From Carboxydocella thermautotrophica (GTDB taxonomy: Bacteria; Bacillota; GCA-003054495; Carboxydocellales; Carboxydocellaceae), in assembly GCA_003054495.1 (NCBI GenBank), contig CP028514.1, positions 1,527,501-1,591,500 of the forward strand: 64,000 bases of DNA. Direction: 5' to 3'. Every line of letters begins with the position of its first letter. The first letter of the stretch is position 1. Positions 1 to 64,000 of the stretch are shown piece after piece. The position numbers were made by a program, and so were the translations under genes. Under the pieces are notes generated by a model. The model ran no database searches, was not told where the DNA came from, and was given only the letters and a program-made list of their open reading frames with translations.

Positions 1-345
1 ATTGGCAGAAACGATCATGGCCGCTTTCAATAAATCTTCAAATTTGATTTCATCTTCACTCTTTAGCCCAATGATAGAGCCAGTATTTAAATTTCCAGCT
101 TTCTGTGATACAATCACCACTTTCTTATGGTCGCCAAATCTCAATCCTGTCAGGACAGTTGCTATCTTAGTCAAGCTGGCGGGATGAGCTTGCTTATTCA
201 TCTTTTTTTCCCAGATTATCAAGCCTGTATCCATGTCATAGAGAACGGCCTGGGCAGCTTTGAGCTGGAGGGATTGAGCAGCATGAGCACTTTCCACCGC
301 TAAGAACAATATTAAACACAAACTAAACATGACTTTTCTAATCAT
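1..345 (-). CDS. D-alanyl-D-alanine carboxypeptidase, N-terminal part (runs off the window)
   Basis: Secreted low-molecular-weight penicillin-binding protein that trims the terminal D-Ala of peptidoglycan stem peptides. The 115 visible residues begin with a signal peptide (MIRKVMFSLCLILFLAVESA, then HAA at the likely cleavage site). They contain the serine box ASLTKI near residue 57 (SxxK) and a second box SAN (SxN) right at the left window edge, both hallmarks of the S11 peptidase family. The ATG at 345 has a strong GGAAGGAGG site. It lies just after the pnp terminator, so it probably has its own promoter, though I see no convincing one. The KTG box and C-terminal anchor would lie outside the window, so the DacA/DacB/DacF class cannot be decided. 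Confidence 0.88.
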   Translation of the reverse strand, partial: MIRKVMFSLCLILFLAVESAHAAQSLQLKAAQAVLYDMDTGLIIWEKKMNKQAHPASLTKIATVLTGLRFGDHKKVVIVSQKAGNLNTGSIIGLKSEDEIKFEDLLKAAMIVSAN

Positions 346-383
346 TTTTATCCTCCTTCCCCTTTTATTATGCCCAGATAAAC

Positions 384-411
384 AAAAAAAGCTCAGGTAA
401 TTCCTGAGCTT
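384..411 (-). terminator. Intrinsic terminator after pnp
   Basis: On the minus strand a 9-bp stem (AAGCTCAGG with CCTGAGCTT, 5-base loop) is followed by seven T. It overlaps the pnp stop codon (410-412), so pnp ends inside the ascending arm of its own terminator. Confidence 0.85.
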
Positions 412-2503
412 AACCCTTTTGCTTTTCTTCCTGGATAGCTTGCTTGCGGGAAAGATTGATCCGCCCCAAATCATCAATCTTGATTACCTTAACAGGAATC
501 TGATCGCCAACACTGACTACATCTTCTACTTTATTGACTCTCTGTTCGGAAAGCTGACTGATATGCACTAAGCCTTCCTTACCGGGCAGAACTTCGACAA
601 AGGCGCCAAATTCTACAATCCGAACTACTTTACCGAGATAAGTTTTGCCTACTTCCACCTCCTCGGTGAGTTCCTCGATCATTTCCTGTGCTTTTCTACC
701 AGCAGATTGGTCAATTGCATATATGAAGACTCGGCCATCATCTTCAATATCAATCTTTACTCCGGTTTCATCAATGATTTTCTTGATGGTTTTACCACCA
801 GGGCCAATCACCGTCCTGATTTTATCCGGATGAATGGTCAGGAAAATCAGGCGCGGAGCCCATGGTGACAACTCCTTACGGGGTGCCGGTAAAGTCTCCA
901 GCATCTTCTGAAGAATATACAGCCGTCCCTGTCGGGCCTGTTCCAGAGCCATCTTGAGGATCTGCCGGTCAATCCCAGCGATCTTGATATCCATTTGAAT
1001 GGCTGTTACCCCGATTTCAGTACCTGCAACTTTGAAATCCATATCCCCCAGAGCGTCTTCCATACCCTGGATATCGGTCAGGACCCGGACAATATCTCCT
1101 TCCTTAACCAGACCCATAGCTACACCGGAAACGGGGCGCTTGATAGGTACACCTGCATCCATTAAGGACAAGGTGCTGCCGCAAACGCTGGCCATGGAAC
1201 TGGAACCATTGGATTCCAGGACTTCGGAAACCAGGCGGATAGTATAGGGGAAGACCTTTTCATCAGGTATCATAGGTTCGAGAGCTCTTTCTGCCAGAGC
1301 GCCGTGACCGATTTCCCGTCGGGATGGAGCCCGGAGCGGTCTGGCTTCTCCTGTGCTATAAGGCGGAAAATTGTAATGATGCATATAGCGTTTTGATTCG
1401 TCTACTCCCAGGTCATCCAGAATCTGTTCATCCCCAATCGCCCCCAGAGTAGTAACGGTCAGTACCTGGGTCTGTCCTCTGGTAAAGATAGCAGAACCAT
1501 GGGTTCTGGGCAAAACTCCGACTTCACACCAGATAGGACGAATTTCATCCAGTTTCCGGCCATCAGGACGGATTCCTTCAGTGATAATCATCTGCCGTAC
1601 AGTTTCTTTCAAGATGTTATGAAATACTTTTTCCAGCTCTTTTTCCCGTTCCGGATATTGTTCCTGGAAATGTTCTAGCACTTTTTTCCTCAGTTCTTCT
1701 AATGTATCCTGCCGTTGCTGTTTGTCAAAAATTCGCACTGCCTGGTTGATCTCTTCGGCAATAAATGCCCTGACTGCCTGGTCCATTTCAGGATCTGGCT
1801 GGGCCAATGGAATTTCCCGTTTAACCACTGCCAGTTCAGTTTGAACCTGAATCTGAAATTCTACTATCTTCTTGATTTCTTCATGGGCAAACATGATGGC
1901 TTCCAGAATTTCATCTTCCGGAACCTCATTGGCAGCAGCTTCCACCATCATTACTGCATCTTTGGTTCCCGCTACGACGATGTGCATGTCGCTCTTTTCA
2001 GATTGTTCTAGATTAGGATTAATGATAAGCTTCCCATCAACGCGGCCAACGATAACAGCCCCAATAGGTCCGTTAAAAGGTATGTCAGAAATGGTTAGAG
2101 CAACGGATGCACCACACAAAGCCACAACCCGCGGGTCATGATCCTGGTCAACGGACATTACAGTAGCTACTATATGTACATCATTGCGAAAACCTTCAGG
2201 AAATAAGGGACGTATGGGTCTGTCAATCAAACGGGCAGCCAGAATGGCTTTTTCCCCCGGCCTGCCTTCCCGTTTGATGAAACCGCCTGGGATCTTACCA
2301 GCGGCATATAATCTTTCTTCATAATCTACTGTCAAAGGAAAGAAATCAATCCCTTCCCGGGGTTCCTTGGAACAGGTAGCCGTAACCAGGACCCGAGTAT
2401 CGCCATATGCTGCCATCACAGCACCATTGGCCTGTTTTGCCAGTTTCCCGGTCAAAAAAGACATGGTCCTGCCGCCTACCTCTAACTGGAAGGTTCGTTC
2501 CAT
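410..2503 (-). CDS. pnp: Polyribonucleotide nucleotidyltransferase (PNPase)
   Basis: Phosphorolytic 3'-5' exoribonuclease for mRNA turnover, forming a trimeric ring. The 697-residue protein has the usual family length: two RNase PH domains (about 1-140 and 320-540) separated by the helical linker, a KH domain (about 555-615, with [12 protein letters not shown]) and a C-terminal S1 domain (about 620-690, [20 protein letters not shown]). The ATG is preceded by AGGAGG. It follows rpsO as in most bacteria, but a hairpin at 2638-2659 and about 160 bases separate them, so part of its transcription may start in between. The terminator at 384-411 closes the unit. Confidence 0.97.
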
Positions 2504-2565
2504 TGCTATATTTTCCTCCTCTCAATTTCGCCATTTAAGAATAACCTATAATTATTTCCACATTA

Positions 2566-2593
2566 CCTATAGTATTTCCTGCTTATCTAGCAA
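2566..2593 (-). promoter_or_regulatory. Possible pnp promoter
   Basis: Minus-strand TTGCTA (2588-2593) and TATAGG (2566-2571) are 16 bases apart in the AT-rich rpsO-pnp spacer. Each box matches the sigma-A consensus at four of six positions, so this is only a candidate. Confidence 0.3.
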
Positions 2594-2630
2594 AAAATAC
2601 ATTATTTTCCCATCATACAAAATGATTGAT

Positions 2631-2659
2631 ATAAAACAAGCGGGGTCTATACCCCGCTT
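2631..2659 (-). terminator. Hairpin terminator or attenuator after rpsO
   Basis: AAGCGGGG and CCCCGCTT form a GC-rich 8-bp stem with a 6-base loop, followed on the minus strand by the imperfect T-run GTTTTAT. It sits 5 bases past the rpsO stop. Read-through into pnp is plausible because the T-run is short. Confidence 0.65.
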
Positions 2660-2664
2660 ATTGT

Positions 2665-2934
2665 CTATCTTCTCAGACCCAGTTGCTCAACAATATTACG
2701 GTAACGATTGAAATCCTTTTCCTTCAAATAGTTGAGCAAGCCTCTTCTCTGGCCTACCATTTTGAGCAGACCCCGACGAGAATGATGGTCCTTCTTATGA
2801 ACCTTCAGGTGTTCAGTCAGGTAATTGATTCTCTCGGTCAGGATAGCAATCTGCACTTCAGGAGAACCAGTGTCCATGTCATGCAGTTTGTACTTGGCGA
2901 TAATAGCTTGCTTCTGTTCTGTAGTGAGTGCCAT
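2665..2934 (-). CDS. rpsO: 30S ribosomal protein S15
   Basis: Small-subunit protein that binds the 16S rRNA central domain early in assembly. The 89-residue product is the standard S15 length and carries the family signature around [20 protein letters not shown] and the basic stretch [11 protein letters not shown] start it at the ATG at 2934, six bases after the AGGAGGTG site; an in-frame GTG three codons earlier lies inside that site. Its leader folds into a bulged GC-rich hairpin, discussed separately. It precedes pnp, the usual order. Confidence 0.97.
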
Positions 2935-2979
2935 GGTTTTCACCTCCTATTCCTAATATCCCCACAAGCCAAGAAGAAG

Positions 2980-3003
2980 GGCGGAGCCTCCTCCCTCCGA
3001 GCC
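2980..3003 (-). promoter_or_regulatory. Possible rpsO leader structure
   Basis: On the minus strand the rpsO leader contains GGCTCGGAG and CTCCGCC, which pair as a 7-bp GC-rich stem with a two-base bulge. It lies about 45 bases ahead of the rpsO start. S15 is known to repress its own translation through leader RNA in several bacterial groups, with unrelated folds. Whether this hairpin is such a site is inference. Confidence 0.35.
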
Positions 3004-3016
3004 AGTGGTTCTTTAT

Positions 3017-3036
3017 AACAAAGGGATTCCTTTGTT
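3017..3036 (-). other. Stem-loop between small gene and rpsO
   Basis: A perfect 8-bp inverted repeat (AACAAAGG / CCTTTGTT, 4-base loop) lies directly after the stop of the small gene at 3040. No T-run follows on the minus strand, so it is unlikely to be an efficient terminator. It may instead be part of the rpsO leader or protect a 3' end. Confidence 0.4.
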
Positions 3037-3039
3037 AAC

Positions 3040-3261
3040 TCATTTTCCAATGACAGTGATCACTATCCGCAAATTATCACTGTCTTTAACAACAACATCA
3101 AACCATCTTCCTGAACCAGCGAGAAAATTTCTAAATCTGGTGGCAACCTGAATCCGTCCAGGAATACTGCTGGCTGCTGCCAGAACATCTTCAACCCGAA
3201 TCAGTTGCTGTCTCTCTTCCTGCAAGCGCCTCCGGGCATGATCGCTGATAATCACATTCAC
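3040..3261 (-). CDS. Small protein of unknown function (73 aa)
   Basis: I do not recognise this protein with certainty. The 73 residues begin with an Arg-rich helix (ISDHARRRLQEER) and end with two predicted strands (WFDVVVKD, LRIVITVIG). That layout recalls small DUF4258/BrnT-like proteins, which share an RNase-toxin-like fold, but no antitoxin gene adjoins it. It starts with GTG at 3261, eight bases after GGGTGAG. It has a strong promoter of its own at 3297-3325 and lies directly upstream of rpsO, with which it is probably co-transcribed. Coding character is supported by the promoter, the ribosome site and the tight fit between ribF and rpsO. Confidence 0.65.
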   Translation of the reverse strand: MNVIISDHARRRLQEERQQLIRVEDVLAAASSIPGRIQVATRFRNFLAGSGRWFDVVVKDSDNLRIVITVIGK

Positions 3262-3279
3262 CTTTACTCACCCTGAGTC

Positions 3280-3336
3280 AAGCAGGACACTTATAAAATA
3301 TACCATATCGGCCCCGCTTTGTAAAGTATCCTGCTT
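3280..3336 (-). promoter_or_regulatory. Promoter flanked by an 11-bp inverted repeat
   Basis: Minus-strand TTTACA (3320-3325) and TATATT (3297-3302) are exactly 17 bases apart, each one base off the sigma-A consensus. Immediately upstream of the -35 box lies AAGCAGGATAC (3326-3336) and just after the -10 box lies its inverted copy GTGTCCTGCTT (3280-3290), matching at 10 of 11 positions. The promoter drives the small gene at 3040 and rpsO. The arms could be operators, or a hairpin in ribF read-through RNA. Confidence 0.75.
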
Positions 3337-3339
3337 AGA

Positions 3340-4284
3340 TTATATGCAAGGTGAGTAAAAAAGGCCTCTAGCTTTGGCAATATCCAGCTTTATTTGCTCT
3401 TTCAATTCTGCCACACTGGTAAATTTTTTTTCATCCCTTAATTTTTTAAGAAATTCCACTTCGATAGTCTCGCCATAAAGCTCGGGCACATTATCATTTA
3501 AAATAAAAACTTCCAAACCCAGCTGGCCTTGTTCATAAAAAGTAGGCCTATGTCCTAGATTGGCTACTCCCGGCCACTGCTGTTCCTGCCACCTAACTTT
3601 GACAGCATAAACTCCTTGCGCCGGAATGACCAGTTTCCTGTCAACTGCTACATTAGCAGTAGGAAACCCTAGTTCCCTCCCCCGCGCATCACCATGCTTT
3701 ACTTCACCGGCAAGATAGGGATAATAGCCCAAACAGGTTGCCGCTGCTTCCATATTGCCCTGCTGGATATAGTGACGAATCAGGGAACTGCTTACCCGCT
3801 GCCCGTCAACAGTTACAGGAGGCACTATTTCTACCGGTACATTATAGACATTCCCCAGTTCCTGCAAAGTTTCTGCAGTACCTTTTCCGCCCTGGCCAAA
3901 GGTATAATTATACCCTACCACCAGACCCCTAACTCCTACTTGTTCCAGTAACACTTCTGTAAAAAAAGCCCGGGGCAAAAGTTCAGCAAAAATCCGGGTA
4001 AAGGGCACCACCAGAACGACTTCTATCCCTTTACTGGCCAACAATTGGAGTTTTGCCTTCTGATCGAGAATCATAGGAGGTAATTTTTGAGGGGCAAGTA
4101 ATTGCAAGGGATGGGGATCGAAGGTCATGACACCCGGAATAGCGTCCAGCTGTGCCGCCAGTTGTAAAGTTTTCATCAACAAAGCTTGATGGCCGCGGTG
4201 TACCCCGTCAAAATTCCCCAGAGCCAGAACCAGCCTTCCTCTCAGGTCCCGCCCAAGATCAGACAGGTCTCTTAATATCAACAT
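3340..4284 (-). CDS. ribF: Bifunctional riboflavin kinase / FAD synthetase
   Basis: Makes FMN from riboflavin and ATP, then FAD from FMN. The 314-residue protein has an N-terminal nucleotidyltransferase domain (about 15-180) with LGNFDGVHRGHQAL (HxGH-type motif) and GYNYTFG, and a C-terminal flavokinase domain (about 185-305) with GFPTANV and the GVANLG/RPTF block. The length is typical. The gene follows truB after 3 bases and ends the rimP-ribF cluster. No terminator is evident after the stop; the next gene has its own promoter. Confidence 0.95.
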   Translation of the reverse strand: MLILRDLSDLGRDLRGRLVLALGNFDGVHRGHQALLMKTLQLAAQLDAIPGVMTFDPHPLQLLAPQKLPPMILDQKAKLQLLASKGIEVVLVVPFTRIFAELLPRAFFTEVLLEQVGVRGLVVGYNYTFGQGGKGTAETLQELGNVYNVPVEIVPPVTVDGQRVSSSLIRHYIQQGNMEAAATCLGYYPYLAGEVKHGDARGRELGFPTANVAVDRKLVIPAQGVYAVKVRWQEQQWPGVANLGHRPTFYEQGQLGLEVFILNDNVPELYGETIEVEFLKKLRDEKKFTSVAELKEQIKLDIAKARGLFYSPCI

Positions 4285-4287
4285 TCC

Positions 4288-5196
4288 TTACCCCTCCCGG
4301 AAAACAATCACAGGTTGCAGATGACCATTCTCTATGCTTTTGGCCACAGCTAATAACCTGCCCTGTTGATTGCACAGCAAGATTCTTTCCGCCTGGTCTG
4401 GAAATGTTTTAGTATAAGGCAAATTGATCCTGTTCCCGTTTTCCACTTTTCTTGCTTCTTCTGCGGAAACAATAACTACCGGCCAATCCGGAAAAACCTG
4501 CTCAACAGAAAAAAGATAATCCTTTATTTGGTCTCCGTCCATCTCTTCTAACTCTTCCAGTGCTAAGCCATTCTTCAGGTTAAAAATCCCGACTTCTGTC
4601 CGTTCCAGTGCTGTCATGACTGCCCCTGTTCCCAGTTTCTGCCCCAGGTCGTGCACCAGGCTCCTGATATATGTTCCTTTTGAACAATGGACCTCTATTT
4701 CTACTAATGGGTGGTCACTGCCCAGCTGTTCTATTTTTGCAAGTTTTATCTGATAGATCTCGACAGGACGAGCCTCCCGTTCCACTACAATTCCCTGCCG
4801 GGCCAGCTCATATAAGGGCTTACCCTGCCTTTTAATAGCAGAGAACATAGGAGGTACCTGCATTATTTGGCCTTCGAACGTTTGTAAAGCTAATACAATC
4901 ATCTCCCCGGTAATGTGACTGGCCGTGGTTTCGGCTATCACACTGCCTTCCCGGTCATAAGTATCGGTCTCAATCCCCAGTTGCAGCTGGGCCCGGTATT
5001 TTTTACCCATGTTGCTCACATACTCAGCCAATCGGGTAGCTGGTCCTAAACATAGAGGAAGTACCCCCGTTGCCAGCGGGTCCAAGGTACCAGTATGGCC
5101 GATTTTTATTTTACCGGTTTTTTTCTTAACCCTTTGTACTACTTGTTGAGATGTTAGTCCAGCTGGTTTTAGTACATTAAGAAAACCAAAATGCAT
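4288..5196 (-). CDS. truB: tRNA pseudouridine(55) synthase TruB
   Basis: Isomerises U55 in the T-loop of elongator tRNAs. The catalytic aspartate is in GHTGTLDPLATGVLPL (near residue 40), followed by KKYRAQLQLG and the KGTYIRSLVHDLG motif near 175. A C-terminal PUA-like extension brings it to 302 residues, the normal size. It sits between nrnA and ribF with only 2-3 base gaps, the standard infB-rbfA-nrnA-truB-ribF arrangement. Confidence 0.96.
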   Translation of the reverse strand: MHFGFLNVLKPAGLTSQQVVQRVKKKTGKIKIGHTGTLDPLATGVLPLCLGPATRLAEYVSNMGKKYRAQLQLGIETDTYDREGSVIAETTASHITGEMIVLALQTFEGQIMQVPPMFSAIKRQGKPLYELARQGIVVEREARPVEIYQIKLAKIEQLGSDHPLVEIEVHCSKGTYIRSLVHDLGQKLGTGAVMTALERTEVGIFNLKNGLALEELEEMDGDQIKDYLFSVEQVFPDWPVVIVSAEEARKVENGNRINLPYTKTFPDQAERILLCNQQGRLLAVAKSIENGHLQPVIVFREG

Positions 5197-5198
5197 AT

Positions 5199-6182
5199 TT
5201 ATGCCCCCGCGCCCTCAGTTATTAATATGGCCTGTTCAATTATTTTCTGTTCAGCCTCTGTTAAGGGACCACGGTAACGACAGCCAGCGGCTCTCTGATG
5301 GCCGCCTCCCCCAAATATCTGGGCCAGCGCATTGACATCAACAGCCTTCTTGGAGCGGAAGCTGACCTTAACTAGATCTGGCTCAGCTTCTCTGAGCAGA
5401 ATCCCAACCTCTACGCCCTTCTGGGCTTTGGCATAATTAACTATACCTTCCAGATGCTCATCCCGGGCCTGTAAACGGGTCAAAGTTTGCTTATCCAGTA
5501 CCAGCCAGCAGACTTTGCGCTGGGGTGAATATTGAAAGTGGGCAAAGGCATACCCAAGCACCGCCAGGGTTTCTGGCGGTATTTCTTCATAGATCTGGTG
5601 ATTGATTGTTTCAGTATCGGCACCGGCCTCTTTCAATTCTGCTGCAATCCGGAAAGTGCTGGCGGTGGTATTAGGAAAACGAAAAGAACCGGTATCGGTC
5701 ACAATGGTAACATACAGACAGGTGGCTATTTCCCTTGATAATGGCACCCCAGACATTTTCACCAGCTCATATATGATTTCACCGGAAGCAGCCCGTTCAG
5801 GAACTACCAGGTTAAAATCAGCAAAAAGCTTGTTACTGATATGATGGTCAATATTGAAGAGGGTGCTAGCCTGACGGTAATAAGGCAAAATTTCATCCCC
5901 ACAGCGTTTCGGTTCAGAACAGTCGACAAAGATCAGGTTTTTCCCCTGCCAGTCTCCTGCCTGGGGGCAAGAGAAACGTTGCACCCCCGGCAGGAAATGA
6001 TAAAGCTCCGGTACTGGGTCCAGATTCCAGAGTTCAACCTTTTTCCCCAGACTCTCCAGCATAAAGGCCAGGGCCAGAGCAGAACCGATAGTATCACCAT
6101 CAGGATTGATATGGCCGATGATAGCAAAATCATCCAGCTCTTGTAGCTTAGCCAGGAAATTTTTAATCTCTTGATTCTTCAT
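5199..6182 (-). CDS. nrnA: DHH/DHHA1 phosphoesterase, nanoRNase/pAp phosphatase NrnA
   Basis: Degrades 2-5 nt RNA fragments and dephosphorylates pAp; some homologues also hydrolyse cyclic dinucleotide products such as pGpG or pApA. Motifs visible in order: GHINPDGDTIGSALALA (near 25), VDCSEP, the diagnostic DHH (FNIDHHISN near 118), VTDTGSFRFPNT, and the DHHA1 motif GGGGHQRAAGC near 295. The 327 residues match the family. The start overlaps the end of rbfA by 20 bases, suggesting coupled translation. A role in clearing pGpG, which is relevant in a c-di-GMP-using cell, is inference. Confidence 0.93.
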   Translation of the reverse strand: MKNQEIKNFLAKLQELDDFAIIGHINPDGDTIGSALALAFMLESLGKKVELWNLDPVPELYHFLPGVQRFSCPQAGDWQGKNLIFVDCSEPKRCGDEILPYYRQASTLFNIDHHISNKLFADFNLVVPERAASGEIIYELVKMSGVPLSREIATCLYVTIVTDTGSFRFPNTTASTFRIAAELKEAGADTETINHQIYEEIPPETLAVLGYAFAHFQYSPQRKVCWLVLDKQTLTRLQARDEHLEGIVNYAKAQKGVEVGILLREAEPDLVKVSFRSKKAVDVNALAQIFGGGGHQRAAGCRYRGPLTEAEQKIIEQAILITEGAGA

Positions 6183-6522
6183 TCTGGTTCACCTTGTTTA
6201 AAAGCTCCATTATCCTGGCACCATGCTCTATCGACTCATCATAGACGAATTGCAGTTCCGGAGCAAACCGCAGGCGCAGGCGTCGACCCAGCTCCCCTCT
6301 GAGCCAGCCGCTGGACTTTTCCAGCAGCTCAGCAACTGCTCCTTTATCACCCTTGCCACCCAGCAGGGTGAAATAAATTTTGACATACCGCAGGTCAGAA
6401 GAGACATTGACCGCTGTAACAGTGACCAGTCGTAAAACTTCTTCTTTAACATCTTCGCGCAGGATTTTAGCCAGTTCCTTTTTAATTTCTTCAGCTACAC
6501 GTTGCGGTCTGTGACCTCCCAT
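6163..6522 (-). CDS. rbfA: 30S ribosome-binding factor A
   Basis: Binds 16S rRNA helix 1 during late 30S maturation. The product of 119 residues has the compact KH-like fold of the family, with the N-terminal RPQRVAEEIKKELAKIL, the YVKIYFTLLG strand and the C-terminal RFAPELQFVYDESIEHG motif. It follows infB by 15 bases, with AGGTGA ahead of the ATG. The 3' end overlaps nrnA. Confidence 0.95.
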   Translation of the reverse strand: MGGHRPQRVAEEIKKELAKILREDVKEEVLRLVTVTAVNVSSDLRYVKIYFTLLGGKGDKGAVAELLEKSSGWLRGELGRRLRLRFAPELQFVYDESIEHGARIMELLNKVNQNEESRD

Positions 6523-6537
6523 TTTAGTTCACCTGCC

Positions 6538-8937
6538 CTAAATTTCTCTTTTTATTTTTTCAAAGGTAAAGAACTCAAGAATATCTCCTTCTTTGATATC
6601 ATTATACTTTTCAATGGTCAAACCGCACTCATATCCCTGGTTAACTTCACGTACATCATCTTTAAACCGCTTGAGAGATTCCAGTTTACCCTCGTGCACG
6701 ACGATTCCATTGCGGATTAACCGTAAATGGCTATCCCGGGTAATTTTGCCTTCCAGCACATAGCAACCTGCGATGGTACCGATTTTGGAGGCCTTGAAAG
6801 TCTGACGCACTTCCGCCCGCCCCAGGACTACTTCCTTGATTTCCGGCTCCAGCAAGCCACTCATAGCGGCTTTTACATCTTCGATAGCATCATAGATAAC
6901 CCGATACAGTCTGATATCGATTTTTTCCTTTTCAGCCGCCTTACGTGCATTGCTGTCCGGCCGGACATTAAAGCCAATTATAATAGCATTAGAGGCTGAA
7001 GCCAGCATAATATCGGTTTCAGTTATAGCTCCAACCCCGCCGTGAATGGGTTTAACTCTTACTTCATCATTGCTCAGATTTTCCAGGGACTGCTTCAAGG
7101 CCTCTACTGAACCTTGCACATCCGCTTTAACAATGACATTTAGTTCCTTGATTTCCCCTTCTTTAATACGGGCAAAGAGGTCCTCCAGACTAACCTTGCT
7201 GTTAGCCTTCAGTTCCTCTTCCCGCTTGCGATCCAGCCTGATTTGCACCAGTTGCTTGGCCTTTTTCTCATCATCAAAAGCATAGAAAACATCCCCAGCT
7301 TCTGGTACTTCTGACAACCCCAGGACCTCAACCGGCATCGAGGGTGGTGCTTTCTTGACCTGTCTTCCCTTATCATCGGTCATGGCTCTGACCCTACCAA
7401 AGGCAGTACCGGCAACGATGGCATCACCAATTTGCAGGGTACCATTTTGCACCAGCACAGTAGCCACCGGTCCGCGGCCTTTATCCAGTTTAGCCTCAAT
7501 CACTGTACCTTTGGCCAGGCGTTTGGGATTAGCTTTCAGCTCCAGCATTTCAGCCACCAGCAGAATCATTTCCAGCAAGTCACTAATTCCTTGCTTGGTT
7601 TTGGCAGAAACATTTACACAAATGGTATCTCCGCCCCATTCTTCCGGCAGCAGACCGTGTTCAGTCAGTTCCTGTTTTACCCGATCAGGGTTAGCTCCTG
7701 GTTTATCCATTTTGTTAATGGCAACTATGATCGGTACATTGGCAGCTTTTGCGTGGTTGATAGCCTCAACAGTCTGGGGCATTACCCCATCATCAGCCGC
7801 TACCACCAGGATAGCGATATCAGTAACCTTTGCCCCCCGGGCTCGCATTGCTGTAAAAGCTTCGTGACCGGGAGTATCCAGGAAGGTAATTTTCTGCCCA
7901 TTGTGCTCGACTTGATAAGCGCCAATATGCTGGGTAATTCCACCAGCTTCTGAAGCAGTAACATTAGTCTGACGGATAGCGTCGAGCAAGGAAGTTTTCC
8001 CATGGTCAACATGCCCCATTACCGTAACCACACAAGGACGGGCTACCAGATCCTCAGGACTATCTTCCTGCTCCAACAGCTCCAGAATTTCTTTTTCCGG
8101 GTCCTCGATTTTGACCTGAACTTCCACCCCGTAATCAGCGCAGATAATTTCAGCGACTTCTGCGTCGATTTCCTGGTTGATGGTAGCCATAATGCCCAGG
8201 CCGATTAACTTTTTAATCAATTCAGCGGCTGGTTTCTTTAAACGATTAGCCAGCTCCTGTACAGAAATGGAAGCTCCCATAATGATAGGCCCAATAACTT
8301 CCTGATTTTCATTGCTCGCCCTTTGCTGTTTGTTTCCTTTTTTGGCTTTACCGCGGGTTTTTTGCTTCTCCAGCAATTTTTGTTCTTCCCGTTCCCGGCG
8401 TAATTCGATAATGTTCTTTTCCTCTTTTTCCAACGGTTTTACCTTTTCCCGCGGCTGCTCCTTTTCCGGTGGTATTACCGGAGGTATACTAGCAGCGGCC
8501 TGGGGTCGCGGACGGCGCTGGTCGTCCTTACGGAATTGGGGCTGATTAGCCGCTGCGGCAGGGGCCTGACCCGGTTTTCTGTCCCGATTCTGCTCCCGCT
8601 GCCGATCACGCCTTTCACCTTGCGGTACTGGTCTGTTTCCAGGTCTGTTATGCCGGTGCTGTTGACCCTGAGGCCGGTGCTGTTGCTGTTTCGGTTGCTG
8701 TTGTTGTGTGGTAGTTTCTGTCTGCTGTTTTTTGGCTGTCTGCTGCTTAGGCACGGATTTCTCCTCTTTTTTCTCTTTTTGACCTTTTGCTTTTGCCCGT
8801 AGCATTTCTGCTACATCATCTTCAATTGTGCTCATGTGATTTTTTACCTCTATTCCATGGTTTTTTAGCCAGCTGATCATATTTTTACTTTCTATCCCCA
8901 GTTCCTTTGCCAGCTCATGCACCCTGATTTTACCCAT
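6538..8937 (-). CDS. infB: Translation initiation factor IF-2
   Basis: GTPase that delivers fMet-tRNA to the 30S subunit and promotes subunit joining. I start it at the ATG at 8937 ([14 protein letters not shown]), seven bases after GGGGGTGA, rather than 69 bases upstream; this gives 799 residues. Order: N-terminal IF2_N helix domain, a Gln/Arg/Pro-rich linker (about 75-180) of very low complexity, a second IF2_N domain, then the G domain with [15 protein letters not shown] (G1), DTPGHEAF (G3) and NKMD (G4), followed by domains II-IV. It overlaps no neighbour and continues the nusA operon. Confidence 0.96.
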
Positions 8938-8962
8938 GAATTCACCCCCAGAAGTTATGCTT

Positions 8963-9262
8963 TTAGACCAGATTTTCATATACGGCTTTTGCCAGTTCGG
9001 CATCAAGAATCAGTACCACGGCTCTGGGAGATTTGCCCAGTGCTATGCCCAGTTCCGTTTTCGTTCCGGCAATTACGCTCTTTATACCCAGGGACTTAGC
9101 CCAGTGTTGATAAACATTTATCCGTTTACTATTTAAATCTCCTGCCAGAACCAGTAATTCTCCTTTGCCTTTTTTCAACATGGCCTCAACAGCCGCTTCG
9201 CCCGATACCACTTTCCCTGAACGTTGCCCCAGCCCTAAGAGACCTAACCATCTGTTTCGCAT
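8963..9262 (-). CDS. ylxQ: L7Ae/L30e-family ribosomal protein YlxQ
   Basis: The 99-residue protein of the L7Ae/L30e/S12e family is probably an RNA-binding, ribosome-associated factor (a K-turn binder in homologues). The family block [17 protein letters not shown] and the core [11 protein letters not shown] and [14 protein letters not shown] are present. Its start overlaps the end of ylxR by 19 bases, and infB follows 25 bases on. The nusA-ylxR-ylxQ-infB order is the Firmicutes standard. The exact role is unknown in most species. Confidence 0.87.
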
Positions 9263-9522
9263 GCCGCCAACTCCTGTTCCAGTTGACTGATTAGTTCAGG
9301 AGGAATGGTAACCGACAGGGCTCTGTCCAACCGCTTGCCTTTGACTGCTTTTTTTAAACATTCCAAATTGGGACAGATATAAGCCCCACGCCCATTCTTT
9401 TTCCCAGTCGAGTCGACCAGCACCTCTCCTTCTGGAGTCCGTACTATCCGTACCAGTTCTTTTTTAGGCTTCATCTCCTGACAGCCTACGCATTTTCTTT
9501 CCGGAATCTTTTTTACCTTCAT
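9244..9522 (-). CDS. ylxR: YlxR/RnpM family RNA-binding protein
   Basis: Small basic nucleic-acid-binding protein; the Bacillus homologue was reported to modulate RNase P (RnpM). The 92 residues contain the family motifs RKCVGCQEMKPKKELVRIVR at the N terminus and GRGAYICPN, with four cysteines in two CxxC-like pairs. I start at the ATG at 9522, downstream of GGAGTGAGG; an in-frame GTG at 9531 overlaps the nusA stop. It lies between nusA and ylxQ. Confidence 0.9.
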   Translation of the reverse strand: MKVKKIPERKCVGCQEMKPKKELVRIVRTPEGEVLVDSTGKKNGRGAYICPNLECLKKAVKGKRLDRALSVTIPPELISQLEQELAACETDG

Positions 9523-9527
9523 CAGCC

Positions 9528-10571
9528 TCACTCCAGTTCGGCAGCTTGACTCTCACTCTTGATATCGATTTTCCAGCCTGTTAATTTCGCTGCTAAACGC
9601 GCATTTTGTCCTTCTTTACCAATAGCCAGAGAAAGCTGGTAATCCGGCACAATTACTCTGGCCATTTTCTCCATATCCCTTATTTCTACTTTAACCACTT
9701 TGGCAGGGCTCAGGGCAGCAGCCACAAACACTGCCGGGTCTGGATGCCAGGGGATAATATCAATTTTTTCGCCCTTCAATTCATTTACCACCATCTGCAC
9801 CCGGGCCCCTTTTTGACCGACACATGCTCCCACCGGATCAACATTTTCATCTCTGGAATGGACGGCAATCTTGGAACGGTATCCTGCTTCCCGGGCCACC
9901 GCCTTGATTTCCACAATTCCTTCCCGAATTTCAGGTACCTCCAGCTCAAACAGGCGTTTCATCAGCCCCGGATGGGTACGGGAAACATAGACCTGAGGGC
10001 CTTTATTGGTACGCTTGACCTCAACCACATAGGTTTTAATCCTGTCCCCGGAATGGTATTCTTCCGTAGGCATTTGCTCACTTTTGGAGAGCAAGGCTTC
10101 GGTTTTGCCCAGATCGATGATAACATTATCCCGTTCGATGCGCTGTACAATCCCGGTAACAATGTCCCCTTCCCGATTGGCAAATTCCTCATAAATCAGA
10201 CCTCTTTCAGCTTCCCGCAGCTTCTGGATTACCACCTGCTTGGCATTCTGGGCCGCAATCCGACCAAAGTTACGGGGAGTTACTTCCAGTTCCACCACAT
10301 CGCCCAGGTCATAGCGGGGGTTAATTTTTCTGGCCTCGGTCAGGCTGATTTCCTGGGTTTGGTCAGCCACTTCTTCTACTACAGTTTTTCTGGCAAAGAC
10401 TTTAAGTTCCAGCGTATCCCGGTTAATATCCACCCTGACATTGTCTCCGGTACCAAAGTTCTTTTTGTAGGCTGAAACCAGAGCTGCTTCCAGTGCTTCG
10501 ATAATTACTTCCTTGTCCAGTCCCTTTTCCCGCATCAAATCAACCAGTGCTTCCAGTAGTTCACCACTCAT
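9528..10571 (-). CDS. nusA: Transcription termination/antitermination factor NusA
   Basis: RNA polymerase-associated pausing and termination factor. At 347 residues it is the short Gram-positive form: N-terminal polymerase-binding domain (1-130), S1 domain (about 135-200, [21 protein letters not shown]), KH1 with [16 protein letters not shown] and KH2 with [19 protein letters not shown]; the acidic repeats of proteobacterial NusA are absent. A strong AAGGAGGAAGG site precedes the ATG. It follows rimP by 17 bases. Confidence 0.97.
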
Positions 10572-10588
10572 TGCCTGTGCCTTCCTCC

Positions 10589-11056
10589 TTAAAAATCTAT
10601 TTCTAATTTAATTTTGGCTATTTGATTACGTGGGATGCTGGTTTCCAGCATCTCTTCTCCTATCCCAATAACCACTCTTTCTTTAGAAAAAGCCCGTAGA
10701 GTACCTATCCATTCTTTTTTCCCTTCAAAAGGGGCAAACAAACTGATTCTGACTTTCTTACCCAAAGACCGGGCCAAATCCTGGTCGTTTTTCAGGGGCC
10801 GGTCCAGTCCTAAAGAAGATACTTCCAGATGATATGGGAAGGGTATCGGATCGTGATTATCCAGAACAGGATCAATTTGCCTGGAAATCATTTCACAATC
10901 ATCGATATTGATGCCTTCCGGTTTATCAATAAAAATGCGCAAATACCATTCACCATGTTCTTTTTCCAGTTCCACATCAACAACTTCAATTCCCAGGGGT
11001 TCCGCAATTTCCTGCGCCCATGTGAGTACCTTCTGGCAAACCTCTTTCTTATTCAA
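10589..11056 (-). CDS. rimP: Ribosome maturation factor RimP
   Basis: Needed for 30S maturation, especially assembly around S19. The product has 155 residues, typical of the family, with GIEVVDVELEKEHGEWYLRI, the INIDDCEMISRQIDPVLD block and YHLEVSSLGLDRPL. Translation begins at a TTG (11056), seven bases after AGAGGTG; no better ATG exists nearby. It heads the rimP-nusA-infB cluster after a terminator at 11143-11168. A promoter must lie at about 11060-11145, but I see only weak boxes (TTGCAG with AAGGAT, 17 apart). Confidence 0.94.
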   Translation of the reverse strand: MNKKEVCQKVLTWAQEIAEPLGIEVVDVELEKEHGEWYLRIFIDKPEGINIDDCEMISRQIDPVLDNHDPIPFPYHLEVSSLGLDRPLKNDQDLARSLGKKVRISLFAPFEGKKEWIGTLRAFSKERVVIGIGEEMLETSIPRNQIAKIKLEIDF

Positions 11057-11142
11057 TTTTTTTCACCTCTTCAACAAATATTTCCACTGGTTATTATTTC
11101 CCAGGCTCTATCCTTTAATAGCCATTCCATCTCTGCAAAAGG

Positions 11143-11168
11143 AAAGAGTGGGTATGGACCCACTCTTT
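11143..11168 (-). terminator. Intrinsic terminator after the GNAT gene
   Basis: A perfect 11-bp stem (AAAGAGTGGGT with ACCCACTCTTT, loop of 4) is followed by CCTTTT on the minus strand. It separates the uppS-polC-GNAT unit from the rimP operon. The terminal T-run is modest, so some read-through is possible. Confidence 0.75.
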
Positions 11169-11214
11169 ATCCGCTCCATTCATGGGATACTATAACAATT
11201 ATACCATAGTACAA

Positions 11215-11754
11215 CTATAATAGCAACCCCATCATTACTTCATCAATATACTCCGAGCCAATTCGATATTGTCTTTTCCTTCTGCCTTCTTCCTGGAAAC
11301 CGTGTTTTTCAAAGAGATGGATTGAGCGACGGTTGGTGGTAAAAATCTGGGCTGTTAGTTTGCCGAAGCCTTTCTCTTTGGCCCATTCGATTGCATAAGC
11401 CAGCATTTGACTGCCAATCCCGGCCTCCCGATAATCCTTAACCAAATGCAGGCCTATTTCCAGCACATGCTGCAGTTTGGGATACTTGCCTCCCCCTGCC
11501 TGGGACGCTCCCAAACCGCCGATAACCTTATCTTCATGCAAAGCGACCAGCAAAAGATTGTGCTGAGTATCCAGGTTAGCGATATATTTAGCTTCTTCTT
11601 CCACTGTTCGTCCCACATTTTCGGTGAGGATAAAACTGCGCTCCCTGGCAACTGAAGCTATACTGCTGAGAATCCCTTCAGCATCTTCCGGCCGGGCAGG
11701 GCGGAGCCAAATTTCCCTCCCTTTTTGGTCAATAAAACGCCACTCTCTCTCCAT
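11215..11754 (-). CDS. GNAT family N-acetyltransferase
   Basis: Transfers an acetyl group from acetyl-CoA to an amine on an unknown substrate. The 179 residues show the GNAT core: an N-terminal LRPARPEDAEGIL, strand LLLVALHEDKVIGG, motif A around LVKDYREAGIGSQMLAYAIEWAKEKG (acetyl-CoA-binding RxxGxG/A variant REAGIG) and motif B LTAQIFTTNRRSIHLFEKHGF. GGGAGG precedes the ATG. It sits between polC and the terminator at 11143, probably co-transcribed. It is not a usual member of this backbone, so it may be a lineage-specific addition. Substrate cannot be inferred. Confidence 0.88.
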   Translation of the reverse strand: MEREWRFIDQKGREIWLRPARPEDAEGILSSIASVARERSFILTENVGRTVEEEAKYIANLDTQHNLLLVALHEDKVIGGLGASQAGGGKYPKLQHVLEIGLHLVKDYREAGIGSQMLAYAIEWAKEKGFGKLTAQIFTTNRRSIHLFEKHGFQEEGRRKRQYRIGSEYIDEVMMGLLL

Positions 11755-11777
11755 ACTTTAACCTCCCATCTTTAATC

Positions 11778-14700
11778 TTAAGCCATAGTAAAAAGCTGCA
11801 ACTGACTGGTAGCCGGCAAACCTCTTAAACAACCATGCCGGTCTAACACCTCGATGACGGTTTTGGTCAGGCGGGCCCTGGTCCGCAAATCCTCAATGGA
11901 CACAAAGGGGGCTTCTCGCCGCGCCTCCACAATATTCTGGGCTGCAGCTTCACCTACTCCCTGTAAACCAGCAAAAGGCGGCAGTAATCCTTCCGGGGTG
12001 ATGATGAATTTCTTGGCCTCCGATTCTTCCAGGCTGATCCGGCGCATTTTGATTCCACGCATATACATTTCCAGAGCCAGTTCTAAGATGGTCTGCAGGT
12101 TTTTTTCTTTCTGCGTAGCGTCAGAGCCTTTGGCCTCGATCTCTTCAATGGTCTTACGTACAACCTCTGGTCCCTGACAAATGAGCTCCGCATCGAATTC
12201 ATCGGCACGTACGGTGAAATAGGTAGCGTAAAAGGCTTCAGGATAATAGACTTTAAAGTAGGCTATCCGGAACGCCATCATGACATAGGCTACCGCATGG
12301 GCCTTGGGGAACATGTATTTTATTTTCTTACAGGATTCTATATACCACTCCGGCACATTATGCTTGCGCATTTCTTCTTCATCTTCCGGTTTTACCCCTT
12401 TACCTTTCCGTACGCCCTCCATAATTTTAAAAGCTCGGCTGGGTTCCAGTCCTTTATAGATCAGATAGATCATAATATCATCCCGGGCCGAAATGGCCTC
12501 TCCCAGCTGACAGATGCCATTTTTGATTAAGTCCTGGGCGTTATTTAACCAGACATCGGTTCCGTGAGAAAAACCGGAAATTCGCACAAGTTCTGAAAAA
12601 GTTTTGGGTTTGGTATCTTCCAGCATCTGTCTTACAAATTTAGTCCCGAATTCAGGTATACCGTAAGTGCCCACATTACTCCGAATTTGTTCCGGTGTCA
12701 CCCCCAGTGCCTCCGTACTGGAAAAAAGGGATAATACTTTCGGTTCATCCAGGGGTATGGTTTTGGCATCCACTCCGGTCAAATCCTCCAGCATTTTTAT
12801 TACCGTCGGGTCATCATGTCCGAGAATATCCAGTTTAACCAGACGGCTGCTGATGGAATGGTAATCAAAATGAGTGGTAATCACCCCGGATTTTTTATCA
12901 TCGGCCGGATACTGCAAAGGAGTAAAATCGTGAACATCACAATCCCGCGGTACTACCATGACCCCTCCTGGATGCTGGCCTGTTGTCCGCTTTACACCGG
13001 TACAGCCCTTGACCAGGCGGAGCAGCTCTGGATTGCGTTTGGGAATCCTGCGTTCCTCAAAATACTTTTTCACAAACCCGAAAGCGGTTTTTTCGGCAAT
13101 GGTACCGATAGTACCAGCACGGAAGACATTTCCCTGGCCGAACAATTCCTCAGTATATTTATGGGCCCGGGGCTGATACTCACCCGAAAAGTTTAAATCA
13201 ATATCAGGTACCTTGTCGCCTTTGAAACCCAGGAATACTTCAAAGGGTATATCATGGCCATCTTTTTTGTATTTACAACCGCAGTCAGGACAGTTCTTAT
13301 CAGGCATGTCCGCACCAGAGCCTACCGACCCGTCCAGGATAAATTCGCTTTTCTTACACTGCGGACAAACATAATGAGGGGGTAAAGGGTTAACCTCCGT
13401 AATCCCGGTCATGGTCGCCACAAAGGAAGAACCGACAGAACCCCGGGAACCGACCAGATAGCCATCATCATTGGACTTTCTTACCAGTTTATGAGCAATT
13501 AAGTATAAGACCGCAAAACCATTATTGATAATAGAATTCAGTTCTTTATCTATCCTGGCCTGTACTATTTCCGGCAGGGGGTCACCATAAATTCTTTTTG
13601 CCGTCTCATACGTCATGTTGATAATTTGCTCCTCCGCACCTTCTAGAACGGGAGGATAAAACTCATCCGGAATGGGTTTAAAGACTTCTACCGATTCCGC
13701 TATTTTCTGCGGGTTTTCAATTACCACTTCCCGCGCCTTCTCTTCCCCGAGATAGGCAAATTCCTCTAGCATCTCCTCGGTAGTTTTAAAATAGAGTGGT
13801 GCCTGGTCATCAGCATCGGTAAAGCCCTTGCCTGCCATTAATATTCGCCGATAAACTTCATCCTCAGGATTGAGGAAATGCACATCACCAGTAGCTACAA
13901 CGGGAATCTGCAGCTTTTCCCCCAGCCTGACAATTTCCTGGTTCAGCCGTTGTAACTCTTCTAAATTCTTGACGGCATTTTCTTTCAATAAAAATTGATT
14001 GTTGCCAAGGGGCTGAATCTCCAGGTAATCATAAAATGTGGCGATTTCTTCCAATTTTTCCTGACTGGTCCCGTCGAGCAAAGCCCTGTAAAGCTCTCCA
14101 GCTTCACAGGCAGAGCCGATGATCAAGCCTTCACGATGTTTTATCAGCTGACTTTTGGGAATGCGGGGATGACGATGATAATAGTGCAGGTGGGACAAGG
14201 TAACCAGTTTGTACAGATTTTTGAGACCAGTCTTATTTTTGGCCAGTAAAATAATATGGTAAGATTTCAGACTATCCAGATTGATGTTTTTAATCAAACT
14301 GTTAATTTCCTGAATCTCATTTATGCCTTTTTCCCTTACCAGTTCCAGCAGTTTAAGAAAAATCAGGGCAGTAGCCTCAGCATCACAATCGGCACGATGA
14401 TGCTGTTCCAGGTCTACTTCAAAGTGACGGGCCAGCTGATCTAGTTTATAATTTTTCATTGTCAGTAAGCAGCGAGCTAGCGATAAAGTATCCAGGAGGG
14501 GGTTAGTCAATTTTTCGCTGAAATACTGTTCAATTTTCACCCGGATAAAACCAGCATCAAAAGTGGCATTGTGAGCCACCAGAACAGCCCCTCGAATGAA
14601 GTTAAGAAAATCCTGCAACCCTTGTTCTGGCTCCAGAGCCTCAGCAAGCATTTCATTAGTAATACCTGTTAATTGGCTAATTTCTTCACTAATTGGCCGG

Positions 14701-16064
14701 GATGGCTTGAGAAAACAGTGGAATCTGTCTTGAATTTGTCCAGCCCTTATTTTTACGGCACCGATTTCAATAATATCATTGGTTAAGGGACTAAGTCCTG
14801 TTGTTTCCAGGTCAAAAATAACATAATCCGATTCGGCAATTGGTCCATTAACTTCACCGATCAGAATCGGCTGACCATCATCGATTAAATAACCTTCCAG
14901 GCCATAGATAACTTTAATGCCATACTTCCCCGCAGCTTCAGCCGCTTCCGGGAAAGCCTGTACTACGCCATGATCGGTAATGGCTATTGCCGCATGTCCC
15001 CACCGGGCAGCGGTTTTAACCAAATCCGCAGCACTGGCCACTCCATCCATCGCACTCATCTTGGTATGGGCATGGAGCTCAATCCTTTTTTCAGTCGCCT
15101 GGTCCTGTCGTTCAGGTATCCCTTCGGCAATGTTAATATCATAGGCCATTACCACCAGTTCCCGGCAAAAAGGGTCATATTGCACTGGTCCCCGTACTTT
15201 CAGCCATTTACCTTCTTTTAGCCAGGAATTCTCCTGTTCCTCATCCTTTTTCTCGCTGAAAAACTTGACCAGAATGGAATCGGTAAGATCTGATATGGCA
15301 AAAGTTGTCACAGTCCGACCGGATTTTAATTCCTTGCGTTCAATATTGAAGATTTGCCCCTGGATAACCACATTCCGTTCTTCTTCCAGAACGTCCTTAA
15401 TCAGGACAGGAGTAGCGGTAATAGGCTTGCCTTTTAAAACAGGACTTTCCTTCTCTTCTTTTCTTTGCTCTTTATTTTCCTGCTCCTTATCAGTTTTTTC
15501 CTCTTTTGCTATTGCTTCAATCCTTTGAGTCAAAATGGTCTGCACATCCGGCAGGTCTTCCTCTAAGCTCGGCTGGTGACCGATATCCAGAAGCACCTCC
15601 AGACTAAACTCAAAATGTTTCAGGCAATATTCCCTGATTAGTTCGGGAATCTTCTTGTCCTTTAATACCTGAACTCCCAGCAGGTTAGGCATTGAAATCA
15701 GAATACGTCCGGCCTCAATTTCCACTTCCGACATTTCCAGCCACTTGCGGCAAACTTCTGATTTTTCGCCTACAGCCTCAAGCAGATAAGACTTTAACTG
15801 GACTGACTGCTGGCTCAAATCCGAGGCTGGACAATATAACAATAGCTTCAGTTTAGCGGGCAGAATCAGTTTATTCCCCAGCCCCTGTTCCAGTATGTTT
15901 AATTCCTCCAGAGGCAGAAGCCCGCCGATTTTCAAGTGAACCAGCCACAACCCCTGTTTCTGGCTGATTTCCACTTTGATTATCTCTGCTTCTGCCAGCA
16001 GCGCACAGCTTTCCGGAGAAAGGCGCAATTCCTCTGCCAGTTGCCCGAAATCTATTCTGCGCAT
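11778..16064 (-). CDS. polC: DNA polymerase III alpha subunit, PolC type
   Basis: Main replicative polymerase of low-GC Gram-positives, with built-in proofreading. The 1428 residues include the N-terminal PolC domain, an OB fold (about 230-320), a PHP domain interrupted by the exonuclease (ELHAHTKMSAMDGVASA near 330), a DEDD-type 3'-5' exonuclease (DLETTGLSPLTNDIIEIGAVK near 420, later HNATFDAGF and HRADCDAEA), then the polymerase core with a Cys cluster (CPQCKKSEF, CPDCGCKY), GSRGSVGSSFVA and PDIDLNFSGE. The ATG at 16064 follows AGGGTGG by eight bases; a GTG 12 bases earlier is possible. It is downstream of proS, as in Bacillus. Confidence 0.97.
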   Translation of the reverse strand: MRRIDFGQLAEELRLSPESCALLAEAEIIKVEISQKQGLWLVHLKIGGLLPLEELNILEQGLGNKLILPAKLKLLLYCPASDLSQQSVQLKSYLLEAVGEKSEVCRKWLEMSEVEIEAGRILISMPNLLGVQVLKDKKIPELIREYCLKHFEFSLEVLLDIGHQPSLEEDLPDVQTILTQRIEAIAKEEKTDKEQENKEQRKEEKESPVLKGKPITATPVLIKDVLEEERNVVIQGQIFNIERKELKSGRTVTTFAISDLTDSILVKFFSEKKDEEQENSWLKEGKWLKVRGPVQYDPFCRELVVMAYDINIAEGIPERQDQATEKRIELHAHTKMSAMDGVASAADLVKTAARWGHAAIAITDHGVVQAFPEAAEAAGKYGIKVIYGLEGYLIDDGQPILIGEVNGPIAESDYVIFDLETTGLSPLTNDIIEIGAVKIRAGQIQDRFHCFLKPSRPISEEISQLTGITNEMLAEALEPEQGLQDFLNFIRGAVLVAHNATFDAGFIRVKIEQYFSEKLTNPLLDTLSLARCLLTMKNYKLDQLARHFEVDLEQHHRADCDAEATALIFLKLLELVREKGINEIQEINSLIKNINLDSLKSYHIILLAKNKTGLKNLYKLVTLSHLHYYHRHPRIPKSQLIKHREGLIIGSACEAGELYRALLDGTSQEKLEEIATFYDYLEIQPLGNNQFLLKENAVKNLEELQRLNQEIVRLGEKLQIPVVATGDVHFLNPEDEVYRRILMAGKGFTDADDQAPLYFKTTEEMLEEFAYLGEEKAREVVIENPQKIAESVEVFKPIPDEFYPPVLEGAEEQIINMTYETAKRIYGDPLPEIVQARIDKELNSIINNGFAVLYLIAHKLVRKSNDDGYLVGSRGSVGSSFVATMTGITEVNPLPPHYVCPQCKKSEFILDGSVGSGADMPDKNCPDCGCKYKKDGHDIPFEVFLGFKGDKVPDIDLNFSGEYQPRAHKYTEELFGQGNVFRAGTIGTIAEKTAFGFVKKYFEERRIPKRNPELLRLVKGCTGVKRTTGQHPGGVMVVPRDCDVHDFTPLQYPADDKKSGVITTHFDYHSISSRLVKLDILGHDDPTVIKMLEDLTGVDAKTIPLDEPKVLSLFSSTEALGVTPEQIRSNVGTYGIPEFGTKFVRQMLEDTKPKTFSELVRISGFSHGTDVWLNNAQDLIKNGICQLGEAISARDDIMIYLIYKGLEPSRAFKIMEGVRKGKGVKPEDEEEMRKHNVPEWYIESCKKIKYMFPKAHAVAYVMMAFRIAYFKVYYPEAFYATYFTVRADEFDAELICQGPEVVRKTIEEIEAKGSDATQKEKNLQTILELALEMYMRGIKMRRISLEESEAKKFIITPEGLLPPFAGLQGVGEAAAQNIVEARREAPFVSIEDLRTRARLTKTVIEVLDRHGCLRGLPATSQLQLFTMA

Positions 16065-16069
16065 AGTAA

Positions 16070-16699
16070 TTACCACCCTGTTAAGGATTTAGCAATTTCC
16101 CAGTACATTTTCATTCTGGCCTGCATCCCTTTAACCAGGCCAAACTTTTCTTCTTTCATTCGATGGGTAAGATCAAAAAGTTCTACCTCCAGCACTTTCC
16201 AACCTTTCTCCCGGGCCAGACTGTTAATAAAAACTTCTACCCCGTAGCGGGTGCTGGCCAGTTCATCATAGGGGGTAATTAAGTCCCGTAAAAGGGCCCT
16301 TTGTCCGGACAAACTGGGGGTAATTTTTTGCGCCAGGTCAGTGGTTAACCTACCCCCGCTAAATATACCTACTGTCATTTCAGCTTGTCCATTTAGAATT
16401 GGATTCAAAAGATTGGTGATATGTTCATCTCTAAGACCGATCAGATCAGCATCAAGAAACAGCAGAACGGAATGAAGAGCAGCTCTGGCGCCAACTAGCA
16501 GAGCTGCTCCCTTGCCTTGATTGTAAGGTAGTTCGATCACTTTTGCTCCTGCTTGCTCAGCAAGGATGGCGGTTTGGTCCTGACAGCCATCGCAAACAAC
16601 GATCACTTCATCTACCAGAGCATGATTCCTGGTTGTTTTCACCACTGGCGCGATAGTTTTTGCTTCATTATAAGCCGGGATTATGGCAGAGCATCCCAT
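16070..16699 (-). CDS. GT2-family glycosyltransferase
   Basis: Nucleotide-sugar-dependent glycosyltransferase, acceptor unknown. The 209 residues open with the GT-A signature AIIPAYNEAKTIAPVVK, then DEVIVVCDGCQDQTA, the LPYNQGKGAALLVGA loop and the metal-binding DxD in LFLDADLIGL near residue 98. It most resembles the short soluble GT2 proteins related to glucosyl-3-phosphoglycerate synthase and dolichyl-phosphate-sugar synthases. There is no membrane segment. It overlaps the region just before polC and follows proS by about 17 bases; its presence between proS and polC is not part of the Bacillus arrangement. Confidence 0.85.
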   Translation of the reverse strand: MGCSAIIPAYNEAKTIAPVVKTTRNHALVDEVIVVCDGCQDQTAILAEQAGAKVIELPYNQGKGAALLVGARAALHSVLLFLDADLIGLRDEHITNLLNPILNGQAEMTVGIFSGGRLTTDLAQKITPSLSGQRALLRDLITPYDELASTRYGVEVFINSLAREKGWKVLEVELFDLTHRMKEEKFGLVKGMQARMKMYWEIAKSLTGW

Positions 16700-16716
16700 G
16701 GTACAACCTCCACAAG

Positions 16717-18438
16717 TTAGTATCTGGCTAATTCTTCTTTGACCAGATTAGCAATCACCTGTGCAGCTTCCTCTACATCGAGTACCCGGGTGTTACCTGT
16801 TCTCCGTTCCTTGAGCTCTACTTTACCCTCGGCCAGGGTTTTGCCTACAGTAAGGCGATAGGGGTAACCAATCAGGTCTGCATCCTTGAACTTGACGCCG
16901 GCCCTTTCAACCCTATCATCAATTACAGTTTCAATCCCCAGCTGAGTTAACTGACTATAGATTTTTTCCGCTGCTTCCCGCTGTTGCTGATCTTTTTCGG
17001 ATACAGGTATAACCACCACATGATAGGGAGCTATGGCCAACGGCCAGATGATCCCATTTTCGTCATGGTTTTGTTCAATAGCAGCTGCCATTGTCCTGGT
17101 AATACCGATACCATAGCAACCCATTACCATTTCTTTTTGTTTGCCATTTTCATCCAGAAAAACAGCATTCAGAGCTTTACTGTATTTTGTCCCTAACTGG
17201 AATACTTGTCCAACTTCAATACCTTTTGCTGTCAGCAATTTGCCTTCTTCACAGCGCGGGCAATGTTCTCCTGCCTCAACCATCCTTATATCTGCAACCA
17301 GGTCAACTGCATAATCCCGGTCATAATTAACGTTTTTTAAGTGATAGCCGTCTTCATTGGCTCCACAAACCAGGTTGTTCTGCTGGACTACTTCCGGGTC
17401 CGCAATGACCTGCCATACCTTGCCTTTTAGACCCACCGGTCCGATTGAACCAGGAGCTACACCGATCTTTTCTACTACTTCTTCATCACTGGCCAGATGC
17501 AATTGCAAAGTATCAACCAGGTTTTGCAGCTTGATTTCATTAACCTGTCTGTCTCCTCGCAGCACAGCAGCTACCAGACCTTTTTCAGTATGATAGATCA
17601 GGGTTTTAATAGTCTGTTCAGGAGCTATTCCCAGAAAGGCCGCTACCTCATCAATGGTCTTTTGTTCCGGAGTGGCGATTTTCTCTAAAGGCTGGGCTTC
17701 CTGTTTTTCCCTGGCAATCAATCTGGACTCAGCCTTTTCCACATTGGCAGCATAGGTACAGGTATCACAGTACACAATGGTAGCTTCACCCGCATCAGCA
17801 AGTACCATAAACTCATGGGTACTGCTGCCCCCAATGGCACCTGCATCGGCCTCTACTGGCCTGAATTTGAGGCCCAGCCTGGTAAAAATCCGGGTGTAGG
17901 CATCAAACATTTTTTGATAGCTGATTTGCATGCCTACTTCATCTTTATCAAAGGAATAAAGATCCTTCATGATAAACTCGCGCCCTCGCATCAGTCCAAA
18001 CCGTGGCCGGCGCTCATCCCGGTATTTGTTGGCAATCTGATAGAGCAACAGGGGCAGCTGTTTATAGGAATGCACTTCATTGCGCACCAGGTCAGTAATG
18101 ATTTCTTCATGGGTTGGTCCAAGGGCGAATTCGCGACCGTGCCTGTCTTTTAAACGGAAGAGCTCGTCACCATAAACATGCCAGCGCCCTGATTCCAGCC
18201 AGAGCTCTGCAGGCTGGATGATGGGCATGGTAATTTCCTGGCCCCCGGCCCGATTCATTTCTTCGCGGACGATTTGCATTATCTTATGCAAAACCCGCTG
18301 TGCCAGAGGCAAATATGTATAAACACCAGCGGCAGCTTTGCGGATAAATCCCGCTCTGAGCAGCAGCTGATGACTGATAACTTCGGCTTCAGCCGGAGTC
18401 TCTCTCAAAGTGGGTGCTAATAACTGGGATGCTCTCAA
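16717..18438 (-). CDS. proS: Prolyl-tRNA synthetase (bacterial type)
   Basis: Class II synthetase charging tRNA-Pro. The 573 residues include the catalytic motifs ([16 protein letters not shown], the [20 protein letters not shown] region of motif 2, [20 protein letters not shown] of motif 3), a YbaK-like editing insertion (about 225-390) and the C-terminal anticodon-binding domain. It begins at TTG 18438, seven bases after AAGGAGG, immediately abutting the ispG stop. No T-box leader is present because the gene is internal to the operon. Confidence 0.97.
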
Positions 18439-19485
18439 CTAATCCAACCTCCTTATTTCTTCTAACAAAGCTGATAATAACTGTTCTTCCGGCACCTTGC
18501 GGATAACCTGTCCCTTTTTGAATAATAATCCGGCTCCTTTGCCCCCGGCAATGCCAATATCAGCTTCCCTGGCTTCGCCGGGACCGTTAACTGCACAACC
18601 CATAACAGCTACTTTCAGGGGCCGGTCTATCTGGTAAAGAATCTGATCAACCTCTTCTGCCAGCTTAATTAAATTCACCTGGCAACGACCACAGGTGGGA
18701 CAGGAAACCAGCTCCGGGCCAGCCTGACGCAGATTCAAACTCTGCAAAATCTGCCAGGCAGTTCTCACCTCATAAACGGGATCAGCGGTCAGGGAGACCC
18801 TCATTGTATCACCTATACCTTCAGACAGCAATATTCCCAGACCTACTGATGATTTTATCACACCACGGAACAAGGTGCCAGCCTCTGTAACACCTATATG
18901 CAAGGGATAAGGCACTTTTTGTGCCAGCAGTCGGTAAGCAGCCAGCAAAACCGGAACCCGGGAGGTTTTCAGGGAAATTTTTATTTCCTCATAGCCAAAT
19001 CGCTCCAGTAATGCTACATGCCTGAGAGCGCTTTCAACCAGCGCTTCGGCACAGGGATGGCCGTATTTTTCCAGCAAGTCCTTCTCCAGAGAGCCGGCAT
19101 TAACCCCGATTCTTATTGGTACTGCTCGCTCCCTGGCAGCTGCCACAACTTCTTTTACCCGATCTTCACTTCCGATATTGCCAGGATTAATGCGCAGGCC
19201 TGCAACTCCATGGGCCAGAGCCTTTAAGGCCAGGCGATAATCAAAATGAATATCGGCAATCACCGGCAAGGGAGACCTGCGGCAGATTTCCTTGAGTGCC
19301 TGAGCTGCTTCTTCATCAGGTACGGCCACCCGAATAATTTCACATTTTTCCCGGGCCAGTACCTCAATCTGCTGCAGGGTAGTCTCCACATCCCTGGTAT
19401 CGGTATTGGTCATGGACTGAACAGATACAGGCGCTCCGCCTCCGATTAATATATTCCCTATCTTAATCTGTTTTTTACTGGCCAA
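18439..19485 (-). CDS. ispG: (E)-4-hydroxy-3-methylbut-2-enyl-diphosphate synthase IspG
   Basis: Reduces 2-C-methyl-D-erythritol cyclodiphosphate to HMBPP in the MEP isoprenoid pathway using a [4Fe-4S] cluster. The 348-residue short bacterial form has the TIM-barrel N terminus (VSVQSMTNTDTRDV) and the cluster ligands in SCPTCGRCQ and GCAVNGPGEAREADIGIAGG. I prefer the TTG at 19485, six bases after GGGGGAG, over the TTG at 19491. It adjoins rseP and dxr; dxr belongs to the same pathway. The ferredoxin at 24546 is a candidate electron donor. Confidence 0.95.
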   Translation of the reverse strand: MASKKQIKIGNILIGGGAPVSVQSMTNTDTRDVETTLQQIEVLAREKCEIIRVAVPDEEAAQALKEICRRSPLPVIADIHFDYRLALKALAHGVAGLRINPGNIGSEDRVKEVVAAARERAVPIRIGVNAGSLEKDLLEKYGHPCAEALVESALRHVALLERFGYEEIKISLKTSRVPVLLAAYRLLAQKVPYPLHIGVTEAGTLFRGVIKSSVGLGILLSEGIGDTMRVSLTADPVYEVRTAWQILQSLNLRQAGPELVSCPTCGRCQVNLIKLAEEVDQILYQIDRPLKVAVMGCAVNGPGEAREADIGIAGGKGAGLLFKKGQVIRKVPEEQLLSALLEEIRRLD

Positions 19486-19497
19486 AAACAACTCCCC

Positions 19498-20574
19498 CTA
19501 TTTCATCAGCTGGGAAATATCATTTACAGTTACCACTACCATTAACACCAGCAACAGAGCAAAACCCACCAGGTGAACGATGTTTTCCCGTTTGGGGTCT
19601 ACCCGGCGACCGACCAGCCCCTCCCAGCCTACAAACAGCAGTCGGCTGCCATCAAGAGCCGGAATGGGCAACAAATTAAATAATCCCAGCTGCAAACTCA
19701 ATAAAGCAGCTAGCTGCAGCAAGTTCAGCCAACCTGCCTGAGCAGCCTTGCCTATCTCCATACTAATACGAGCCGGACCAGCCAGCCCTGCCGTCGGGTC
19801 GGGCATCTTAAACAAGTTAGCCAGATAGTGTAAAACAGTAGAAGTAATTTTACCTGTATATAGTACCCCATAACCGGCTGCTTCCCAGAGGTTAACTGAT
19901 TTCATTTTTGGTGGCTGAGGGGAAATACCAATCATACTCTGCCCTGTTGCCGGGTCCTTTTTGGGTCTAAGCTCGATCAGCATCTTCTTCTGATTCCGGA
20001 GAATTTCCAGAGAAACTCGCCCTTGTTCCTGCTTTCTGATTTCCTGGACTACTTTTTCCCAATCCGTTACGGTCTTGCCATTGACCGCAATAATTCTATC
20101 TCCCGGCTTTAGTCCTGCAGCTTCGGCAGGCATGTTTTTTATCACTTCACCGATAACCGGCTCAATTACTGGTACACCCAGTTTGAAGAAAATTCCTGCT
20201 AGAATCAGGATAGTTAAGACAAAATTCATTAACGGTCCTGCCAGGATTACCAGTCCTTTTTGCCAGGGTTTCTTTTCATTAAAGCCTTCCCCCGGCCGGT
20301 ATCTGAGCGCCCCATCTTCATCGGTATCTTCTTCCTCATCCATCCCGGCAAATTTAACAAATCCTCCCAGTGGGATAGCCCGTACACTATATAGAGTTTG
20401 GTTGCGTCCGGTTTTACCAAAAAGCATAGGGCCAAAACCGATAGCAAACTCATAAACTTTCACGCCTACCGCTCTGCCGGCAAAATAGTGTCCGGCCTCA
20501 TGTACCAGCACCAGTAAACCAAGAACCAGGATAGTAGCGATTACCGAGACAAGAAAACTGGTCATTTTAATCAC
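19498..20574 (-). CDS. rseP: Site-2 intramembrane zinc metalloprotease RseP/RasP
   Basis: Cleaves transmembrane substrates such as anti-sigma factors and signal-peptide remnants. The 358-residue membrane protein has the HExxH zinc site in VLVHEAGHYFAGRAVG within the first membrane segment, a periplasm-side PDZ domain (about 165-250, AAGLKPGDRIIAVNGK), and the third ligand in LLPIPALDGSRLLF within a later segment. The start overlaps the dxr stop (GTGA). It lies between dxr and ispG, a common order in Clostridia. Confidence 0.95.
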   Translation of the reverse strand: MIKMTSFLVSVIATILVLGLLVLVHEAGHYFAGRAVGVKVYEFAIGFGPMLFGKTGRNQTLYSVRAIPLGGFVKFAGMDEEEDTDEDGALRYRPGEGFNEKKPWQKGLVILAGPLMNFVLTILILAGIFFKLGVPVIEPVIGEVIKNMPAEAAGLKPGDRIIAVNGKTVTDWEKVVQEIRKQEQGRVSLEILRNQKKMLIELRPKKDPATGQSMIGISPQPPKMKSVNLWEAAGYGVLYTGKITSTVLHYLANLFKMPDPTAGLAGPARISMEIGKAAQAGWLNLLQLAALLSLQLGLFNLLPIPALDGSRLLFVGWEGLVGRRVDPKRENIVHLVGFALLLVLMVVVTVNDISQLMK

Positions 20575-21734
20575 CGACCTTTCTTAATCAACTCAGCAGC
20601 CTTATAGCGCGCCTGCTGGTCGATATGAAGCACAACCTCCAGATCTTCAGCCTTCTGAGGCGAAAACTGGTCCAGGGTGGCTGCAATGACATCTACAATT
20701 TCCACAAACTTTATTTCCTCATTTAAAAATGCTGTAACCGCAACTTCATTGGCTGCATTGAAAATCGTTGGCGCCAGTCCCCCTGCCTGACCAGCCAGAT
20801 AGGCTAATTTCAATCCTGGATACTTGGCATAATCCGGCAGCGAAAAAGTTAAGCTGCCGATACTTGCCAGATCCAGCCGCGGCCAGGCCCCACTCCAGCG
20901 CTGCGGCCAGGAGAGGGCGTACTGAATGGGCAGGCGCATATCCGGTAAACCTAATTGAGCCAGCTGGGAGCCATCACAAAACTCCACCAGTGAATGGATA
21001 ATACTCTGGGGGTGGAGCAGCACCTGGATCTGTTCATAGGGTATACCAAACAGCCAGTGCGCTTCGATCACTTCAAGACCTTTATTGATCATGGTAGCGG
21101 AGTCAATGGTTATTTTGGCTCCCATAGACCAGTTAGGATGAGCCAGAGCATCTCTAACTGTTGCTTCCTGGAGGCGCTGGATATCCCACTCGCGAAAAGC
21201 CCCTCCGGAAGCGGTTAAAATCAATTTACTAACTTCATTTTTCTTTGACCCTTGAATACATTGAAAAATAGCAGAATGTTCGCTGTCTACCGGGATAATT
21301 TTGACGCCATGTTTTTCGGCCAGGGCCATCACCAGTTCTCCTGCTGCTACCAGGGTTTCCTTGTTGGCCAGAGCAATATCAATTCCTTGTTTAATAGCGG
21401 CAATAGTAGGCAACAGCCCCCGGGCACCAGTAATAGCCGTCACAAGCAAATCTATCTCAGCTTCAGTAGCTGCTTTTAATAAACCTTCAGTACCCCAGTA
21501 GATTTCTGGAACCCAGCTTTCAACCCGCAGTTGCTGAGCTAGCCACTCAGCGTCCTTCGCTTCTGCAACTGCTACTACCTCTGGCTTAAACTCCCTAATC
21601 TGAGCCAGCAATAAATCCACGTTACGTCCTGCAGCAAGGCTTGATACTTGCAGATTTTCCCGCTGGGCACGGACTACTTCCAATGTCTGTGTCCCAATGG
21701 AACCTGTACTGCCGATTAGTCCTATTTTGCGCAT
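20571..21734 (-). CDS. dxr: 1-deoxy-D-xylulose-5-phosphate reductoisomerase
   Basis: First committed step of the MEP pathway, DXP to MEP with NADPH and a divalent metal. The 387 residues have the NADPH-binding GLIGSTGSIGTQTLEVVR at the N terminus, ANKETLVAAGELV, PVDSEHSAIFQCI (metal/substrate site near 150), TASGGAFRE and KITIDSATMINKGLEVIEA. Length and order of motifs are standard. It is followed by rseP with a 4-base overlap. Confidence 0.97.
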   Translation of the reverse strand: MRKIGLIGSTGSIGTQTLEVVRAQRENLQVSSLAAGRNVDLLLAQIREFKPEVVAVAEAKDAEWLAQQLRVESWVPEIYWGTEGLLKAATEAEIDLLVTAITGARGLLPTIAAIKQGIDIALANKETLVAAGELVMALAEKHGVKIIPVDSEHSAIFQCIQGSKKNEVSKLILTASGGAFREWDIQRLQEATVRDALAHPNWSMGAKITIDSATMINKGLEVIEAHWLFGIPYEQIQVLLHPQSIIHSLVEFCDGSQLAQLGLPDMRLPIQYALSWPQRWSGAWPRLDLASIGSLTFSLPDYAKYPGLKLAYLAGQAGGLAPTIFNAANEVAVTAFLNEEIKFVEIVDVIAATLDQFSPQKAEDLEVVLHIDQQARYKAAELIKKGR

Positions 21735-21756
21735 GTCTGAACCCCGTTTCTTTCTA

Positions 21757-22869
21757 TTATATCCGTGTTATCCCAGTTTTAATAACCGCCTGAATAGCGA
21801 TTAACAGGATAGGACCCAATACTACCCCCAGAGCGCCCCAGAGCTGATAGCCTGTATAAATCGCTATTAAAGTGGCCAGGGGATGCAGGCCCACATTATC
21901 AGCGACCACTTTTGCTTCCAGTAGCTGCCTGACCAGGCTCAGCACCCCATACAGGATAACCAATTTCAGAGCAAAAAAGCCCTGGCCGTGAAAGTAACTG
22001 AGCAGAGCCCAGGGTAACAATACTGAGCCAGGGCCCAGCACCGGAATAAAATCCATTAACCCTACCACAATTCCCATGGTTAGAGCAAATTGACTGCCCG
22101 TCAGGTAAAGACCACCAATGGCCAGGATAGTGGTAATTGTAATAAGTATAAGCTGGGCCTTGAGATAGCCAGTAAAGGCCAGTATAATTTTCGATCCCAC
22201 TTCTAAAGTCGTTTCTCCCCAGGGAGGATTTAGCAGTTGTAACCAGAAACGGATAATTTTTTCTTTGTCCTTGAGGAGAAAAAAGGCTGCCAAAATGGCG
22301 ATAATCAATACAACAAAGCCGCCAGTAATACTGGCTGGTAATACTTGTACTGACCTCAATAAAGTCTCTGATGCTGAAATAATCAGCTGCTGGCCTTTAG
22401 CCACAATATTATCTATATTGTCCTTGACAGCCTGATGGAGCTGCGGTGGCAACTCCCGGTAAAATGCAACCCCTTTTTCCAGCAATGCGTTAGCTTTTTG
22501 CCAGACGTGATCAACAAAAATAATGATCTGTTCCCGGTATTTAGGCAGTTCTCGGGTTAAGCGAAGGGTTTCCAGAATCAATCTGGCTAAAATCAGGGCC
22601 CAGATAACTATAAATCCGCCTACTACACCAGATAAGGTTAATAAAACAGCCAGAGACCTTTTTAATTTAAATCTTGCCTCCAGTTTATTAACCAGTGGAT
22701 CCAGCAGGACTGCCAGAAAAGCCGCCAGGATAAACGGTAATGAGATATAAAGAAACTTTCCGAGCCAGGGCATCAAAAATGGTAAAAAGTAAGCCCCACC
22801 AAAATAGAGGGTGAGTAAAATCAGCAAGGCCGTCAGCCATTGATAATAATTGGAAGCCATCCGCCTCAT
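21757..22869 (-). CDS. AI-2E family (PerM/YtvI-like) transporter
   Basis: Multi-pass membrane protein of the AI-2E exporter superfamily, 370 residues with about seven or eight predicted membrane segments and a long helical soluble region (about 100-190) between segments three and four, the hallmark of the family. The segment near 275-300 (GIVVGLMDFIPVLGPGSVLLPWALL) is the conserved family block. Homologues are assigned to autoinducer-2, Na+/H+ or sporulation (YtvI) roles, so the cargo is unknown. The start codon overlaps the cdsA stop (ATGA). Confidence 0.85.
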   Translation of the reverse strand: MRRMASNYYQWLTALLILLTLYFGGAYFLPFLMPWLGKFLYISLPFILAAFLAVLLDPLVNKLEARFKLKRSLAVLLTLSGVVGGFIVIWALILARLILETLRLTRELPKYREQIIIFVDHVWQKANALLEKGVAFYRELPPQLHQAVKDNIDNIVAKGQQLIISASETLLRSVQVLPASITGGFVVLIIAILAAFFLLKDKEKIIRFWLQLLNPPWGETTLEVGSKIILAFTGYLKAQLILITITTILAIGGLYLTGSQFALTMGIVVGLMDFIPVLGPGSVLLPWALLSYFHGQGFFALKLVILYGVLSLVRQLLEAKVVADNVGLHPLATLIAIYTGYQLWGALGVVLGPILLIAIQAVIKTGITRI

Positions 22870-23657
22870 CCATTGCCCCCCCTAAAAAACCAATCCAGCA
22901 AAACATAGGCCAGCGGCGCTGTAAACATGATCGAATCAAACCGGTCCAGTACTCCTCCATGGCCCGGAAAAATGTTACTACTATCCTTTACCCCTGCCGC
23001 TCTTTTCAAAGTGGATTCTGCCAGATCTCCCAGCTGTCCTCCCAGACTTATGACAATCCCAAAGCCAGCCCAGAAAAGGTAAGAAAAACCGGTCAGTTTA
23101 GGCCCCAGCATTGCCAGCACCAGGGCAGCAGTGACCGCTCCACCAATAACCCCCTCGATGCTTTTTTGGGGACTGATCACTGGTGCCAGGGGATGTTTTC
23201 CCAGGGCCCGCCCTGTAAAGTAAGCCCCGGAGTCGGCCAGCCAGTTAGCAATAAAAAACAATGCTGTCAACCATAATCCCTGATCTTGCTCTCGGAGGAG
23301 TAGAATGTAAGTGAGAGAAACAGTTACATATACAATACCAAAAAAGCCTGCTCCTAGATCTGACCAGCGTAGGCGCGGAAAAGATATAACCGCAATCAGC
23401 AATGTCCAGAGCAACAGAAAGGTTATTCCATAATCAAGACGATGATTAATCATGCTGAAAAAGACCAGTATTACCCCCGGTCCAGCCAGCAGCCAGCTGA
23501 CCTTTATCCCCAGATGCTGAAGGATATTTTTCAGCTCCCACTGGCCCAGCAGCGCTAGGATCAGAATACCTCCTCCCAGCCAGCTTCCCCCCTGCCAAAT
23601 AAGCCAGAGAGCCAGAGGTATTCCGATAATGGCAGTTATAACCCTGTATACCAGCAC
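22866..23657 (-). CDS. cdsA: Phosphatidate cytidylyltransferase
   Basis: Makes CDP-diacylglycerol from phosphatidic acid and CTP for phospholipid synthesis. The membrane protein of 263 residues has multiple hydrophobic segments and the C-terminal family signature SFKRAAG-type block, here STLKRAAGVKDSSNIFPGHG followed by GVLDRFDS. The GTG at 23657 is chosen because GAGGTGA lies four bases upstream; the open frame extends 11 codons further into the uppS end. It follows uppS as in nearly all Firmicutes. Confidence 0.95.
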   Translation of the reverse strand: MLVYRVITAIIGIPLALWLIWQGGSWLGGGILILALLGQWELKNILQHLGIKVSWLLAGPGVILVFFSMINHRLDYGITFLLLWTLLIAVISFPRLRWSDLGAGFFGIVYVTVSLTYILLLREQDQGLWLTALFFIANWLADSGAYFTGRALGKHPLAPVISPQKSIEGVIGGAVTAALVLAMLGPKLTGFSYLFWAGFGIVISLGGQLGDLAESTLKRAAGVKDSSNIFPGHGGVLDRFDSIMFTAPLAYVLLDWFFRGGNG

Positions 23658-23673
23658 AAAATCACCTCTATAG

Positions 23674-24462
23674 TTATAGCAAGCCGCCAAAACGGCGCTC
23701 CCGCTTTTGATAATCCACTATAGCCTGTAAAAAATGCTCTTCCCGGAAATCAGGCCAGAGCACATCTGTGAGCCAGAATTCCGTGTAAGCTAACTGCCAG
23801 AGCAAATAATTGCTGATGCGCAATTCTCCAGCAGGGCGAATCAATAAATCAGGATCTGGGATATCTCTGGTGTAAAGAAACTTTTCTATCACCTCTTCAT
23901 CAATAGAACCGGGGTCAATTTTCCCTGCTTTCACTTCTGCCGCAATCTGATTTACCGCTTGCACTATTTCAGCTCTACCGCCATAGTTTAGACACAAGCC
24001 TAAAACCAGTTTGTTATTTTTGGCAGTTAAATTGATAGACCTGGTCAGTGCCTGCTGGGCAGCAAGGGGTAACCCGGCCAGATCGCCATAAGCCCGAATC
24101 TGAACTCCTTGCTGATTTAACTCTGCCACCTCTTTTTCCAGATATTCCACCAGTAAATTCATCAGTGTATCCACTTCTTCTTTAGGCCGCTTCCAGTTTT
24201 CCGTGGAAAAAGCATATACTGTGAGATATTTTATACCAATGTTTGTACAAACTTTCACCGCTGTACGCAAGCTTTCCACACCGGCACGATGACCAACACT
24301 TCTTGGCAATCCCCTTTTTTGTGCCCAGCGGCCGTTGCCATCCATAATAATGGCAACATGTTGGGGTAATCGAGACAGATCTATTTCATTAATTTGGTGA
24401 TTGTCCGCTTGTTTTTCCGGCAAAACCGCAGAACCCAACATGCGCGATATCCATTTGGCCAC
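23674..24462 (-). CDS. uppS: Undecaprenyl diphosphate synthase (cis-prenyltransferase)
   Basis: Condenses isopentenyl units on FPP to give the C55 lipid carrier for peptidoglycan. Motifs include HVAIIMDGNGRWAQKRG with the catalytic Asp, GHRAGVESLR, YAFSTENWKRPKEEV and the C-terminal LLIRPAGELRISNYLLWQ/ EFWLTDVLWPDF blocks. I choose the GTG at 24462 because GGAGGGAGG ends seven bases before it; the TTG at 24468 is too close. The gene starts the uppS-polC transcription unit, just downstream of an extended -10 promoter. Confidence 0.96.
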   Translation of the reverse strand: MAKWISRMLGSAVLPEKQADNHQINEIDLSRLPQHVAIIMDGNGRWAQKRGLPRSVGHRAGVESLRTAVKVCTNIGIKYLTVYAFSTENWKRPKEEVDTLMNLLVEYLEKEVAELNQQGVQIRAYGDLAGLPLAAQQALTRSINLTAKNNKLVLGLCLNYGGRAEIVQAVNQIAAEVKAGKIDPGSIDEEVIEKFLYTRDIPDPDLLIRPAGELRISNYLLWQLAYTEFWLTDVLWPDFREEHFLQAIVDYQKRERRFGGLL

Positions 24463-24497
24463 GGGCAATCCTCCCTCCGATAATTTACCATAAATAT

Positions 24498-24506
24498 ATT
24501 ATAACA
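24498..24506 (-). promoter_or_regulatory. Extended -10 promoter for uppS
   Basis: A perfect TATAAT preceded by TGT (TGn motif) lies on the minus strand between the ferredoxin terminator and uppS, about 30 bases ahead of the start codon. No good -35 box is present; the expected position falls in the terminator stem, which fits an extended -10 promoter. Confidence 0.7.
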
Positions 24507-24508
24507 TG

Positions 24509-24537
24509 AAAAAACCCCCTCGGCGAGGGGGCTTTTT
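24509..24537 (-). terminator. Intrinsic terminator after the ferredoxin gene
   Basis: CCCCCTC and GAGGGGG form a 7-bp stem with a 3-base loop, flanked by A5 upstream and T6 downstream on the minus strand. This strong terminator closes the pyrH-frr-ferredoxin unit. Confidence 0.9.
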
Positions 24538-24545
24538 CCCGCAAT

Positions 24546-24713
24546 TTAGCCCTGGCTGATTGCGCCAGTGGGGCAAGCTTCTGCACAGCTACCACAATCT
24601 ACACATGCATCAGCATCAATGGAGTAGATATCCCCTTCCTTGATGGCGCCATTCGGGCAGGTATCCATGCAGGTACCGCAAGCTACACACTCATCGGAGA
24701 TTTTGTAGGCCAT
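24546..24713 (-). CDS. 2[4Fe-4S] ferredoxin (55 aa)
   Basis: Small soluble low-potential electron carrier of the clostridial type. The 55 codons contain two complete cluster motifs: CVACGTCMDTCP near residues 9-20 and CVDCGSCAEACP near 37-48, each CxxCxxCxxxCP. The ATG at 24713 follows a purine-rich GGGGGTG/GAGGA region. It lies between frr and uppS, which is not the Bacillus arrangement, and is terminated at 24509-24537. It indicates anaerobic metabolism; IspG and other Fe-S enzymes are possible clients, but no partner can be read from the sequence. Confidence 0.95.
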   Translation of the reverse strand: MAYKISDECVACGTCMDTCPNGAIKEGDIYSIDADACVDCGSCAEACPTGAISQG

Positions 24714-24743
24714 TCCTCACACCCCCTTTCCCTATGTGGAAAA

Positions 24744-26086
<1,343 letters not shown>

Positions 26087-26098
26087 TCAGAAATATTT

Positions 26099-26134
26099 TT
26101 ACAAAAAAGAGAACACAAAAATGTGTTCTCTTTT
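26099..26134 (-). terminator. Intrinsic terminator after tsf
   Basis: A 13-bp perfect stem (AAAAGAGAACACA with TGTGTTCTCTTTT, loop of four) lies 9 bases after the tsf stop and runs into a T-rich tail on the minus strand. It closes the rpsB-tsf operon. Confidence 0.92.
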
Positions 26135-26142
26135 ATTACCAA

Positions 26143-26790
26143 CTACCGCTGCAGCTCCTTCATAACTTCGGCAGCAAAATCATCCTGCCGTTTCTCCAGA
26201 CCTTCACCCATTTCGTAACGAACAAACCGTCTGACATTAATATTTTCACCGATTTTGGCAATTTTTTCCTTGATAAGTTGTTCTATGGTGATGTCCGGAT
26301 TTTTAACAAAAGGCTGCTCCAGCAAGCATACTTCTTTGTAGAACTTTTCAATTCTTCCTTCCACCATTTTTTCGACGATATTTTCGGGTTTGCCTTCATT
26401 AAGAGCTTGAGCCCGCAGAATCTGCTTTTCTTTTTCAATTACATCAGCAGGCACTTCTTCCCGCCGGACATACTGAGGCTTGGAAGCAGCAATTTGCATA
26501 GCAATATCCTTGCCCAACTGCTGGAATTCCTCGGTTTTGGCCACGAAGTCAGTCTCACAGTTAATTTCCACCAGGACACCTACACGGCCGCCAGCATGTA
26601 TGTACGATGTAACGATCCCTTCAGCTGCAATCCGGCCAGCTTTTTTGGCTGCTGCAGCCAGCCCCTTTTCCCGCAGATATTCAACAGCCTTTTCCATATC
26701 ACCATTGGTTTCCTGCAATGCCTTTTTGCAGTCCATCATCCCGGCACCGGTTCTTTCTCTTAGTTCTTTAACTGCCTGTGCAGATATCAT
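26143..26790 (-). CDS. tsf: Elongation factor Ts
   Basis: Nucleotide exchange factor for EF-Tu. The 215 residues are the short form of the family: N-terminal UBA-like domain with [19 protein letters not shown], then the core with [15 protein letters not shown]. The ATG at 26790 is preceded directly by a GTG; both are served by AAGGAGG. It follows rpsB with a hairpin in between, and ends at a strong terminator. Confidence 0.97.
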
Positions 26791-26818
26791 CACGATAACC
26801 TCCTTAAATTTTTGTAAT

Positions 26819-26850
26819 AAAAAGGGTGGGCCCGAGTTTCCCGGCCACCC
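26819..26850 (-). terminator. Attenuator-like hairpin between rpsB and tsf
   Basis: GGGTGG pairs with CCACCC around a GC-rich internal region (stem can extend to GGCC/GGCC), followed by five T on the minus strand. It lies a few bases after the rpsB stop and may lower tsf expression relative to rpsB or protect the rpsB 3' end. Confidence 0.6.
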
Positions 26851-26861
26851 ACCCGACTTTA

Positions 26862-27560
26862 CTACTCGGTCATTTGCTGTCCTTGCAAACCTTCCAGAAT
26901 AGCATCTGCCATTTTGCTGGTTAACAGCTTTACCGCCCTGATGGCATCATCATTACCGGGAATAACGTAGTCTACCTCATCTGGATCACAGTTAGTATCC
27001 ACAATAGCGACCACCGGTATACCCAGTCGCCGCGCTTCAGCAACAGCAATTTTTTCTTTCCGCGGGTCGACCACGAACAAGGCACCGGGCAGTTCCTTCA
27101 TATCCTTAATGCCGCCCAAGAATTTTTCCAGTCTGGCTTTTTCTTTTAACAGTTCGGCCACCTCTTTCTTGGGCAGTACGGCAAAGGTACCATCCTGCTC
27201 CATTCTCTCCAGCTCATGCAGCCGTTCAATTCTTTTCCGAATGGTGGTGAAGTTGGTCAGCATACCACCCAACCAACGCTGATTTACATAGAACTGACCA
27301 CAGCGGACAGCTTCCTCTTTCACAGCTTCCTGCGCTTGTTTCTTGGTTCCTACAAACAGCACAGTCTTGCCTTCTTCAGCTACACTGCGCAGGAAATTGT
27401 AGGCTTCCTCTACTTTCTTAACAGTTTTTTGCAAATCGATAATGTAAATTCCGTTCCGGTCAGTGAAGATATATTCCCGCATTTTGGGGTTCCACCGCCG
27501 GGTTTGGTGTCCGAAGTGAACACCGGCTTCCAGTAATTGTTTCATGGAAACGACTGACAT
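26862..27560 (-). CDS. rpsB: 30S ribosomal protein S2
   Basis: Late-binding small-subunit protein. The 232 residues start at the ATG at 27560 ([13 protein letters not shown]), five bases after GGAGGTG; the open frame reads on through the leader but without coding sense. Family blocks include [46 protein letters not shown] and [19 protein letters not shown]. It has a strong promoter and a structured leader (27600-27662), and is followed by tsf. Confidence 0.97.
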
Positions 27561-27599
27561 ATTTACACCTCCATTAGTTTTACCTCCGCCCCCATCTTC

Positions 27600-27662
27600 T
27601 TCGCTGCCCACCTGTCTCCAGGCACTCGGCAGCGAATCCGGAGACGTGTGTATTTTACACAC
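27600..27662 (-). ncRNA. Structured rpsB leader with predicted pseudoknot
   Basis: On the minus strand the leader begins with a perfect 7-bp hairpin GTGTGTA-AAA-TACACAC (27646-27662). It is followed by two interleaved helices: GTCTCC (27640-27645) pairs with GGAGAC (27614-27619), and TTCGCTGCC (27628-27636) pairs with GGCAGCGAA (27600-27608). The crossing order makes an H-type pseudoknot, or two exclusive folds. S2 represses rpsB-tsf through its leader in Gammaproteobacteria; a similar role here is inference. Confidence 0.7.
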
Positions 27663-27670
27663 CATTTGCT

Positions 27671-27699
27671 ATTTTAACATAACTTGATTTAATTGGCAA
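27671..27699 (-). promoter_or_regulatory. rpsB-tsf promoter
   Basis: TTGCCA (27694-27699) and TAAAAT (27671-27676) on the minus strand are 17 bases apart, each one base off the sigma-A consensus. The predicted start near 27664 coincides with the first base of the leader hairpin, which supports both calls. Confidence 0.85.
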
Positions 27700-27703
27700 G
27701 GGT

Positions 27704-28159
27704 TCAGTGGGTCAGGGTTTTAAGAATGTCAGCAACCGATGTGTTTTGTTTTATCTGATAAGTTCCCGCTTTAAACTTCCGGGCCAGTCCCGCCTTATCC
27801 ACTTCCATCAGAAAAGCTTTTTTATCCTGGATTAATCCTTCTGCCAGCAGAATATCCGCTATTTTTTCTGAAGTAACCCCTTTGGGCAAAACCACTAGAA
27901 CCATGCGTTCTGCTGATTGTTGCTGGGCAGGCTGGACCGGCAAACGTTGCTGGGCTTGTTTTTCCCATTCTTTCCTGGCGTTGGCCAGTTCCTGGGCTAC
28001 CTTTTCCGCCGCCTCCTGTCGAGTAATCATACCCAGGGAGCGGGCCCGGCTAATTAGTTCTGCTTCTGATAACTGCAGGTTGCTTTTTGCAAAAAACAGG
28101 GCTAAACCGCCCAGTACCAGGCCTATGCCCAAACCGCGCCAAAAGGCTTGCCTACCCAT
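27704..28159 (-). CDS. MltG-like membrane-anchored protein without catalytic domain (151 aa)
   Basis: The protein has one N-terminal membrane segment (WRGLGIGLVLGGLALFF, about 7-24), a coiled-coil stretch rich in Glu/Lys/Gln (about 45-80) and a C-terminal domain of about 65 residues (VLVVLPKGVTSEKIADILLA through TYQIKQNTSVADILKTLT). That last part resembles the LysM-like N-terminal domain of the YceG/MltG endolytic transglycosylases, but the catalytic domain is missing; similar truncated proteins occur in Firmicutes. The start overlaps the preceding stop (TAATG). It is the last gene of the fla/che operon, ahead of the rpsB promoter. Function unknown. Confidence 0.75.
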   Translation of the reverse strand: MGRQAFWRGLGIGLVLGGLALFFAKSNLQLSEAELISRARSLGMITRQEAAEKVAQELANARKEWEKQAQQRLPVQPAQQQSAERMVLVVLPKGVTSEKIADILLAEGLIQDKKAFLMEVDKAGLARKFKAGTYQIKQNTSVADILKTLTH

Positions 28160-28605
28160 TATCGCCCTGCCTCCTTGCCAAATAAATCTATAATCAGCTG
28201 GGCTTCCCCTTTGCCTATTCCCAGACGGGCCGCAATTTCATCTATCGATAGCCCTGATTGCCATAAGGCTATGATTTCATCTTTATTTTTAAACCGGGAA
28301 TCCATTTTCTTCTGCGGCTCCTTATCTTTTTCCCGGTTTTCTTTAACTTTGTCCTTAGTTTTAGGCTTTTTCATAACCTGTGGGTCTCCATCCGATACCA
28401 CTGTTTTTTCCAGCCTGTTAACCAGTTTTTCTGCCGCTTCTTCCACTTCTGTCAATAACAAGGCTACATCTGCTTTTGCCTGTTCAACCCTGGTCAATAT
28501 CGTTAATAGTTCGTCCTGACGTTTCAGATTTTCCCTTTTTTCCAGCCAGAAACTCCAGCCCAGAGCCAGTATACCTGCTAACAACATCCACCATTCTAAT
28601 GTCAC
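28159..28605 (-). CDS. SwrB-like (DUF6115) flagellar assembly protein
   Basis: The protein starts with one membrane segment (LEWWMLLAGILALGWSFWL), continues with a coiled coil (about 20-65), a highly charged Lys/Glu linker (about 70-105) and a C-terminal helix-turn-helix-like motif (IIALWQSGLSIDEIAARLGI). This architecture and its place between sigD and rpsB match SwrB (YlxL) of Bacillus subtilis, which promotes assembly of the flagellar type III export apparatus. I start it at GTG 28605, after GGAGACG; the frame is open about 33 codons further but that part overlaps the previous gene. Sequence identity to SwrB is low, so the name is inference. Confidence 0.7.
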   Translation of the reverse strand: MTLEWWMLLAGILALGWSFWLEKRENLKRQDELLTILTRVEQAKADVALLLTEVEEAAEKLVNRLEKTVVSDGDPQVMKKPKTKDKVKENREKDKEPQKKMDSRFKNKDEIIALWQSGLSIDEIAARLGIGKGEAQLIIDLFGKEAGR

Positions 28606-28618
28606 CGCAAATCGTCTC

Positions 28619-28885
28619 CTATACCAGAATATCCAGATGTTCCTTTTTCCCTTCTTCCCGTTCTTCCTGCTTTTCTTTGTCTTTTTCCGTTTTTTTTCGT
28701 ACACGACTGCCCAGCGTTTTGCTGCTGGCTTGAATCTTTTGTTTCACATTTCGGGTCTGTTTATCCAGTTGAGCGCTGAATTCCTGATTAGCCTGCTGGC
28801 GAGCAGCCAGCTCAGTTTGCTGGATTTTGCTTACTTCCTGAACTTTAATGAAAGTATTTTGCATATCAACAGGCTTAATACCCAT
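28619..28885 (-). CDS. Small charged protein of unknown function in the fla/che operon (88 aa)
   Basis: I do not recognise a domain. The 88 residues begin with MGIKPVDMQNTFIKVQEVSK, followed by a Gln/Ala-rich probable helix (about 20-55) and a C-terminal tail of Lys/Glu repeats (KKTEKDKEKQEEREEGKK). It is predicted soluble and mostly helical. GGGGGAG precedes the ATG at 28885; the 13 codons upstream in the same frame belong to the end of the previous gene. It sits between fapA and the SwrB-like gene, so a role in motility or envelope function is suggested only by context. Confidence 0.7.
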   Translation of the reverse strand: MGIKPVDMQNTFIKVQEVSKIQQTELAARQQANQEFSAQLDKQTRNVKQKIQASSKTLGSRVRKKTEKDKEKQEEREEGKKEHLDILV

Positions 28886-28895
28886 CGCTCTCCCC

Positions 28896-30299
28896 CTAAC
28901 GCAAAGGCCGCATTTCGATTTCACCTTCCTGATTCAGCTGAAAAGACACGTATTGCACGGGTTCATCGATAATCAGGGTCTGGTCACCAATGACGATCCG
29001 GGTTCCGGGATGGACAATTTTTTCTATCATTATTTTGCCTTCAATTGAGGTTTGCAATAAAGTTAATAGCTCCTGCTCCTCGACTATCAAATTTTTTAAT
29101 TCAGCTTCCAGATTAATTACTGATCGTTTTACCTTAATTAACAATGCCTTCTTTTCATCAGGAAGCTCACCGGCCTTTTCCTTCATTCGCTGCAGAAGGT
29201 CAATGATTTGCTTTGCTTTGGTCAAACTTTGTTGAACTGCTGTCAGCCCGGATACAGTCGCTAAATATCTAAGTTTCAGTTTCGGGCTTACTCCAGCTTC
29301 CAGCAAAGTATGAGTCCCCATCGGTGCTCCCACAGTTTTGGCCCGGATGTCCCGTCCAGCCCGGACTTCCCCGCCGGCAATCAGAGCTTTGCTGCCTTCC
29401 ACTATGACCGAACCTTCCGCAATTACCTGGCTGTGCATAATCCCTTTCCCGATTTGCACATTCCCGCCACATTCAATGAATGCGTTTTCAACATAGGCTG
29501 CAAACAGGTTACCCTGACAGGATATCTGAGCGCCTTTTTTGCCAATAATGCCATTACGTACCCGCAAATGTCCCCCGGCCTGGATACTGCCTCCTAAGAC
29601 AGCACCACCTACTTCCACATCAGCGGTAGCTTTGACCTGAAATCCGCCAAGCACATCACCGGTGATACGGATGGTGCCATCAAAATCAATGTTTCCGGTG
29701 GAAAAATCCACATTACCCCGCACCTCATATATATCAGATACGGTTACTTTGCCATTAATCAAGGCCACATGTCCGTTTTTTTCTGCAACAATTATATTTT
29801 CCTCCTGCAAAAGGCGCGTTCCTTTTCCTGCTTTCAAGACCACATCTTTTGCCTTTTTAGCAGGAATCACCCGACCAAATATGTCCATTCCATCCTGGCC
29901 AGGTACAGGAGGAACCCGCTCGGCCAGCACATCCCCGGCTTTAACCTGTTGAATCAGTTCCAGGTTATAATAGTCGACCGACCCGTCCTGACGGGCTTTG
30001 GGAGTTAGAGGGAGCCCATTAATTTCAAAATGATATTTAATACAAGCATCTATTCCAGCTACAGGTTCCCGGCCCCGGGCTAGTAGAATTTTTTCGCCAT
30101 TCCGTTTTACAATAGCGGTTTTAATATTTTCCTCAATCAAACCATATTTAATCTTCCGTTCATTGATAGCTTTCCAGACCAATTGTTCCAGTTTCTGGTC
30201 ACTTTCTTCTGCTGCTGCAAGCAGCTGTAAAAAGGCTGTCATGTTATCCGCACTGGTTTCGAGACTTAAAACGATTTTCTTTTCTTTCTGCTGATCCAT
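28896..30299 (-). CDS. FapA family protein (DUF342)
   Basis: The 467 residues follow the FapA layout: an N-terminal domain (about 1-130), a right-handed beta-helix region of short Gly/Val-rich repeats (about 165-330, for example GNVDFSTGNIDFDGTIRITG and GNVQIGKGIMHSQVIAEGS), a coiled coil (about 345-410) and a C-terminal strand-rich tail. Members are often found beside flagellar or chemotaxis genes. The repeat region resembles polymer-forming or MinC-like beta-helices, suggesting a scaffold, but no activity is established. It follows sigD in the operon with a 17-base gap. Confidence 0.85.
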   Translation of the reverse strand: MDQQKEKKIVLSLETSADNMTAFLQLLAAAEESDQKLEQLVWKAINERKIKYGLIEENIKTAIVKRNGEKILLARGREPVAGIDACIKYHFEINGLPLTPKARQDGSVDYYNLELIQQVKAGDVLAERVPPVPGQDGMDIFGRVIPAKKAKDVVLKAGKGTRLLQEENIIVAEKNGHVALINGKVTVSDIYEVRGNVDFSTGNIDFDGTIRITGDVLGGFQVKATADVEVGGAVLGGSIQAGGHLRVRNGIIGKKGAQISCQGNLFAAYVENAFIECGGNVQIGKGIMHSQVIAEGSVIVEGSKALIAGGEVRAGRDIRAKTVGAPMGTHTLLEAGVSPKLKLRYLATVSGLTAVQQSLTKAKQIIDLLQRMKEKAGELPDEKKALLIKVKRSVINLEAELKNLIVEEQELLTLLQTSIEGKIMIEKIVHPGTRIVIGDQTLIIDEPVQYVSFQLNQEGEIEMRPLR

Positions 30300-30316
30300 G
30301 ACAGCCCCTCCCCCGG

Positions 30317-31108
30317 TTATTCCGCAAAAATCTTTTGCTTCTGTCGACTGAGCCGGCCCCGTAACCGGAAAATTGCTTTGGTATGCAGCTGTGAAACCCG
30401 GGATTCACTAACTCCAATTACTTGTCCTATCTCCTTTAAGGTCAAACCATTATAATAATACAGGGCTACAACTAGTTTCTCCTTTTCTGGCAGTTTGGCA
30501 ATAGCGTCGGCAAGAATTTGCTTGACTGCTTGAAGCTGAAACTGTTCCTCAAGGGTTGGTTGACTTTTGTCGGCGATCAATTCATGGAATCCGGCAGTAT
30601 TTTCTTCTTCCCCAGGAATCAATTCATCAAGGGAAAAAATAACCCCCTGGGAGCTCTGTACCAGCAGCTGCTGATATTGCTCCTCTGACAAACCTAAAGC
30701 CTGGCAAATTTCTTCATCCGTAGCCGACCTACCCAAACGCTGTTCTAACTCCCAAATTCCCTGTTCTAATTTCTTTACTCTGGCTCTTACTGAAGCTGGC
30801 ATCCAATCCAGCTGGCGCAAGCCATCGATTATCGCCCCTTTGATGCGGGCTACCGCATAAGTTTCAAATTTGATGCCTCGCTCAGGCTCAAACCGTTCGA
30901 TGGCTTCCAGTAAACCAAAGGTACCAAAACTTAATAATTCATCATAAGTGATACTGGATGGCAAGCCTGAAATAAGCCTGCCCGCCACATATTTAACGAG
31001 ATGAGCATAACGTTTAATGAGGGCCTCCTTCAACTCTGGTCCTTTTTTTTCTTTATATTCTGCCCAGAGCTGTTCATCCTTTTGCCCGCTCAATTTAATG
31101 GCCAACAT
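30317..31108 (-). CDS. sigD: Flagellar/motility RNA polymerase sigma factor SigD (FliA)
   Basis: Alternative sigma factor for late flagellar genes such as flagellin. The 263 residues contain region 2 (HLVKYVAGRLISGLPSSITYDELLSFGTFGLLEAIERF), region 3 (RVKKLEQGIWELEQRLGRSATDEEICQALGLSEEQ) and region 4 with the helix-turn-helix GLTLKEIGQVIGVSESRVSQLH. It lies after cheD in the same position as in Bacillus. The anti-sigma factor FlgM is not in the window. Being distal in a roughly 32-kb transcript controlled at its 5' end, its level should follow the leader riboswitch (inference). Confidence 0.96.
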   Translation of the reverse strand: MLAIKLSGQKDEQLWAEYKEKKGPELKEALIKRYAHLVKYVAGRLISGLPSSITYDELLSFGTFGLLEAIERFEPERGIKFETYAVARIKGAIIDGLRQLDWMPASVRARVKKLEQGIWELEQRLGRSATDEEICQALGLSEEQYQQLLVQSSQGVIFSLDELIPGEEENTAGFHELIADKSQPTLEEQFQLQAVKQILADAIAKLPEKEKLVVALYYYNGLTLKEIGQVIGVSESRVSQLHTKAIFRLRGRLSRQKQKIFAE

Positions 31109-31120
31109 GGGCTCACCTCT

Positions 31121-31603
31121 TTAGATATGATAGTTTTTAGCTGCCATAGTACGAATATGCACAAGCCCTGTTTCCAGGTCAAATTCAATGGTTCGCCCGA
31201 TATTTCCTCCAGTGTCCTCCGCCAGCAAAGGAATATCCCAGGCAGCAAGGGCTGTTTTTACCGCTTCCACATTTCTCTGTCCCACTTTCATGATTTCATG
31301 TTCACCACCAAAGGAAAACATCTGGGCCCCGCCTGCAATCTTAGCTTTTAACCGACGGCGGCAAGCCCCATGGTTTTCCAGCAACTGGATTAGTGCCGGT
31401 ACGGCTGTATCAGCAAATTTCGCGGGATTTCCCACTACCCTGGCTTTAGTGCTATCTGGCAGCATAATATGGGCCATGCCGCCTTTTTTGCTGAGAAAAT
31501 CCCAGAGACATATGCCTACACAGGAACCCAGACCAGAAGTCAATAACCGGGCAGGAGCCTGTCCTATCTTTAAATCAGCCATCCCAACTTTTATAATCTC
31601 CAT
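31121..31603 (-). CDS. cheD: Chemoreceptor glutamine deamidase CheD
   Basis: Deamidates receptor glutamines and partners with CheC. The protein of 160 residues contains the catalytic Cys in SGLGSCVGICLWD and the His in GGMAHIMLPDS, with the GGAQMFSF block further on. It follows cheC by six bases. Typical length. Confidence 0.96.
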   Translation of the reverse strand: MEIIKVGMADLKIGQAPARLLTSGLGSCVGICLWDFLSKKGGMAHIMLPDSTKARVVGNPAKFADTAVPALIQLLENHGACRRRLKAKIAGGAQMFSFGGEHEIMKVGQRNVEAVKTALAAWDIPLLAEDTGGNIGRTIEFDLETGLVHIRTMAAKNYHI

Positions 31604-31609
31604 CTCAAC

Positions 31610-32221
31610 TTACACTCCCAGCGCCGTAACTATAACTCTAAGGGAATCAGGCTCAGGCAAGAGGAAAAAGTGCCCGATCATTTCCTTGTGATTTAGCTTG
31701 AATATGGTCTCTATTATCAGTACCTCATTGGAAACATGCCCTAGTTCCGCAGCAACACTAGAAAGGATATTGCAGCCATAATCCAGGGCCACCCCCGGTA
31801 TCGAAGGATAAAATCTGATACCAGTAAAGCCAGTAATGGCCGCTAGAAAACCTCCTGTTACGATATTTCCGACTTCAGCCAGGGCCGATAACTCAAACTG
31901 ATTAAAATTCCCCGTCTCAGTTACAGAGCGCTGTAACAGCATTTCCACCAGTTGCTGGGCCATGGATTGCGGCAAGAGCCATAAAACTTCTCCTGGAGCT
32001 TGCCCCTTAACCTTCTGGTAAATACCATAAACAGTTTCCTGGCAAATAGGCGATGCTTCCAGAATCTCCTGATAAGAAACAATATTTATCTCCGGCACTG
32101 ACATCTCTACTCTCTGACCCAGCATGGTGGCCAGAGCAGTGGCACCATTACCAGCACCAATATTGCAAACTTCCCTGATTACATCCAGCTGCGCTTCACT
32201 CAATTTTTTGAATTCCCCCAC
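31610..32221 (-). CDS. cheC: CheY-P phosphatase CheC
   Basis: Dephosphorylates CheY-P and is stimulated by CheD. The 203 residues show both pseudo-repeat phosphatase sites: LDVIREVCNIGAGNGATALA near residue 10 (E-x2-N) and LSALAEVGNIVTGGFLAAIT near 105. It starts with GTG at 32221, seven bases after AAGGAGG, overlapping the cheW end by 22 bases. Confidence 0.95.
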   Translation of the reverse strand: MGEFKKLSEAQLDVIREVCNIGAGNGATALATMLGQRVEMSVPEINIVSYQEILEASPICQETVYGIYQKVKGQAPGEVLWLLPQSMAQQLVEMLLQRSVTETGNFNQFELSALAEVGNIVTGGFLAAITGFTGIRFYPSIPGVALDYGCNILSSVAAELGHVSNEVLIIETIFKLNHKEMIGHFFLLPEPDSLRVIVTALGV

Positions 32222-32622
32222 CCCAATTCCTCCTTAAATTGCCGTTTCAATACCATCACTACCCGATCTGGCAATTTAACAAAAGCGTCAATATATTTTT
32301 CGTAGATATCAGTTTGAATCTGATCTTCTCCTACCTTGGTTACACTGCTAATTTCATCAGCCAGTACCCCAAACATACCCTCCTGTTCAGTCAAAATTAT
32401 AATTCGGTTTTCTTCAGTGCTTAACGGTTCCGGCAAGCCAAACAACCGGTGCAAAGAAAGGACTGGTACTACTGTTCCCCGCAGGTTTATCACCCCGAGA
32501 ATATAGGAGGGTGTCCGCGGCACCCTGGTAATTTTAACGAGCGGAAAAATTTCCTTCACTCTGTTGATATAAAGACCATACCATTTGTTTTGTAAACGAA
32601 ATACAACAATTTGAACCTCCAC
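32200..32622 (-). CDS. cheW: Chemotaxis coupling protein CheW
   Basis: SH3-like adaptor linking chemoreceptors to CheA. The 140-residue protein has the two-subdomain CheW fold, with FRLQNKWYGLYINRVKEIFP, RTPSYILGVINLRGTVVPVL (the conserved NLRG motif) and GVLADEISSVTKV. GTG start after GGGGAGG. It lies between cheA and cheC. Confidence 0.95.
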   Translation of the reverse strand: MEVQIVVFRLQNKWYGLYINRVKEIFPLVKITRVPRTPSYILGVINLRGTVVPVLSLHRLFGLPEPLSTEENRIIILTEQEGMFGVLADEISSVTKVGEDQIQTDIYEKYIDAFVKLPDRVVMVLKRQFKEELGWGNSKN

Positions 32623-32627
32623 TGCCT

Positions 32628-34649
32628 TTACCTCCCCGTCAATAGGGATGGGACATCCAGGATCAAGGCAACTTCACCATTGGCTAAAATGGTAGCACCT
32701 GCAATGCCTGAAATCCCTGTCAAAAGTGGGCCCAGGGACTTGATGACGATTTCCTGCTGTCCCAGCAGTTCGTCCACGATCAACCCTATCCTCTGTCTCC
32801 CTGTTCTGACAATAACCACAGGCAATTCTGTTTCCGGCTCTGGTATCTCCCAGGGGTGTTCCAGCAATTCTTTTAAAATGTACACAGGAACCAGTACTTC
32901 CCTTAGTTTTATATAATAAGCCCCCTGTAGTTCCAGAATATCCCTTTGTAAAATTGCCGCTGTTTCTTCGATATAGCCGATCGGTACTGCATAGGTCTCC
33001 TGACCGATCTTGATAAGTAAGCTCTGCAAAATCGCTAAAGTTAAAGGCAAAATAATGTGCACAGTGGTGCCCTGATGCAAACGAGAATTCAGCATAATCC
33101 GCCCATTGAGGGATTCAATTTTTTTCTTCACTGCATCCATTCCCACACCACGGCCAGAAATATCGGTCACTTTTTCTGCTGTACTCAATCCCGGTCGGAA
33201 AATCAGAGCCAGTTTTTCCTCTTCACTCATTTGTTCCGCTTCAACGCTATTGATAAGACCGTTCTGCAAAGCCTTTTGTACTACTTTCTCAGTATCAATC
33301 CCTTTGCCATCATCCTTAATTTCAATGACCACATGATTCCCTTCATGAAAAGCCGAAAGACTGATGGTTCCGGCAGCTGGTTTTCCTTTTGCCAGCCGCT
33401 CAGCAGGGGATTCAATACCGTGGTCAATGGCATTTCGCAGTAGATGCACCAGTGGCTCCCCAATTTCATCTATCACCGTGCGATCCAGCTCTGTATCAGC
33501 TCCATAAACCTGAAAATCGATCTCTTTTCCCAGTTCTCTGGCCAGATCCCTAACCATGCGAGGAAAACGATTGAACACCGTCTCAACTGGTACCATGCGA
33601 ACTTTCATTACCAGGTTTTGTAATTCGGAGAAAATAAAATCCATTTGTTCGATAGTCTCGTTAAGTTCTTTCAGTCCATTTTTCCTGGCGATGGCGAATA
33701 AGCGGGTTTTATTTATTACCAGTTCTCCCACCAGGTTCATCAATATATCCAGTTTCTGAATATCCACCCTGAGGGTTTGAGCTTTCAACTGTCCTGACGG
33801 TTTCTTATCAGATTCTACCGCTGGTTTTATCGTTTCCTGCCCTGATGATACTGCCGGTTTTTCTGTTTTTGTTTCCTGTACCGGTCTGGCCTGAAGCTGA
33901 AAGGCTTCGATGTGATAGCTTTCCAGTTCAGAGACAGATTGCATAGCTGTTTCTACTGCACTGGCTGATTCGGAGCTTATTAACAGAAATTCCACTATCC
34001 GGTCAAAATTGTCTTCTTCAATTTCCGATGTGTCAGGTACGGTTTTAATAATTTCCCCCAGCTGCTCCAAATTGCGATAAACCATCAATACCCGGGGCAC
34101 TTTCATTAAACAATCTTCCCGTAGAATTACTTTGATTTTCCAGACATTTAACCCCTGGCTACTGGCATCCTGTACCACTCTTACTTCATACTCATTGAGT
34201 ACCATAGCAGGTGCGGGGGAAGTTGTCGGTTTAGACTCTTCATTTTTTTTGGTAGTAACTGATTCAGCGGCCTCAGGTTGATGATTCCTAAGCTGATTGA
34301 TAATATCCTGCGGCGATGTTTGAATACTGCCCTGGCTGGCGACTTCCTCCAGCATAATTTCCAGCGTATCAGCTACTTTCAGCAAAAGGTCAATCCCATT
34401 GGAACTGATACATTGCTGGGTTCCCCGGTAGGGTTGCAAGAAACTTTCCATTTCATGGGTAAGTTCGGCCATCTGGGTAAAACCCATCGTTGCCGACATT
34501 CCTTTCAAAGTATGGGCACTGCGAAAGAGCTCATTGATGGTTTCCAGGTTACACGGATCTTTTTCCAGCTCCAGCAAACACTCACTGATTTTTTGCAAAT
34601 GCTCCCGTGCTTCCTCAAAAAATATGGTTAGATACTGGGACAGATCCAC
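32628..34649 (-). CDS. cheA: Chemotaxis histidine kinase CheA
   Basis: Receptor-controlled kinase that phosphorylates CheY and CheB. The 673 residues comprise the P1 domain with phosphoacceptor His in FRSAHTLKGMSATMGF (near 47), a P2-like region (about 150-260), a dimerisation domain (MNLVGELVINKTRLF), the ATPase with N box LVHLLRNAIDHGIE, G1 KDDGKGID and G2 GRGVGMDAV, and a C-terminal CheW-like P5 domain. GTG start after GGGGAGGGG. It is followed by cheW, with cheB upstream. Confidence 0.97.
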   Translation of the reverse strand: MDLSQYLTIFFEEAREHLQKISECLLELEKDPCNLETINELFRSAHTLKGMSATMGFTQMAELTHEMESFLQPYRGTQQCISSNGIDLLLKVADTLEIMLEEVASQGSIQTSPQDIINQLRNHQPEAAESVTTKKNEESKPTTSPAPAMVLNEYEVRVVQDASSQGLNVWKIKVILREDCLMKVPRVLMVYRNLEQLGEIIKTVPDTSEIEEDNFDRIVEFLLISSESASAVETAMQSVSELESYHIEAFQLQARPVQETKTEKPAVSSGQETIKPAVESDKKPSGQLKAQTLRVDIQKLDILMNLVGELVINKTRLFAIARKNGLKELNETIEQMDFIFSELQNLVMKVRMVPVETVFNRFPRMVRDLARELGKEIDFQVYGADTELDRTVIDEIGEPLVHLLRNAIDHGIESPAERLAKGKPAAGTISLSAFHEGNHVVIEIKDDGKGIDTEKVVQKALQNGLINSVEAEQMSEEEKLALIFRPGLSTAEKVTDISGRGVGMDAVKKKIESLNGRIMLNSRLHQGTTVHIILPLTLAILQSLLIKIGQETYAVPIGYIEETAAILQRDILELQGAYYIKLREVLVPVYILKELLEHPWEIPEPETELPVVIVRTGRQRIGLIVDELLGQQEIVIKSLGPLLTGISGIAGATILANGEVALILDVPSLLTGR

Positions 34650-34668
34650 AATTCTCCCCTCCCCTGGG

Positions 34669-35703
34669 CTATAGCCATTTCATTATCTCCAGGGCAATTT
34701 TATTCAAAGGCACAACTACATCAACGCCACCTTTTTGGATTGCTACTTTTGGCATACCAAAAACCACACATGAACTTTCATCCTGGGCGATAGTTTTACC
34801 CCCGGACTTTTTGATTTCCACCATTCCATCAGAGCCATCCCCACCCATACCGGTCATAATCACCCCGATTTTGGGCAGATTTAAGCGGGCTACTGATTTC
34901 ATCATTACATCTACTGATGGTCGATGTCCGGAAACCGGTGGTGACTGGTTTAGACTGATAAAGTAACTGCCCTGATTTTGACGAACTTCCATATGATAGT
35001 CTCCAGGTGCGATATAAACGATCCCGTTTTTGATTTCCTCTCCATCTTCCGCTTCCTTGACTACTAAATGAGAAATGCTGTCCAGTCTCTCTGCCAGCGA
35101 TTTGGTAAATCCTCTGGGCATATGCTGTACAATCAGGATAGCCGCCGGTAAATTGCGTGGAAACTGGGTCACCACTTCCTGTAAGGCCCTGGGCCCTCCT
35201 GTGGATGTACCGATTGCAACCAGCTTGGAAACACGCTGAAAAGCAGTGAGCTTTGCCCCTGTCTGAGGAAGGAGCGAGAGGCTGCTGCTCGTTTTTTTCA
35301 ATTTGGCCAGAGCAGCATTGCTTACTTTAATGATTAGTTCCTCCTGGACTTTATCCAAATCAAAACTAATTTGTCCTGAAGGTTTGGCTACAAAATCCAC
35401 CGCTCCCAGTTCCAGAGCTTTAATGGTAGCTTCTGCCCCTTCTGTCGTCAGAGAACTGAGCATAACCACTGGGAGTGGGAATTGTTCCATAATTATTTTT
35501 AAAGCTTCCAGGCCGTTCATGACCGGCATTTCCACGTCCAGAGTCATCACCTGGGGTTTTAGTTCCTGGACCTTTTCTATGGCTTCCTGACCATTTTTGG
35601 CATATCCGACTACTTTGATTTTACCGCTGCTTTCTAAGATCCTGGTGATGTACTGGCGCATAAATGCTGAATCATCAACAACTAAAACTTTTAATGGTTC
35701 CAT
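34669..35703 (-). CDS. cheB: Chemoreceptor methylesterase/deamidase CheB
   Basis: Response-regulator-controlled receptor methylesterase. The receiver domain (1-125) has the phosphoacceptor Asp in MTLDVEMPVMNGLEA and the DD pair in VLVVDDSAFMRQ. The esterase domain has the catalytic Ser in IGTSTGGPRALQ, His in IVQHMPRGFT and Asp in MTGMGGDGSDGM. I start at the ATG at 35703, seven bases after GGGGG. No cheR partner is present in the window. Confidence 0.96.
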   Translation of the reverse strand: MEPLKVLVVDDSAFMRQYITRILESSGKIKVVGYAKNGQEAIEKVQELKPQVMTLDVEMPVMNGLEALKIIMEQFPLPVVMLSSLTTEGAEATIKALELGAVDFVAKPSGQISFDLDKVQEELIIKVSNAALAKLKKTSSSLSLLPQTGAKLTAFQRVSKLVAIGTSTGGPRALQEVVTQFPRNLPAAILIVQHMPRGFTKSLAERLDSISHLVVKEAEDGEEIKNGIVYIAPGDYHMEVRQNQGSYFISLNQSPPVSGHRPSVDVMMKSVARLNLPKIGVIMTGMGGDGSDGMVEIKKSGGKTIAQDESSCVVFGMPKVAIQKGGVDVVVPLNKIALEIMKWL

Positions 35704-35714
35704 AGCCAAACCCC

Positions 35715-36359
35715 CTATAACAATCCCTTCTTTCTCAGCTCCCGTTGCCGATCGAAAATGTATTTTATGATTTTATCCCTGTCCCGTTCTTCAATAATAG
35801 TAAACTGTATACCGATATTGTAACCTTTTTTGGGTTTTTCCAGGGGCAGGCAGCGTACTACCTTGCCTACGGCGATGATTTTATCCTTTGGCAGTTTTAA
35901 ATGGAGTTCCAGTTCGGTCCCCAGTTCCAGGGGTTGCGGGATTTCGATGCGCACGCCGCCACCGGAAATATCTTTGGTTACAGTATCAGTTCCGGTTATA
36001 TCATCTTCTTGCAGTTTATAAAAGGTCAGGGGAACGCTGTCATCCAGGCGGACGTAGTTGCGTCTCTGTACCCGATTTACTGATTCTGGAATGCTAATGG
36101 ATAATATCGCTTGGGGAGCTGTGGCCCGGGAAATTACTTCAGATTTAAAGCTGTATATTGCCGACTGGTCAAAATACCGCACCAGAATTTGGCTTCCTAC
36201 TCTTACGGGAACAGGTACTCCTTTACTAAAGGGCAAAGCGAGGATGATTCTGTCAGGTGCAATCTCTTCTACTCGGCTGCGGTAAACCCCGGAAAGATTT
36301 TCTTCCAGCAATTCTATTTCCACATTCTGGTTTACCGACAGCTGCGGTACTACCGCCAC
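35715..36359 (-). CDS. PilZ-domain flagellar brake protein (YcgR/YpfA-like)
   Basis: Cyclic di-GMP-binding protein that slows or stops the flagellar motor in Bacillus (YpfA/DgrA) and E. coli (YcgR). The 214 residues hold an N-terminal YcgR-type (PilZN) barrel (about 1-95) and a PilZ domain (about 98-210) with both ligand motifs: RVQRRNYVR (RxxxR) and DISGGG (D/N-x-S-x-x-G). GTG start after GGGAGGG. Located between flhG and cheB inside the fla/che operon, whose leader also senses c-di-GMP. Confidence 0.92.
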   Translation of the reverse strand: MAVVPQLSVNQNVEIELLEENLSGVYRSRVEEIAPDRIILALPFSKGVPVPVRVGSQILVRYFDQSAIYSFKSEVISRATAPQAILSISIPESVNRVQRRNYVRLDDSVPLTFYKLQEDDITGTDTVTKDISGGGVRIEIPQPLELGTELELHLKLPKDKIIAVGKVVRCLPLEKPKKGYNIGIQFTIIEERDRDKIIKYIFDRQRELRKKGLL

Positions 36360-36372
36360 TCAAATCCCTCCC

Positions 36373-37269
36373 TCAACTGAAGAAACCAATAATTTTGTTA
36401 AAAAATGATTTAACTCCACCTGGCGGTTTTTGGGTATCCTGCCCCGTTAATAATTTATCGGCAATTCCTTTCATACAGGTACTGGCCAAGCAATTGGGGT
36501 ATTTTAAAACAAAAGGTTCCTGATATTTTACCGCCTTGGATACATGGAGATCATCCCAGATAAAACCCAGTTGCTCCAAATTCAATTTCAAGAAACGCTG
36601 TGAAACCATGGTTAGTTTATTGGCTGTATTTTTGCCTTCCTCCATGTTTTCGACCCGGTTGACCACCAGACTAATGCGGGCATCCGGTTTCTTGCTATGC
36701 AAAGCCTTTATTAAACCATAAGCATCTGTAATACTGGTCGGCTCCGGTGTGCAGACCACAATTACTTCATCTGCCGCCTGCACAAAAGCCAGCACATTCC
36801 GGTTCAGACCGGCACCGGTATCGATAAGGAGTATGTCTGCCATACCCTCTAATTCCTGCAGGCTCTTAATAAAGGTATTGAGTTTTTTGCGGGATATATT
36901 AGCCAGTTCCTGAATTCCCGACCCTCCTGCAATGATCCCCAGTCCACCCGGGCCAGTTGTAATTATATCTCTAATATTCATCTCATCTTTAATGAGATTA
37001 TAAAGGGTATATTTAGGAGTTACACCCAGGACTACATCCACATTGGCCAACCCCAAATCAGCATCGAAAACCAGTACCTTTTTACCTAATTTTGTTAAAG
37101 TAAGGGCCAGGTTAATGGTAAAATTGGTTTTACCGACCCCGCCTTTCCCTGACGTTACAGCAATAACCCTGGTTCGGTTAAAGCGCGGATCTTTTTCTCT
37201 CAGCTCAGCCTCAGCCTGTTTCTTTAAATTCAAAGCCAGTTGCCGTAGTTTTTCTGCCTGATCAGCCAT
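36373..37269 (-). CDS. flhG: MinD-like ATPase FlhG (YlxH)
   Basis: Controls flagellar number and placement with FlhF and helps assemble the FliM/FliY C-ring. The 298 residues have the deviant Walker A motif SGKGGVGKTNFTINLAL, FDADLGLANVDVVLG, and DTGAGLNRNVLAF. The short N-terminal helix (AEKLRQLALNLKKQ) is the stretch that activates the FlhF GTPase in homologues. It follows flhF directly. Confidence 0.95.
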   Translation of the reverse strand: MADQAEKLRQLALNLKKQAEAELREKDPRFNRTRVIAVTSGKGGVGKTNFTINLALTLTKLGKKVLVFDADLGLANVDVVLGVTPKYTLYNLIKDEMNIRDIITTGPGGLGIIAGGSGIQELANISRKKLNTFIKSLQELEGMADILLIDTGAGLNRNVLAFVQAADEVIVVCTPEPTSITDAYGLIKALHSKKPDARISLVVNRVENMEEGKNTANKLTMVSQRFLKLNLEQLGFIWDDLHVSKAVKYQEPFVLKYPNCLASTCMKGIADKLLTGQDTQKPPGGVKSFFNKIIGFFS

Positions 37270-37272
37270 GGC

Positions 37273-38373
37273 TTATCTCTCCTTTATCAGTTTACCAGCT
37301 AACCAGGTCGGGTCAGCTTCACTGATATCATCTGGTACTTCTTGTCCCGTTGTAACATAGACTAAAGGCTTCCTGGTTTTTTGCAGAACTGAGAGAATAC
37401 CGCCAAAAGAAGAAGTTTCATCAATTTTGGTAAGAATAATTTTGTCAAACTCTATATCCCGGTAATTTTCAACAATCTCCAGCATATCTTTTCGTTTTGT
37501 CGGTGCACTCAGAACCAAATAGGTTTCATCGGGCTGGGCCGCAGCAATAAAGCTTTTGAGTTCCACCATTTTATCTTTGTTGCGGTGACTGCGCCCGGCC
37601 GTATCGATTAGCAGTAAATCTTTATCCTGATGTTTTTCGATGGCCTCTTTCATGTCCTTAGGCGAATAAACTACTTCCACAGGCAGCCCCATAATATCTC
37701 CATAGGTTTTTAGTTGCTCAACTGCTGCAACCCGATAAGTATCTGAAGTCAGTAACGCTACTGCAAAATTTTGCTTGATAGCAAAGTTAGCAGCAATTTT
37801 AGCAATCGTGGTAGTTTTACCAACCCCTGTTGGCCCAATGAAAGAGACAACCAGCGGTCTTTCTTTGTTTTTATTCTTTTTTACAGTAATAGGTTTACCT
37901 TTTTTAAAATATTTCTCCAGGACATGCAGTATCTTCTCCTCTTCTGTTTGACTCTCTTCCTCACTTGCTCTAAGCTGTTTAAAAATCTTTCTTAATATGT
38001 TTTCTTCAACTTCCTTGTCCTGAAGCAGGGCCCAGTATTTTTTCCCTTCTTCTGACAACTCGGCTGGGATTTTCTTTTCATCCACTATTTCTGCCATACG
38101 GTCAATTTTCTCTTTCAGTTCATGAATTTCCTGCTTCAATTCGACATTTATTTGTTTGTCCTGGATCTCAACAGGCTGTGACGGTACTGGAGGAGAGGAA
38201 ATTTTTTCTTCAACCGCAGCGGTAACCTCTACCATCTGGCGGCCAAAGAGCCCGAAAAATCCACCCTCACGAAATTTGCGGGTATGGATGATCACAGCAT
38301 CTCGCCCCATATCATTTCTGACTTTCAGCATCGCCTCATTAACTGTAGGTGCCACAAAGCGTTTTACTTTCAT
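37273..38373 (-). CDS. flhF: SRP-family GTPase FlhF
   Basis: Signal-recognition-type GTPase directing the site of flagellar assembly. The 366 residues have a basic N-terminal B domain, an N domain and the G domain with [20 protein letters not shown] (G1), DTYRVAAVEQL, LIDTAGRSHR (G3) and TKIDETSSFG (G4). Starts two bases after the flhA stop and is followed by flhG. Confidence 0.96.
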   Translation of the reverse strand: MKVKRFVAPTVNEAMLKVRNDMGRDAVIIHTRKFREGGFFGLFGRQMVEVTAAVEEKISSPPVPSQPVEIQDKQINVELKQEIHELKEKIDRMAEIVDEKKIPAELSEEGKKYWALLQDKEVEENILRKIFKQLRASEEESQTEEEKILHVLEKYFKKGKPITVKKNKNKERPLVVSFIGPTGVGKTTTIAKIAANFAIKQNFAVALLTSDTYRVAAVEQLKTYGDIMGLPVEVVYSPKDMKEAIEKHQDKDLLLIDTAGRSHRNKDKMVELKSFIAAAQPDETYLVLSAPTKRKDMLEIVENYRDIEFDKIILTKIDETSSFGGILSVLQKTRKPLVYVTTGQEVPDDISEADPTWLAGKLIKER

Positions 38374-38374
38374 T

Positions 38375-40438
38375 TCAGATGGTCACCGTCCCAACCGCTT
38401 GAATTTGTACATTCCCTTCCAGTTCATTGTAGGAAAGGATGGGTAAATCCGGTAATACCCGTTCCACGATTCTGCGGATATAAATTCGCAATAAGGGCGG
38501 ACAAAACAACACAGGCTGAATCCCCCGCTGCCATTGCTGATTAACAGCATTCTGTAAACTGGTGTAGAATTTCTGAGCCGACATCGGATCTAAAGCGATA
38601 TAGGAACCATGTTCTGTCTGCTGTAGATTTTCTCTCAATTGCTGTTCCAGCTCCGGGGCCAGGGTCAGGACAGCTATTTGTCCGTCTCGTGCGAACTGTC
38701 TGGTAATCTGTCTTGATAAAGCTTGACGAACATATTCAGTCAGCACATCAATGTCTTTGGTGGCCCGGGCCTGGTCTGCCAGGGTTTCCAGAATGGTAAC
38801 CAGATCGCGAATGGAGATTTTCTCCCTTAACAGGTTAGCCAGAACCTTCTGGATTTCACCCAGATTCAACAGGTCAGGCACCAGTTCCTCAACCACCGCC
38901 GGATTGGTTTCTTTCACATTATCCAGCAGTTTTTTCACATCCTGCCGGCCCAGAATCTCATGGGCATGAGACTTGATGATTTCCGTCAAATGAGTTGCCA
39001 GTACCGAGGATGGGTCTACAACAGTATAACCTTTTAGTTCCGCTTCTTCTTTCAGATGAGCAGGAATCCACTTGGCCGGTAAGCCAAAAGCCGGTTCAAC
39101 CGTGTCTATTCCTGCTATATCATCCTCCGCCAGACCAGCATTCATTGCCAGATAGTGGTCGACCATCAATGTACCGGAAGCAACTTCTACTCCTTTGATT
39201 TTTATAACATAGCTGTTAGGTCTAAGCTGCATATTGTCCCGCATCCGAATGGGAGGCAAGACAATTCCCAGCTCCAGGGCACACTGACGGCGAATCATTA
39301 CTACCCGGTCCAGCAAATCCCCACCCTGTGAGCTGTCTACCAGTGGAATCAAACTGTAGCCCAGCTCCAGTTCCATCAAATCCACCTGTAACAGGGAAAG
39401 CACATTTTCCGGCTTGCGGGCTTCTTCCGCTTCTTTAACTACTTCCTCTTCTACCGTCTCCTCACTGGTCTTTGCAGCCCGGTTTATTTGCCAGGCCAGT
39501 CCCCCCAGGATAGAGGCCAGTAATATCATCGGCAAAGGAGGCATGCCCAGCAAAGCCAGCAGCAGCAAGGCAGCCGCAGCTAAAGCCAGGGCCCGTGGAC
39601 TATTAAACATTTGTCCGACCAGTTCCTGTCCCAGACTGGATTCCGAAGCAGCCCGTGTTACTGTGATACCTGTGGCCACTGAAATCAGCAATGCAGGAAT
39701 TTGAGTAACCAGACCATCACCAACCGAAAGCACCGTATAAGTCCTCAGGACCTGGGTAATATCGCTGGCTCCATTTTGAACGAGCCCGATTATAAACCCA
39801 CCGATGACATTGATTGCAGTAATAACCAGAGAGGCGATAGCATCTCCTTTTACGAACTTGGAAGCACCATCCATAGCCCCGTAGAAATCAGCTTCCCGCT
39901 GAATATTTTTCCTGCGCTCTTTCGCTTCCTGGTCATTGATTAAACCAGCGTTTAAATCAGCATCAATACTCATTTGCTTACCGGGCATCGCATCCAAAGT
40001 AAAGCGAGCAGCAACTTCCGATACCCGCTCTGCCCCTTTGGTAATGACCAGAAACTGAATTACCACCAGGATTAAGAAAATAATAAAACCAACTACCGCA
40101 TTACCTCCAATAACAAACTCACCAAAGGTTCTGATTATCTCCCCCGCTTCCCCCCGGTTCCCCAGAATCAAGCGAGTAGAAGATACATTCAAAGAAAGCC
40201 GGTAGAGAGTCATAACCAGCAACAAAGTGGGAAAAGCGGAAAACTCCAGGGCATCTTTAATATACATTGTCACCAGCAAAATTACTAAAGACAAGCTGAT
40301 ATTAATGGTCAGCAATACGTCCAGAAGCCGCGGCGGCAGAGGGATAACCATCAACAAAATCATCATGATTACTGCTCCTGCTACCACTATATCGCTATTG
40401 CGAAAGCCTCTCGAAGCCGCTGTTTGTGGTGTTGCCAC
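38375..40438 (-). CDS. flhA: Flagellar export gate protein FlhA
   Basis: Nonameric membrane gate of the flagellar type III export apparatus. The 687 residues have about eight N-terminal membrane segments (30-320), the FHIPEP-family loop (EVAARFTLDAMPGKQMSIDA and GDAIASLVITAIN) and a large cytosolic domain that docks export chaperones. GTG start after AAGGAGGTGG. It follows flhB. Confidence 0.97.
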   Translation of the reverse strand: MATPQTAASRGFRNSDIVVAGAVIMMILLMVIPLPPRLLDVLLTINISLSLVILLVTMYIKDALEFSAFPTLLLVMTLYRLSLNVSSTRLILGNRGEAGEIIRTFGEFVIGGNAVVGFIIFLILVVIQFLVITKGAERVSEVAARFTLDAMPGKQMSIDADLNAGLINDQEAKERRKNIQREADFYGAMDGASKFVKGDAIASLVITAINVIGGFIIGLVQNGASDITQVLRTYTVLSVGDGLVTQIPALLISVATGITVTRAASESSLGQELVGQMFNSPRALALAAAALLLLALLGMPPLPMILLASILGGLAWQINRAAKTSEETVEEEVVKEAEEARKPENVLSLLQVDLMELELGYSLIPLVDSSQGGDLLDRVVMIRRQCALELGIVLPPIRMRDNMQLRPNSYVIKIKGVEVASGTLMVDHYLAMNAGLAEDDIAGIDTVEPAFGLPAKWIPAHLKEEAELKGYTVVDPSSVLATHLTEIIKSHAHEILGRQDVKKLLDNVKETNPAVVEELVPDLLNLGEIQKVLANLLREKISIRDLVTILETLADQARATKDIDVLTEYVRQALSRQITRQFARDGQIAVLTLAPELEQQLRENLQQTEHGSYIALDPMSAQKFYTSLQNAVNQQWQRGIQPVLFCPPLLRIYIRRIVERVLPDLPILSYNELEGNVQIQAVGTVTI

Positions 40439-40456
40439 AACGCCACCTCCTTCGGG

Positions 40457-41545
40457 CTATATTTTCCCTTTTAGCTTGTAAACATAAGCCAGCACTTCAG
40501 CCACAGCTTGAAATAGTTCTGGCGGGATAAACTCACCGATTTCAACGCTTTTATATAAAGCTTGTGCCAGTGGCTTGTTTTCAACAGTAACAACCCCGTG
40601 TTCCCGGGCAATTTCTTTTATTCGTTTTGCTAACAAATCTGCACCCTTGGCTACTACCACAGGAGCAGGCATTTTGCCAGCCTGGTATTTGATAGCCACC
40701 GCAAAGTGGGTCGGGTTAGTTATAACCACATCAGCCCTGGGAACTTCTTGCATCATTCTTCTTTGAGCCAGAGCTCTCATTCTTTCTTTAATTTTAGCTT
40801 TAATTTGCGGGTTACCTTCCGTTTGTTTGTATTCCTCTTTAATTTCTTCCTTACTCATGCGCAAAGATTTGTTAAATTCCCAGCGCTGATAAGCATAATC
40901 AAATAATGCCAGCACCACCAGCATACCTGATGTGTATAACCCAATCTTAATAATCATATGGCCGATAAAAGCGAGACCAGTATTTAATTCAACGGTTTGC
41001 AGACCGGGAAAAAACATAATCTGATTTTTAATGATCCCATAGGCAACAAGAGCAACAATAGTTACCTTAAACAGAGATTTAATTAATTCCACCAGGGTTC
41101 TCTTGCTGAAAATCCGTTTAAAACCTTCAACGGGATCTATGCGCTCCCACTTCATCGTTAACCCTTCAGTAGTTAACAGAAAACCCGTTTGAATCAGATT
41201 AACCGCTACACCGGCGATGATTGCCCCCAGCAAAAGCGGTATGAGGATCTTGGCTCCAACGAGAATCCCCTGCCAGAGGAGAACTGGAATAGTGTTGGTT
41301 GTTAGTAAATGCTCTTTTAACTGCACACCGTAGATATTTCGAATAAATTCTCCCATAGTCTGGTAGGCAAAATTACTGGTCAAATACAAAATAGTAAAGG
41401 CACTTAGCAATACGAAGGCTGAACCAACTTCAGGGCTCCGGGGAACCTGACCTTTTCTGCGCGCTTCTTGCCGGCGTTTAGGGGTGGCCTCTTCGGTTTT
41501 TTCACCGGCAAAAAGCTGTAATTGCTGTAATTTTAGTTCCAGCAT
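40457..41545 (-). CDS. flhB: Flagellar export switch protein FlhB
   Basis: Switches export specificity from rod/hook to filament substrates. The 362 residues have four membrane segments and a cytosolic domain with the autocleavage motif NPTH in VVITNPTHFAVAIKYQ (near 270). N terminus includes KTEEATPKRRQEARRKGQV, typical of the family. Adjacent fliR upstream and flhA downstream. Confidence 0.97.
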   Translation of the reverse strand: MLELKLQQLQLFAGEKTEEATPKRRQEARRKGQVPRSPEVGSAFVLLSAFTILYLTSNFAYQTMGEFIRNIYGVQLKEHLLTTNTIPVLLWQGILVGAKILIPLLLGAIIAGVAVNLIQTGFLLTTEGLTMKWERIDPVEGFKRIFSKRTLVELIKSLFKVTIVALVAYGIIKNQIMFFPGLQTVELNTGLAFIGHMIIKIGLYTSGMLVVLALFDYAYQRWEFNKSLRMSKEEIKEEYKQTEGNPQIKAKIKERMRALAQRRMMQEVPRADVVITNPTHFAVAIKYQAGKMPAPVVVAKGADLLAKRIKEIAREHGVVTVENKPLAQALYKSVEIGEFIPPELFQAVAEVLAYVYKLKGKI

Positions 41546-41556
41546 GTCCGTCCCCC

Positions 41557-42330
41557 TTATCCATGCATGAATGTGGCCAGCAAATCAAACCCCTGCCAGA
41601 AAACCTGATTTAAAATCTTTACATAGAGAGGCAGACTTAGCATCAAAAAAATCAAGCCAATAAAGATTTTCAATGGTAAGCCCACAACAAAAATATTCAT
41701 TTGAGGTACAGTGCGAGCTAGAATCCCCAGCGCTATATCAACTACTAGTAGAACCCCCACTACCGGCAAAGCAATTTGTAACCCGGTAATTACTGTAAAA
41801 GGAAACCAGTTAAAAACCAGGGTACTAACCCCCATCTCCAGCCAGGGCTGGCCAGGTTTTAACAAGGTAAAACTCTTGATCAGTGTCATGACCAGTAAAT
41901 GATGACTGTCAGTTAACAAAAAAATCAGTACTGCCAGCATGTTCTTAAAATTGCCAATCAATGGCATGGCCTGTCCAAAAGTTGGATCCACCAGGGTGGC
42001 CATGGATAAACCGATTTGCAGGTCTATCATCTCTCCTGCCAGACTGATGGCCGCAAAAACCAGATAGATCACAAATCCCAGCGCCAGACCAAAAGTGAAT
42101 TCATTGAGAGCTAACCAGACAAACCCGTAAATATTAGTGAAGGCAGGTAGCTGCTGAGGTGGCAGGCTGATGGTAACTAAAGCAGCTAGAATAAGAGCAA
42201 TAGCTATTCTCAGTTGTTGGGGAAGTACACGAGCACTGAAAACCGGTGCGATTACCATCAGTCCACCAATACGGAAAAAAGCCAGAAGAAAAACTGGCAA
42301 TTTTTGCTCTATTAATAGTAATTCTTGCAT
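41557..42330 (-). CDS. fliR: Flagellar export protein FliR
   Basis: Integral membrane part of the FliPQR export pore. The 257 residues contain about six hydrophobic segments, the GGLMVIAPVFSARVLPQQLR block near the N terminus and PQMNIFVVGLPLKI near 215, both characteristic. Located between fliQ and flhB. Confidence 0.96.
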   Translation of the reverse strand: MQELLLIEQKLPVFLLAFFRIGGLMVIAPVFSARVLPQQLRIAIALILAALVTISLPPQQLPAFTNIYGFVWLALNEFTFGLALGFVIYLVFAAISLAGEMIDLQIGLSMATLVDPTFGQAMPLIGNFKNMLAVLIFLLTDSHHLLVMTLIKSFTLLKPGQPWLEMGVSTLVFNWFPFTVITGLQIALPVVGVLLVVDIALGILARTVPQMNIFVVGLPLKIFIGLIFLMLSLPLYVKILNQVFWQGFDLLATFMHG

Positions 42331-42343
42331 AGCTCAACCCCTG

Positions 42344-42613
42344 TTAACCGATAAATTTATGCAAATTCCCCAGTAGATTACCGGCAAAACTCAATAAAAC
42401 ATTCATCATCCAGGGGCCAAAAATCAGCAGCACTGCCAGGACTGCCAGGATCTTGGGTACAAAAGCCAGGGTAGCCTCTTGAATTTGGGTGGTTGCCTGA
42501 AAGATACTAACCAGCAAACCCACCAGTAAGCTGCCCAGCAACACCGGCGCGGAAACCAAAACAATAGTAAATATTGCTTCTTTTCCCAGATAAATAATAA
42601 AGTCCTGGGTCAT
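42344..42613 (-). CDS. fliQ: Flagellar export protein FliQ
   Basis: Two-helix membrane subunit of the export pore. The 89 residues show the family pattern GLLVSIFQATTQIQEATLAF (near 33) between two hydrophobic segments. It lies between fliP and fliR, as expected. Confidence 0.96.
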   Translation of the reverse strand: MTQDFIIYLGKEAIFTIVLVSAPVLLGSLLVGLLVSIFQATTQIQEATLAFVPKILAVLAVLLIFGPWMMNVLLSFAGNLLGNLHKFIG

Positions 42614-42624
42614 AGTTTTTCACC

Positions 42625-43341
42625 CTATCTAAAACTCAAAATTAATGACTGCACAACCAGATCCCAGCCATCTACCAGTACAAACAGCAATAACTTGAAA
42701 GGTAGTGAAATCATCATTGGAGGTAACATCATCATACCCATGGACATTAAGGCGGAAGCTACAATCATATCAATCACAATAAATGGGATAAAAAGGAGAA
42801 AACCCATTTCAAAAGCTGTTTTTAATTCACTAATAACAAAAGCAGGAATAATTACATAAGTGGGTATATCTCGATAAGTCCTGGGTTTCTCCAGTTTATG
42901 CAAGCGGATAAATAAGGCCAGGTCTTTTTCCCGGGTTTGCTTCAGCATAAATTCGCGTATAGGATCTATTGCCTTAGTTAAAGCTTCCTGCTGGGTAATT
43001 TTCCCTGCAAAATAAGGTTGTAAAGCATTTTTATTAACCTGATTAAAGGTAGGTGCCATAGTGAAAAATGTCAAAAAGAGAGCTAAACCTATGATCACCT
43101 GGTTCGGTGGCATTTGCTGAGTAGCCAGGGCCTGGCGCAAAAAACCCAAAACCACTACGATTCTGGTAAATGAGGTCATCAGGATTAGCAGCGCCGGCGC
43201 CAGAGACAGGATAGTTAATACCAGAAGAATTTGTAAACTGGAGCTCAAATCACCATTTTGACCGGTTGTCTCTACTCCTAATTTAATCCCTGGTATAATG
43301 GTCCCGGAAACAGCCAGCAGAGGGGTCATTAGCAAAGACAT
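42625..43341 (-). CDS. fliP: Flagellar export protein FliP
   Basis: Core of the export pore. I start at the ATG at 43341 (MSLLMTPLLAVSG), which overlaps the fliO stop (TAAAATG) and gives 238 residues with a signal-like first segment; the open frame extends 25 codons upstream into fliO. Family blocks: LVLTILSLAPALLILMTSFT, RIVVVLGFLRQALATQQMPP and FVISELKTAFEMGFLLFIPF. Confidence 0.96.
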   Translation of the reverse strand: MSLLMTPLLAVSGTIIPGIKLGVETTGQNGDLSSSLQILLVLTILSLAPALLILMTSFTRIVVVLGFLRQALATQQMPPNQVIIGLALFLTFFTMAPTFNQVNKNALQPYFAGKITQQEALTKAIDPIREFMLKQTREKDLALFIRLHKLEKPRTYRDIPTYVIIPAFVISELKTAFEMGFLLFIPFIVIDMIVASALMSMGMMMLPPMMISLPFKLLLFVLVDGWDLVVQSLILSFR

Positions 43342-43342
43342 T

Positions 43343-43882
43343 TTACTGGTCGCCCCCTTTCCCGGCCAGATTGCGAATTTTTTCGATCTGCTTTTGTAAC
43401 TGACTGGTAAAATCAACCAGCTGTCTGTCCAGCTGCTGGGGTGAATTTCCCTTAGCCGCCATCAGCTCCTCAATCAGTTCCTGGTCAGTTATTTCCGTCA
43501 GCAAATTCACACCACCAGAACCTGTTCCCAGCAAGTAAAAGCGACTGCCAACCTCGACGATAATTAAGGAATTGCTTACGGATAAATCGAGTTTGTCGAC
43601 TACCCTTAATACCTGACTATCCAGCTGGCCAGGTAGGTTTACCCGGTAATAGCGATTTTTGACCCAGTAAACCGCTGCGCCAAGCAGGCCCAGAGTGATG
43701 ACTACTTTTAAGAGATATGCACCTATACTGGGCAGCTCGGTCTGAGCCGCTGTCTTAACTGTTTCCTCACCAAGGGCGGGTGGCAAAGGTTGATCCTGGA
43801 AAGAGGTCGGGGCCGCACCAGCCAGTTGTCCCGGCAAGATTAGCAAGGCTGCAAAAATAATGCTAAATAGTTGTTTTTTCAC
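43343..43882 (-). CDS. fliO: Flagellar biosynthesis protein FliO
   Basis: Assists assembly of the FliP ring. The 179 residues have a signal peptide (KQLFSIIFAALLILPGQLAG), a second membrane segment (YLLKVVITLGLLGAAVYWVK) and a conserved cytosolic strand-rich region (VLRVVDKLDLSVSNSLIIVE). The two-segment form with signal peptide is typical of Firmicutes FliO (FliZ). It precedes fliP. Confidence 0.88.
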   Translation of the reverse strand: MKKQLFSIIFAALLILPGQLAGAAPTSFQDQPLPPALGEETVKTAAQTELPSIGAYLLKVVITLGLLGAAVYWVKNRYYRVNLPGQLDSQVLRVVDKLDLSVSNSLIIVEVGSRFYLLGTGSGGVNLLTEITDQELIEELMAAKGNSPQQLDRQLVDFTSQLQKQIEKIRNLAGKGGDQ

Positions 43883-43906
43883 CCCGAAACCCCCTTTGTT
43901 TTTTCT

Positions 43907-44272
43907 TTAAAGTAATGCTTTTTTTACAGCCTCAATTACCCGTTCAGGCTGGAAAGGTTTAACAACAAAATCCCGGGCTCCGGCCTGAATGGCATCAATT
44001 ACCATCGGTTGTTGCCCCATGGCACTGCAAATAATAATTCTCGCTTTTGGATCGATTTTCCTGATCTCTTTCAAAGCTGTTAATCCATCCATATCCGGCA
44101 TGGTTATATCCATGGTTACCAGATCTGGTTTCAATAGTTGATAAAGTTCTACTGCTTTGCGGCCATTTTCCGCTTCAGCCACTACATTATAGCCCGCCTT
44201 GGTCAAAATGTCCTTAATCATCATCCGCATAAAGGCAGCATCATCCACTACCAGAATTTTGGCGCTCATCAT
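43907..44272 (-). CDS. cheY: Chemotaxis response regulator CheY
   Basis: Single-domain receiver that binds the switch complex when phosphorylated. The 121 residues contain the acidic pair VVDDAAFMR, phosphoacceptor Asp in VTMDITMPDMDGLTAL, Ser in IIICSAMGQQ and Lys in VVKPFQPERV. Located after fliY, the standard Bacillus/Clostridia position. Confidence 0.96.
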   Translation of the reverse strand: MMSAKILVVDDAAFMRMMIKDILTKAGYNVVAEAENGRKAVELYQLLKPDLVTMDITMPDMDGLTALKEIRKIDPKARIIICSAMGQQPMVIDAIQAGARDFVVKPFQPERVIEAVKKALL

Positions 44273-44290
44273 CTTCCCCCCAGCTTAATA

Positions 44291-45454
44291 TTACGTTAAC
44301 TTGCCAAATCGTTCCATCGGGCTGACAATATCTGTGATCCTGACGCCAAAGTTTTCATCAATAACTACTACCTCACCTTTGGCCACCAGTTTTCCATTAA
44401 CCAGTACATCCACAGGCTCACCAGCTAGCTTATCCAGTTCCACCACTGACCCCGGTCCTAATGTTAAAATTTCTTTAATGGTTTTCCGTGATTTACCCAG
44501 TTCCACTGTTATCTGCAGGGGAACATCCATGATTAAATCCAGGTTTTGCGGCATTTCCGCTTTGGCTCCGCCTTTATCCAGGGGAGCGAATTCAACGGGT
44601 TGCACTGTGACTTTTTTCGTTTCACCTGCCATTGACTGAACCCCTCCATTTCCCCCTCTGCTTACCTGGTCCTGTATGGGTTGCTGGATAACCGGCGCCA
44701 GCTCTGGTTCCGGTATATAGGCAGGTGTTTCTGGAACAGGTGGCATCTCCCCTTTGTTGATATCACTCAGCATTTGTTCTACCAGCTTCCTTCCCAAATC
44801 GAGGGGAATCAGCTGAAGTAGATGGCTGTTAACCAAATTTCCAATTTGCATGGAGAATGTTATTAAAATCACAGGCGCTTGTTCATCCTGGCCAGTTACC
44901 AGTTTTTCACTGGCCAGATTGATGGTACGGGTTCGCGGTGGACCAATCTCAACCCGTCCGGCCAGAATCTGGGACATGGCTGTTGCTGCTGAACCCATCA
45001 TCTGGTTCATCGCTTCGGCGACCGTAGATAGGTAAAATTCATCCAGCTCCTGAGGGGGATTAGAACCATCATTACCCATCATAAGATCAGCTATGATCAA
45101 GGCATCCTGATTCTGAATAACAAAAAGATTAGTTCCATGAAGTCCTGAAGTATAGTCTACTTCTACCAGAACGAAGGGCATAGGGTAGCGGTTTTCTAGC
45201 ATTTGATAGGTAATTACTTCAACCTGTGGAGCTGTAATCTCGACCCTGGTATTGAGCAATGTAGAAAGAGCTGTGGCAGCCGCTCCCATCGCCATATTTC
45301 CCAGCTCACCCAGAGTGTCTTTTTCTATATCACTTAGTAAATAATCCAGGTTATCATGTCCGGCGGTCGCCTCTTGCTGAGAACTATCGTCCTGAAGAGT
45401 CGCAGAACGGAGGAGAGCATCGATTTCTTCTTGTGATAATACGCCGTTATTCAT
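44291..45454 (-). CDS. fliY: Flagellar switch protein FliY (CheC-like plus FliN domain)
   Basis: C-ring component and CheY-P phosphatase of Gram-positives. Order: a short CheY-P-binding peptide (VLSQEEIDALLRSA), a CheC-like domain with two sites (LGELGNMAMGAAATALS near 50 and VAEAMNQMMGSAATAMS near 150), a Pro/Gln-rich linker (about 240-300) and a C-terminal SpoA/FliN domain (IMDVPLQITVELGKSRKTIK). 387 residues. The ATG overlaps the fliM stop. Confidence 0.96.
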   Translation of the reverse strand: MNNGVLSQEEIDALLRSATLQDDSSQQEATAGHDNLDYLLSDIEKDTLGELGNMAMGAAATALSTLLNTRVEITAPQVEVITYQMLENRYPMPFVLVEVDYTSGLHGTNLFVIQNQDALIIADLMMGNDGSNPPQELDEFYLSTVAEAMNQMMGSAATAMSQILAGRVEIGPPRTRTINLASEKLVTGQDEQAPVILITFSMQIGNLVNSHLLQLIPLDLGRKLVEQMLSDINKGEMPPVPETPAYIPEPELAPVIQQPIQDQVSRGGNGGVQSMAGETKKVTVQPVEFAPLDKGGAKAEMPQNLDLIMDVPLQITVELGKSRKTIKEILTLGPGSVVELDKLAGEPVDVLVNGKLVAKGEVVVIDENFGVRITDIVSPMERFGKLT

Positions 45455-46485
45455 AGGCTATCTTCTCCTTCTTCAATAACTCGCACTATTCGAACCCCCA
45501 AACGGCTTCCTATAGTTCCAGGCAATCCTAAAAATTTAGGAGTCTGCCCTATATATAAACGTACTAGTTCATCGCTTTTTGTATCAAGCTTAATAATATC
45601 CCCAACTTCCACTTCAAGTAGTTCTTTTATCGAAATCGTCCCTTCTCCCAATCGCACAGAAATATTAACATTAATTTTTTGCAGTTTGTTTTTCAATTTC
45701 TGTAAATATTCTACATCTGTTTCTTTCCTGCTTGTACCATACCAAATATGCGCATTTAATCTTCCTATGATTGGTTCTAATGTTAAATAGGGAATACATA
45801 TCGAAAGCATACCCGTTTGTTGCCCAATTCTTGCCTCAATCCCAATCAGTACAACCATTTCACTTGGTGAAACTATCTGAACAAACTGTGGATTACTTTC
45901 CTGACTCTCTAAAATGAAGTCAATTTTAAAGACATTACTCCATGCTTCTGAATAATAGCCAAGCAACGATGTTATTAATTTTTGTAAAACAACTTGTTCG
46001 ATATCTGTTAAATTACGAGCTTTTTCTACGCTTTCTCCAGGGCCACCCAATAACCTATCCAGCATTACAAAGCCGATAGCAGGATTTATATCAAGTAAAA
46101 CGTTACCATTTAACGGTTTGGAGGAAAGGACACTAACTATAGAAGGATTTTGTAATGAGTTTATTACTTCTTCATAAGTAATTTGTTCAACTGACACAAC
46201 AGTTAGCTGGGTCGCTATACGTAAATACGCTGACAAATAAGTTCCAGCTAATCTACAAAAATTCTCATGAATTGCCTGGATTGTATGCAATTGTTCCTTT
46301 GAGAATTTTGAAGGGCGACGGAAATCATAAACTTTTACAGTTGATTTTTTATTCGATCCATATAATAAACTATCCTGTTCATTATGGGAAATACTTGCTA
46401 AAGGCTCTTTACCATCTTTTTTTTCTTCTTGTGTTAATGCAGCTAGCAAAGCATCAATTTCTGCTTGTGAAAGTATTTCACTCAC
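45451..46485 (-). CDS. fliM: Flagellar motor switch protein FliM
   Basis: C-ring protein that binds CheY-P at its N terminus (EILSQAEIDALLAAL) and FliG through its middle domain; C-terminal SpoA domain (NVNISVRLGEGTISIKELLE). I use the GTG at 46485 (VSEILSQ), six bases after GGAG, since the TTG at 46500 has no ribosome site; this gives 344 residues. Base composition is clearly more AT-rich than in fliY, and codons end in A/T more often; see findings. Confidence 0.96.
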   Translation of the reverse strand: MSEILSQAEIDALLAALTQEEKKDGKEPLASISHNEQDSLLYGSNKKSTVKVYDFRRPSKFSKEQLHTIQAIHENFCRLAGTYLSAYLRIATQLTVVSVEQITYEEVINSLQNPSIVSVLSSKPLNGNVLLDINPAIGFVMLDRLLGGPGESVEKARNLTDIEQVVLQKLITSLLGYYSEAWSNVFKIDFILESQESNPQFVQIVSPSEMVVLIGIEARIGQQTGMLSICIPYLTLEPIIGRLNAHIWYGTSRKETDVEYLQKLKNKLQKINVNISVRLGEGTISIKELLEVEVGDIIKLDTKSDELVRLYIGQTPKFLGLPGTIGSRLGVRIVRVIEEGEDSL

Positions 46486-46503
46486 ACTACCAGCTCCCAA
46501 GCT

Positions 46504-46980
46504 TTATTTTTGTACAACAAAATCCGAGAAATATACATTTTTCACCATACCTGGGAGAGTTTTTTCATTAAGCGTCTTGGTAATTTCCTTGGCTAAATTA
46601 ACCATGGAATCTGACTGGGTAACATCTTCCAGTGTTTTACTTCTTAAAATATTAATAATATCATTGCGAATAATCGCTTCCCTCGCTTTAGCTGTTGCCT
46701 CATTTTTTGCATTAGTTAATTCTATAGTAACTTTGGTTTTTAAATAGGGTGAAGCTTCGGGATCATTTAAATTAACTATAAATTCTCCAGCTTCAATAAT
46801 CGGTCCTATTTCTGATGATTTGCTTTCAGTAGCTGCTGGTTGCTTGGTCAAACTCGGCAATAGACTTTTAATTAAAAAATAATTGGTTCCTACTACCGCT
46901 ACAACGATAATAATTATTGCAATCCCAATGGTAAAATAGATTTTGTTGCTTTTGGTTTCATTGTTGGTCTCTGAAGCCAA
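46504..46980 (-). CDS. fliL: Flagellar basal body-associated protein FliL
   Basis: Single-pass inner membrane protein that forms a ring around the stator and supports torque. The 158 residues have one membrane segment (YFTIGIAIIIIVVAVVGTNY) and the stomatin-like periplasmic domain with IVNLNDPEASPYLKTKVTIEL. TTG start after GGGGGTG. It lies in the AT-rich block between motB and fliM. Confidence 0.94.
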   Translation of the reverse strand: MASETNNETKSNKIYFTIGIAIIIIVVAVVGTNYFLIKSLLPSLTKQPAATESKSSEIGPIIEAGEFIVNLNDPEASPYLKTKVTIELTNAKNEATAKAREAIIRNDIINILRSKTLEDVTQSDSMVNLAKEITKTLNEKTLPGMVKNVYFSDFVVQK

Positions 46981-46998
46981 CCTTTACACCCCCATTTA

Positions 46999-47811
46999 TC
47001 ATTTAGGTTCTTTTTCTGATTCAGAAGAATGAAGAATGACTATATCAACCCTTCTATTTCTGCTGCGATTTTCTTCTGATGTATTAGGTACTATCGGCTT
47101 GTATTCACCATATCCTGCAGCAGATAATTTTTGGGGGGACAATCCATGTTTTTCAATCAAATAAATTAGTACCGTAGTAGCACGATCCGTTGATAATTGC
47201 CAGTTACTTGGATATTTACTATTTTTAATTGGTACGTTATCAGTATGTCCCTCAATTCTAATCGGATTATTTAGTTGTTTAAGTAATCCGGCCATCTGAT
47301 CCAGAACCTTTATTGCCATTGGTGTTAAATTGGCTTTACCTGTGTCAAACATAACAGAATCTGCCAGGCTTATAACCAAGCCCCGTTCCTCGATATTCAT
47401 AATCACTTTATTTTTAAATCCTAATTTAGCAGCATATTTCTCTATTTGTTCTTTTATTTTTTGAAACTCCTCATTTTCTTTTTTTCTGATTTCCATTTCC
47501 TGTTTTTTCTTTTTTAACAATTCCAAATCACTGCTACTTTGTTCTTCAGGTGCTGGTACCTGAACTGTCGAAGCTCCCCCTTGGTCAAGAACAACGCTAC
47601 TACCGCCACTTGAACTATTAAATGCAATTGATAAAGAATGCGCCAATGCTTGATATTTTTTGGCATCAGTCTGCGACATGGAATACATAATAACAAAAAA
47701 GGCTAGTAATAAGGTAATCAAATCGGCATATGTTAGCAACCAGCGAAGCTCGCCGCTGCCACCATGCCCCCCTCCACCGCCCGAACTGGCAGTTTTTTGT
47801 TTGCGTGCCAT
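46999..47811 (-). CDS. motB: Flagellar stator protein MotB
   Basis: Peptidoglycan-anchored stator subunit. The 270 residues have one membrane segment with the proton-accepting Asp in RWLLTYADLITLLLAFFVIM, a coiled-coil/plug region (about 85-120) and a C-terminal OmpA-like domain (IRIEGHTDNVPIKNSKYPSN, RNRRVDIVI). It follows motA by three bases. The ion specificity (H+ or Na+) cannot be settled from the sequence alone. Confidence 0.96.
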   Translation of the reverse strand: MARKQKTASSGGGGGHGGSGELRWLLTYADLITLLLAFFVIMYSMSQTDAKKYQALAHSLSIAFNSSSGGSSVVLDQGGASTVQVPAPEEQSSSDLELLKKKKQEMEIRKKENEEFQKIKEQIEKYAAKLGFKNKVIMNIEERGLVISLADSVMFDTGKANLTPMAIKVLDQMAGLLKQLNNPIRIEGHTDNVPIKNSKYPSNWQLSTDRATTVLIYLIEKHGLSPQKLSAAGYGEYKPIVPNTSEENRSRNRRVDIVILHSSESEKEPK

Positions 47812-47814
47812 ATA

Positions 47815-48597
47815 TTATTTCTCCCCTCCTTCAACAGGGAGCTGAGACCTAATTTTGGGAGATAAAAATGCCATTAGCTTTTCTTTTACAATCCTGGGGT
47901 TTTCACCTGCCTGAATGGAAAGTATTCCCTCTATCATTATTTCTCTGATAAGTTGTTCAGTGCTACTTTTACCTTTTAGTTTGTTTGCCAGCGGCAAAAA
48001 GATAACGTTTGCTGAAGACACCCCATAAAATGTTGCTATAAAAGCGGTGGCAATAGCCGGCCCTAGCCCGGCTACATCCGATAAGTTCCCCAAAACGTGA
48101 ACCAGCCCCATAACAGTCCCAATAATCCCCATCGTCGGTGCAAAACCACCGGCAGTTTCAAAGATACTTGCGCTGCGATGATGTCTTTGTTCTAAAAAGG
48201 CCAATTCTGTTTCCAAAATATTTCTAACAAGTTCCGGGTCTGTACCGTCAACGATTAATTGTATTCCTTTACGTAAAAAATCATCGTCCATGCTACTTGT
48301 CTCATTTTCTAAAGCAAGTAAACCTTCTCTTCTGGCTCTTTCAGCAAAACTGACCAGGTTTTCAATAACACTGATCGGGTCAGTTTTTTGAGTAGTAAAA
48401 GCTATTTTTAATACCTTTCCGATTTCTTTTATATCTTCAAGGGAATAACAGATCAGGGTAGCCCCTATGGTGCCGCCAAAGACCAGTAAAGCCGCTGATT
48501 CGTTGATTAATGAATGTAGTTCCCCACCTTCTAAAATAACACTGATCAACAGCGAAGCAATCGCTAAAACCAGACCAATGATTGTCGCTAAGTCCAC
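47815..48597 (-). CDS. motA: Flagellar stator protein MotA
   Basis: Stator subunit with four membrane segments; the 260 residues include the cytoplasmic charged loop and the family signature GTVMGLVHVLGNLSDVAGLG (near 155) plus GPAIATAFIATFYGVSSANV. GTG start. In an operon with flbD upstream and motB downstream, as in many Clostridia. Confidence 0.96.
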   Translation of the reverse strand: MDLATIIGLVLAIASLLISVILEGGELHSLINESAALLVFGGTIGATLICYSLEDIKEIGKVLKIAFTTQKTDPISVIENLVSFAERARREGLLALENETSSMDDDFLRKGIQLIVDGTDPELVRNILETELAFLEQRHHRSASIFETAGGFAPTMGIIGTVMGLVHVLGNLSDVAGLGPAIATAFIATFYGVSSANVIFLPLANKLKGKSSTEQLIREIMIEGILSIQAGENPRIVKEKLMAFLSPKIRSQLPVEGGEK

Positions 48598-48607
48598 TAT
48601 TTACACC

Positions 48608-48805
48608 TCACTTCTCTACCGGGAACATACCAATCTGGCGTTTATAGTGAATTACTTTTCCAATAATTTCATCTACACTTTCCTGCACAACAACTTTTTT
48701 GCCACTAACAAGGGATATCACCGTATCTGGGGTTTGTTCTATAAACTCTATTTGCTCGCAATTGACAACAAACTCTTTTCCATTTAAACGCGTGACCTTT
48801 ATCAT
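48608..48805 (-). CDS. flbD: FlbD/SwrD family small flagellar protein
   Basis: The 65-residue protein is needed for full motor torque in Bacillus (SwrD). Family pattern: VTRLNGKEFVVNCEQIEFIE, then PDTVISLVSGKKVVVQESVD. It lies between flgE and motA, the normal location. The first gene of the AT-rich block. Confidence 0.93.
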   Translation of the reverse strand: MIKVTRLNGKEFVVNCEQIEFIEQTPDTVISLVSGKKVVVQESVDEIIGKVIHYKRQIGMFPVEK

Positions 48806-48823
48806 TTATGTCACCTTCTAATT

Positions 48824-48855
48824 AATCCAAGCAGCCGAGAGCGGCTGCTTGGATT
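48824..48855 (-). other. 14-bp stem-loop in the flgE-flbD intergenic
   Basis: A perfect inverted repeat (AATCCAAGCAGCCG with CGGCTGCTTGGATT, 4-base loop) lies just after flgE. The minus-strand sequence after it is AATTAGAAGG, with no T-run, so it is not a standard terminator. It probably stabilises or processes the operon mRNA; it also marks the point where base composition changes. Confidence 0.8.
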
Positions 48856-48866
48856 ATCAATTTAAA

Positions 48867-50951
48867 CTACCTCTTTAGATTAACCAGTTCCTGTAACATT
48901 TCATCAGAAGTAGTTATAATCCGTGAATTGGCCTGGAACCCCCTCTGGGTCACAATCATATCAGTGAATTCCTGGCTCAAATCCACATTGGACATTTCCA
49001 GCGCCCCGGGGGTAATAGAACCCCGTCCACCTGTGCCAGCCGGGCCAATCTGGGCCAAACCGGAGTTGTTGGAACGTTTGAAAAGGTTTTCGCCCATTTT
49101 CATCAACCCGCCCGGATTATTGAAATTAGCAATAGCAATTACTGCCAGATCTTTGGTAAAACCGTTAGAGAATATACCGGTAACTGTCCCATTCTTGTCG
49201 ATGGTAAAGCTCTGCAAAGTACCCGCCGGGTTCCCGTTCTGGTTAACAGCACTGGCTGTAAAAGGCGAAGTGTACTGAGTAAGGGACTTGAAATCAGGAA
49301 TAATATTTACTGTCTTGGCCCCGGAAGGGGAAAAACTATAAGCTCTGGTCAAATTTATATTTTTCGGATCGATAATCAAGTTTGCCAGTCGGGTTTCATC
49401 AGCTTTTAACTGACCGCTCTGATCGAAAATAATATAGCCATATCTGGGATTAAGTTTATCGATTCCCAGGCTAGTTTGTACCTTTAACAAATCATCAACA
49501 TATTCAGGACTATATGTTGTCGTGTACCATCTAGCGGTATCTACAGTACTACCGCCATATTCGATAGTTATCGTGTCTCCATCCTTAACCTTGATACTTC
49601 TGGTTGCGGCATTAGATGCGCCATTGGTAAAATTAAAATCACTTTGGAAAATACCTGTATCAGGACCTGTTTCTGTTAAAGTTATTGTAAAACCAGTAGG
49701 GTCACTATCCGAATAAATTTTTATTGTTATAGTTTCAGCTACTGAAGGATCAGTATTGGCAGCGGGATCTGTTACGGTAAGCGGATAAGGAACACCTAAA
49801 TTATCAATATAATAATTATTGCCAAATACGGTGCCCGCTCCAGTATACGGTGCAGTTACATTCAAACTATAGTCTCCGGAAAATTTGGGGTTGCCAGCAG
49901 CTACCTGTTTATTTGCCTCCACTGCCGCATAAGCTGCTTCTAAAATAAATAGCTTTTGGGCTACATCCAATGAATCAAAATTAGCCGCGCCCCCCGTGAG
50001 ATACGATACCTGGTCACGAATGGAAAAGGCTGGATTACCAGTATCCTGAACCAGATCAGAGAATTTTAAGTCCTTAGTAATCGGCTTGCCATCTATGGTA
50101 ACATTAGGGTTTGCCAGAAAAGCTGCTCTCTGGGCCAGGTTTAATACCTGATATTGCGTTTCCAGCTTCGTGGTTGGTGTAGGAATAGGATCTCCAGGGC
50201 CTCCAGGTAATAACGAATCATAGGTGTCAAATTGACCGATAAAAGTTTGAATTATCGCATCGTTATTACCTAAGCTAACTGTATAACCCCAGGTGGTATT
50301 TCCATCAGCATCAACAGATAATTTTTCGAAGTTTGTCACTATAGTATGGGCATTGCCAACAGAATCATAAACCTCTACCTGTGTCTGATGAACAGTCCCA
50401 AGTTTGGCACTGGCATCCAGATTGTTGGCATAGGTCACTGCTTCGGTTGCCTGAGGTTTCATGGACTGACCGATGGGAATAGTGATATTAGTTAAGCTGG
50501 TATTAGTGACTATCTTGCCATAGGCATCAACTGTGGTCCAACCCATTACCTTCATCCCGTTGGAGGCAAAAATCAGATTGCCATCCTGGTCCAGGTCAAA
50601 AATCCCGGTTCTGGTATAGAGCTGATCCGCACCATCAGAAAGGATAAAGAAACCATCCCCCTGCAGGGCCAGGTCAGTGGTCTTGCCAGTAGACTGCAGG
50701 TTACCCTGGGTCTGAACATAATCGATGCTGGCCACCTGGACACCCAGACCTACCTGTTGAGCATTGACGCCACCGCGCCCCCCTTGAGGAGCAGAGGCAC
50801 CTCGAATGGTTTGTACCAGCATTTCCTGAAAATTAACCCGTCCTCTTTTAAACCCAACCGTATTTATATTAGCAATATTATTACCGATCACATCCATTTT
50901 GGTTTGATGATTTCTCAAACCCGACACACCAGAGAATAATGAACGCATCAT
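48867..50951 (-). CDS. flgE: Flagellar hook protein FlgE with an inserted Ig-like domain
   Basis: Builds the extracellular hook. The 694 residues (usual FlgE 400-500) carry the conserved N-terminal rod domain (SLFSGVSGLRNHQTKMDVIG, NNIANINTVGFKRGRV), the D1/D2 hook domains and the C-terminal SNVDLSQEFTDMIVTQRGFQ. The excess is in the middle: a poorly conserved part (about 255-390) and an Ig-like segment (about 390-475) with TITIKIYSDSDPTGF and TLTETGPDTGIFQSDF, a pattern common in surface-layer and adhesin proteins. ATG at 50951 is preferred; a TTG two codons earlier is closer to GAGGAGG. Confidence 0.93.
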   Translation of the reverse strand: MMRSLFSGVSGLRNHQTKMDVIGNNIANINTVGFKRGRVNFQEMLVQTIRGASAPQGGRGGVNAQQVGLGVQVASIDYVQTQGNLQSTGKTTDLALQGDGFFILSDGADQLYTRTGIFDLDQDGNLIFASNGMKVMGWTTVDAYGKIVTNTSLTNITIPIGQSMKPQATEAVTYANNLDASAKLGTVHQTQVEVYDSVGNAHTIVTNFEKLSVDADGNTTWGYTVSLGNNDAIIQTFIGQFDTYDSLLPGGPGDPIPTPTTKLETQYQVLNLAQRAAFLANPNVTIDGKPITKDLKFSDLVQDTGNPAFSIRDQVSYLTGGAANFDSLDVAQKLFILEAAYAAVEANKQVAAGNPKFSGDYSLNVTAPYTGAGTVFGNNYYIDNLGVPYPLTVTDPAANTDPSVAETITIKIYSDSDPTGFTITLTETGPDTGIFQSDFNFTNGASNAATRSIKVKDGDTITIEYGGSTVDTARWYTTTYSPEYVDDLLKVQTSLGIDKLNPRYGYIIFDQSGQLKADETRLANLIIDPKNINLTRAYSFSPSGAKTVNIIPDFKSLTQYTSPFTASAVNQNGNPAGTLQSFTIDKNGTVTGIFSNGFTKDLAVIAIANFNNPGGLMKMGENLFKRSNNSGLAQIGPAGTGGRGSITPGALEMSNVDLSQEFTDMIVTQRGFQANSRIITTSDEMLQELVNLKR

Positions 50952-51028
50952 ACGCAATCAAACCTCCTCTTTTTGTACCGCTTCAGTCAGTCCACGGCAC
51001 CTGGGCCTCCTCACTGAGGTCCAGCCCG

Positions 51029-51406
51029 TTAATCCATAATTACAGCACAATCTATATTGGTAAAGACATTTTCCTTCATTGCTTCTTTGGTTACCGCTGT
51101 AATTACAGTCCTGTTTTTGATACTTACCACATAAGCCGTATTATCCAGCCAGATTAGCGCTTCCTTTGCTCCTTTTGCAGCAGCTTTGGCGACAGCATCT
51201 TCCAGTTTTTGCTGAGCCCTTTCACTGATGGTGCTGTTTCTGAGGCCCAATCGTTCTAAGGCATGGCCGGAAAACTTCAACTTTTGCTTGTTTACCGCTT
51301 GTTGCAGGATCCCCGCAAAATTAACGTTTTTGCTGATGCCATGCCCAGGCTGATTGACAGCAGGTTTTATACTCTGACCGGTAATTCCGCGTAACATCTC
51401 ACTCAT
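51029..51406 (-). CDS. Flagellar operon protein (TIGR02530 family)
   Basis: The 125-residue protein matches the pattern of the uncharacterised family found between flgD and flgE: NFAGILQQAVNKQKLKFSGH then ERLGLRNSTISERAQQKLEDAV and the strand ALIWLDNTAYVVSIKNRTVI. It has no signal peptide. Position in the rod/hook section suggests a hook assembly role, not shown experimentally to my knowledge. Confidence 0.85.
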   Translation of the reverse strand: MSEMLRGITGQSIKPAVNQPGHGISKNVNFAGILQQAVNKQKLKFSGHALERLGLRNSTISERAQQKLEDAVAKAAAKGAKEALIWLDNTAYVVSIKNRTVITAVTKEAMKENVFTNIDCAVIMD

Positions 51407-51425
51407 AGCTCTCTATCCCTCCCGG

Positions 51426-51821
51426 TCACAGGCTAACTTCCAAAATCTGTTCAATGCTTACAACTTGATCATTAACTGTCAGTTTTACCTGTCCATCTAC
51501 CTTCTGAGCAGCAGTTACCAGCCCGGAAATAACTCTTTCCTGCCCTTTTTCATCAGTCAATTTGGCTTTAACCGTCTTGCCGAGCAGTTCAGTTCCTCGT
51601 AACAAGTTAACATTTAAGTTCAGGTTCTGCATTTGTTCCAGGCTGCTGAACTGGGCCAGTTGGGCAATAAAATCCTTATCTTCCATAGGGCGCAGCGGAT
51701 CCTGATAGCGCAATTGAGTGGTCAGCAACTGTAGAAACGCATCTTTGCCCAGGTCTTTATTATTTGCTTTTGGTGCTACCCCACCCTGATTGGTAGTTTG
51801 CTGAACCTTACTGATAGTCAT
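51426..51821 (-). CDS. flgD: Flagellar hook-capping protein FlgD
   Basis: Temporary cap for hook polymerisation. The 131-residue short form has the N-terminal LGKDAFLQLLTTQLRYQDPL motif and MEDKDFIAQLAQFSSLEQMQ, the two hallmark blocks; the C-terminal FNIII/tudor domains of long FlgD are reduced. ATG at 51821 after AAGGAGG. It follows fliK. Confidence 0.95.
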   Translation of the reverse strand: MTISKVQQTTNQGGVAPKANNKDLGKDAFLQLLTTQLRYQDPLRPMEDKDFIAQLAQFSSLEQMQNLNLNVNLLRGTELLGKTVKAKLTDEKGQERVISGLVTAAQKVDGQVKLTVNDQVVSIEQILEVSL

Positions 51822-51834
51822 CTTTCTCACCTCC

Positions 51835-53355
51835 TTAAGCTCGATAATTAATCTGACTCAGTTTGATTTCAGCAGCAGTTTCGCTGTGCTCCAGCTCTTC
51901 CTGCAACCATGTACGAAGGGAACGTTTTGTGAACTGCTTGAACATACCCGAATTTCTCTCTCGCTGTTCCTGCTGAAACTGCTGAAATATCCCGTTCTGC
52001 AGGTCTGAAACAGTAAGTTGTCCCAGTTTCAGCCCCTGGTCAGCCAGGCTTTGTTTGAGATTAGCAAGATCTGCCTCAATAGTTTGACGCACGAAACTAT
52101 CCAGAACCTTGATTTCCCCTTGCAAAACTCCGTTTTCCACTTTGAGGACAATTTCCAGCTTCCCTAGATGTTCAGGTTTTAATTGAATTTCAATGGTCGT
52201 TTTTTGCTGTTCCCGAACCACCTGGCTCTTCTGAACGATTTGTTCATTAATCTGTCTGGTCACTTGCTGTTTATCTGCCGGTGCTTGAACTGGCTCACTA
52301 TCCCTGTGGAATTCCGGTAGAGAAAAATGCCTGGTTTGAGCAACTGGTTGATCTGAAGTTTCCCAATTCTCACTTGCCATTTCCTCGCCAGGTTCCCCTG
52401 GCTGAACTGAGGGCCCATTTTCCTTCACATAGATAAGCACTTTCTCTTTCAAACCTTCTTCTCCAGAATTTGCAACCAGCGTAGCCTTTAACATTTCCAG
52501 CTTTTCCTGTTGCGGAACCTGATGCTGTTCTTTTGCGATTTGCGGTAGATTTAAAACTTCATTAACCCGTACCATCCTGGGTTGTACCATTATGGGTTCC
52601 CGGGATCGCATTTCAGGTAGCTTAAATTGAAGCGATAAACCGGAATCTGCTTTCGATACGACTAATGCAGATTCTTGCTTCTGTGCTACCTGGCCAGTTA
52701 AAGCCTTAATTAGTTTCATAGATTGCATATCAGCTGGCTGCTCAAATTGTAGTGATAAACCGGAATCTTTTATTTGAGGTTTAAGGTCTGGCATATCTGC
52801 CTTGGGCATAACTGCTGGAGATTCTTGTTTTAGCACTATCAGATCAGCTAAAGGCTTAACTGGAAACTCATGAAACAATGATGTTTGTCCAGTTGAGGGC
52901 TCCTTGTCTTCGACAGGTATTGCTGTGTCTGCTAAAATCTGCCCTTGTCCTGGCAGTCTTACCCCTAAAACAGCAGGGGAGACAGTAGGCGGTTGCCTTA
53001 CTGCATCTACTAATATTGGTCCCTGGCCCGGTTCTTGAACTTGAACTTGAACTTGAACCTGATCCAGTAGCTGCCCCTCTTGTTCAGTAATCATCTGGGA
53101 TCGGGGCGCTAATGATGGTATGGAGAGCAGGTTAAAAAGTTCAAGAGGCAAATCCTTAGCTCTGTTAATGCCTTCACCTTCCTCTTTCTGTTTGACTGGC
53201 TCAGCCTGTTCCTGTTTGCTTTCCTGCACAGGAGCCAAAACAGAAAGCAGCAATGAGGTAAAATCCCCTGCTTTCCCATTTGCATTGCCTGCAGTCTCAA
53301 TTTTCTTGAGTTCAGGAAACCCCAGCAGCAAGGCGGCTAAATTGACATTTTCCAC
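51835..53355 (-). CDS. fliK: Flagellar hook-length control protein FliK
   Basis: Secreted molecular ruler that measures hook length and triggers the FlhB switch. The 506 residues have a long low-complexity, Gln/Pro/Val-rich ruler part (about 1-340) and a compact C-terminal switch domain (about 385-480) with TTIEIQLKPEHLGKLEIVLK and LKQSLADQGLKLGQLTV. I use the GTG at 53355, five to six bases after GAGGAGGTGAG. The ruler part contains a hexanucleotide repeat (53035-53058) and an internal duplication; see findings. The start lies close to the ylxF stop. Confidence 0.93.
   Translation of the reverse strand: MENVNLAALLLGFPELKKIETAGNANGKAGDFTSLLLSVLAPVQESKQEQAEPVKQKEEGEGINRAKDLPLELFNLLSIPSLAPRSQMITEQEGQLLDQVQVQVQVQEPGQGPILVDAVRQPPTVSPAVLGVRLPGQGQILADTAIPVEDKEPSTGQTSLFHEFPVKPLADLIVLKQESPAVMPKADMPDLKPQIKDSGLSLQFEQPADMQSMKLIKALTGQVAQKQESALVVSKADSGLSLQFKLPEMRSREPIMVQPRMVRVNEVLNLPQIAKEQHQVPQQEKLEMLKATLVANSGEEGLKEKVLIYVKENGPSVQPGEPGEEMASENWETSDQPVAQTRHFSLPEFHRDSEPVQAPADKQQVTRQINEQIVQKSQVVREQQKTTIEIQLKPEHLGKLEIVLKVENGVLQGEIKVLDSFVRQTIEADLANLKQSLADQGLKLGQLTVSDLQNGIFQQFQQEQRERNSGMFKQFTKRSLRTWLQEELEHSETAAEIKLSQINYRA
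53035..53058 (-). repeat. Tandem hexanucleotide repeat inside fliK
   Basis: Four perfect copies of TTGAAC (GTTCAA on the coding strand), encoding alternating Val-Gln. A copy-number change alters FliK by two residues per unit without shifting frame. Confidence 0.95.
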
Positions 53356-53359
53356 TCGC

Positions 53360-53875
53360 TCACCTCCTCTCATTCAGCATTTTGGTATAACCAGCCGCCT
53401 GGTCAGGCGACATAGCCGCCAAAATTTTTGCCACCACATCGGCTTCCATAGCCGCCAGGATGTTGACAGTGAGGTTATTATCCAGCTTAACCAGTACCGC
53501 CGCTGCTTGCTGCGGTTTCATCTCAGTATAGTACGCAGCCAGCTGTTGGGCTTTTTTGTCATTATTCTCAAGCCGGCTTTGAACCAGTTCCTGTTGCATT
53601 TGTTCCATTTCAGCCTTTTGTTTATTGATTTGATCAGTTAAAAGGTTAGCTTGCTTTTCTGTTTCCGTCAATTTTTTCCTGAGCTGTTCATTCTCTTGTT
53701 TGAGTTTCTGGATTTCTTCTTCCAATAAGGCTTGCTGATTTTTAACAGTTTTAGTTGTAGCAGTTTTTTCAGTTTTCCGCCAGCTCCAAATCTGGTAATG
53801 GTCCAGGGCCCAGGCCGCTCCTGCAACAACCCCTGCTAACAGCAGGACAAATAAAATCCATTTTACTACCCTCAT
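53360..53875 (-). CDS. ylxF: YlxF/MotE-like flagellar protein
   Basis: The 171 residues start with a membrane segment (MRVVKWILFVLLLAGVVAGA), continue with a long coiled coil (about 45-95) and end in an MgtE_N-like domain (MKPQQAAAVLVKLDNNLTVN then MEADVVAKILAAMSPDQAAG). This is the layout of Bacillus YlxF and the proteobacterial motor chaperone MotE. Start at ATG 53875 after GGGGGC; the frame extends 19 codons upstream into fliJ. Located between fliJ and fliK as in Bacillus. Confidence 0.88.
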   Translation of the reverse strand: MRVVKWILFVLLLAGVVAGAAWALDHYQIWSWRKTEKTATTKTVKNQQALLEEEIQKLKQENEQLRKKLTETEKQANLLTDQINKQKAEMEQMQQELVQSRLENNDKKAQQLAAYYTEMKPQQAAAVLVKLDNNLTVNILAAMEADVVAKILAAMSPDQAAGYTKMLNERR

Positions 53876-53888
53876 TCCTTTGCCCCCT

Positions 53889-54338
53889 TTAGCTATGTTC
53901 CTGGTACCAGTACCGGACGAGGGCCAATTCATCTAAAATAATCTGCTCTTCTTTTAATTGTTTTTGCCGATGTTCCTCCCATGCTTTGGCCCGGAGGTTT
54001 TCTAGCATTTTGCGATAGCGCATTTTCTCCTGCAGCATTGCCATTTCATCCTGATATGCTTTTTCAGCTTCTGCAACCTGAGTTTGTTGTCTTGAGATCT
54101 GTCTAGCCAATTTATCCAGATAAAACTGCATCTCAATAAGCTCCTGAACTGAGCAGCCCTTTAACATGTTTTCCTGTTGAGAATAAAGGGCAGTTTGCTT
54201 ATCCTCCATGAGGGATTCCAGCGTTTCCTGTTCTTTTCTCAGCTGCCGCTCTGCCACCCTGGTTTTGTTTAACTGCTGTTCTTCCAGTTTCACAGCCAGA
54301 TCTAACAGGGCTTGTAAACGAAACTTAAACTTCCTCAT
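53889..54338 (-). CDS. fliJ: Flagellar export chaperone FliJ
   Basis: Coiled-coil stalk of the FliHIJ ATPase complex. The 149 residues are almost wholly helical (KFRLQALLDLAVKLEEQQLN through the C-terminal region), typical in length. The ATG overlaps the fliI stop by four bases. Confidence 0.93.
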   Translation of the reverse strand: MRKFKFRLQALLDLAVKLEEQQLNKTRVAERQLRKEQETLESLMEDKQTALYSQQENMLKGCSVQELIEMQFYLDKLARQISRQQTQVAEAEKAYQDEMAMLQEKMRYRKMLENLRAKAWEEHRQKQLKEEQIILDELALVRYWYQEHS

Positions 54339-55666
54339 GGCCTACTTCCTCGCTCTGTCAGTTGCAGCAAGCGCTGCCAGGTCTCAGTAAAATCCCAGTT
54401 TTCCTCGGTATCCTGTTGCAAAAATCCTTTAATCTCCTCTAGATTGGCGATGACATAATCCAGTACCGGGTTGGTTCCATTTACATAGGCACCAATTTCA
54501 ATTAAATCTCTGGCCTCCTGATAAGTGGCCAGAAAACTGCGGAATCTGGCCGCCGCCAGTCTTTGTTCTTTGCCGACTATTTCTGTCATTACCCGGCTGA
54601 CACTATTGAGTACATCAATGGCAGGATAATGATTCTGCGCTGCCAGCTGACGCGATAAAACTATATGGCCATCTAGAATACCTCTTACCGCATCAGCAAT
54701 AGGCTCATTATGGTCATCCCCATCAACGAGAACGGTGTAAAGACCGGTAATAGAACCCTTTTCACCGGTACCTGCTCTTTCCAGCAATTTAGGTAAGAGA
54801 GCAAAAACCGATGGTGTGTATCCTCTGGTTGCCGGCGGTTCCCCTACTGCCAATCCGATTTCCCGTTGTGCCATGGCAAAGCGGGTAATAGAGTCCATCA
54901 TCAGCATTACATCATAACCCTGATCTCGAAAATATTCGGCTATAGCAGTAGCCACCATGGGAGCCTTCAGGCGAACCATAGCCGGTTGGTCAGAAGTGGC
55001 CACCACCACCACCGACCGTTTTAACCCTTCCTCCCCCAGGTCCCGTTCAATGAACTCCCTTACTTCCCTTCCCCGTTCCCCTACCAGAGCGATAACATTA
55101 ATATCAGCCTTGGTGTTGCGGGCGATCATGCCCAGCAAGGTGGATTTACCCACCCCGCTACCAGCAAAGATACCGATCCGCTGCCCCTTTCCCAGAGTCA
55201 AAAGACCATCTATGGCTTTCACTCCAACAGCGATGGGTTCAGAAATGCGCCTCCTGGTCAAGGGGTTGGGGGGTGTATTATGAACAGGATAAACCATACT
55301 GCCTTTTATTTCCCCTTTGCCATCGATAGGCTGGCCCAAACCGTCCAGGATGCGGCCCTGCAACTCTGGTCCAACGGGAATTTCCAGATTGCGCCCCAGA
55401 GCCAGCACCTCGCATCCCGGTCCTATCCCGCTGGTATCAGCCAGGGGCATCAGTAATACTTTCTTTTCCTTAAACCCCACCGCTTCGGCAAGAATCCTCG
55501 GACCGCCATTTCTACTGCTAATAGCACATATCTCCCCCAGCTGCACCCCGGGCCCATTGGCTTCAATAGTAAGGCCAATTATCTGAGTAACCCTACCCTT
55601 AACCCGGATCAATTCGGTGTTTTCAATTGACTCCAGATAGCGCCATTTCTTCGCTGTCCAGCTCAT
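54335..55666 (-). CDS. fliI: Flagellum-specific ATPase FliI
   Basis: Energises flagellar type III export. The 443 residues match F1-beta-like ATPases: Walker A IGIFAGSGVGKSTLLGMIAR (near 170), Walker B VMLMMDSITRFAMAQREIG (near 255) and the export-specific GEPPATRGYTPSVFALLPKL. The start overlaps the fliH end by 44 bases, and the ribosome site is weak, so coupled translation is likely. Confidence 0.97.
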   Translation of the reverse strand: MSWTAKKWRYLESIENTELIRVKGRVTQIIGLTIEANGPGVQLGEICAISSRNGGPRILAEAVGFKEKKVLLMPLADTSGIGPGCEVLALGRNLEIPVGPELQGRILDGLGQPIDGKGEIKGSMVYPVHNTPPNPLTRRRISEPIAVGVKAIDGLLTLGKGQRIGIFAGSGVGKSTLLGMIARNTKADINVIALVGERGREVREFIERDLGEEGLKRSVVVVATSDQPAMVRLKAPMVATAIAEYFRDQGYDVMLMMDSITRFAMAQREIGLAVGEPPATRGYTPSVFALLPKLLERAGTGEKGSITGLYTVLVDGDDHNEPIADAVRGILDGHIVLSRQLAAQNHYPAIDVLNSVSRVMTEIVGKEQRLAAARFRSFLATYQEARDLIEIGAYVNGTNPVLDYVIANLEEIKGFLQQDTEENWDFTETWQRLLQLTERGSRP

Positions 55667-56435
55667 CTTCCATCACACCTTTTAAGCTTTCAGCCAGCAG
55701 CTGCATTTGCTCTTCCAGAATCGCTTCCACCCGGCCATACTGAGTTTCCAGAATCACACTACCAGGCGACAAACTGGAATCCGGTTGAATCCTTAGCTTG
55801 CGAAGGGTAGGATGATTGGCGATTATCTCATCCAGCCAGCCACTGACTTGCTCTACAGCCTGAGGGGCCACATACAAAATTCCTTGCTCACTGTCCAGCA
55901 CTTTTTCCACTACTGCTTCAACCTGCCCGCGGAGATAGTCTGGATTAATTTCCGGCAGCGCTTTCAAAATGCGGGCAGAAATGGCTAGTACTAGTTCTAC
56001 CATCAATTCTTCAGCTTCCTTGAGAGCCCGTCTTTTGTTTTCCGTAGCCGCCCTAATAATAGCTGTTAAAGCAGAAATTTTTTCTTCCCATTGCGCTAAT
56101 GCCTGTTTTTGTCCTTCCTGCAGTCCCTGTTGAAAAGCCTGGGTGCGCAGGTTTTCCCCTTCTTGACGGGCATTGGCCAGAATGGCTTCCGCTTCATCAT
56201 GGGCTTCAGCGATTATTACCTGAGCCTGTTCTTTAGCCTGGTTGATTAAATCCGCCACCATTTCTTCTGTTTCTTTTAAGATGCTTTCCCGGACCTTTTC
56301 CAGCTCTTCCGCATCTGGTTTAAATATTTCAGGTCCAGTTTCTTCCCCGGTTTCATTCAGCTGCAAAATTCTGAGCCGATGAACCGGCAAAGGAGCCAGA
56401 TTAGCCACATGAGCAGATTTGATGACTTTAGACAA
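55623..56435 (-). CDS. fliH: Flagellar assembly protein FliH
   Basis: Regulates FliI and links it to the C-ring. I start at TTG 56435 (SKVIKSAHVANLAPLPV, a typical FliH start), nine bases after GGAGGAG; GTG 56456 would give a longer, less typical N terminus. The 270 residues include a coiled coil (about 60-130) and a C-terminal domain (about 180-260) with EVEKVLDSEQGILYVAPQAV-type ATPase-stator features. Overlaps fliG by eight bases. Confidence 0.92.
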   Translation of the reverse strand: MSKVIKSAHVANLAPLPVHRLRILQLNETGEETGPEIFKPDAEELEKVRESILKETEEMVADLINQAKEQAQVIIAEAHDEAEAILANARQEGENLRTQAFQQGLQEGQKQALAQWEEKISALTAIIRAATENKRRALKEAEELMVELVLAISARILKALPEINPDYLRGQVEAVVEKVLDSEQGILYVAPQAVEQVSGWLDEIIANHPTLRKLRIQPDSSLSPGSVILETQYGRVEAILEEQMQLLAESLKGVMEDELDSEEMALSGVN

Positions 56436-57432
56436 TGATCTCATCTCCTCCCCCACGTGCTATGATGATTTCGCCAGCTTCTTCTAGCTTGCGGATAATG
56501 TTAACAATTCGCTGCTGCGCATCCTCGACATCCCGCAGACGGACCGGGCCCATAAACTCGATGTCCTCTTTGAGCATCTCCGCTGCCCGCTTGGACATAT
56601 TGCGACGAATTTTGTTACCAACTTCTTCGCTGGCACCTTTCAGGGCAAGAGCCAGATCCTTGCTGTCAACCTCCCGCAGAACTTGCTGGATTGCCCGGTC
56701 ATCCAGTAACACAATATCCTCGAAGACAAACATGCGCATTTTGATTTCTTCTGCCAGTTCTGGATTCTGAATTTCCAGGCTTTCCATAATCACCTTTTCG
56801 GTAGAACGATCCACGCGGTTCAATATATCTACAATGCTCTGTAATCCGCCGGCAGTAGTGTAGTCCTGGGCAAAAACAGATGACATCTTGCGCTCCAGAA
56901 CCTTTTCAATTTCCTTGATAACCTCCGGTGACGTACGATCCATTAACGCTATCCGTCTCGCTACATCCACCTGAATTTCCGGCGGCATAGCCGACAGGAG
57001 CTGAGCTGACTGATCCGGATTTAAGTAAGCCATCACCAGCGCAATAGTTTGAGGATGCTCACCCTGAATGAAGTTCAATAACTGGGATGGATCAGATTTG
57101 CGAATAAAGTCAAATGGTCTAACCTGAAGGTTTAAGGTCAGTTTTTGGATAATGTCAATGGCTTTTTGAGTGCCCAGGGCTCGCTCCAGGATTTCCCGGG
57201 CATAGTCGATACCACCCTGGTTAATATACTCTTTGGCTATACAAAGCTGATGAAATTCACGCAACACCTGTTCCGTATATTCCCGGCTGACCTTGCGCAA
57301 ATTGGCAATTTCAAAGGTCAGTTTCTCCACTTCATCTTCCTTCATTTTTTTCAGCACCTGAGCTGAGAGCTCAGGACCAAGGGCTATTAGCAATATTGCT
57401 GCTTTCTGCTTTCCTGTTAGACCTTTGGCCAA
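56428..57432 (-). CDS. fliG: Flagellar motor switch protein FliG
   Basis: Rotor protein that contacts MotA. The 334 residues show the three domains: FliG_N (KQKAAILLIALGPELSAQVL), middle (EHPQTIALVMAYLNPDQSAQ, the EHPQ motif) and C-terminal torque domain (FEDIVLLDDRAIQQVLREVD with conserved charged residues). TTG start after GAGGTG. Confidence 0.97.
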   Translation of the reverse strand: MAKGLTGKQKAAILLIALGPELSAQVLKKMKEDEVEKLTFEIANLRKVSREYTEQVLREFHQLCIAKEYINQGGIDYAREILERALGTQKAIDIIQKLTLNLQVRPFDFIRKSDPSQLLNFIQGEHPQTIALVMAYLNPDQSAQLLSAMPPEIQVDVARRIALMDRTSPEVIKEIEKVLERKMSSVFAQDYTTAGGLQSIVDILNRVDRSTEKVIMESLEIQNPELAEEIKMRMFVFEDIVLLDDRAIQQVLREVDSKDLALALKGASEEVGNKIRRNMSKRAAEMLKEDIEFMGPVRLRDVEDAQQRIVNIIRKLEEAGEIIIARGGGDEIIV

Positions 57433-57443
57433 CTACATCACCT

Positions 57444-58982
57444 CTATTCCTCGGCCAACCAGGTGCGTAACAACCCGGCCACATTTTCCGGTTCTTTTTT
57501 GGCCAGTTGCTCAATTTCTTCCTGAATTTTTTCCAGTTCAGATTTTTCTTGGGTCTTTTCAATGCTGACGCCGGCCAGAAGCTGTTCCACCGAAACCGGC
57601 TCAGGCTGTATTCCGCCTTTAGGAGTTAACACCTTCTTAAGCATGAAAGCAAGCCAGATTAGAACTATCGCAATCCCCGCCCAGATTGCTATCTGTTTGT
57701 AAAGTTCCATTTTTTCAGCTTTTGTCAGCTCAGCTGCCAGAGCCTGTTGATCAGATGTATCGAAAGGAATGGCGGTGACTTTAATCATATCACCACGAGC
57801 AGTATCAACACCCAGGGCACTGGCAACAACATCCTGCACTGCTCCTACTTGATCCTCTTTTACCCTTTGCCCATCCACCATCACTGCTACTGACAGGCGC
57901 TTAATTGAGCCAGGCGCTACGACACGATGTTCTTGAGTACGGTCAATCTCATAGTTGCGGATTTTATTGCTCTTATTGCTTTCACTGCTGTTATTCTGCT
58001 GAGTTATTTGCTGATAACCGGGGATATTTGTGGTCGTTCCAGGAACTCCCTGCGGAATAGTACTGCTGCCCTTCTGGTTTTCTTCCTGAATCTGCTCTGA
58101 CCGCGTTACTTTATCTCCCCAGTCCTCTTTGTTGATTTCAACCCGGTCAAAGTCCAGTTCAGCAGTCACTCTAACCACTGCCTTACCCTGTCCAAAAACC
58201 CGGTCCAGCATAGACTGGGCTGATTTTTCCATATCCTTTTCCAGCTGCTGTTTTAATTCCAGCTGGGATGCTGTTAGCTTCGAACTATTTTTCTCTTCAC
58301 TGCCCAGATTAATATCATCACTTAAACTCTGCATATTGGAATCAACAATTGTTACATTTTCCGGCTTTAAACCTTTAACACTATTGGCTACCAGACGGAT
58401 CAGGCCCACTACCTGCTCTTCTTTTAATTTCTGGTAGGGTTTCAGTTTCAGCATTACTGCCGCTCTAGCTTCCTGTTCGTTCTCCAGGGCAAACAAACTG
58501 TTCTGCGGCAATACAATATGAACCCGCGCCTGCTCAACCTCATTCATTCGCATGATAGTGCGGGTCAGTTCTCCTTCCAATGCCCGCTGGTATTTGGCCT
58601 GACGATCGGTATCTGTCTCCCCGAATTTAGGCTGGTCGAATAATTCAAAACCCACCACGCCACCAGTAGGTACACCATCACTGGCCAGTTTTAAGCGAAT
58701 AGAAGCTTGCTGGTCAGCGGGTACCAGGATGGTCTTGCCATCCGCTGAAACCTGATATGGCACTTTCATCTCATCCAGTTTGGCTGTGATGGCACCAGCG
58801 TCGGCTGCTTCCAGGTTAGTAAAAAGGGGCTGATAATCAGGCTGCCGGTAAAAATACAAAATCGCCCCAATGGCTACAACAACAGTCACTGCCGCCGCCA
58901 GGGCCAGTATTTTCTGGGTTTGGTTGGCCTGTTGCCAGAATTGCATCAGTTTTTCCCTGACTTTGGCATATAACTCTTTCAT
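57444..58982 (-). CDS. fliF: Flagellar MS-ring protein FliF
   Basis: Forms the membrane ring on which the flagellum is built. The 512 residues have an N-terminal membrane segment (KILALAAAVTVVVAIGAILY), the PrgK/YscJ ring-building domains (about 45-230), a disordered periplasmic loop (about 285-330), a second membrane segment (IAIWAGIAIVLIWLAFML near 425) and a C-terminal FliG-binding tail. ATG at 58982 chosen over GTG 58997. Confidence 0.97.
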   Translation of the reverse strand: MKELYAKVREKLMQFWQQANQTQKILALAAAVTVVVAIGAILYFYRQPDYQPLFTNLEAADAGAITAKLDEMKVPYQVSADGKTILVPADQQASIRLKLASDGVPTGGVVGFELFDQPKFGETDTDRQAKYQRALEGELTRTIMRMNEVEQARVHIVLPQNSLFALENEQEARAAVMLKLKPYQKLKEEQVVGLIRLVANSVKGLKPENVTIVDSNMQSLSDDINLGSEEKNSSKLTASQLELKQQLEKDMEKSAQSMLDRVFGQGKAVVRVTAELDFDRVEINKEDWGDKVTRSEQIQEENQKGSSTIPQGVPGTTTNIPGYQQITQQNNSSESNKSNKIRNYEIDRTQEHRVVAPGSIKRLSVAVMVDGQRVKEDQVGAVQDVVASALGVDTARGDMIKVTAIPFDTSDQQALAAELTKAEKMELYKQIAIWAGIAIVLIWLAFMLKKVLTPKGGIQPEPVSVEQLLAGVSIEKTQEKSELEKIQEEIEQLAKKEPENVAGLLRTWLAEE

Positions 58983-59010
58983 ATCCACCTTCCTCACTAA
59001 CCTTTAACTT

Positions 59011-59313
59011 TTATACCTGCATGCGCATGATTTCCTGATAAGCCTCAATTACCTTATTGCGTATTTGTACCGTTAATTGCAAAGCCAGATTAGCTTTTTC
59101 CCCGATAATCATTACGGTGTGCAAATCAGGGGCCTGACCGGTCAAGAGTTGCATCCTGGCGGCATCGCTCTGTTTTTGCAACTCATCCACTTTGGCCAAA
59201 TTGGCAGCCAGTATTTCACTAAAACTGGGACCCTCACTGTTAGTAACAGTTTTTGTTTTATCCAACCCCAGGGGTTGAGCCAATCCGCTGCTTTGGATTG
59301 CTTCGATTTTCAT
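59011..59313 (-). CDS. fliE: Flagellar hook-basal body protein FliE
   Basis: Links MS-ring and rod. The 100 residues carry the FliE pattern SFSEILAANLAKVDELQKQS-like block and the C-terminal KANLALQLTVQIRNKVIEAY-QEIMRMQV end. Sits between flgC and fliF. Confidence 0.95.
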   Translation of the reverse strand: MKIEAIQSSGLAQPLGLDKTKTVTNSEGPSFSEILAANLAKVDELQKQSDAARMQLLTGQAPDLHTVMIIGEKANLALQLTVQIRNKVIEAYQEIMRMQV

Positions 59314-59335
59314 TCTTTCACCCCTTTTCCGCTAA

Positions 59336-59788
59336 TTAACGGCCAATATCCAGAGCCTTGACCGCCATGGACTTAGCAGCATTCAAGGCGGTAACATTGG
59401 CTTCATAAGCTCTCGTAGCTGAAATCATGTCTACCATTTCCGTCACTACATTCACATTCGGCATTGTCACATACCCCTGGTTATCGGCATCCGGATGCTG
59501 GGGGTTGTAAACTCTGGGTAAAGGACTCTGGTCTTCTGCAACCTGAACTACCCTAACTCCCTTTCCCGCAGGAACAGGTTTTTGCTGCCCCAGAGCATTC
59601 TGTAAAGCCTGGGCAAAGGTAAGCTCATCGGCCCGCTCTGCAAAAACTACCATTTGCCGCCGATAAGGGCCTCCGTTCTGCGTTCTGGTAGTATTAACAT
59701 TAGCCAGATTGTTGGAAATAACATCTAGCCGCAACCTCTGGGCCGTCAATCCTGAAGCACTGATTTCCAGACTGTCAAACCAGCTCAT
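59336..59788 (-). CDS. flgC: Flagellar basal-body rod protein FlgC
   Basis: Proximal rod protein. The 150 residues have the N-terminal rod motif SGLTAQRLRLDVISNNLANV (then NTTRTQNGGPYRR) and the C-terminal PNVNVVTEMVDMISATRAYE motif. Starts three bases after the flgB stop region. Confidence 0.97.
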   Translation of the reverse strand: MSWFDSLEISASGLTAQRLRLDVISNNLANVNTTRTQNGGPYRRQMVVFAERADELTFAQALQNALGQQKPVPAGKGVRVVQVAEDQSPLPRVYNPQHPDADNQGYVTMPNVNVVTEMVDMISATRAYEANVTALNAAKSMAVKALDIGR

Positions 59789-59791
59789 TAA

Positions 59792-60217
59792 TTAGCGCCT
59801 CCCTTCGGAGATCACATATTTCAGCTTGGCAATTTCCGCTCCAATTTGTCTGGATAAAGCTTCATAATAAATGGTGTTTTTCGCCAGTTCAGCCATTTCC
59901 ACATCAATATCTACATTGTTACCATCATTTCGGAGAGAAGTATCCTCCTGCCGGACAAGCTGAGGTTGAACAGCCACAATTGGGACAGAACCAATGGGCA
60001 AATGTTTAGCATCCGTTCTGACACCTGCAAGGGTAGTCTTTTCTCCCTGTCCTAACGCTGCAGCCAGAACCTCTTCAAAAACCACATCACTGCGTTTAAA
60101 ACCAGGTGTGCTCACATTAGCAATGTTATTGCTTAAAACCTGATGCCGCAGGCTGGCTGCATCCAGACCCCGTTCTAAAAAATTGATTGTCGAAAGATTG
60201 AGAATGCGCTCGATCAT
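59792..60217 (-). CDS. flgB: Flagellar basal-body rod protein FlgB
   Basis: Proximal rod protein and first gene of the fla/che operon. The ATG at 60217 (MIERILNLSTINFLERGLDA) lies after GGAGGG; the frame is open upstream but that part is the riboswitch leader. The 141 residues contain LRHQVLSNNIANVSTPGFKR and the C-terminal NVDIDVEMAELAKNTIYYEA. Its expression should be gated by the leader terminator at 60232-60258. Confidence 0.97.
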   Translation of the reverse strand: MIERILNLSTINFLERGLDAASLRHQVLSNNIANVSTPGFKRSDVVFEEVLAAALGQGEKTTLAGVRTDAKHLPIGSVPIVAVQPQLVRQEDTSLRNDGNNVDIDVEMAELAKNTIYYEALSRQIGAEIAKLKYVISEGRR

Positions 60218-60231
60218 CTCGCTATCCCTCC

Positions 60232-60258
60232 AAAAAATAAACCCGGCAGAGGCCAGGG
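60232..60258 (-). terminator. Riboswitch-controlled intrinsic terminator ahead of flgB
   Basis: On the minus strand CCC-T-GGC pairs with GCC-GGG (six GC pairs, one bulged T, CTCT loop), followed by TTTATTTTTT. Its ascending arm (CCCTGG) can instead pair with CCA..AGGG from the 3' strand of the aptamer closing helix, giving an antiterminator. Confidence 0.8.
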
Positions 60259-60267
60259 CAAGAGAAC

Positions 60268-60356
60268 CCTTTGGTAACCCGGCTGCCATACTCATCTGAG
60301 CTACAGGCCCGTGGCTTTGCGTCTTGGCCTTTCGACCAAGTTGCCCTGAGCAAAGG
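60268..60356 (-). ncRNA. Cyclic di-GMP-I (GEMM-I) riboswitch aptamer
   Basis: The minus strand contains the GEMM-I landmarks in order: closing helix CCTTTG (60351-60356) with CAAAGG (60268-60273); the conserved AGGGCAA; a hairpin CTTGGTC-GAAA-GGCCAAG with the GNRA tetraloop; the ACGCAAAGCC block; a second arm (around CTCAGATGAG); and the 3' conserved GGCAGCCGGGTTACC. This closely follows the class-I consensus. It precedes the flgB-led operon, as riboswitch Cd1 does in Clostridioides difficile. Confidence 0.95.
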
Positions 60357-60418
60357 ACAGGACTTTAGTCCCATATTATTGCTTTTTGTTTAACCATTTT
60401 CGTTTTTCTTCGTTTTTT

Positions 60419-60459
60419 GTCATCTTATGACGCATTATATATTCGCCGCAGCTGGCGAA
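60419..60459 (-). promoter_or_regulatory. Putative fla/che promoter with two inverted repeats
   Basis: A perfect TATAAT (60434-60439) lies about 80 bases upstream of the aptamer; the -35 region at 17 bases (AATTTC) is poor, so activation may be needed. TTCGCC-N6-GGCGAA (60442-60459) covers the spacer, and GTCAT-N3-ATGAC (60419-60431) covers the predicted start. Between 60218 and 60534 nothing else gene-like is seen; this non-coding stretch holds promoter, aptamer and terminator. Confidence 0.55.
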
Positions 60460-60531
60460 ATTCCTTTCTCTTATCAATAAAATATCAAGCTTTACCCCAA
60501 AAAATATAGTATTTGTTGCTGGAAAGACAAG

Positions 60532-60559
60532 AAAAAAAACCACCAATAAGGTGGTTTTT
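60532..60559 (-). terminator. Intrinsic terminator after codY
   Basis: AAAAACCACC pairs with GGTGGTTTTT (10 bp, loop of five) with eight T on the minus strand. It separates codY from the fla/che leader, so the flagellar operon relies on its own promoter. Confidence 0.9.
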
Positions 60560-60575
60560 CATCATTTTCTAAAAA

Positions 60576-61367
60576 TTAGTGTTTTAGCTTTTTTAGTTCT
60601 TCCAGCAGCCGATCATTTAATACCCGGATATAAGTGCCTTTCATTCCCAGGGATTTGGACTCAATCACACCTGCGCTTTCAAATTTTCGCAGAGCGTTTA
60701 CAATTACCGAACGCGTAATTCCTACCCGGTCAGCAATTTTGCTGGCCACCAGCAATCCTTCTTCCCCGCCCAGTTCCTCAAAAATATGCTCAACTGCCTC
60801 CAGTTCCGAGAAGGACAGGGTAGCCAGAGCGATTTGAACAGCCGCTTTTTTCCTTGCTTCTTCTTCTACTCGCTCTGCTTTAGATCTGAGGATTTCCATT
60901 CCAATAACAGTCGCACCATATTCGGCCAGGATTAAATCGGCATTACTGAATTCAGTATTAAATTTAGCCAGGACCAGAGTGCCCAGGCGGTCACCGCCAC
61001 CCAGTATGGGAACTACCGTTGTACGCTTCCCACTGAATATACAGGTATGCCCGCCTTCAAAAACACAGGTGTTGGCCCGCTGGTGAAAATCAGTACAAGT
61101 ATCAGAAACTTTAAGCAGAGCCTCATTGTATGCCTCAGGAAACCGCTCTGCCTGTTCCACGATCTGAACCATGGTGTCACATTCGAATTTTTTCATAAAC
61201 GCATGGCCCAGTACTTTTCCCCTTCTTCCCACAATGTAAACATTAGCATCTACACAATCACACAAAACTTTGGCCATTTCTTCAAAATCTACAGGGTTGC
61301 CCGCTGCCTTCTGTAAAAGTCGGTTGATCTTCCTCGTCTTCTCTAAAAGTATTTCCATCTCTTCCAT
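60576..61367 (-). CDS. codY: GTP- and branched-chain amino-acid-responsive regulator CodY
   Basis: Global nutritional repressor of Firmicutes. The 263 residues have an N-terminal GAF domain (about 1-155, with [15 protein letters not shown]) that binds branched-chain amino acids, and a C-terminal winged helix (about 170-263) with [20 protein letters not shown], the highly conserved recognition block. It is downstream of hslU and just upstream of the fla/che leader, as in Bacillus. GGAGGG precedes the ATG. Confidence 0.97.
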
Positions 61368-61394
61368 TCCTGCTGTCCCTCCAAAGAATAGTGT

Positions 61395-62777
61395 TTATAA
61401 AATATATCGGCTCAAATCCCGATTTTGCACCACATCAGCCAGCTTTTTTCTGACATATTCGGCATCAATAGTAATATGTTTTTCCTCAGTTTCCGGAGCA
61501 GCAAAGGCAATATCTTCCAGAACTTTTTCCAAAATAGTGTGTAATCTTCGTGCCCCGATATTCTCTGTTTCTTCATTTACAGTATAAGCTATTTTCGCTA
61601 TTTCAGCAAGGGCATTTTCAGAGAATTTAACTTCTATGCCTTCTGTAGCCAGCAAAGCTGTATATTGCTTGATTAATGAGTTCTGCGGCTCAATTAAAAT
61701 TTGTAAAAAATCCTGTTCACTCAATGGTTCTAATTCAACCCGGATTGGAAATCTTCCTTGCAGTTCTGGAATCAAATCCGATGGTTTCGCAACATGAAAG
61801 GCACCAGCAGCAATGAAGAGCATGTGATCTGTTTTGATGGCCCCATATTTGGTCATGACGGTTGAACCTTCCACAATCGGCAATATATCCCGCTGAACCC
61901 CACCCCGCGACACATCTGGCCCACCAGTCTGTTCCCTGGCTGCAATCTTGTCAATTTCGTCCAGAAAAATTATTCCTGTTTCTTCTGCTCGCTCAATCGC
62001 TGCTGCAATCACTTCATCCATATCAATGAGTTTCTGTGCCTCTTCCTGCATCAATATTCTTCTCGCTTCCGCTACAGTTACTTTCCGTTTTCGCTTCTTC
62101 CTGGGCAGGAAGCCGCTTAGCATATCCTGAATATTCAAACCCATATCCTCAATGCTTCCCGAAAAAACTTCCACCACCGGGCGGTTAGTTTCTTCGATTT
62201 CGATTTCAATCAGCATATTATCCAGCTTGCCTGCTTTTAGTAACTGGCGCTGATGAACCCGCTGGAGTTCATCTTGTTCTGATACCTGTACCGGTTCCTG
62301 CTCTTCCTGATTGCTACCAAAAAACAATTCGAAAGGATTTTTGCGGTTCAAATTTTGCTGAGTTCGAGGGGCAATTATGTCCAGTAACCGCTCCTCAGCC
62401 AGTTCATAGGCGCGTTCTTCCACTTCCTGCATTTTTTCTTCTTTGACCATACGAATGGACGTTTCCACCAGATCCCTTACCATTGCCTCTACATCCCGGC
62501 CAACATAACCGATTTCCGTAAATTTCGTAACCTCCACTTTAACAAAAGGAGCATTCACCAGTTTGGCAATCCGACGAGCTATTTCGGTTTTACCCACTCC
62601 GGTTGGACCGATCATAATAATATTTTTAGGAAGCACTTCTTCCTGAAGTTCTCTGGGCAGCCTTTTCCGCCTGATCCGATTGCGCAGTGCTATGGCCACA
62701 GCTTTTTTAGCCTTATGCTGACCTACTATATATTTATCCAGTTCCTGTACTATCTGTTTAGGAGTCAGTTCCTGCAC
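61395..62777 (-). CDS. hslU: ATP-dependent protease ATPase subunit HslU (ClpY)
   Basis: AAA+ unfoldase that feeds the HslV peptidase. The 460 residues have Walker [21 protein letters not shown] (near 55), the I domain (about 110-240), Walker [13 protein letters not shown] and sensor/C-terminal [19 protein letters not shown]-terminal end RYIL, which docks into HslV. GTG start after GGGGGG. Follows hslV. Confidence 0.97.
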
Positions 62778-62781
62778 GGTC

Positions 62782-63318
62782 TTACCCCCCTATCCGCTTC
62801 ACAGTAATATGCTCATTGGTATATACACAGAGAGAGGCAGCGATTTTTAAAGCCTCTTCTGCCATGCTATCTGCAGGCAGTGCGGAATGATGATACAAAC
62901 CCTTCAGGGCTGCCATTGCATAGGCGCCTCCTGACCCAATAGCTATATATGGCTGATCAGGCTCAATCACTTCACCGTTCCCGGAGATTATCAGTATTTG
63001 TTGCAAATCAGCCACAATCATCATGGCTTCCAGTTTCATCAGGATTTTGTCTCGTCGCCATTCTTTGGCCAGCTCGACAGCAGCTCTGGTTAAATTTCCC
63101 CTAAATTCCTCCAGTTTGCTCTCAAACTTTTCAAAAAGGGTAAAGGCATCAGCTACCGAACCGGCGAAACCGGCCAGCACTTTACCACCATAAAGTTCCC
63201 GCACTTTGCAGGCCTGGTGTTTCATAATCATGGCATTGCCGAAAGTTACCTGCCCGTCACCGGCCATAGCAGTAATCCCTTGCTTACGGACAGCGGCTAT
63301 CGTCGTTCCCTTTAACAA
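62782..63318 (-). CDS. hslV: ATP-dependent protease peptidase subunit HslV (ClpQ)
   Basis: N-terminal threonine peptidase of the HslUV complex. I start at TTG 63318 ([14 protein letters not shown]), six bases after GGGGGTG, giving 178 residues; the ATG at 63333 overlaps the trmFO end. The catalytic Thr is expected within KGTT-IAAVR after removal of the short leader. Conserved [10 protein letters not shown] and [16 protein letters not shown] are present. Confidence 0.95.
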
Positions 63319-63323
63319 ACCAA

Positions 63324-64000
63324 TCACCCCCATCGGTAGCGGAACTGTTCCAAATCCGCAAGGGCCCGTTTGGCCAGTTCCAGATTTCTTTCTTTCTTGT
63401 TCTTTATCCTGGTTGCAAGGGCCGGAAAAAGGCCATAGGTTACGTTCATCGGTTGAAAATTATCCGGCCGGGCACTGGTAATATAATGAATCAATGCCCC
63501 ATGGGCAGTGGTCCGGGGCCAGACCAGCGGTTCTTGTCCTATGGCCAAACGGGCCGCATTGGTACCGGCAATTAAGCCCGCTGCCGCTGATTCTACATAT
63601 CCCTCGACCCCGGTAATCTGCCCGGCAAAAAACAAAGTCGTCCTTTTCCTGGTTTGCAGAGTAGGTAATAAAATTCTGGGGGAATTTATGTAAGTATTCC
63701 TATGCATTACACCATAACGGACAAATTCCGCCTTTTCCAGCCCGGGAATCAAGCGGAAAACCCTTTCCTGTTCCCCCCATTTCAAGTGAGTCTGGAAACC
63801 CACCAGGTTATAGAGGGTCCCTTCGGCATTATCCTGACGCAACTGTACCACTGCATAAGGCTGTTTACCGGTACGGGGATCAATAAGTCCTACAGGCTTC
63901 ATGGGCCCAAAGAGCAATGTCTTTTCCCCCCGGGCTGCCAGCACTTCTACCGGCATACAGCCTTCAAAAAAAATCTGTTTTTCAAAATCCTTTACCGGTG
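63324..64000 (-). CDS. trmFO: Methylenetetrahydrofolate-tRNA-(uracil54-C5)-methyltransferase TrmFO, C-terminal part (runs off the window)
   Basis: Folate- and FAD-dependent enzyme making m5U54 in tRNA. The visible 225 codons are in frame to the window edge and include [29 protein letters not shown], the [20 protein letters not shown] block, [20 protein letters not shown] and the C-terminal TYGLFPAL region; the FAD-binding N terminus lies outside. It is followed directly by hslV; the xerC/codV gene found between them in Bacillus is absent. Confidence 0.96.

Follow-up and report, generated by a model that had tools for sequence, protein, structure and literature searches.

A c-di-GMP-I riboswitch upstream of flgB as the probable transcriptional off-switch of a flagellar gene cluster

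Related riboswitches and the present leader

The closest described system is Cd1 (Cdi1_3), which lies upstream of flgB in Clostridioides difficile and is a proven transcriptional off-switch (PMC9262584, PMC3649979, PMC6366702). At high c-di-GMP, transcription in C. difficile terminates prematurely and flgB expression is lowered (PMC3649979, PMC6366702, PMC11477304). NMR data place the 3' strand of the aptamer in the Cd1 antiterminator through the pairs G147-C87 and C148-G86, and C87 is also the Watson-Crick partner of the ligand (PMC9262584). The position that selects between c-di-GMP and c-GAMP corresponds to G20 in Vc2 and G11 in Cd1 (PMC9262584). Relatives within GEMM-I include on-switches, such as the pilM c-GAMP riboswitch of Geobacter metallireducens; its aptamer is highly homologous, but it differs in being an on-switch, in responding to c-GAMP and in having a terminator that contains an aptamer strand (PMC9262584). 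For Bc1 of B. thuringiensis, a combined regulation of transcription and translation has been proposed (PMC11218506).

The leader considered here, found within a 64-kb window (the whole stretch of DNA that was analysed), resembles Cd1 in its aptamer class, its place before flgB, the terminator after the aptamer, the presence of sigD in the controlled operon and the predicted off-direction (PMC9262584, PMC3649979, PMC6366702, PMC11477304). The Cd1 antiterminator takes the 3' aptamer strand (PMC9262584), whereas in the folding model of the present leader the arm pairs more strongly with the 5' core strand. In addition, transcription of Cd1 starts from a promoter 496 bp before the start codon, and termination yields an RNA of about 160 nt (PMC3649979), while here the U tract adjoins the ribosome-binding site (RBS); and the NMR work on Cd1 reported no P1 helix (PMC9262584), while here a 7-bp P1 can form. 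Other flgB leaders in the phylum that match RF01051 (c-di-GMP-I) or RF03167 (c-di-GMP-I-GGC) likewise have a sense-strand aptamer, usually with a terminator after it, although their expression platforms differ. The kind of riboswitch is already known; if it departs from Cd1, it does so in the aptamer strand captured by the antiterminator, which is the possible new detail.

The aptamer, the terminator and upstream elements

A c-di-GMP-I aptamer occupies the minus strand between codY (60576-61367) and flgB, where inspection of the sequence had first suggested a GEMM-I element (Table 1). The Rfam covariance model RF01051 matches 60355-60270 over its entire length (model positions 1-87) and scores 75.2 bits (cut-off 35; E 6.1e-13). 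No other Rfam match at the gathering cut-off is listed for the window, apart from a lower-scoring, overlapping one from the same clan that the search tool omitted. The landmarks of the class are present, namely the GAAA tetraloop, ACGCAAAGCC (60322-60313) and GGGUUACC, and the closing helix P1 can form with seven pairs, including one U-G. The core reads GGC, or GGG counting from the base before (60346-60344); GGC is found in 43 of 46 tabulated aptamer matches, a figure that counts the window and the tandem copies. At the position selecting between c-di-GMP and c-GAMP, the aptamer carries G rather than A, as in c-di-GMP binders; the core base equivalent to Vc2 G20 is presumed, and every candidate for it is G. 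The leader is identical in a second genome of the same species (G001; 0 differences over 330 bases compared), and its overall stability is ordinary for its composition (z -1.09, with 28 of 200 shuffles folding equally well).

Table 1. Features of the flgB leader and of the gene cluster that follows it (coordinates within the window).
Feature	Position	Strand	Basis or detail
c-di-GMP-I (GEMM-I) aptamer	60270..60355	-	Rfam RF01051
P2 hairpin, GAAA tetraloop at 60333-60330	60324..60339	-	Rfam pairs
Aptamer 5' core strand UCAGGGCAA, 5' partner in the strongest predicted antiterminator	60341..60349	-	
Closing helix P1, 5' strand UCCUUUG	60351..60357	-	pairs with 60273-60267
Closing helix P1, 3' strand CAAAGGG; also within the originally predicted antiterminator	60267..60273	-	
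Terminator hairpin CCUGGC-CUCU-GCCGGG	60242..60257	-	-8.7 kcal/mol
Switching strand UUGCCCUGG, overlaps rising arm of terminator	60253..60261	-	
U tract UUUAUUUUUU	60232..60241	-	
Putative flgB ribosome-binding site GGAGGG	60226..60231	-	sequence
flgB	59792..60217	-	TIGR01396, 125.4 bits
Candidate -10 box TATAAT	60434..60439	-	sequence
Inverted repeat TTCGCC..GGCGAA, just upstream of candidate -10 box	60442..60459	-	
Hairpin and U tail after codY, probably codY terminator	60534..60560	-	role inferred
fla/che gene cluster	27704..60217	-	best NCBIfam/Pfam matches; plausibly one transcript
PilZNR + PilZ gene (YcgR-like), inside cluster between flhG-like gene and cheB	35715..36359	-	Pfam PF12945 E 2.9e-20, PF07238 E 2.9e-18

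The terminator expected ahead of flgB is also present, as a hairpin followed by a U tract. The hairpin is weak, with six pairs of which one is G-U, and it begins 12 nt past the end of the aptamer, with which it has no strand in common. It can coexist with the folded aptamer, as the joint fold is the minimum-energy structure of transcripts ending at 60242, 60236 and 60232. Farther upstream, the promoter scan did not list the candidate -10 box, and no convincing -35 element was seen there. The inverted repeat beside this box is a possible operator for a regulator of the flagellar operon.

Competing antiterminator pairings

Two pairings of the terminator's rising arm with the aptamer could act as antiterminators. 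In the first, CAGGGCAA (60348-60341) in the 5' core pairs with UUGCCCUG (60261-60254) through eight exact pairs, or nine including a U-G. This region is the best duplex partner of the arm in the upstream leader (ten pairs with a one-base bulge, -17.0 kcal/mol), and the duplex energy of the arm is -16.2 kcal/mol with the 5' core compared to -10.4 for the best partner on the 3' side. The second is the complementarity between the 3' strand of the closing helix and the CCCTGG arm, on which the original prediction was built and which does exist: CCAAAGGG (60274-60267) pairs with CCCUGG (60258-60253) through six pairs with a 2-nt bulge. The two would disturb the aptamer differently, as the 3'-strand pairing abolishes P1 but may leave the core pairs, whereas the 5'-core pairing occupies 60349-60341.

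The predicted balance between these pairings changes as the transcript grows. Probabilities are means over the eight exact 5'-core pairs, the inner four 3'-strand pairs and the six terminator pairs, from an energy model that takes no account of tetraloop docking or other tertiary contacts, the ligand or the polymerase. At 37 C, a transcript ending at 60266 holds the aptamer core (0.93) and P1 (0.91). At 60255, the 3'-strand pairing is ahead (0.72 vs 0.19 for the 5' core), while from 60253 to 60246 the 5'-core pairing reaches 0.90-0.95 (0.91 at 60253, 0.95 at 60251), P1 is lost and the 3'-strand pairing is at most 0.04. With the 5'-core pairing in place at 60253, the aptamer core falls to 0.02 and P1 to 0.00; an antiterminator excluding the ligand-bound fold was thus found in silico. 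The two pairings are equal at 60244 (0.46 each), after which the 3'-strand pairing leads across 60242-60232 (0.46-0.59): at 60242 it stands at 0.46, with the 5' core at 0.28 and the terminator at 0.24, and at 60232 at 0.59, with the 5' core at 0.13 and the terminator at 0.20. Beyond the termination point, at 60226, the values are 0.06, 0.64 and 0.16, respectively. At 55 C, a temperature picked without knowledge of the organism, the 5'-core pairing remains ahead at 60232 (0.44 vs 0.23). The model thus predicts the 5'-core pairing to be the stronger option while the terminator is still incomplete, and a mixture of states at the termination point, with the 3'-strand pairing ahead at 37 C.

The ensemble energies at 60232 are -53.3 kcal/mol unconstrained, -52.8 with the 3'-strand antiterminator, -52.1 with the terminator, -51.8 with the 5'-core antiterminator and -51.3 with the aptamer and P1. 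No forced state is more than 2 kcal/mol above the unconstrained ensemble, so that the binding of ligand could shift the balance. A third candidate antiterminator, GCCGGG of the aptamer (60283-60278) with the arm, was rejected, its best fold being 1.6-3.7 kcal/mol worse than those of its two competitors at each of three transcript lengths.

An off-switch could also work through the 3'-strand antiterminator, as originally proposed. This variant, whose probability forms part of that of the off-switch as a whole, is a credible second choice. It would form a local hairpin with an 8-nt loop and hence be fast, it leads at 60255 and again at 60242-60232 at 37 C, and Cd1 itself pairs the 3' aptamer strand (PMC9262584). 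Against it stand its six bulged pairs, its near absence at 60253-60246 and the preference of the arm for the 5' core as duplex partner. The proposed antiterminator therefore holds as a possible structure that leads at some transcript lengths, but not as the strongest one.

c-di-GMP-I aptamers in flgB leaders and elsewhere

All four genomes examined in the same class contain c-di-GMP-I aptamers. In G002, from another family of the same order, an aptamer precedes flgB (leader L035), while G003 has no aptamer match on the contig carrying its best FlgB match. Across the phylum, FlgB was found in 247 of 299 genomes, and leaders were taken from 120 of these in order of FlgB score among the matches listed, so that the sample is not random. 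The genome of the window, its same-species neighbour and two contig-edge cases (G104 and G077) were left out, and leaders L091 and L137 are shortened by contig ends.

Scanning with R1, a model built from seven aptamers, gave a clear match in 43 of the 120 leaders, in each case on the strand of flgB, and all but one of these (42) pass the Rfam cut-off for RF01051 or RF03167. Rfam was run on 59 of the leaders, comprising all 43 R1-positive ones and 16 others, and also on L010. By batch, it confirmed 20/20, 19/20 and 3/3 of the R1-positive leaders, with L054 failing; the 16 additional leaders were all negative, and the other 61 are negative by R1 alone. Two matches were not counted, one in L086 (E 0.17, antisense) and a second one in L018 (E 0.52).

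With the window included, a terminator-like hairpin of -5 kcal/mol or better occurs at most 80 nt after the aptamer in 40 of 44 leaders, compared to 51 of 220 shuffles. The corresponding counts are 30/44 vs 20/220 at -8 kcal/mol and 26/44 vs 5/220 at -10 kcal/mol; for L018, L022, L025 and L092, the aptamer ends were taken from Rfam in this count. The aptamer is thus present in about a third of the sampled leaders, nearly always with a terminator after it, and the arrangement before flgB is ordinary and widespread in the phylum rather than special. Within the portions of the literature returned by a search, no paper treated such flagellar leaders in Desulfotomaculum or Moorella, and the match for Carboxydocella concerned a manganese riboswitch.

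Several flgB leaders depart from the common form. In L026 (346-434), A replaces the first G of the core GGC; this may be the position that sets the selectivity of c-GAMP binders, and the ligand may differ. Tandem aptamers precede flgB in L024 (33-116 and 341-424), where the two downstream stretches are much alike, and in L093 (151-234 and 307-390). Very long inserts are seen in the aptamers of L018, L019, L022, L025, L057 and L092, with Rfam matches of 149-187 bases. The aptamer of L054 (449-534), below the Rfam cut-off, looks decayed and resembles the intact one of L065 from the same genus (g39).

The genome of the window holds six c-di-GMP-I aptamers in total. Two of the five others, the mutually similar L002 and L003, lean to the 5' side, their arms pairing with it at 0.49 and 0.55, respectively; the arm favours the 3' side in L004 (0.57) and the middle of the aptamer in L001 (0.77), and L005 has no terminator by the rule used. 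The aptamer of L002 (G000:C1:804476-804563) precedes a gene with HD_5 and HATPase-type domains. HD_5 is presumably of the kind that occurs in HD-GYP phosphodiesterases, and the arrangement could be a feedback of c-di-GMP on its own breakdown. In L001 (G000:C1:2514326-2514412), the aptamer and, after it, a strong hairpin that ends in a U-rich tail precede a Flp-type pilin gene and an ORF resembling a prepilin peptidase by eye.

Chance controls on the 5'-core pairing

The predicted probability of the 5'-core pairing was matched by none of 400 mononucleotide-shuffled arms and by none of 40 arms taken from other flgB leaders and put in its place. When the short arm was shuffled with its dinucleotides preserved, a harder but coarser test, 4 of 20 cases attained the observed value. 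An exact 8-bp match arose in 30 of 5000 shuffles for the 5' strand and in 332 of 5000 for any place in the aptamer.

For the duplex comparison across leaders, 41 of the 44 were used, the window included, as L075, L077 and L093 have no terminator by the rule applied. Terminators were set by hand in L018, L022, L025, L029, L034, L057, L063, L089 (a weak hairpin of -2.5) and L092; for L097, the hand setting was not found and the automatic terminator was used. The upstream tandem copies in L024 and L093 were left out of the duplex, shuffle, exact-match and terminator counts. The mean duplex on the 5' side was -8.1 compared to -7.2 for swapped arms (2 of 300 permutations equally good) and that on the 3' side -9.2 compared to -8.0 (0 of 300), both modest effects, while the aptamer middle gave little signal (-9.9 vs -9.4; 11 of 300). 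At least six exact pairs are found on the 5' side in 10 of the 41 leaders and on the 3' side in 9, where the 5' side takes in bases just upstream of the core. The exact match is longer than in all but 10 of 200 shuffles in five leaders on the 5' side and four on the 3' side, with about two expected. When pairing was compared with shuffles in 37 leaders (the 41 without L018, L022, L025 and L092, whose aptamer ends are shortened by model R1), the excess was slight on both the 5' side (mean 0.288 vs 0.236) and the 3' side (0.212 vs 0.174).

A single antiterminator universal to flgB leaders was looked for across the 41 leaders and not found. The arm is predicted to pair with the 5' side of the aptamer in some leaders, such as L030, L029 and L026, and with the 3' side in others, such as L065, L074 and L103; in L030, the arm matches the strand CGGGCGUC that precedes the core. 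In L035, the relative from the same order, neither the 5'-core nor the 3'-strand pairing is conserved. Given this mixed picture in the shuffles and the other leaders, the 5'-core wiring is likely rather than established.

The controlled gene cluster

About 38 minus-strand genes extend from flgB as far as 27704, where a YceG-domain gene ends; 37 of them have a family match and one is a small ORF (48608-48805) that we take to be flbD-like; names follow the best NCBIfam or Pfam match, several of which are below the curated cut-off. The first part comprises flgB, flgC, fliE-fliJ, an MgtE_N-domain gene, fliK, flgD, TIGR02530, flgE and the small ORF. The middle holds motA/motB-like genes, fliL, fliM, fliY, cheY, fliO-fliR, flhB, flhA, flhF and an flhG-like gene, and the last part a YcgR/PilZ gene, cheB, cheA, cheW, cheC, cheD, sigD, FapA, a DUF6115 gene and the YceG-domain gene, after which come rpsB, tsf, pyrH and frr. 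Terminator-like sites on both strands are near the shuffle level from 42300 to 60240 (16 vs 18.0 expected) and above it from 23600 to 42300 (28 vs 19.2), counts that make a single transcript from flgB to the YceG-domain gene plausible. The run of some 38 genes, sigD included, agrees with the original prediction. Its extension to all che genes was too strong, since the cluster holds cheY, cheB, cheA, cheW, cheC and cheD, whereas CheR matches lie at three other places in the genome (two strong, one barely above the cut-off).

Proposed mechanism and alternatives

The leader is very probably a c-di-GMP-I riboswitch that acts as a transcriptional off-switch of the flagellar operon. Computation and homology to Cd1 both support the riboswitch class, the target operon, the terminator and the predicted direction, with motility genes off at high c-di-GMP, as had been proposed from the sequence. 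The steps below combine the computed aptamer, terminator, alternative pairings and predicted balance with an inferred promoter, single transcript, ligand binding, kinetics and termination. The polymerase would make the aptamer first, and the aptamer would fold on its own. With c-di-GMP bound, the aptamer and its closing helix would hold, the terminator (60257-60242) would form and transcription would halt ahead of flgB, at the U tract. If no ligand is bound, the nascent strand UUGCCCUGG (60261-60253) would invade the aptamer and pair with the 5' core (60349-60341), and this pairing may then pass to the local one with the 3' strand of P1. As either antiterminator would remove the rising arm of the terminator, the polymerase would read on. 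That the 5'-core pairing is needed for the off-switch is about evenly balanced.

Action on translation, in addition to or instead of transcription, through a refolding that hides the U tract and the flgB RBS, is unlikely. In the minimum-energy fold of 60375-60230, CCAAAGGGU is paired with the last bases of the U tract and the initial GG of the RBS, and the proposal for Bc1 of B. thuringiensis combines transcription and translation (PMC11218506). However, the RBS-hiding helix contains three G-U pairs within a fold that is not unusually stable as a whole (z -1.09), and the terminator and U tract lie ahead of the RBS, in keeping with the terminator after the aptamer in 40 of 44 leaders. Less probable still is a decayed or non-functional copy, for which the weak 6-bp terminator and the decayed-looking aptamer in another genome (L054, an R1 match below the Rfam cut-off) might speak, but the full model is matched with 75.2 bits and G002 (L035), from another family of the order, likewise has an aptamer before flgB. 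An on-switch, in which ligand favours read-through as in GEMM-I relatives such as pilM (PMC9262584), is the least probable reading and was rejected: the terminator begins 12 nt past the aptamer and has no strand in common with it, and either candidate antiterminator would disrupt the aptamer core or the closing helix, so that ligand should favour the terminator.

Implications for flagellar regulation

If the off-switch holds, c-di-GMP would directly control the main flagellar cluster at a single point, as in C. difficile. GGDEF domains give 12 matches above the cut-off in the genome. The YcgR-like PilZ gene within the cluster hints at a possible second point of action for c-di-GMP, on the motor in addition to transcription through the riboswitch. 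It may tentatively be proposed, with rather less than even confidence, that two interchangeable off-switch wirings exist, one through the 3' strand as in Cd1 and one through the near-invariant 5' core as here (and perhaps in the two sister riboswitches and several flgB leaders), where the switching strand and the ligand would compete for the same nucleotides. As the 5' core strand hardly varies, the 5'-core wiring could arise repeatedly; if it is true, this would suggest how new c-di-GMP-I off-switches come about, namely when a terminator arm matches this core strand and thereby becomes an antiterminator.
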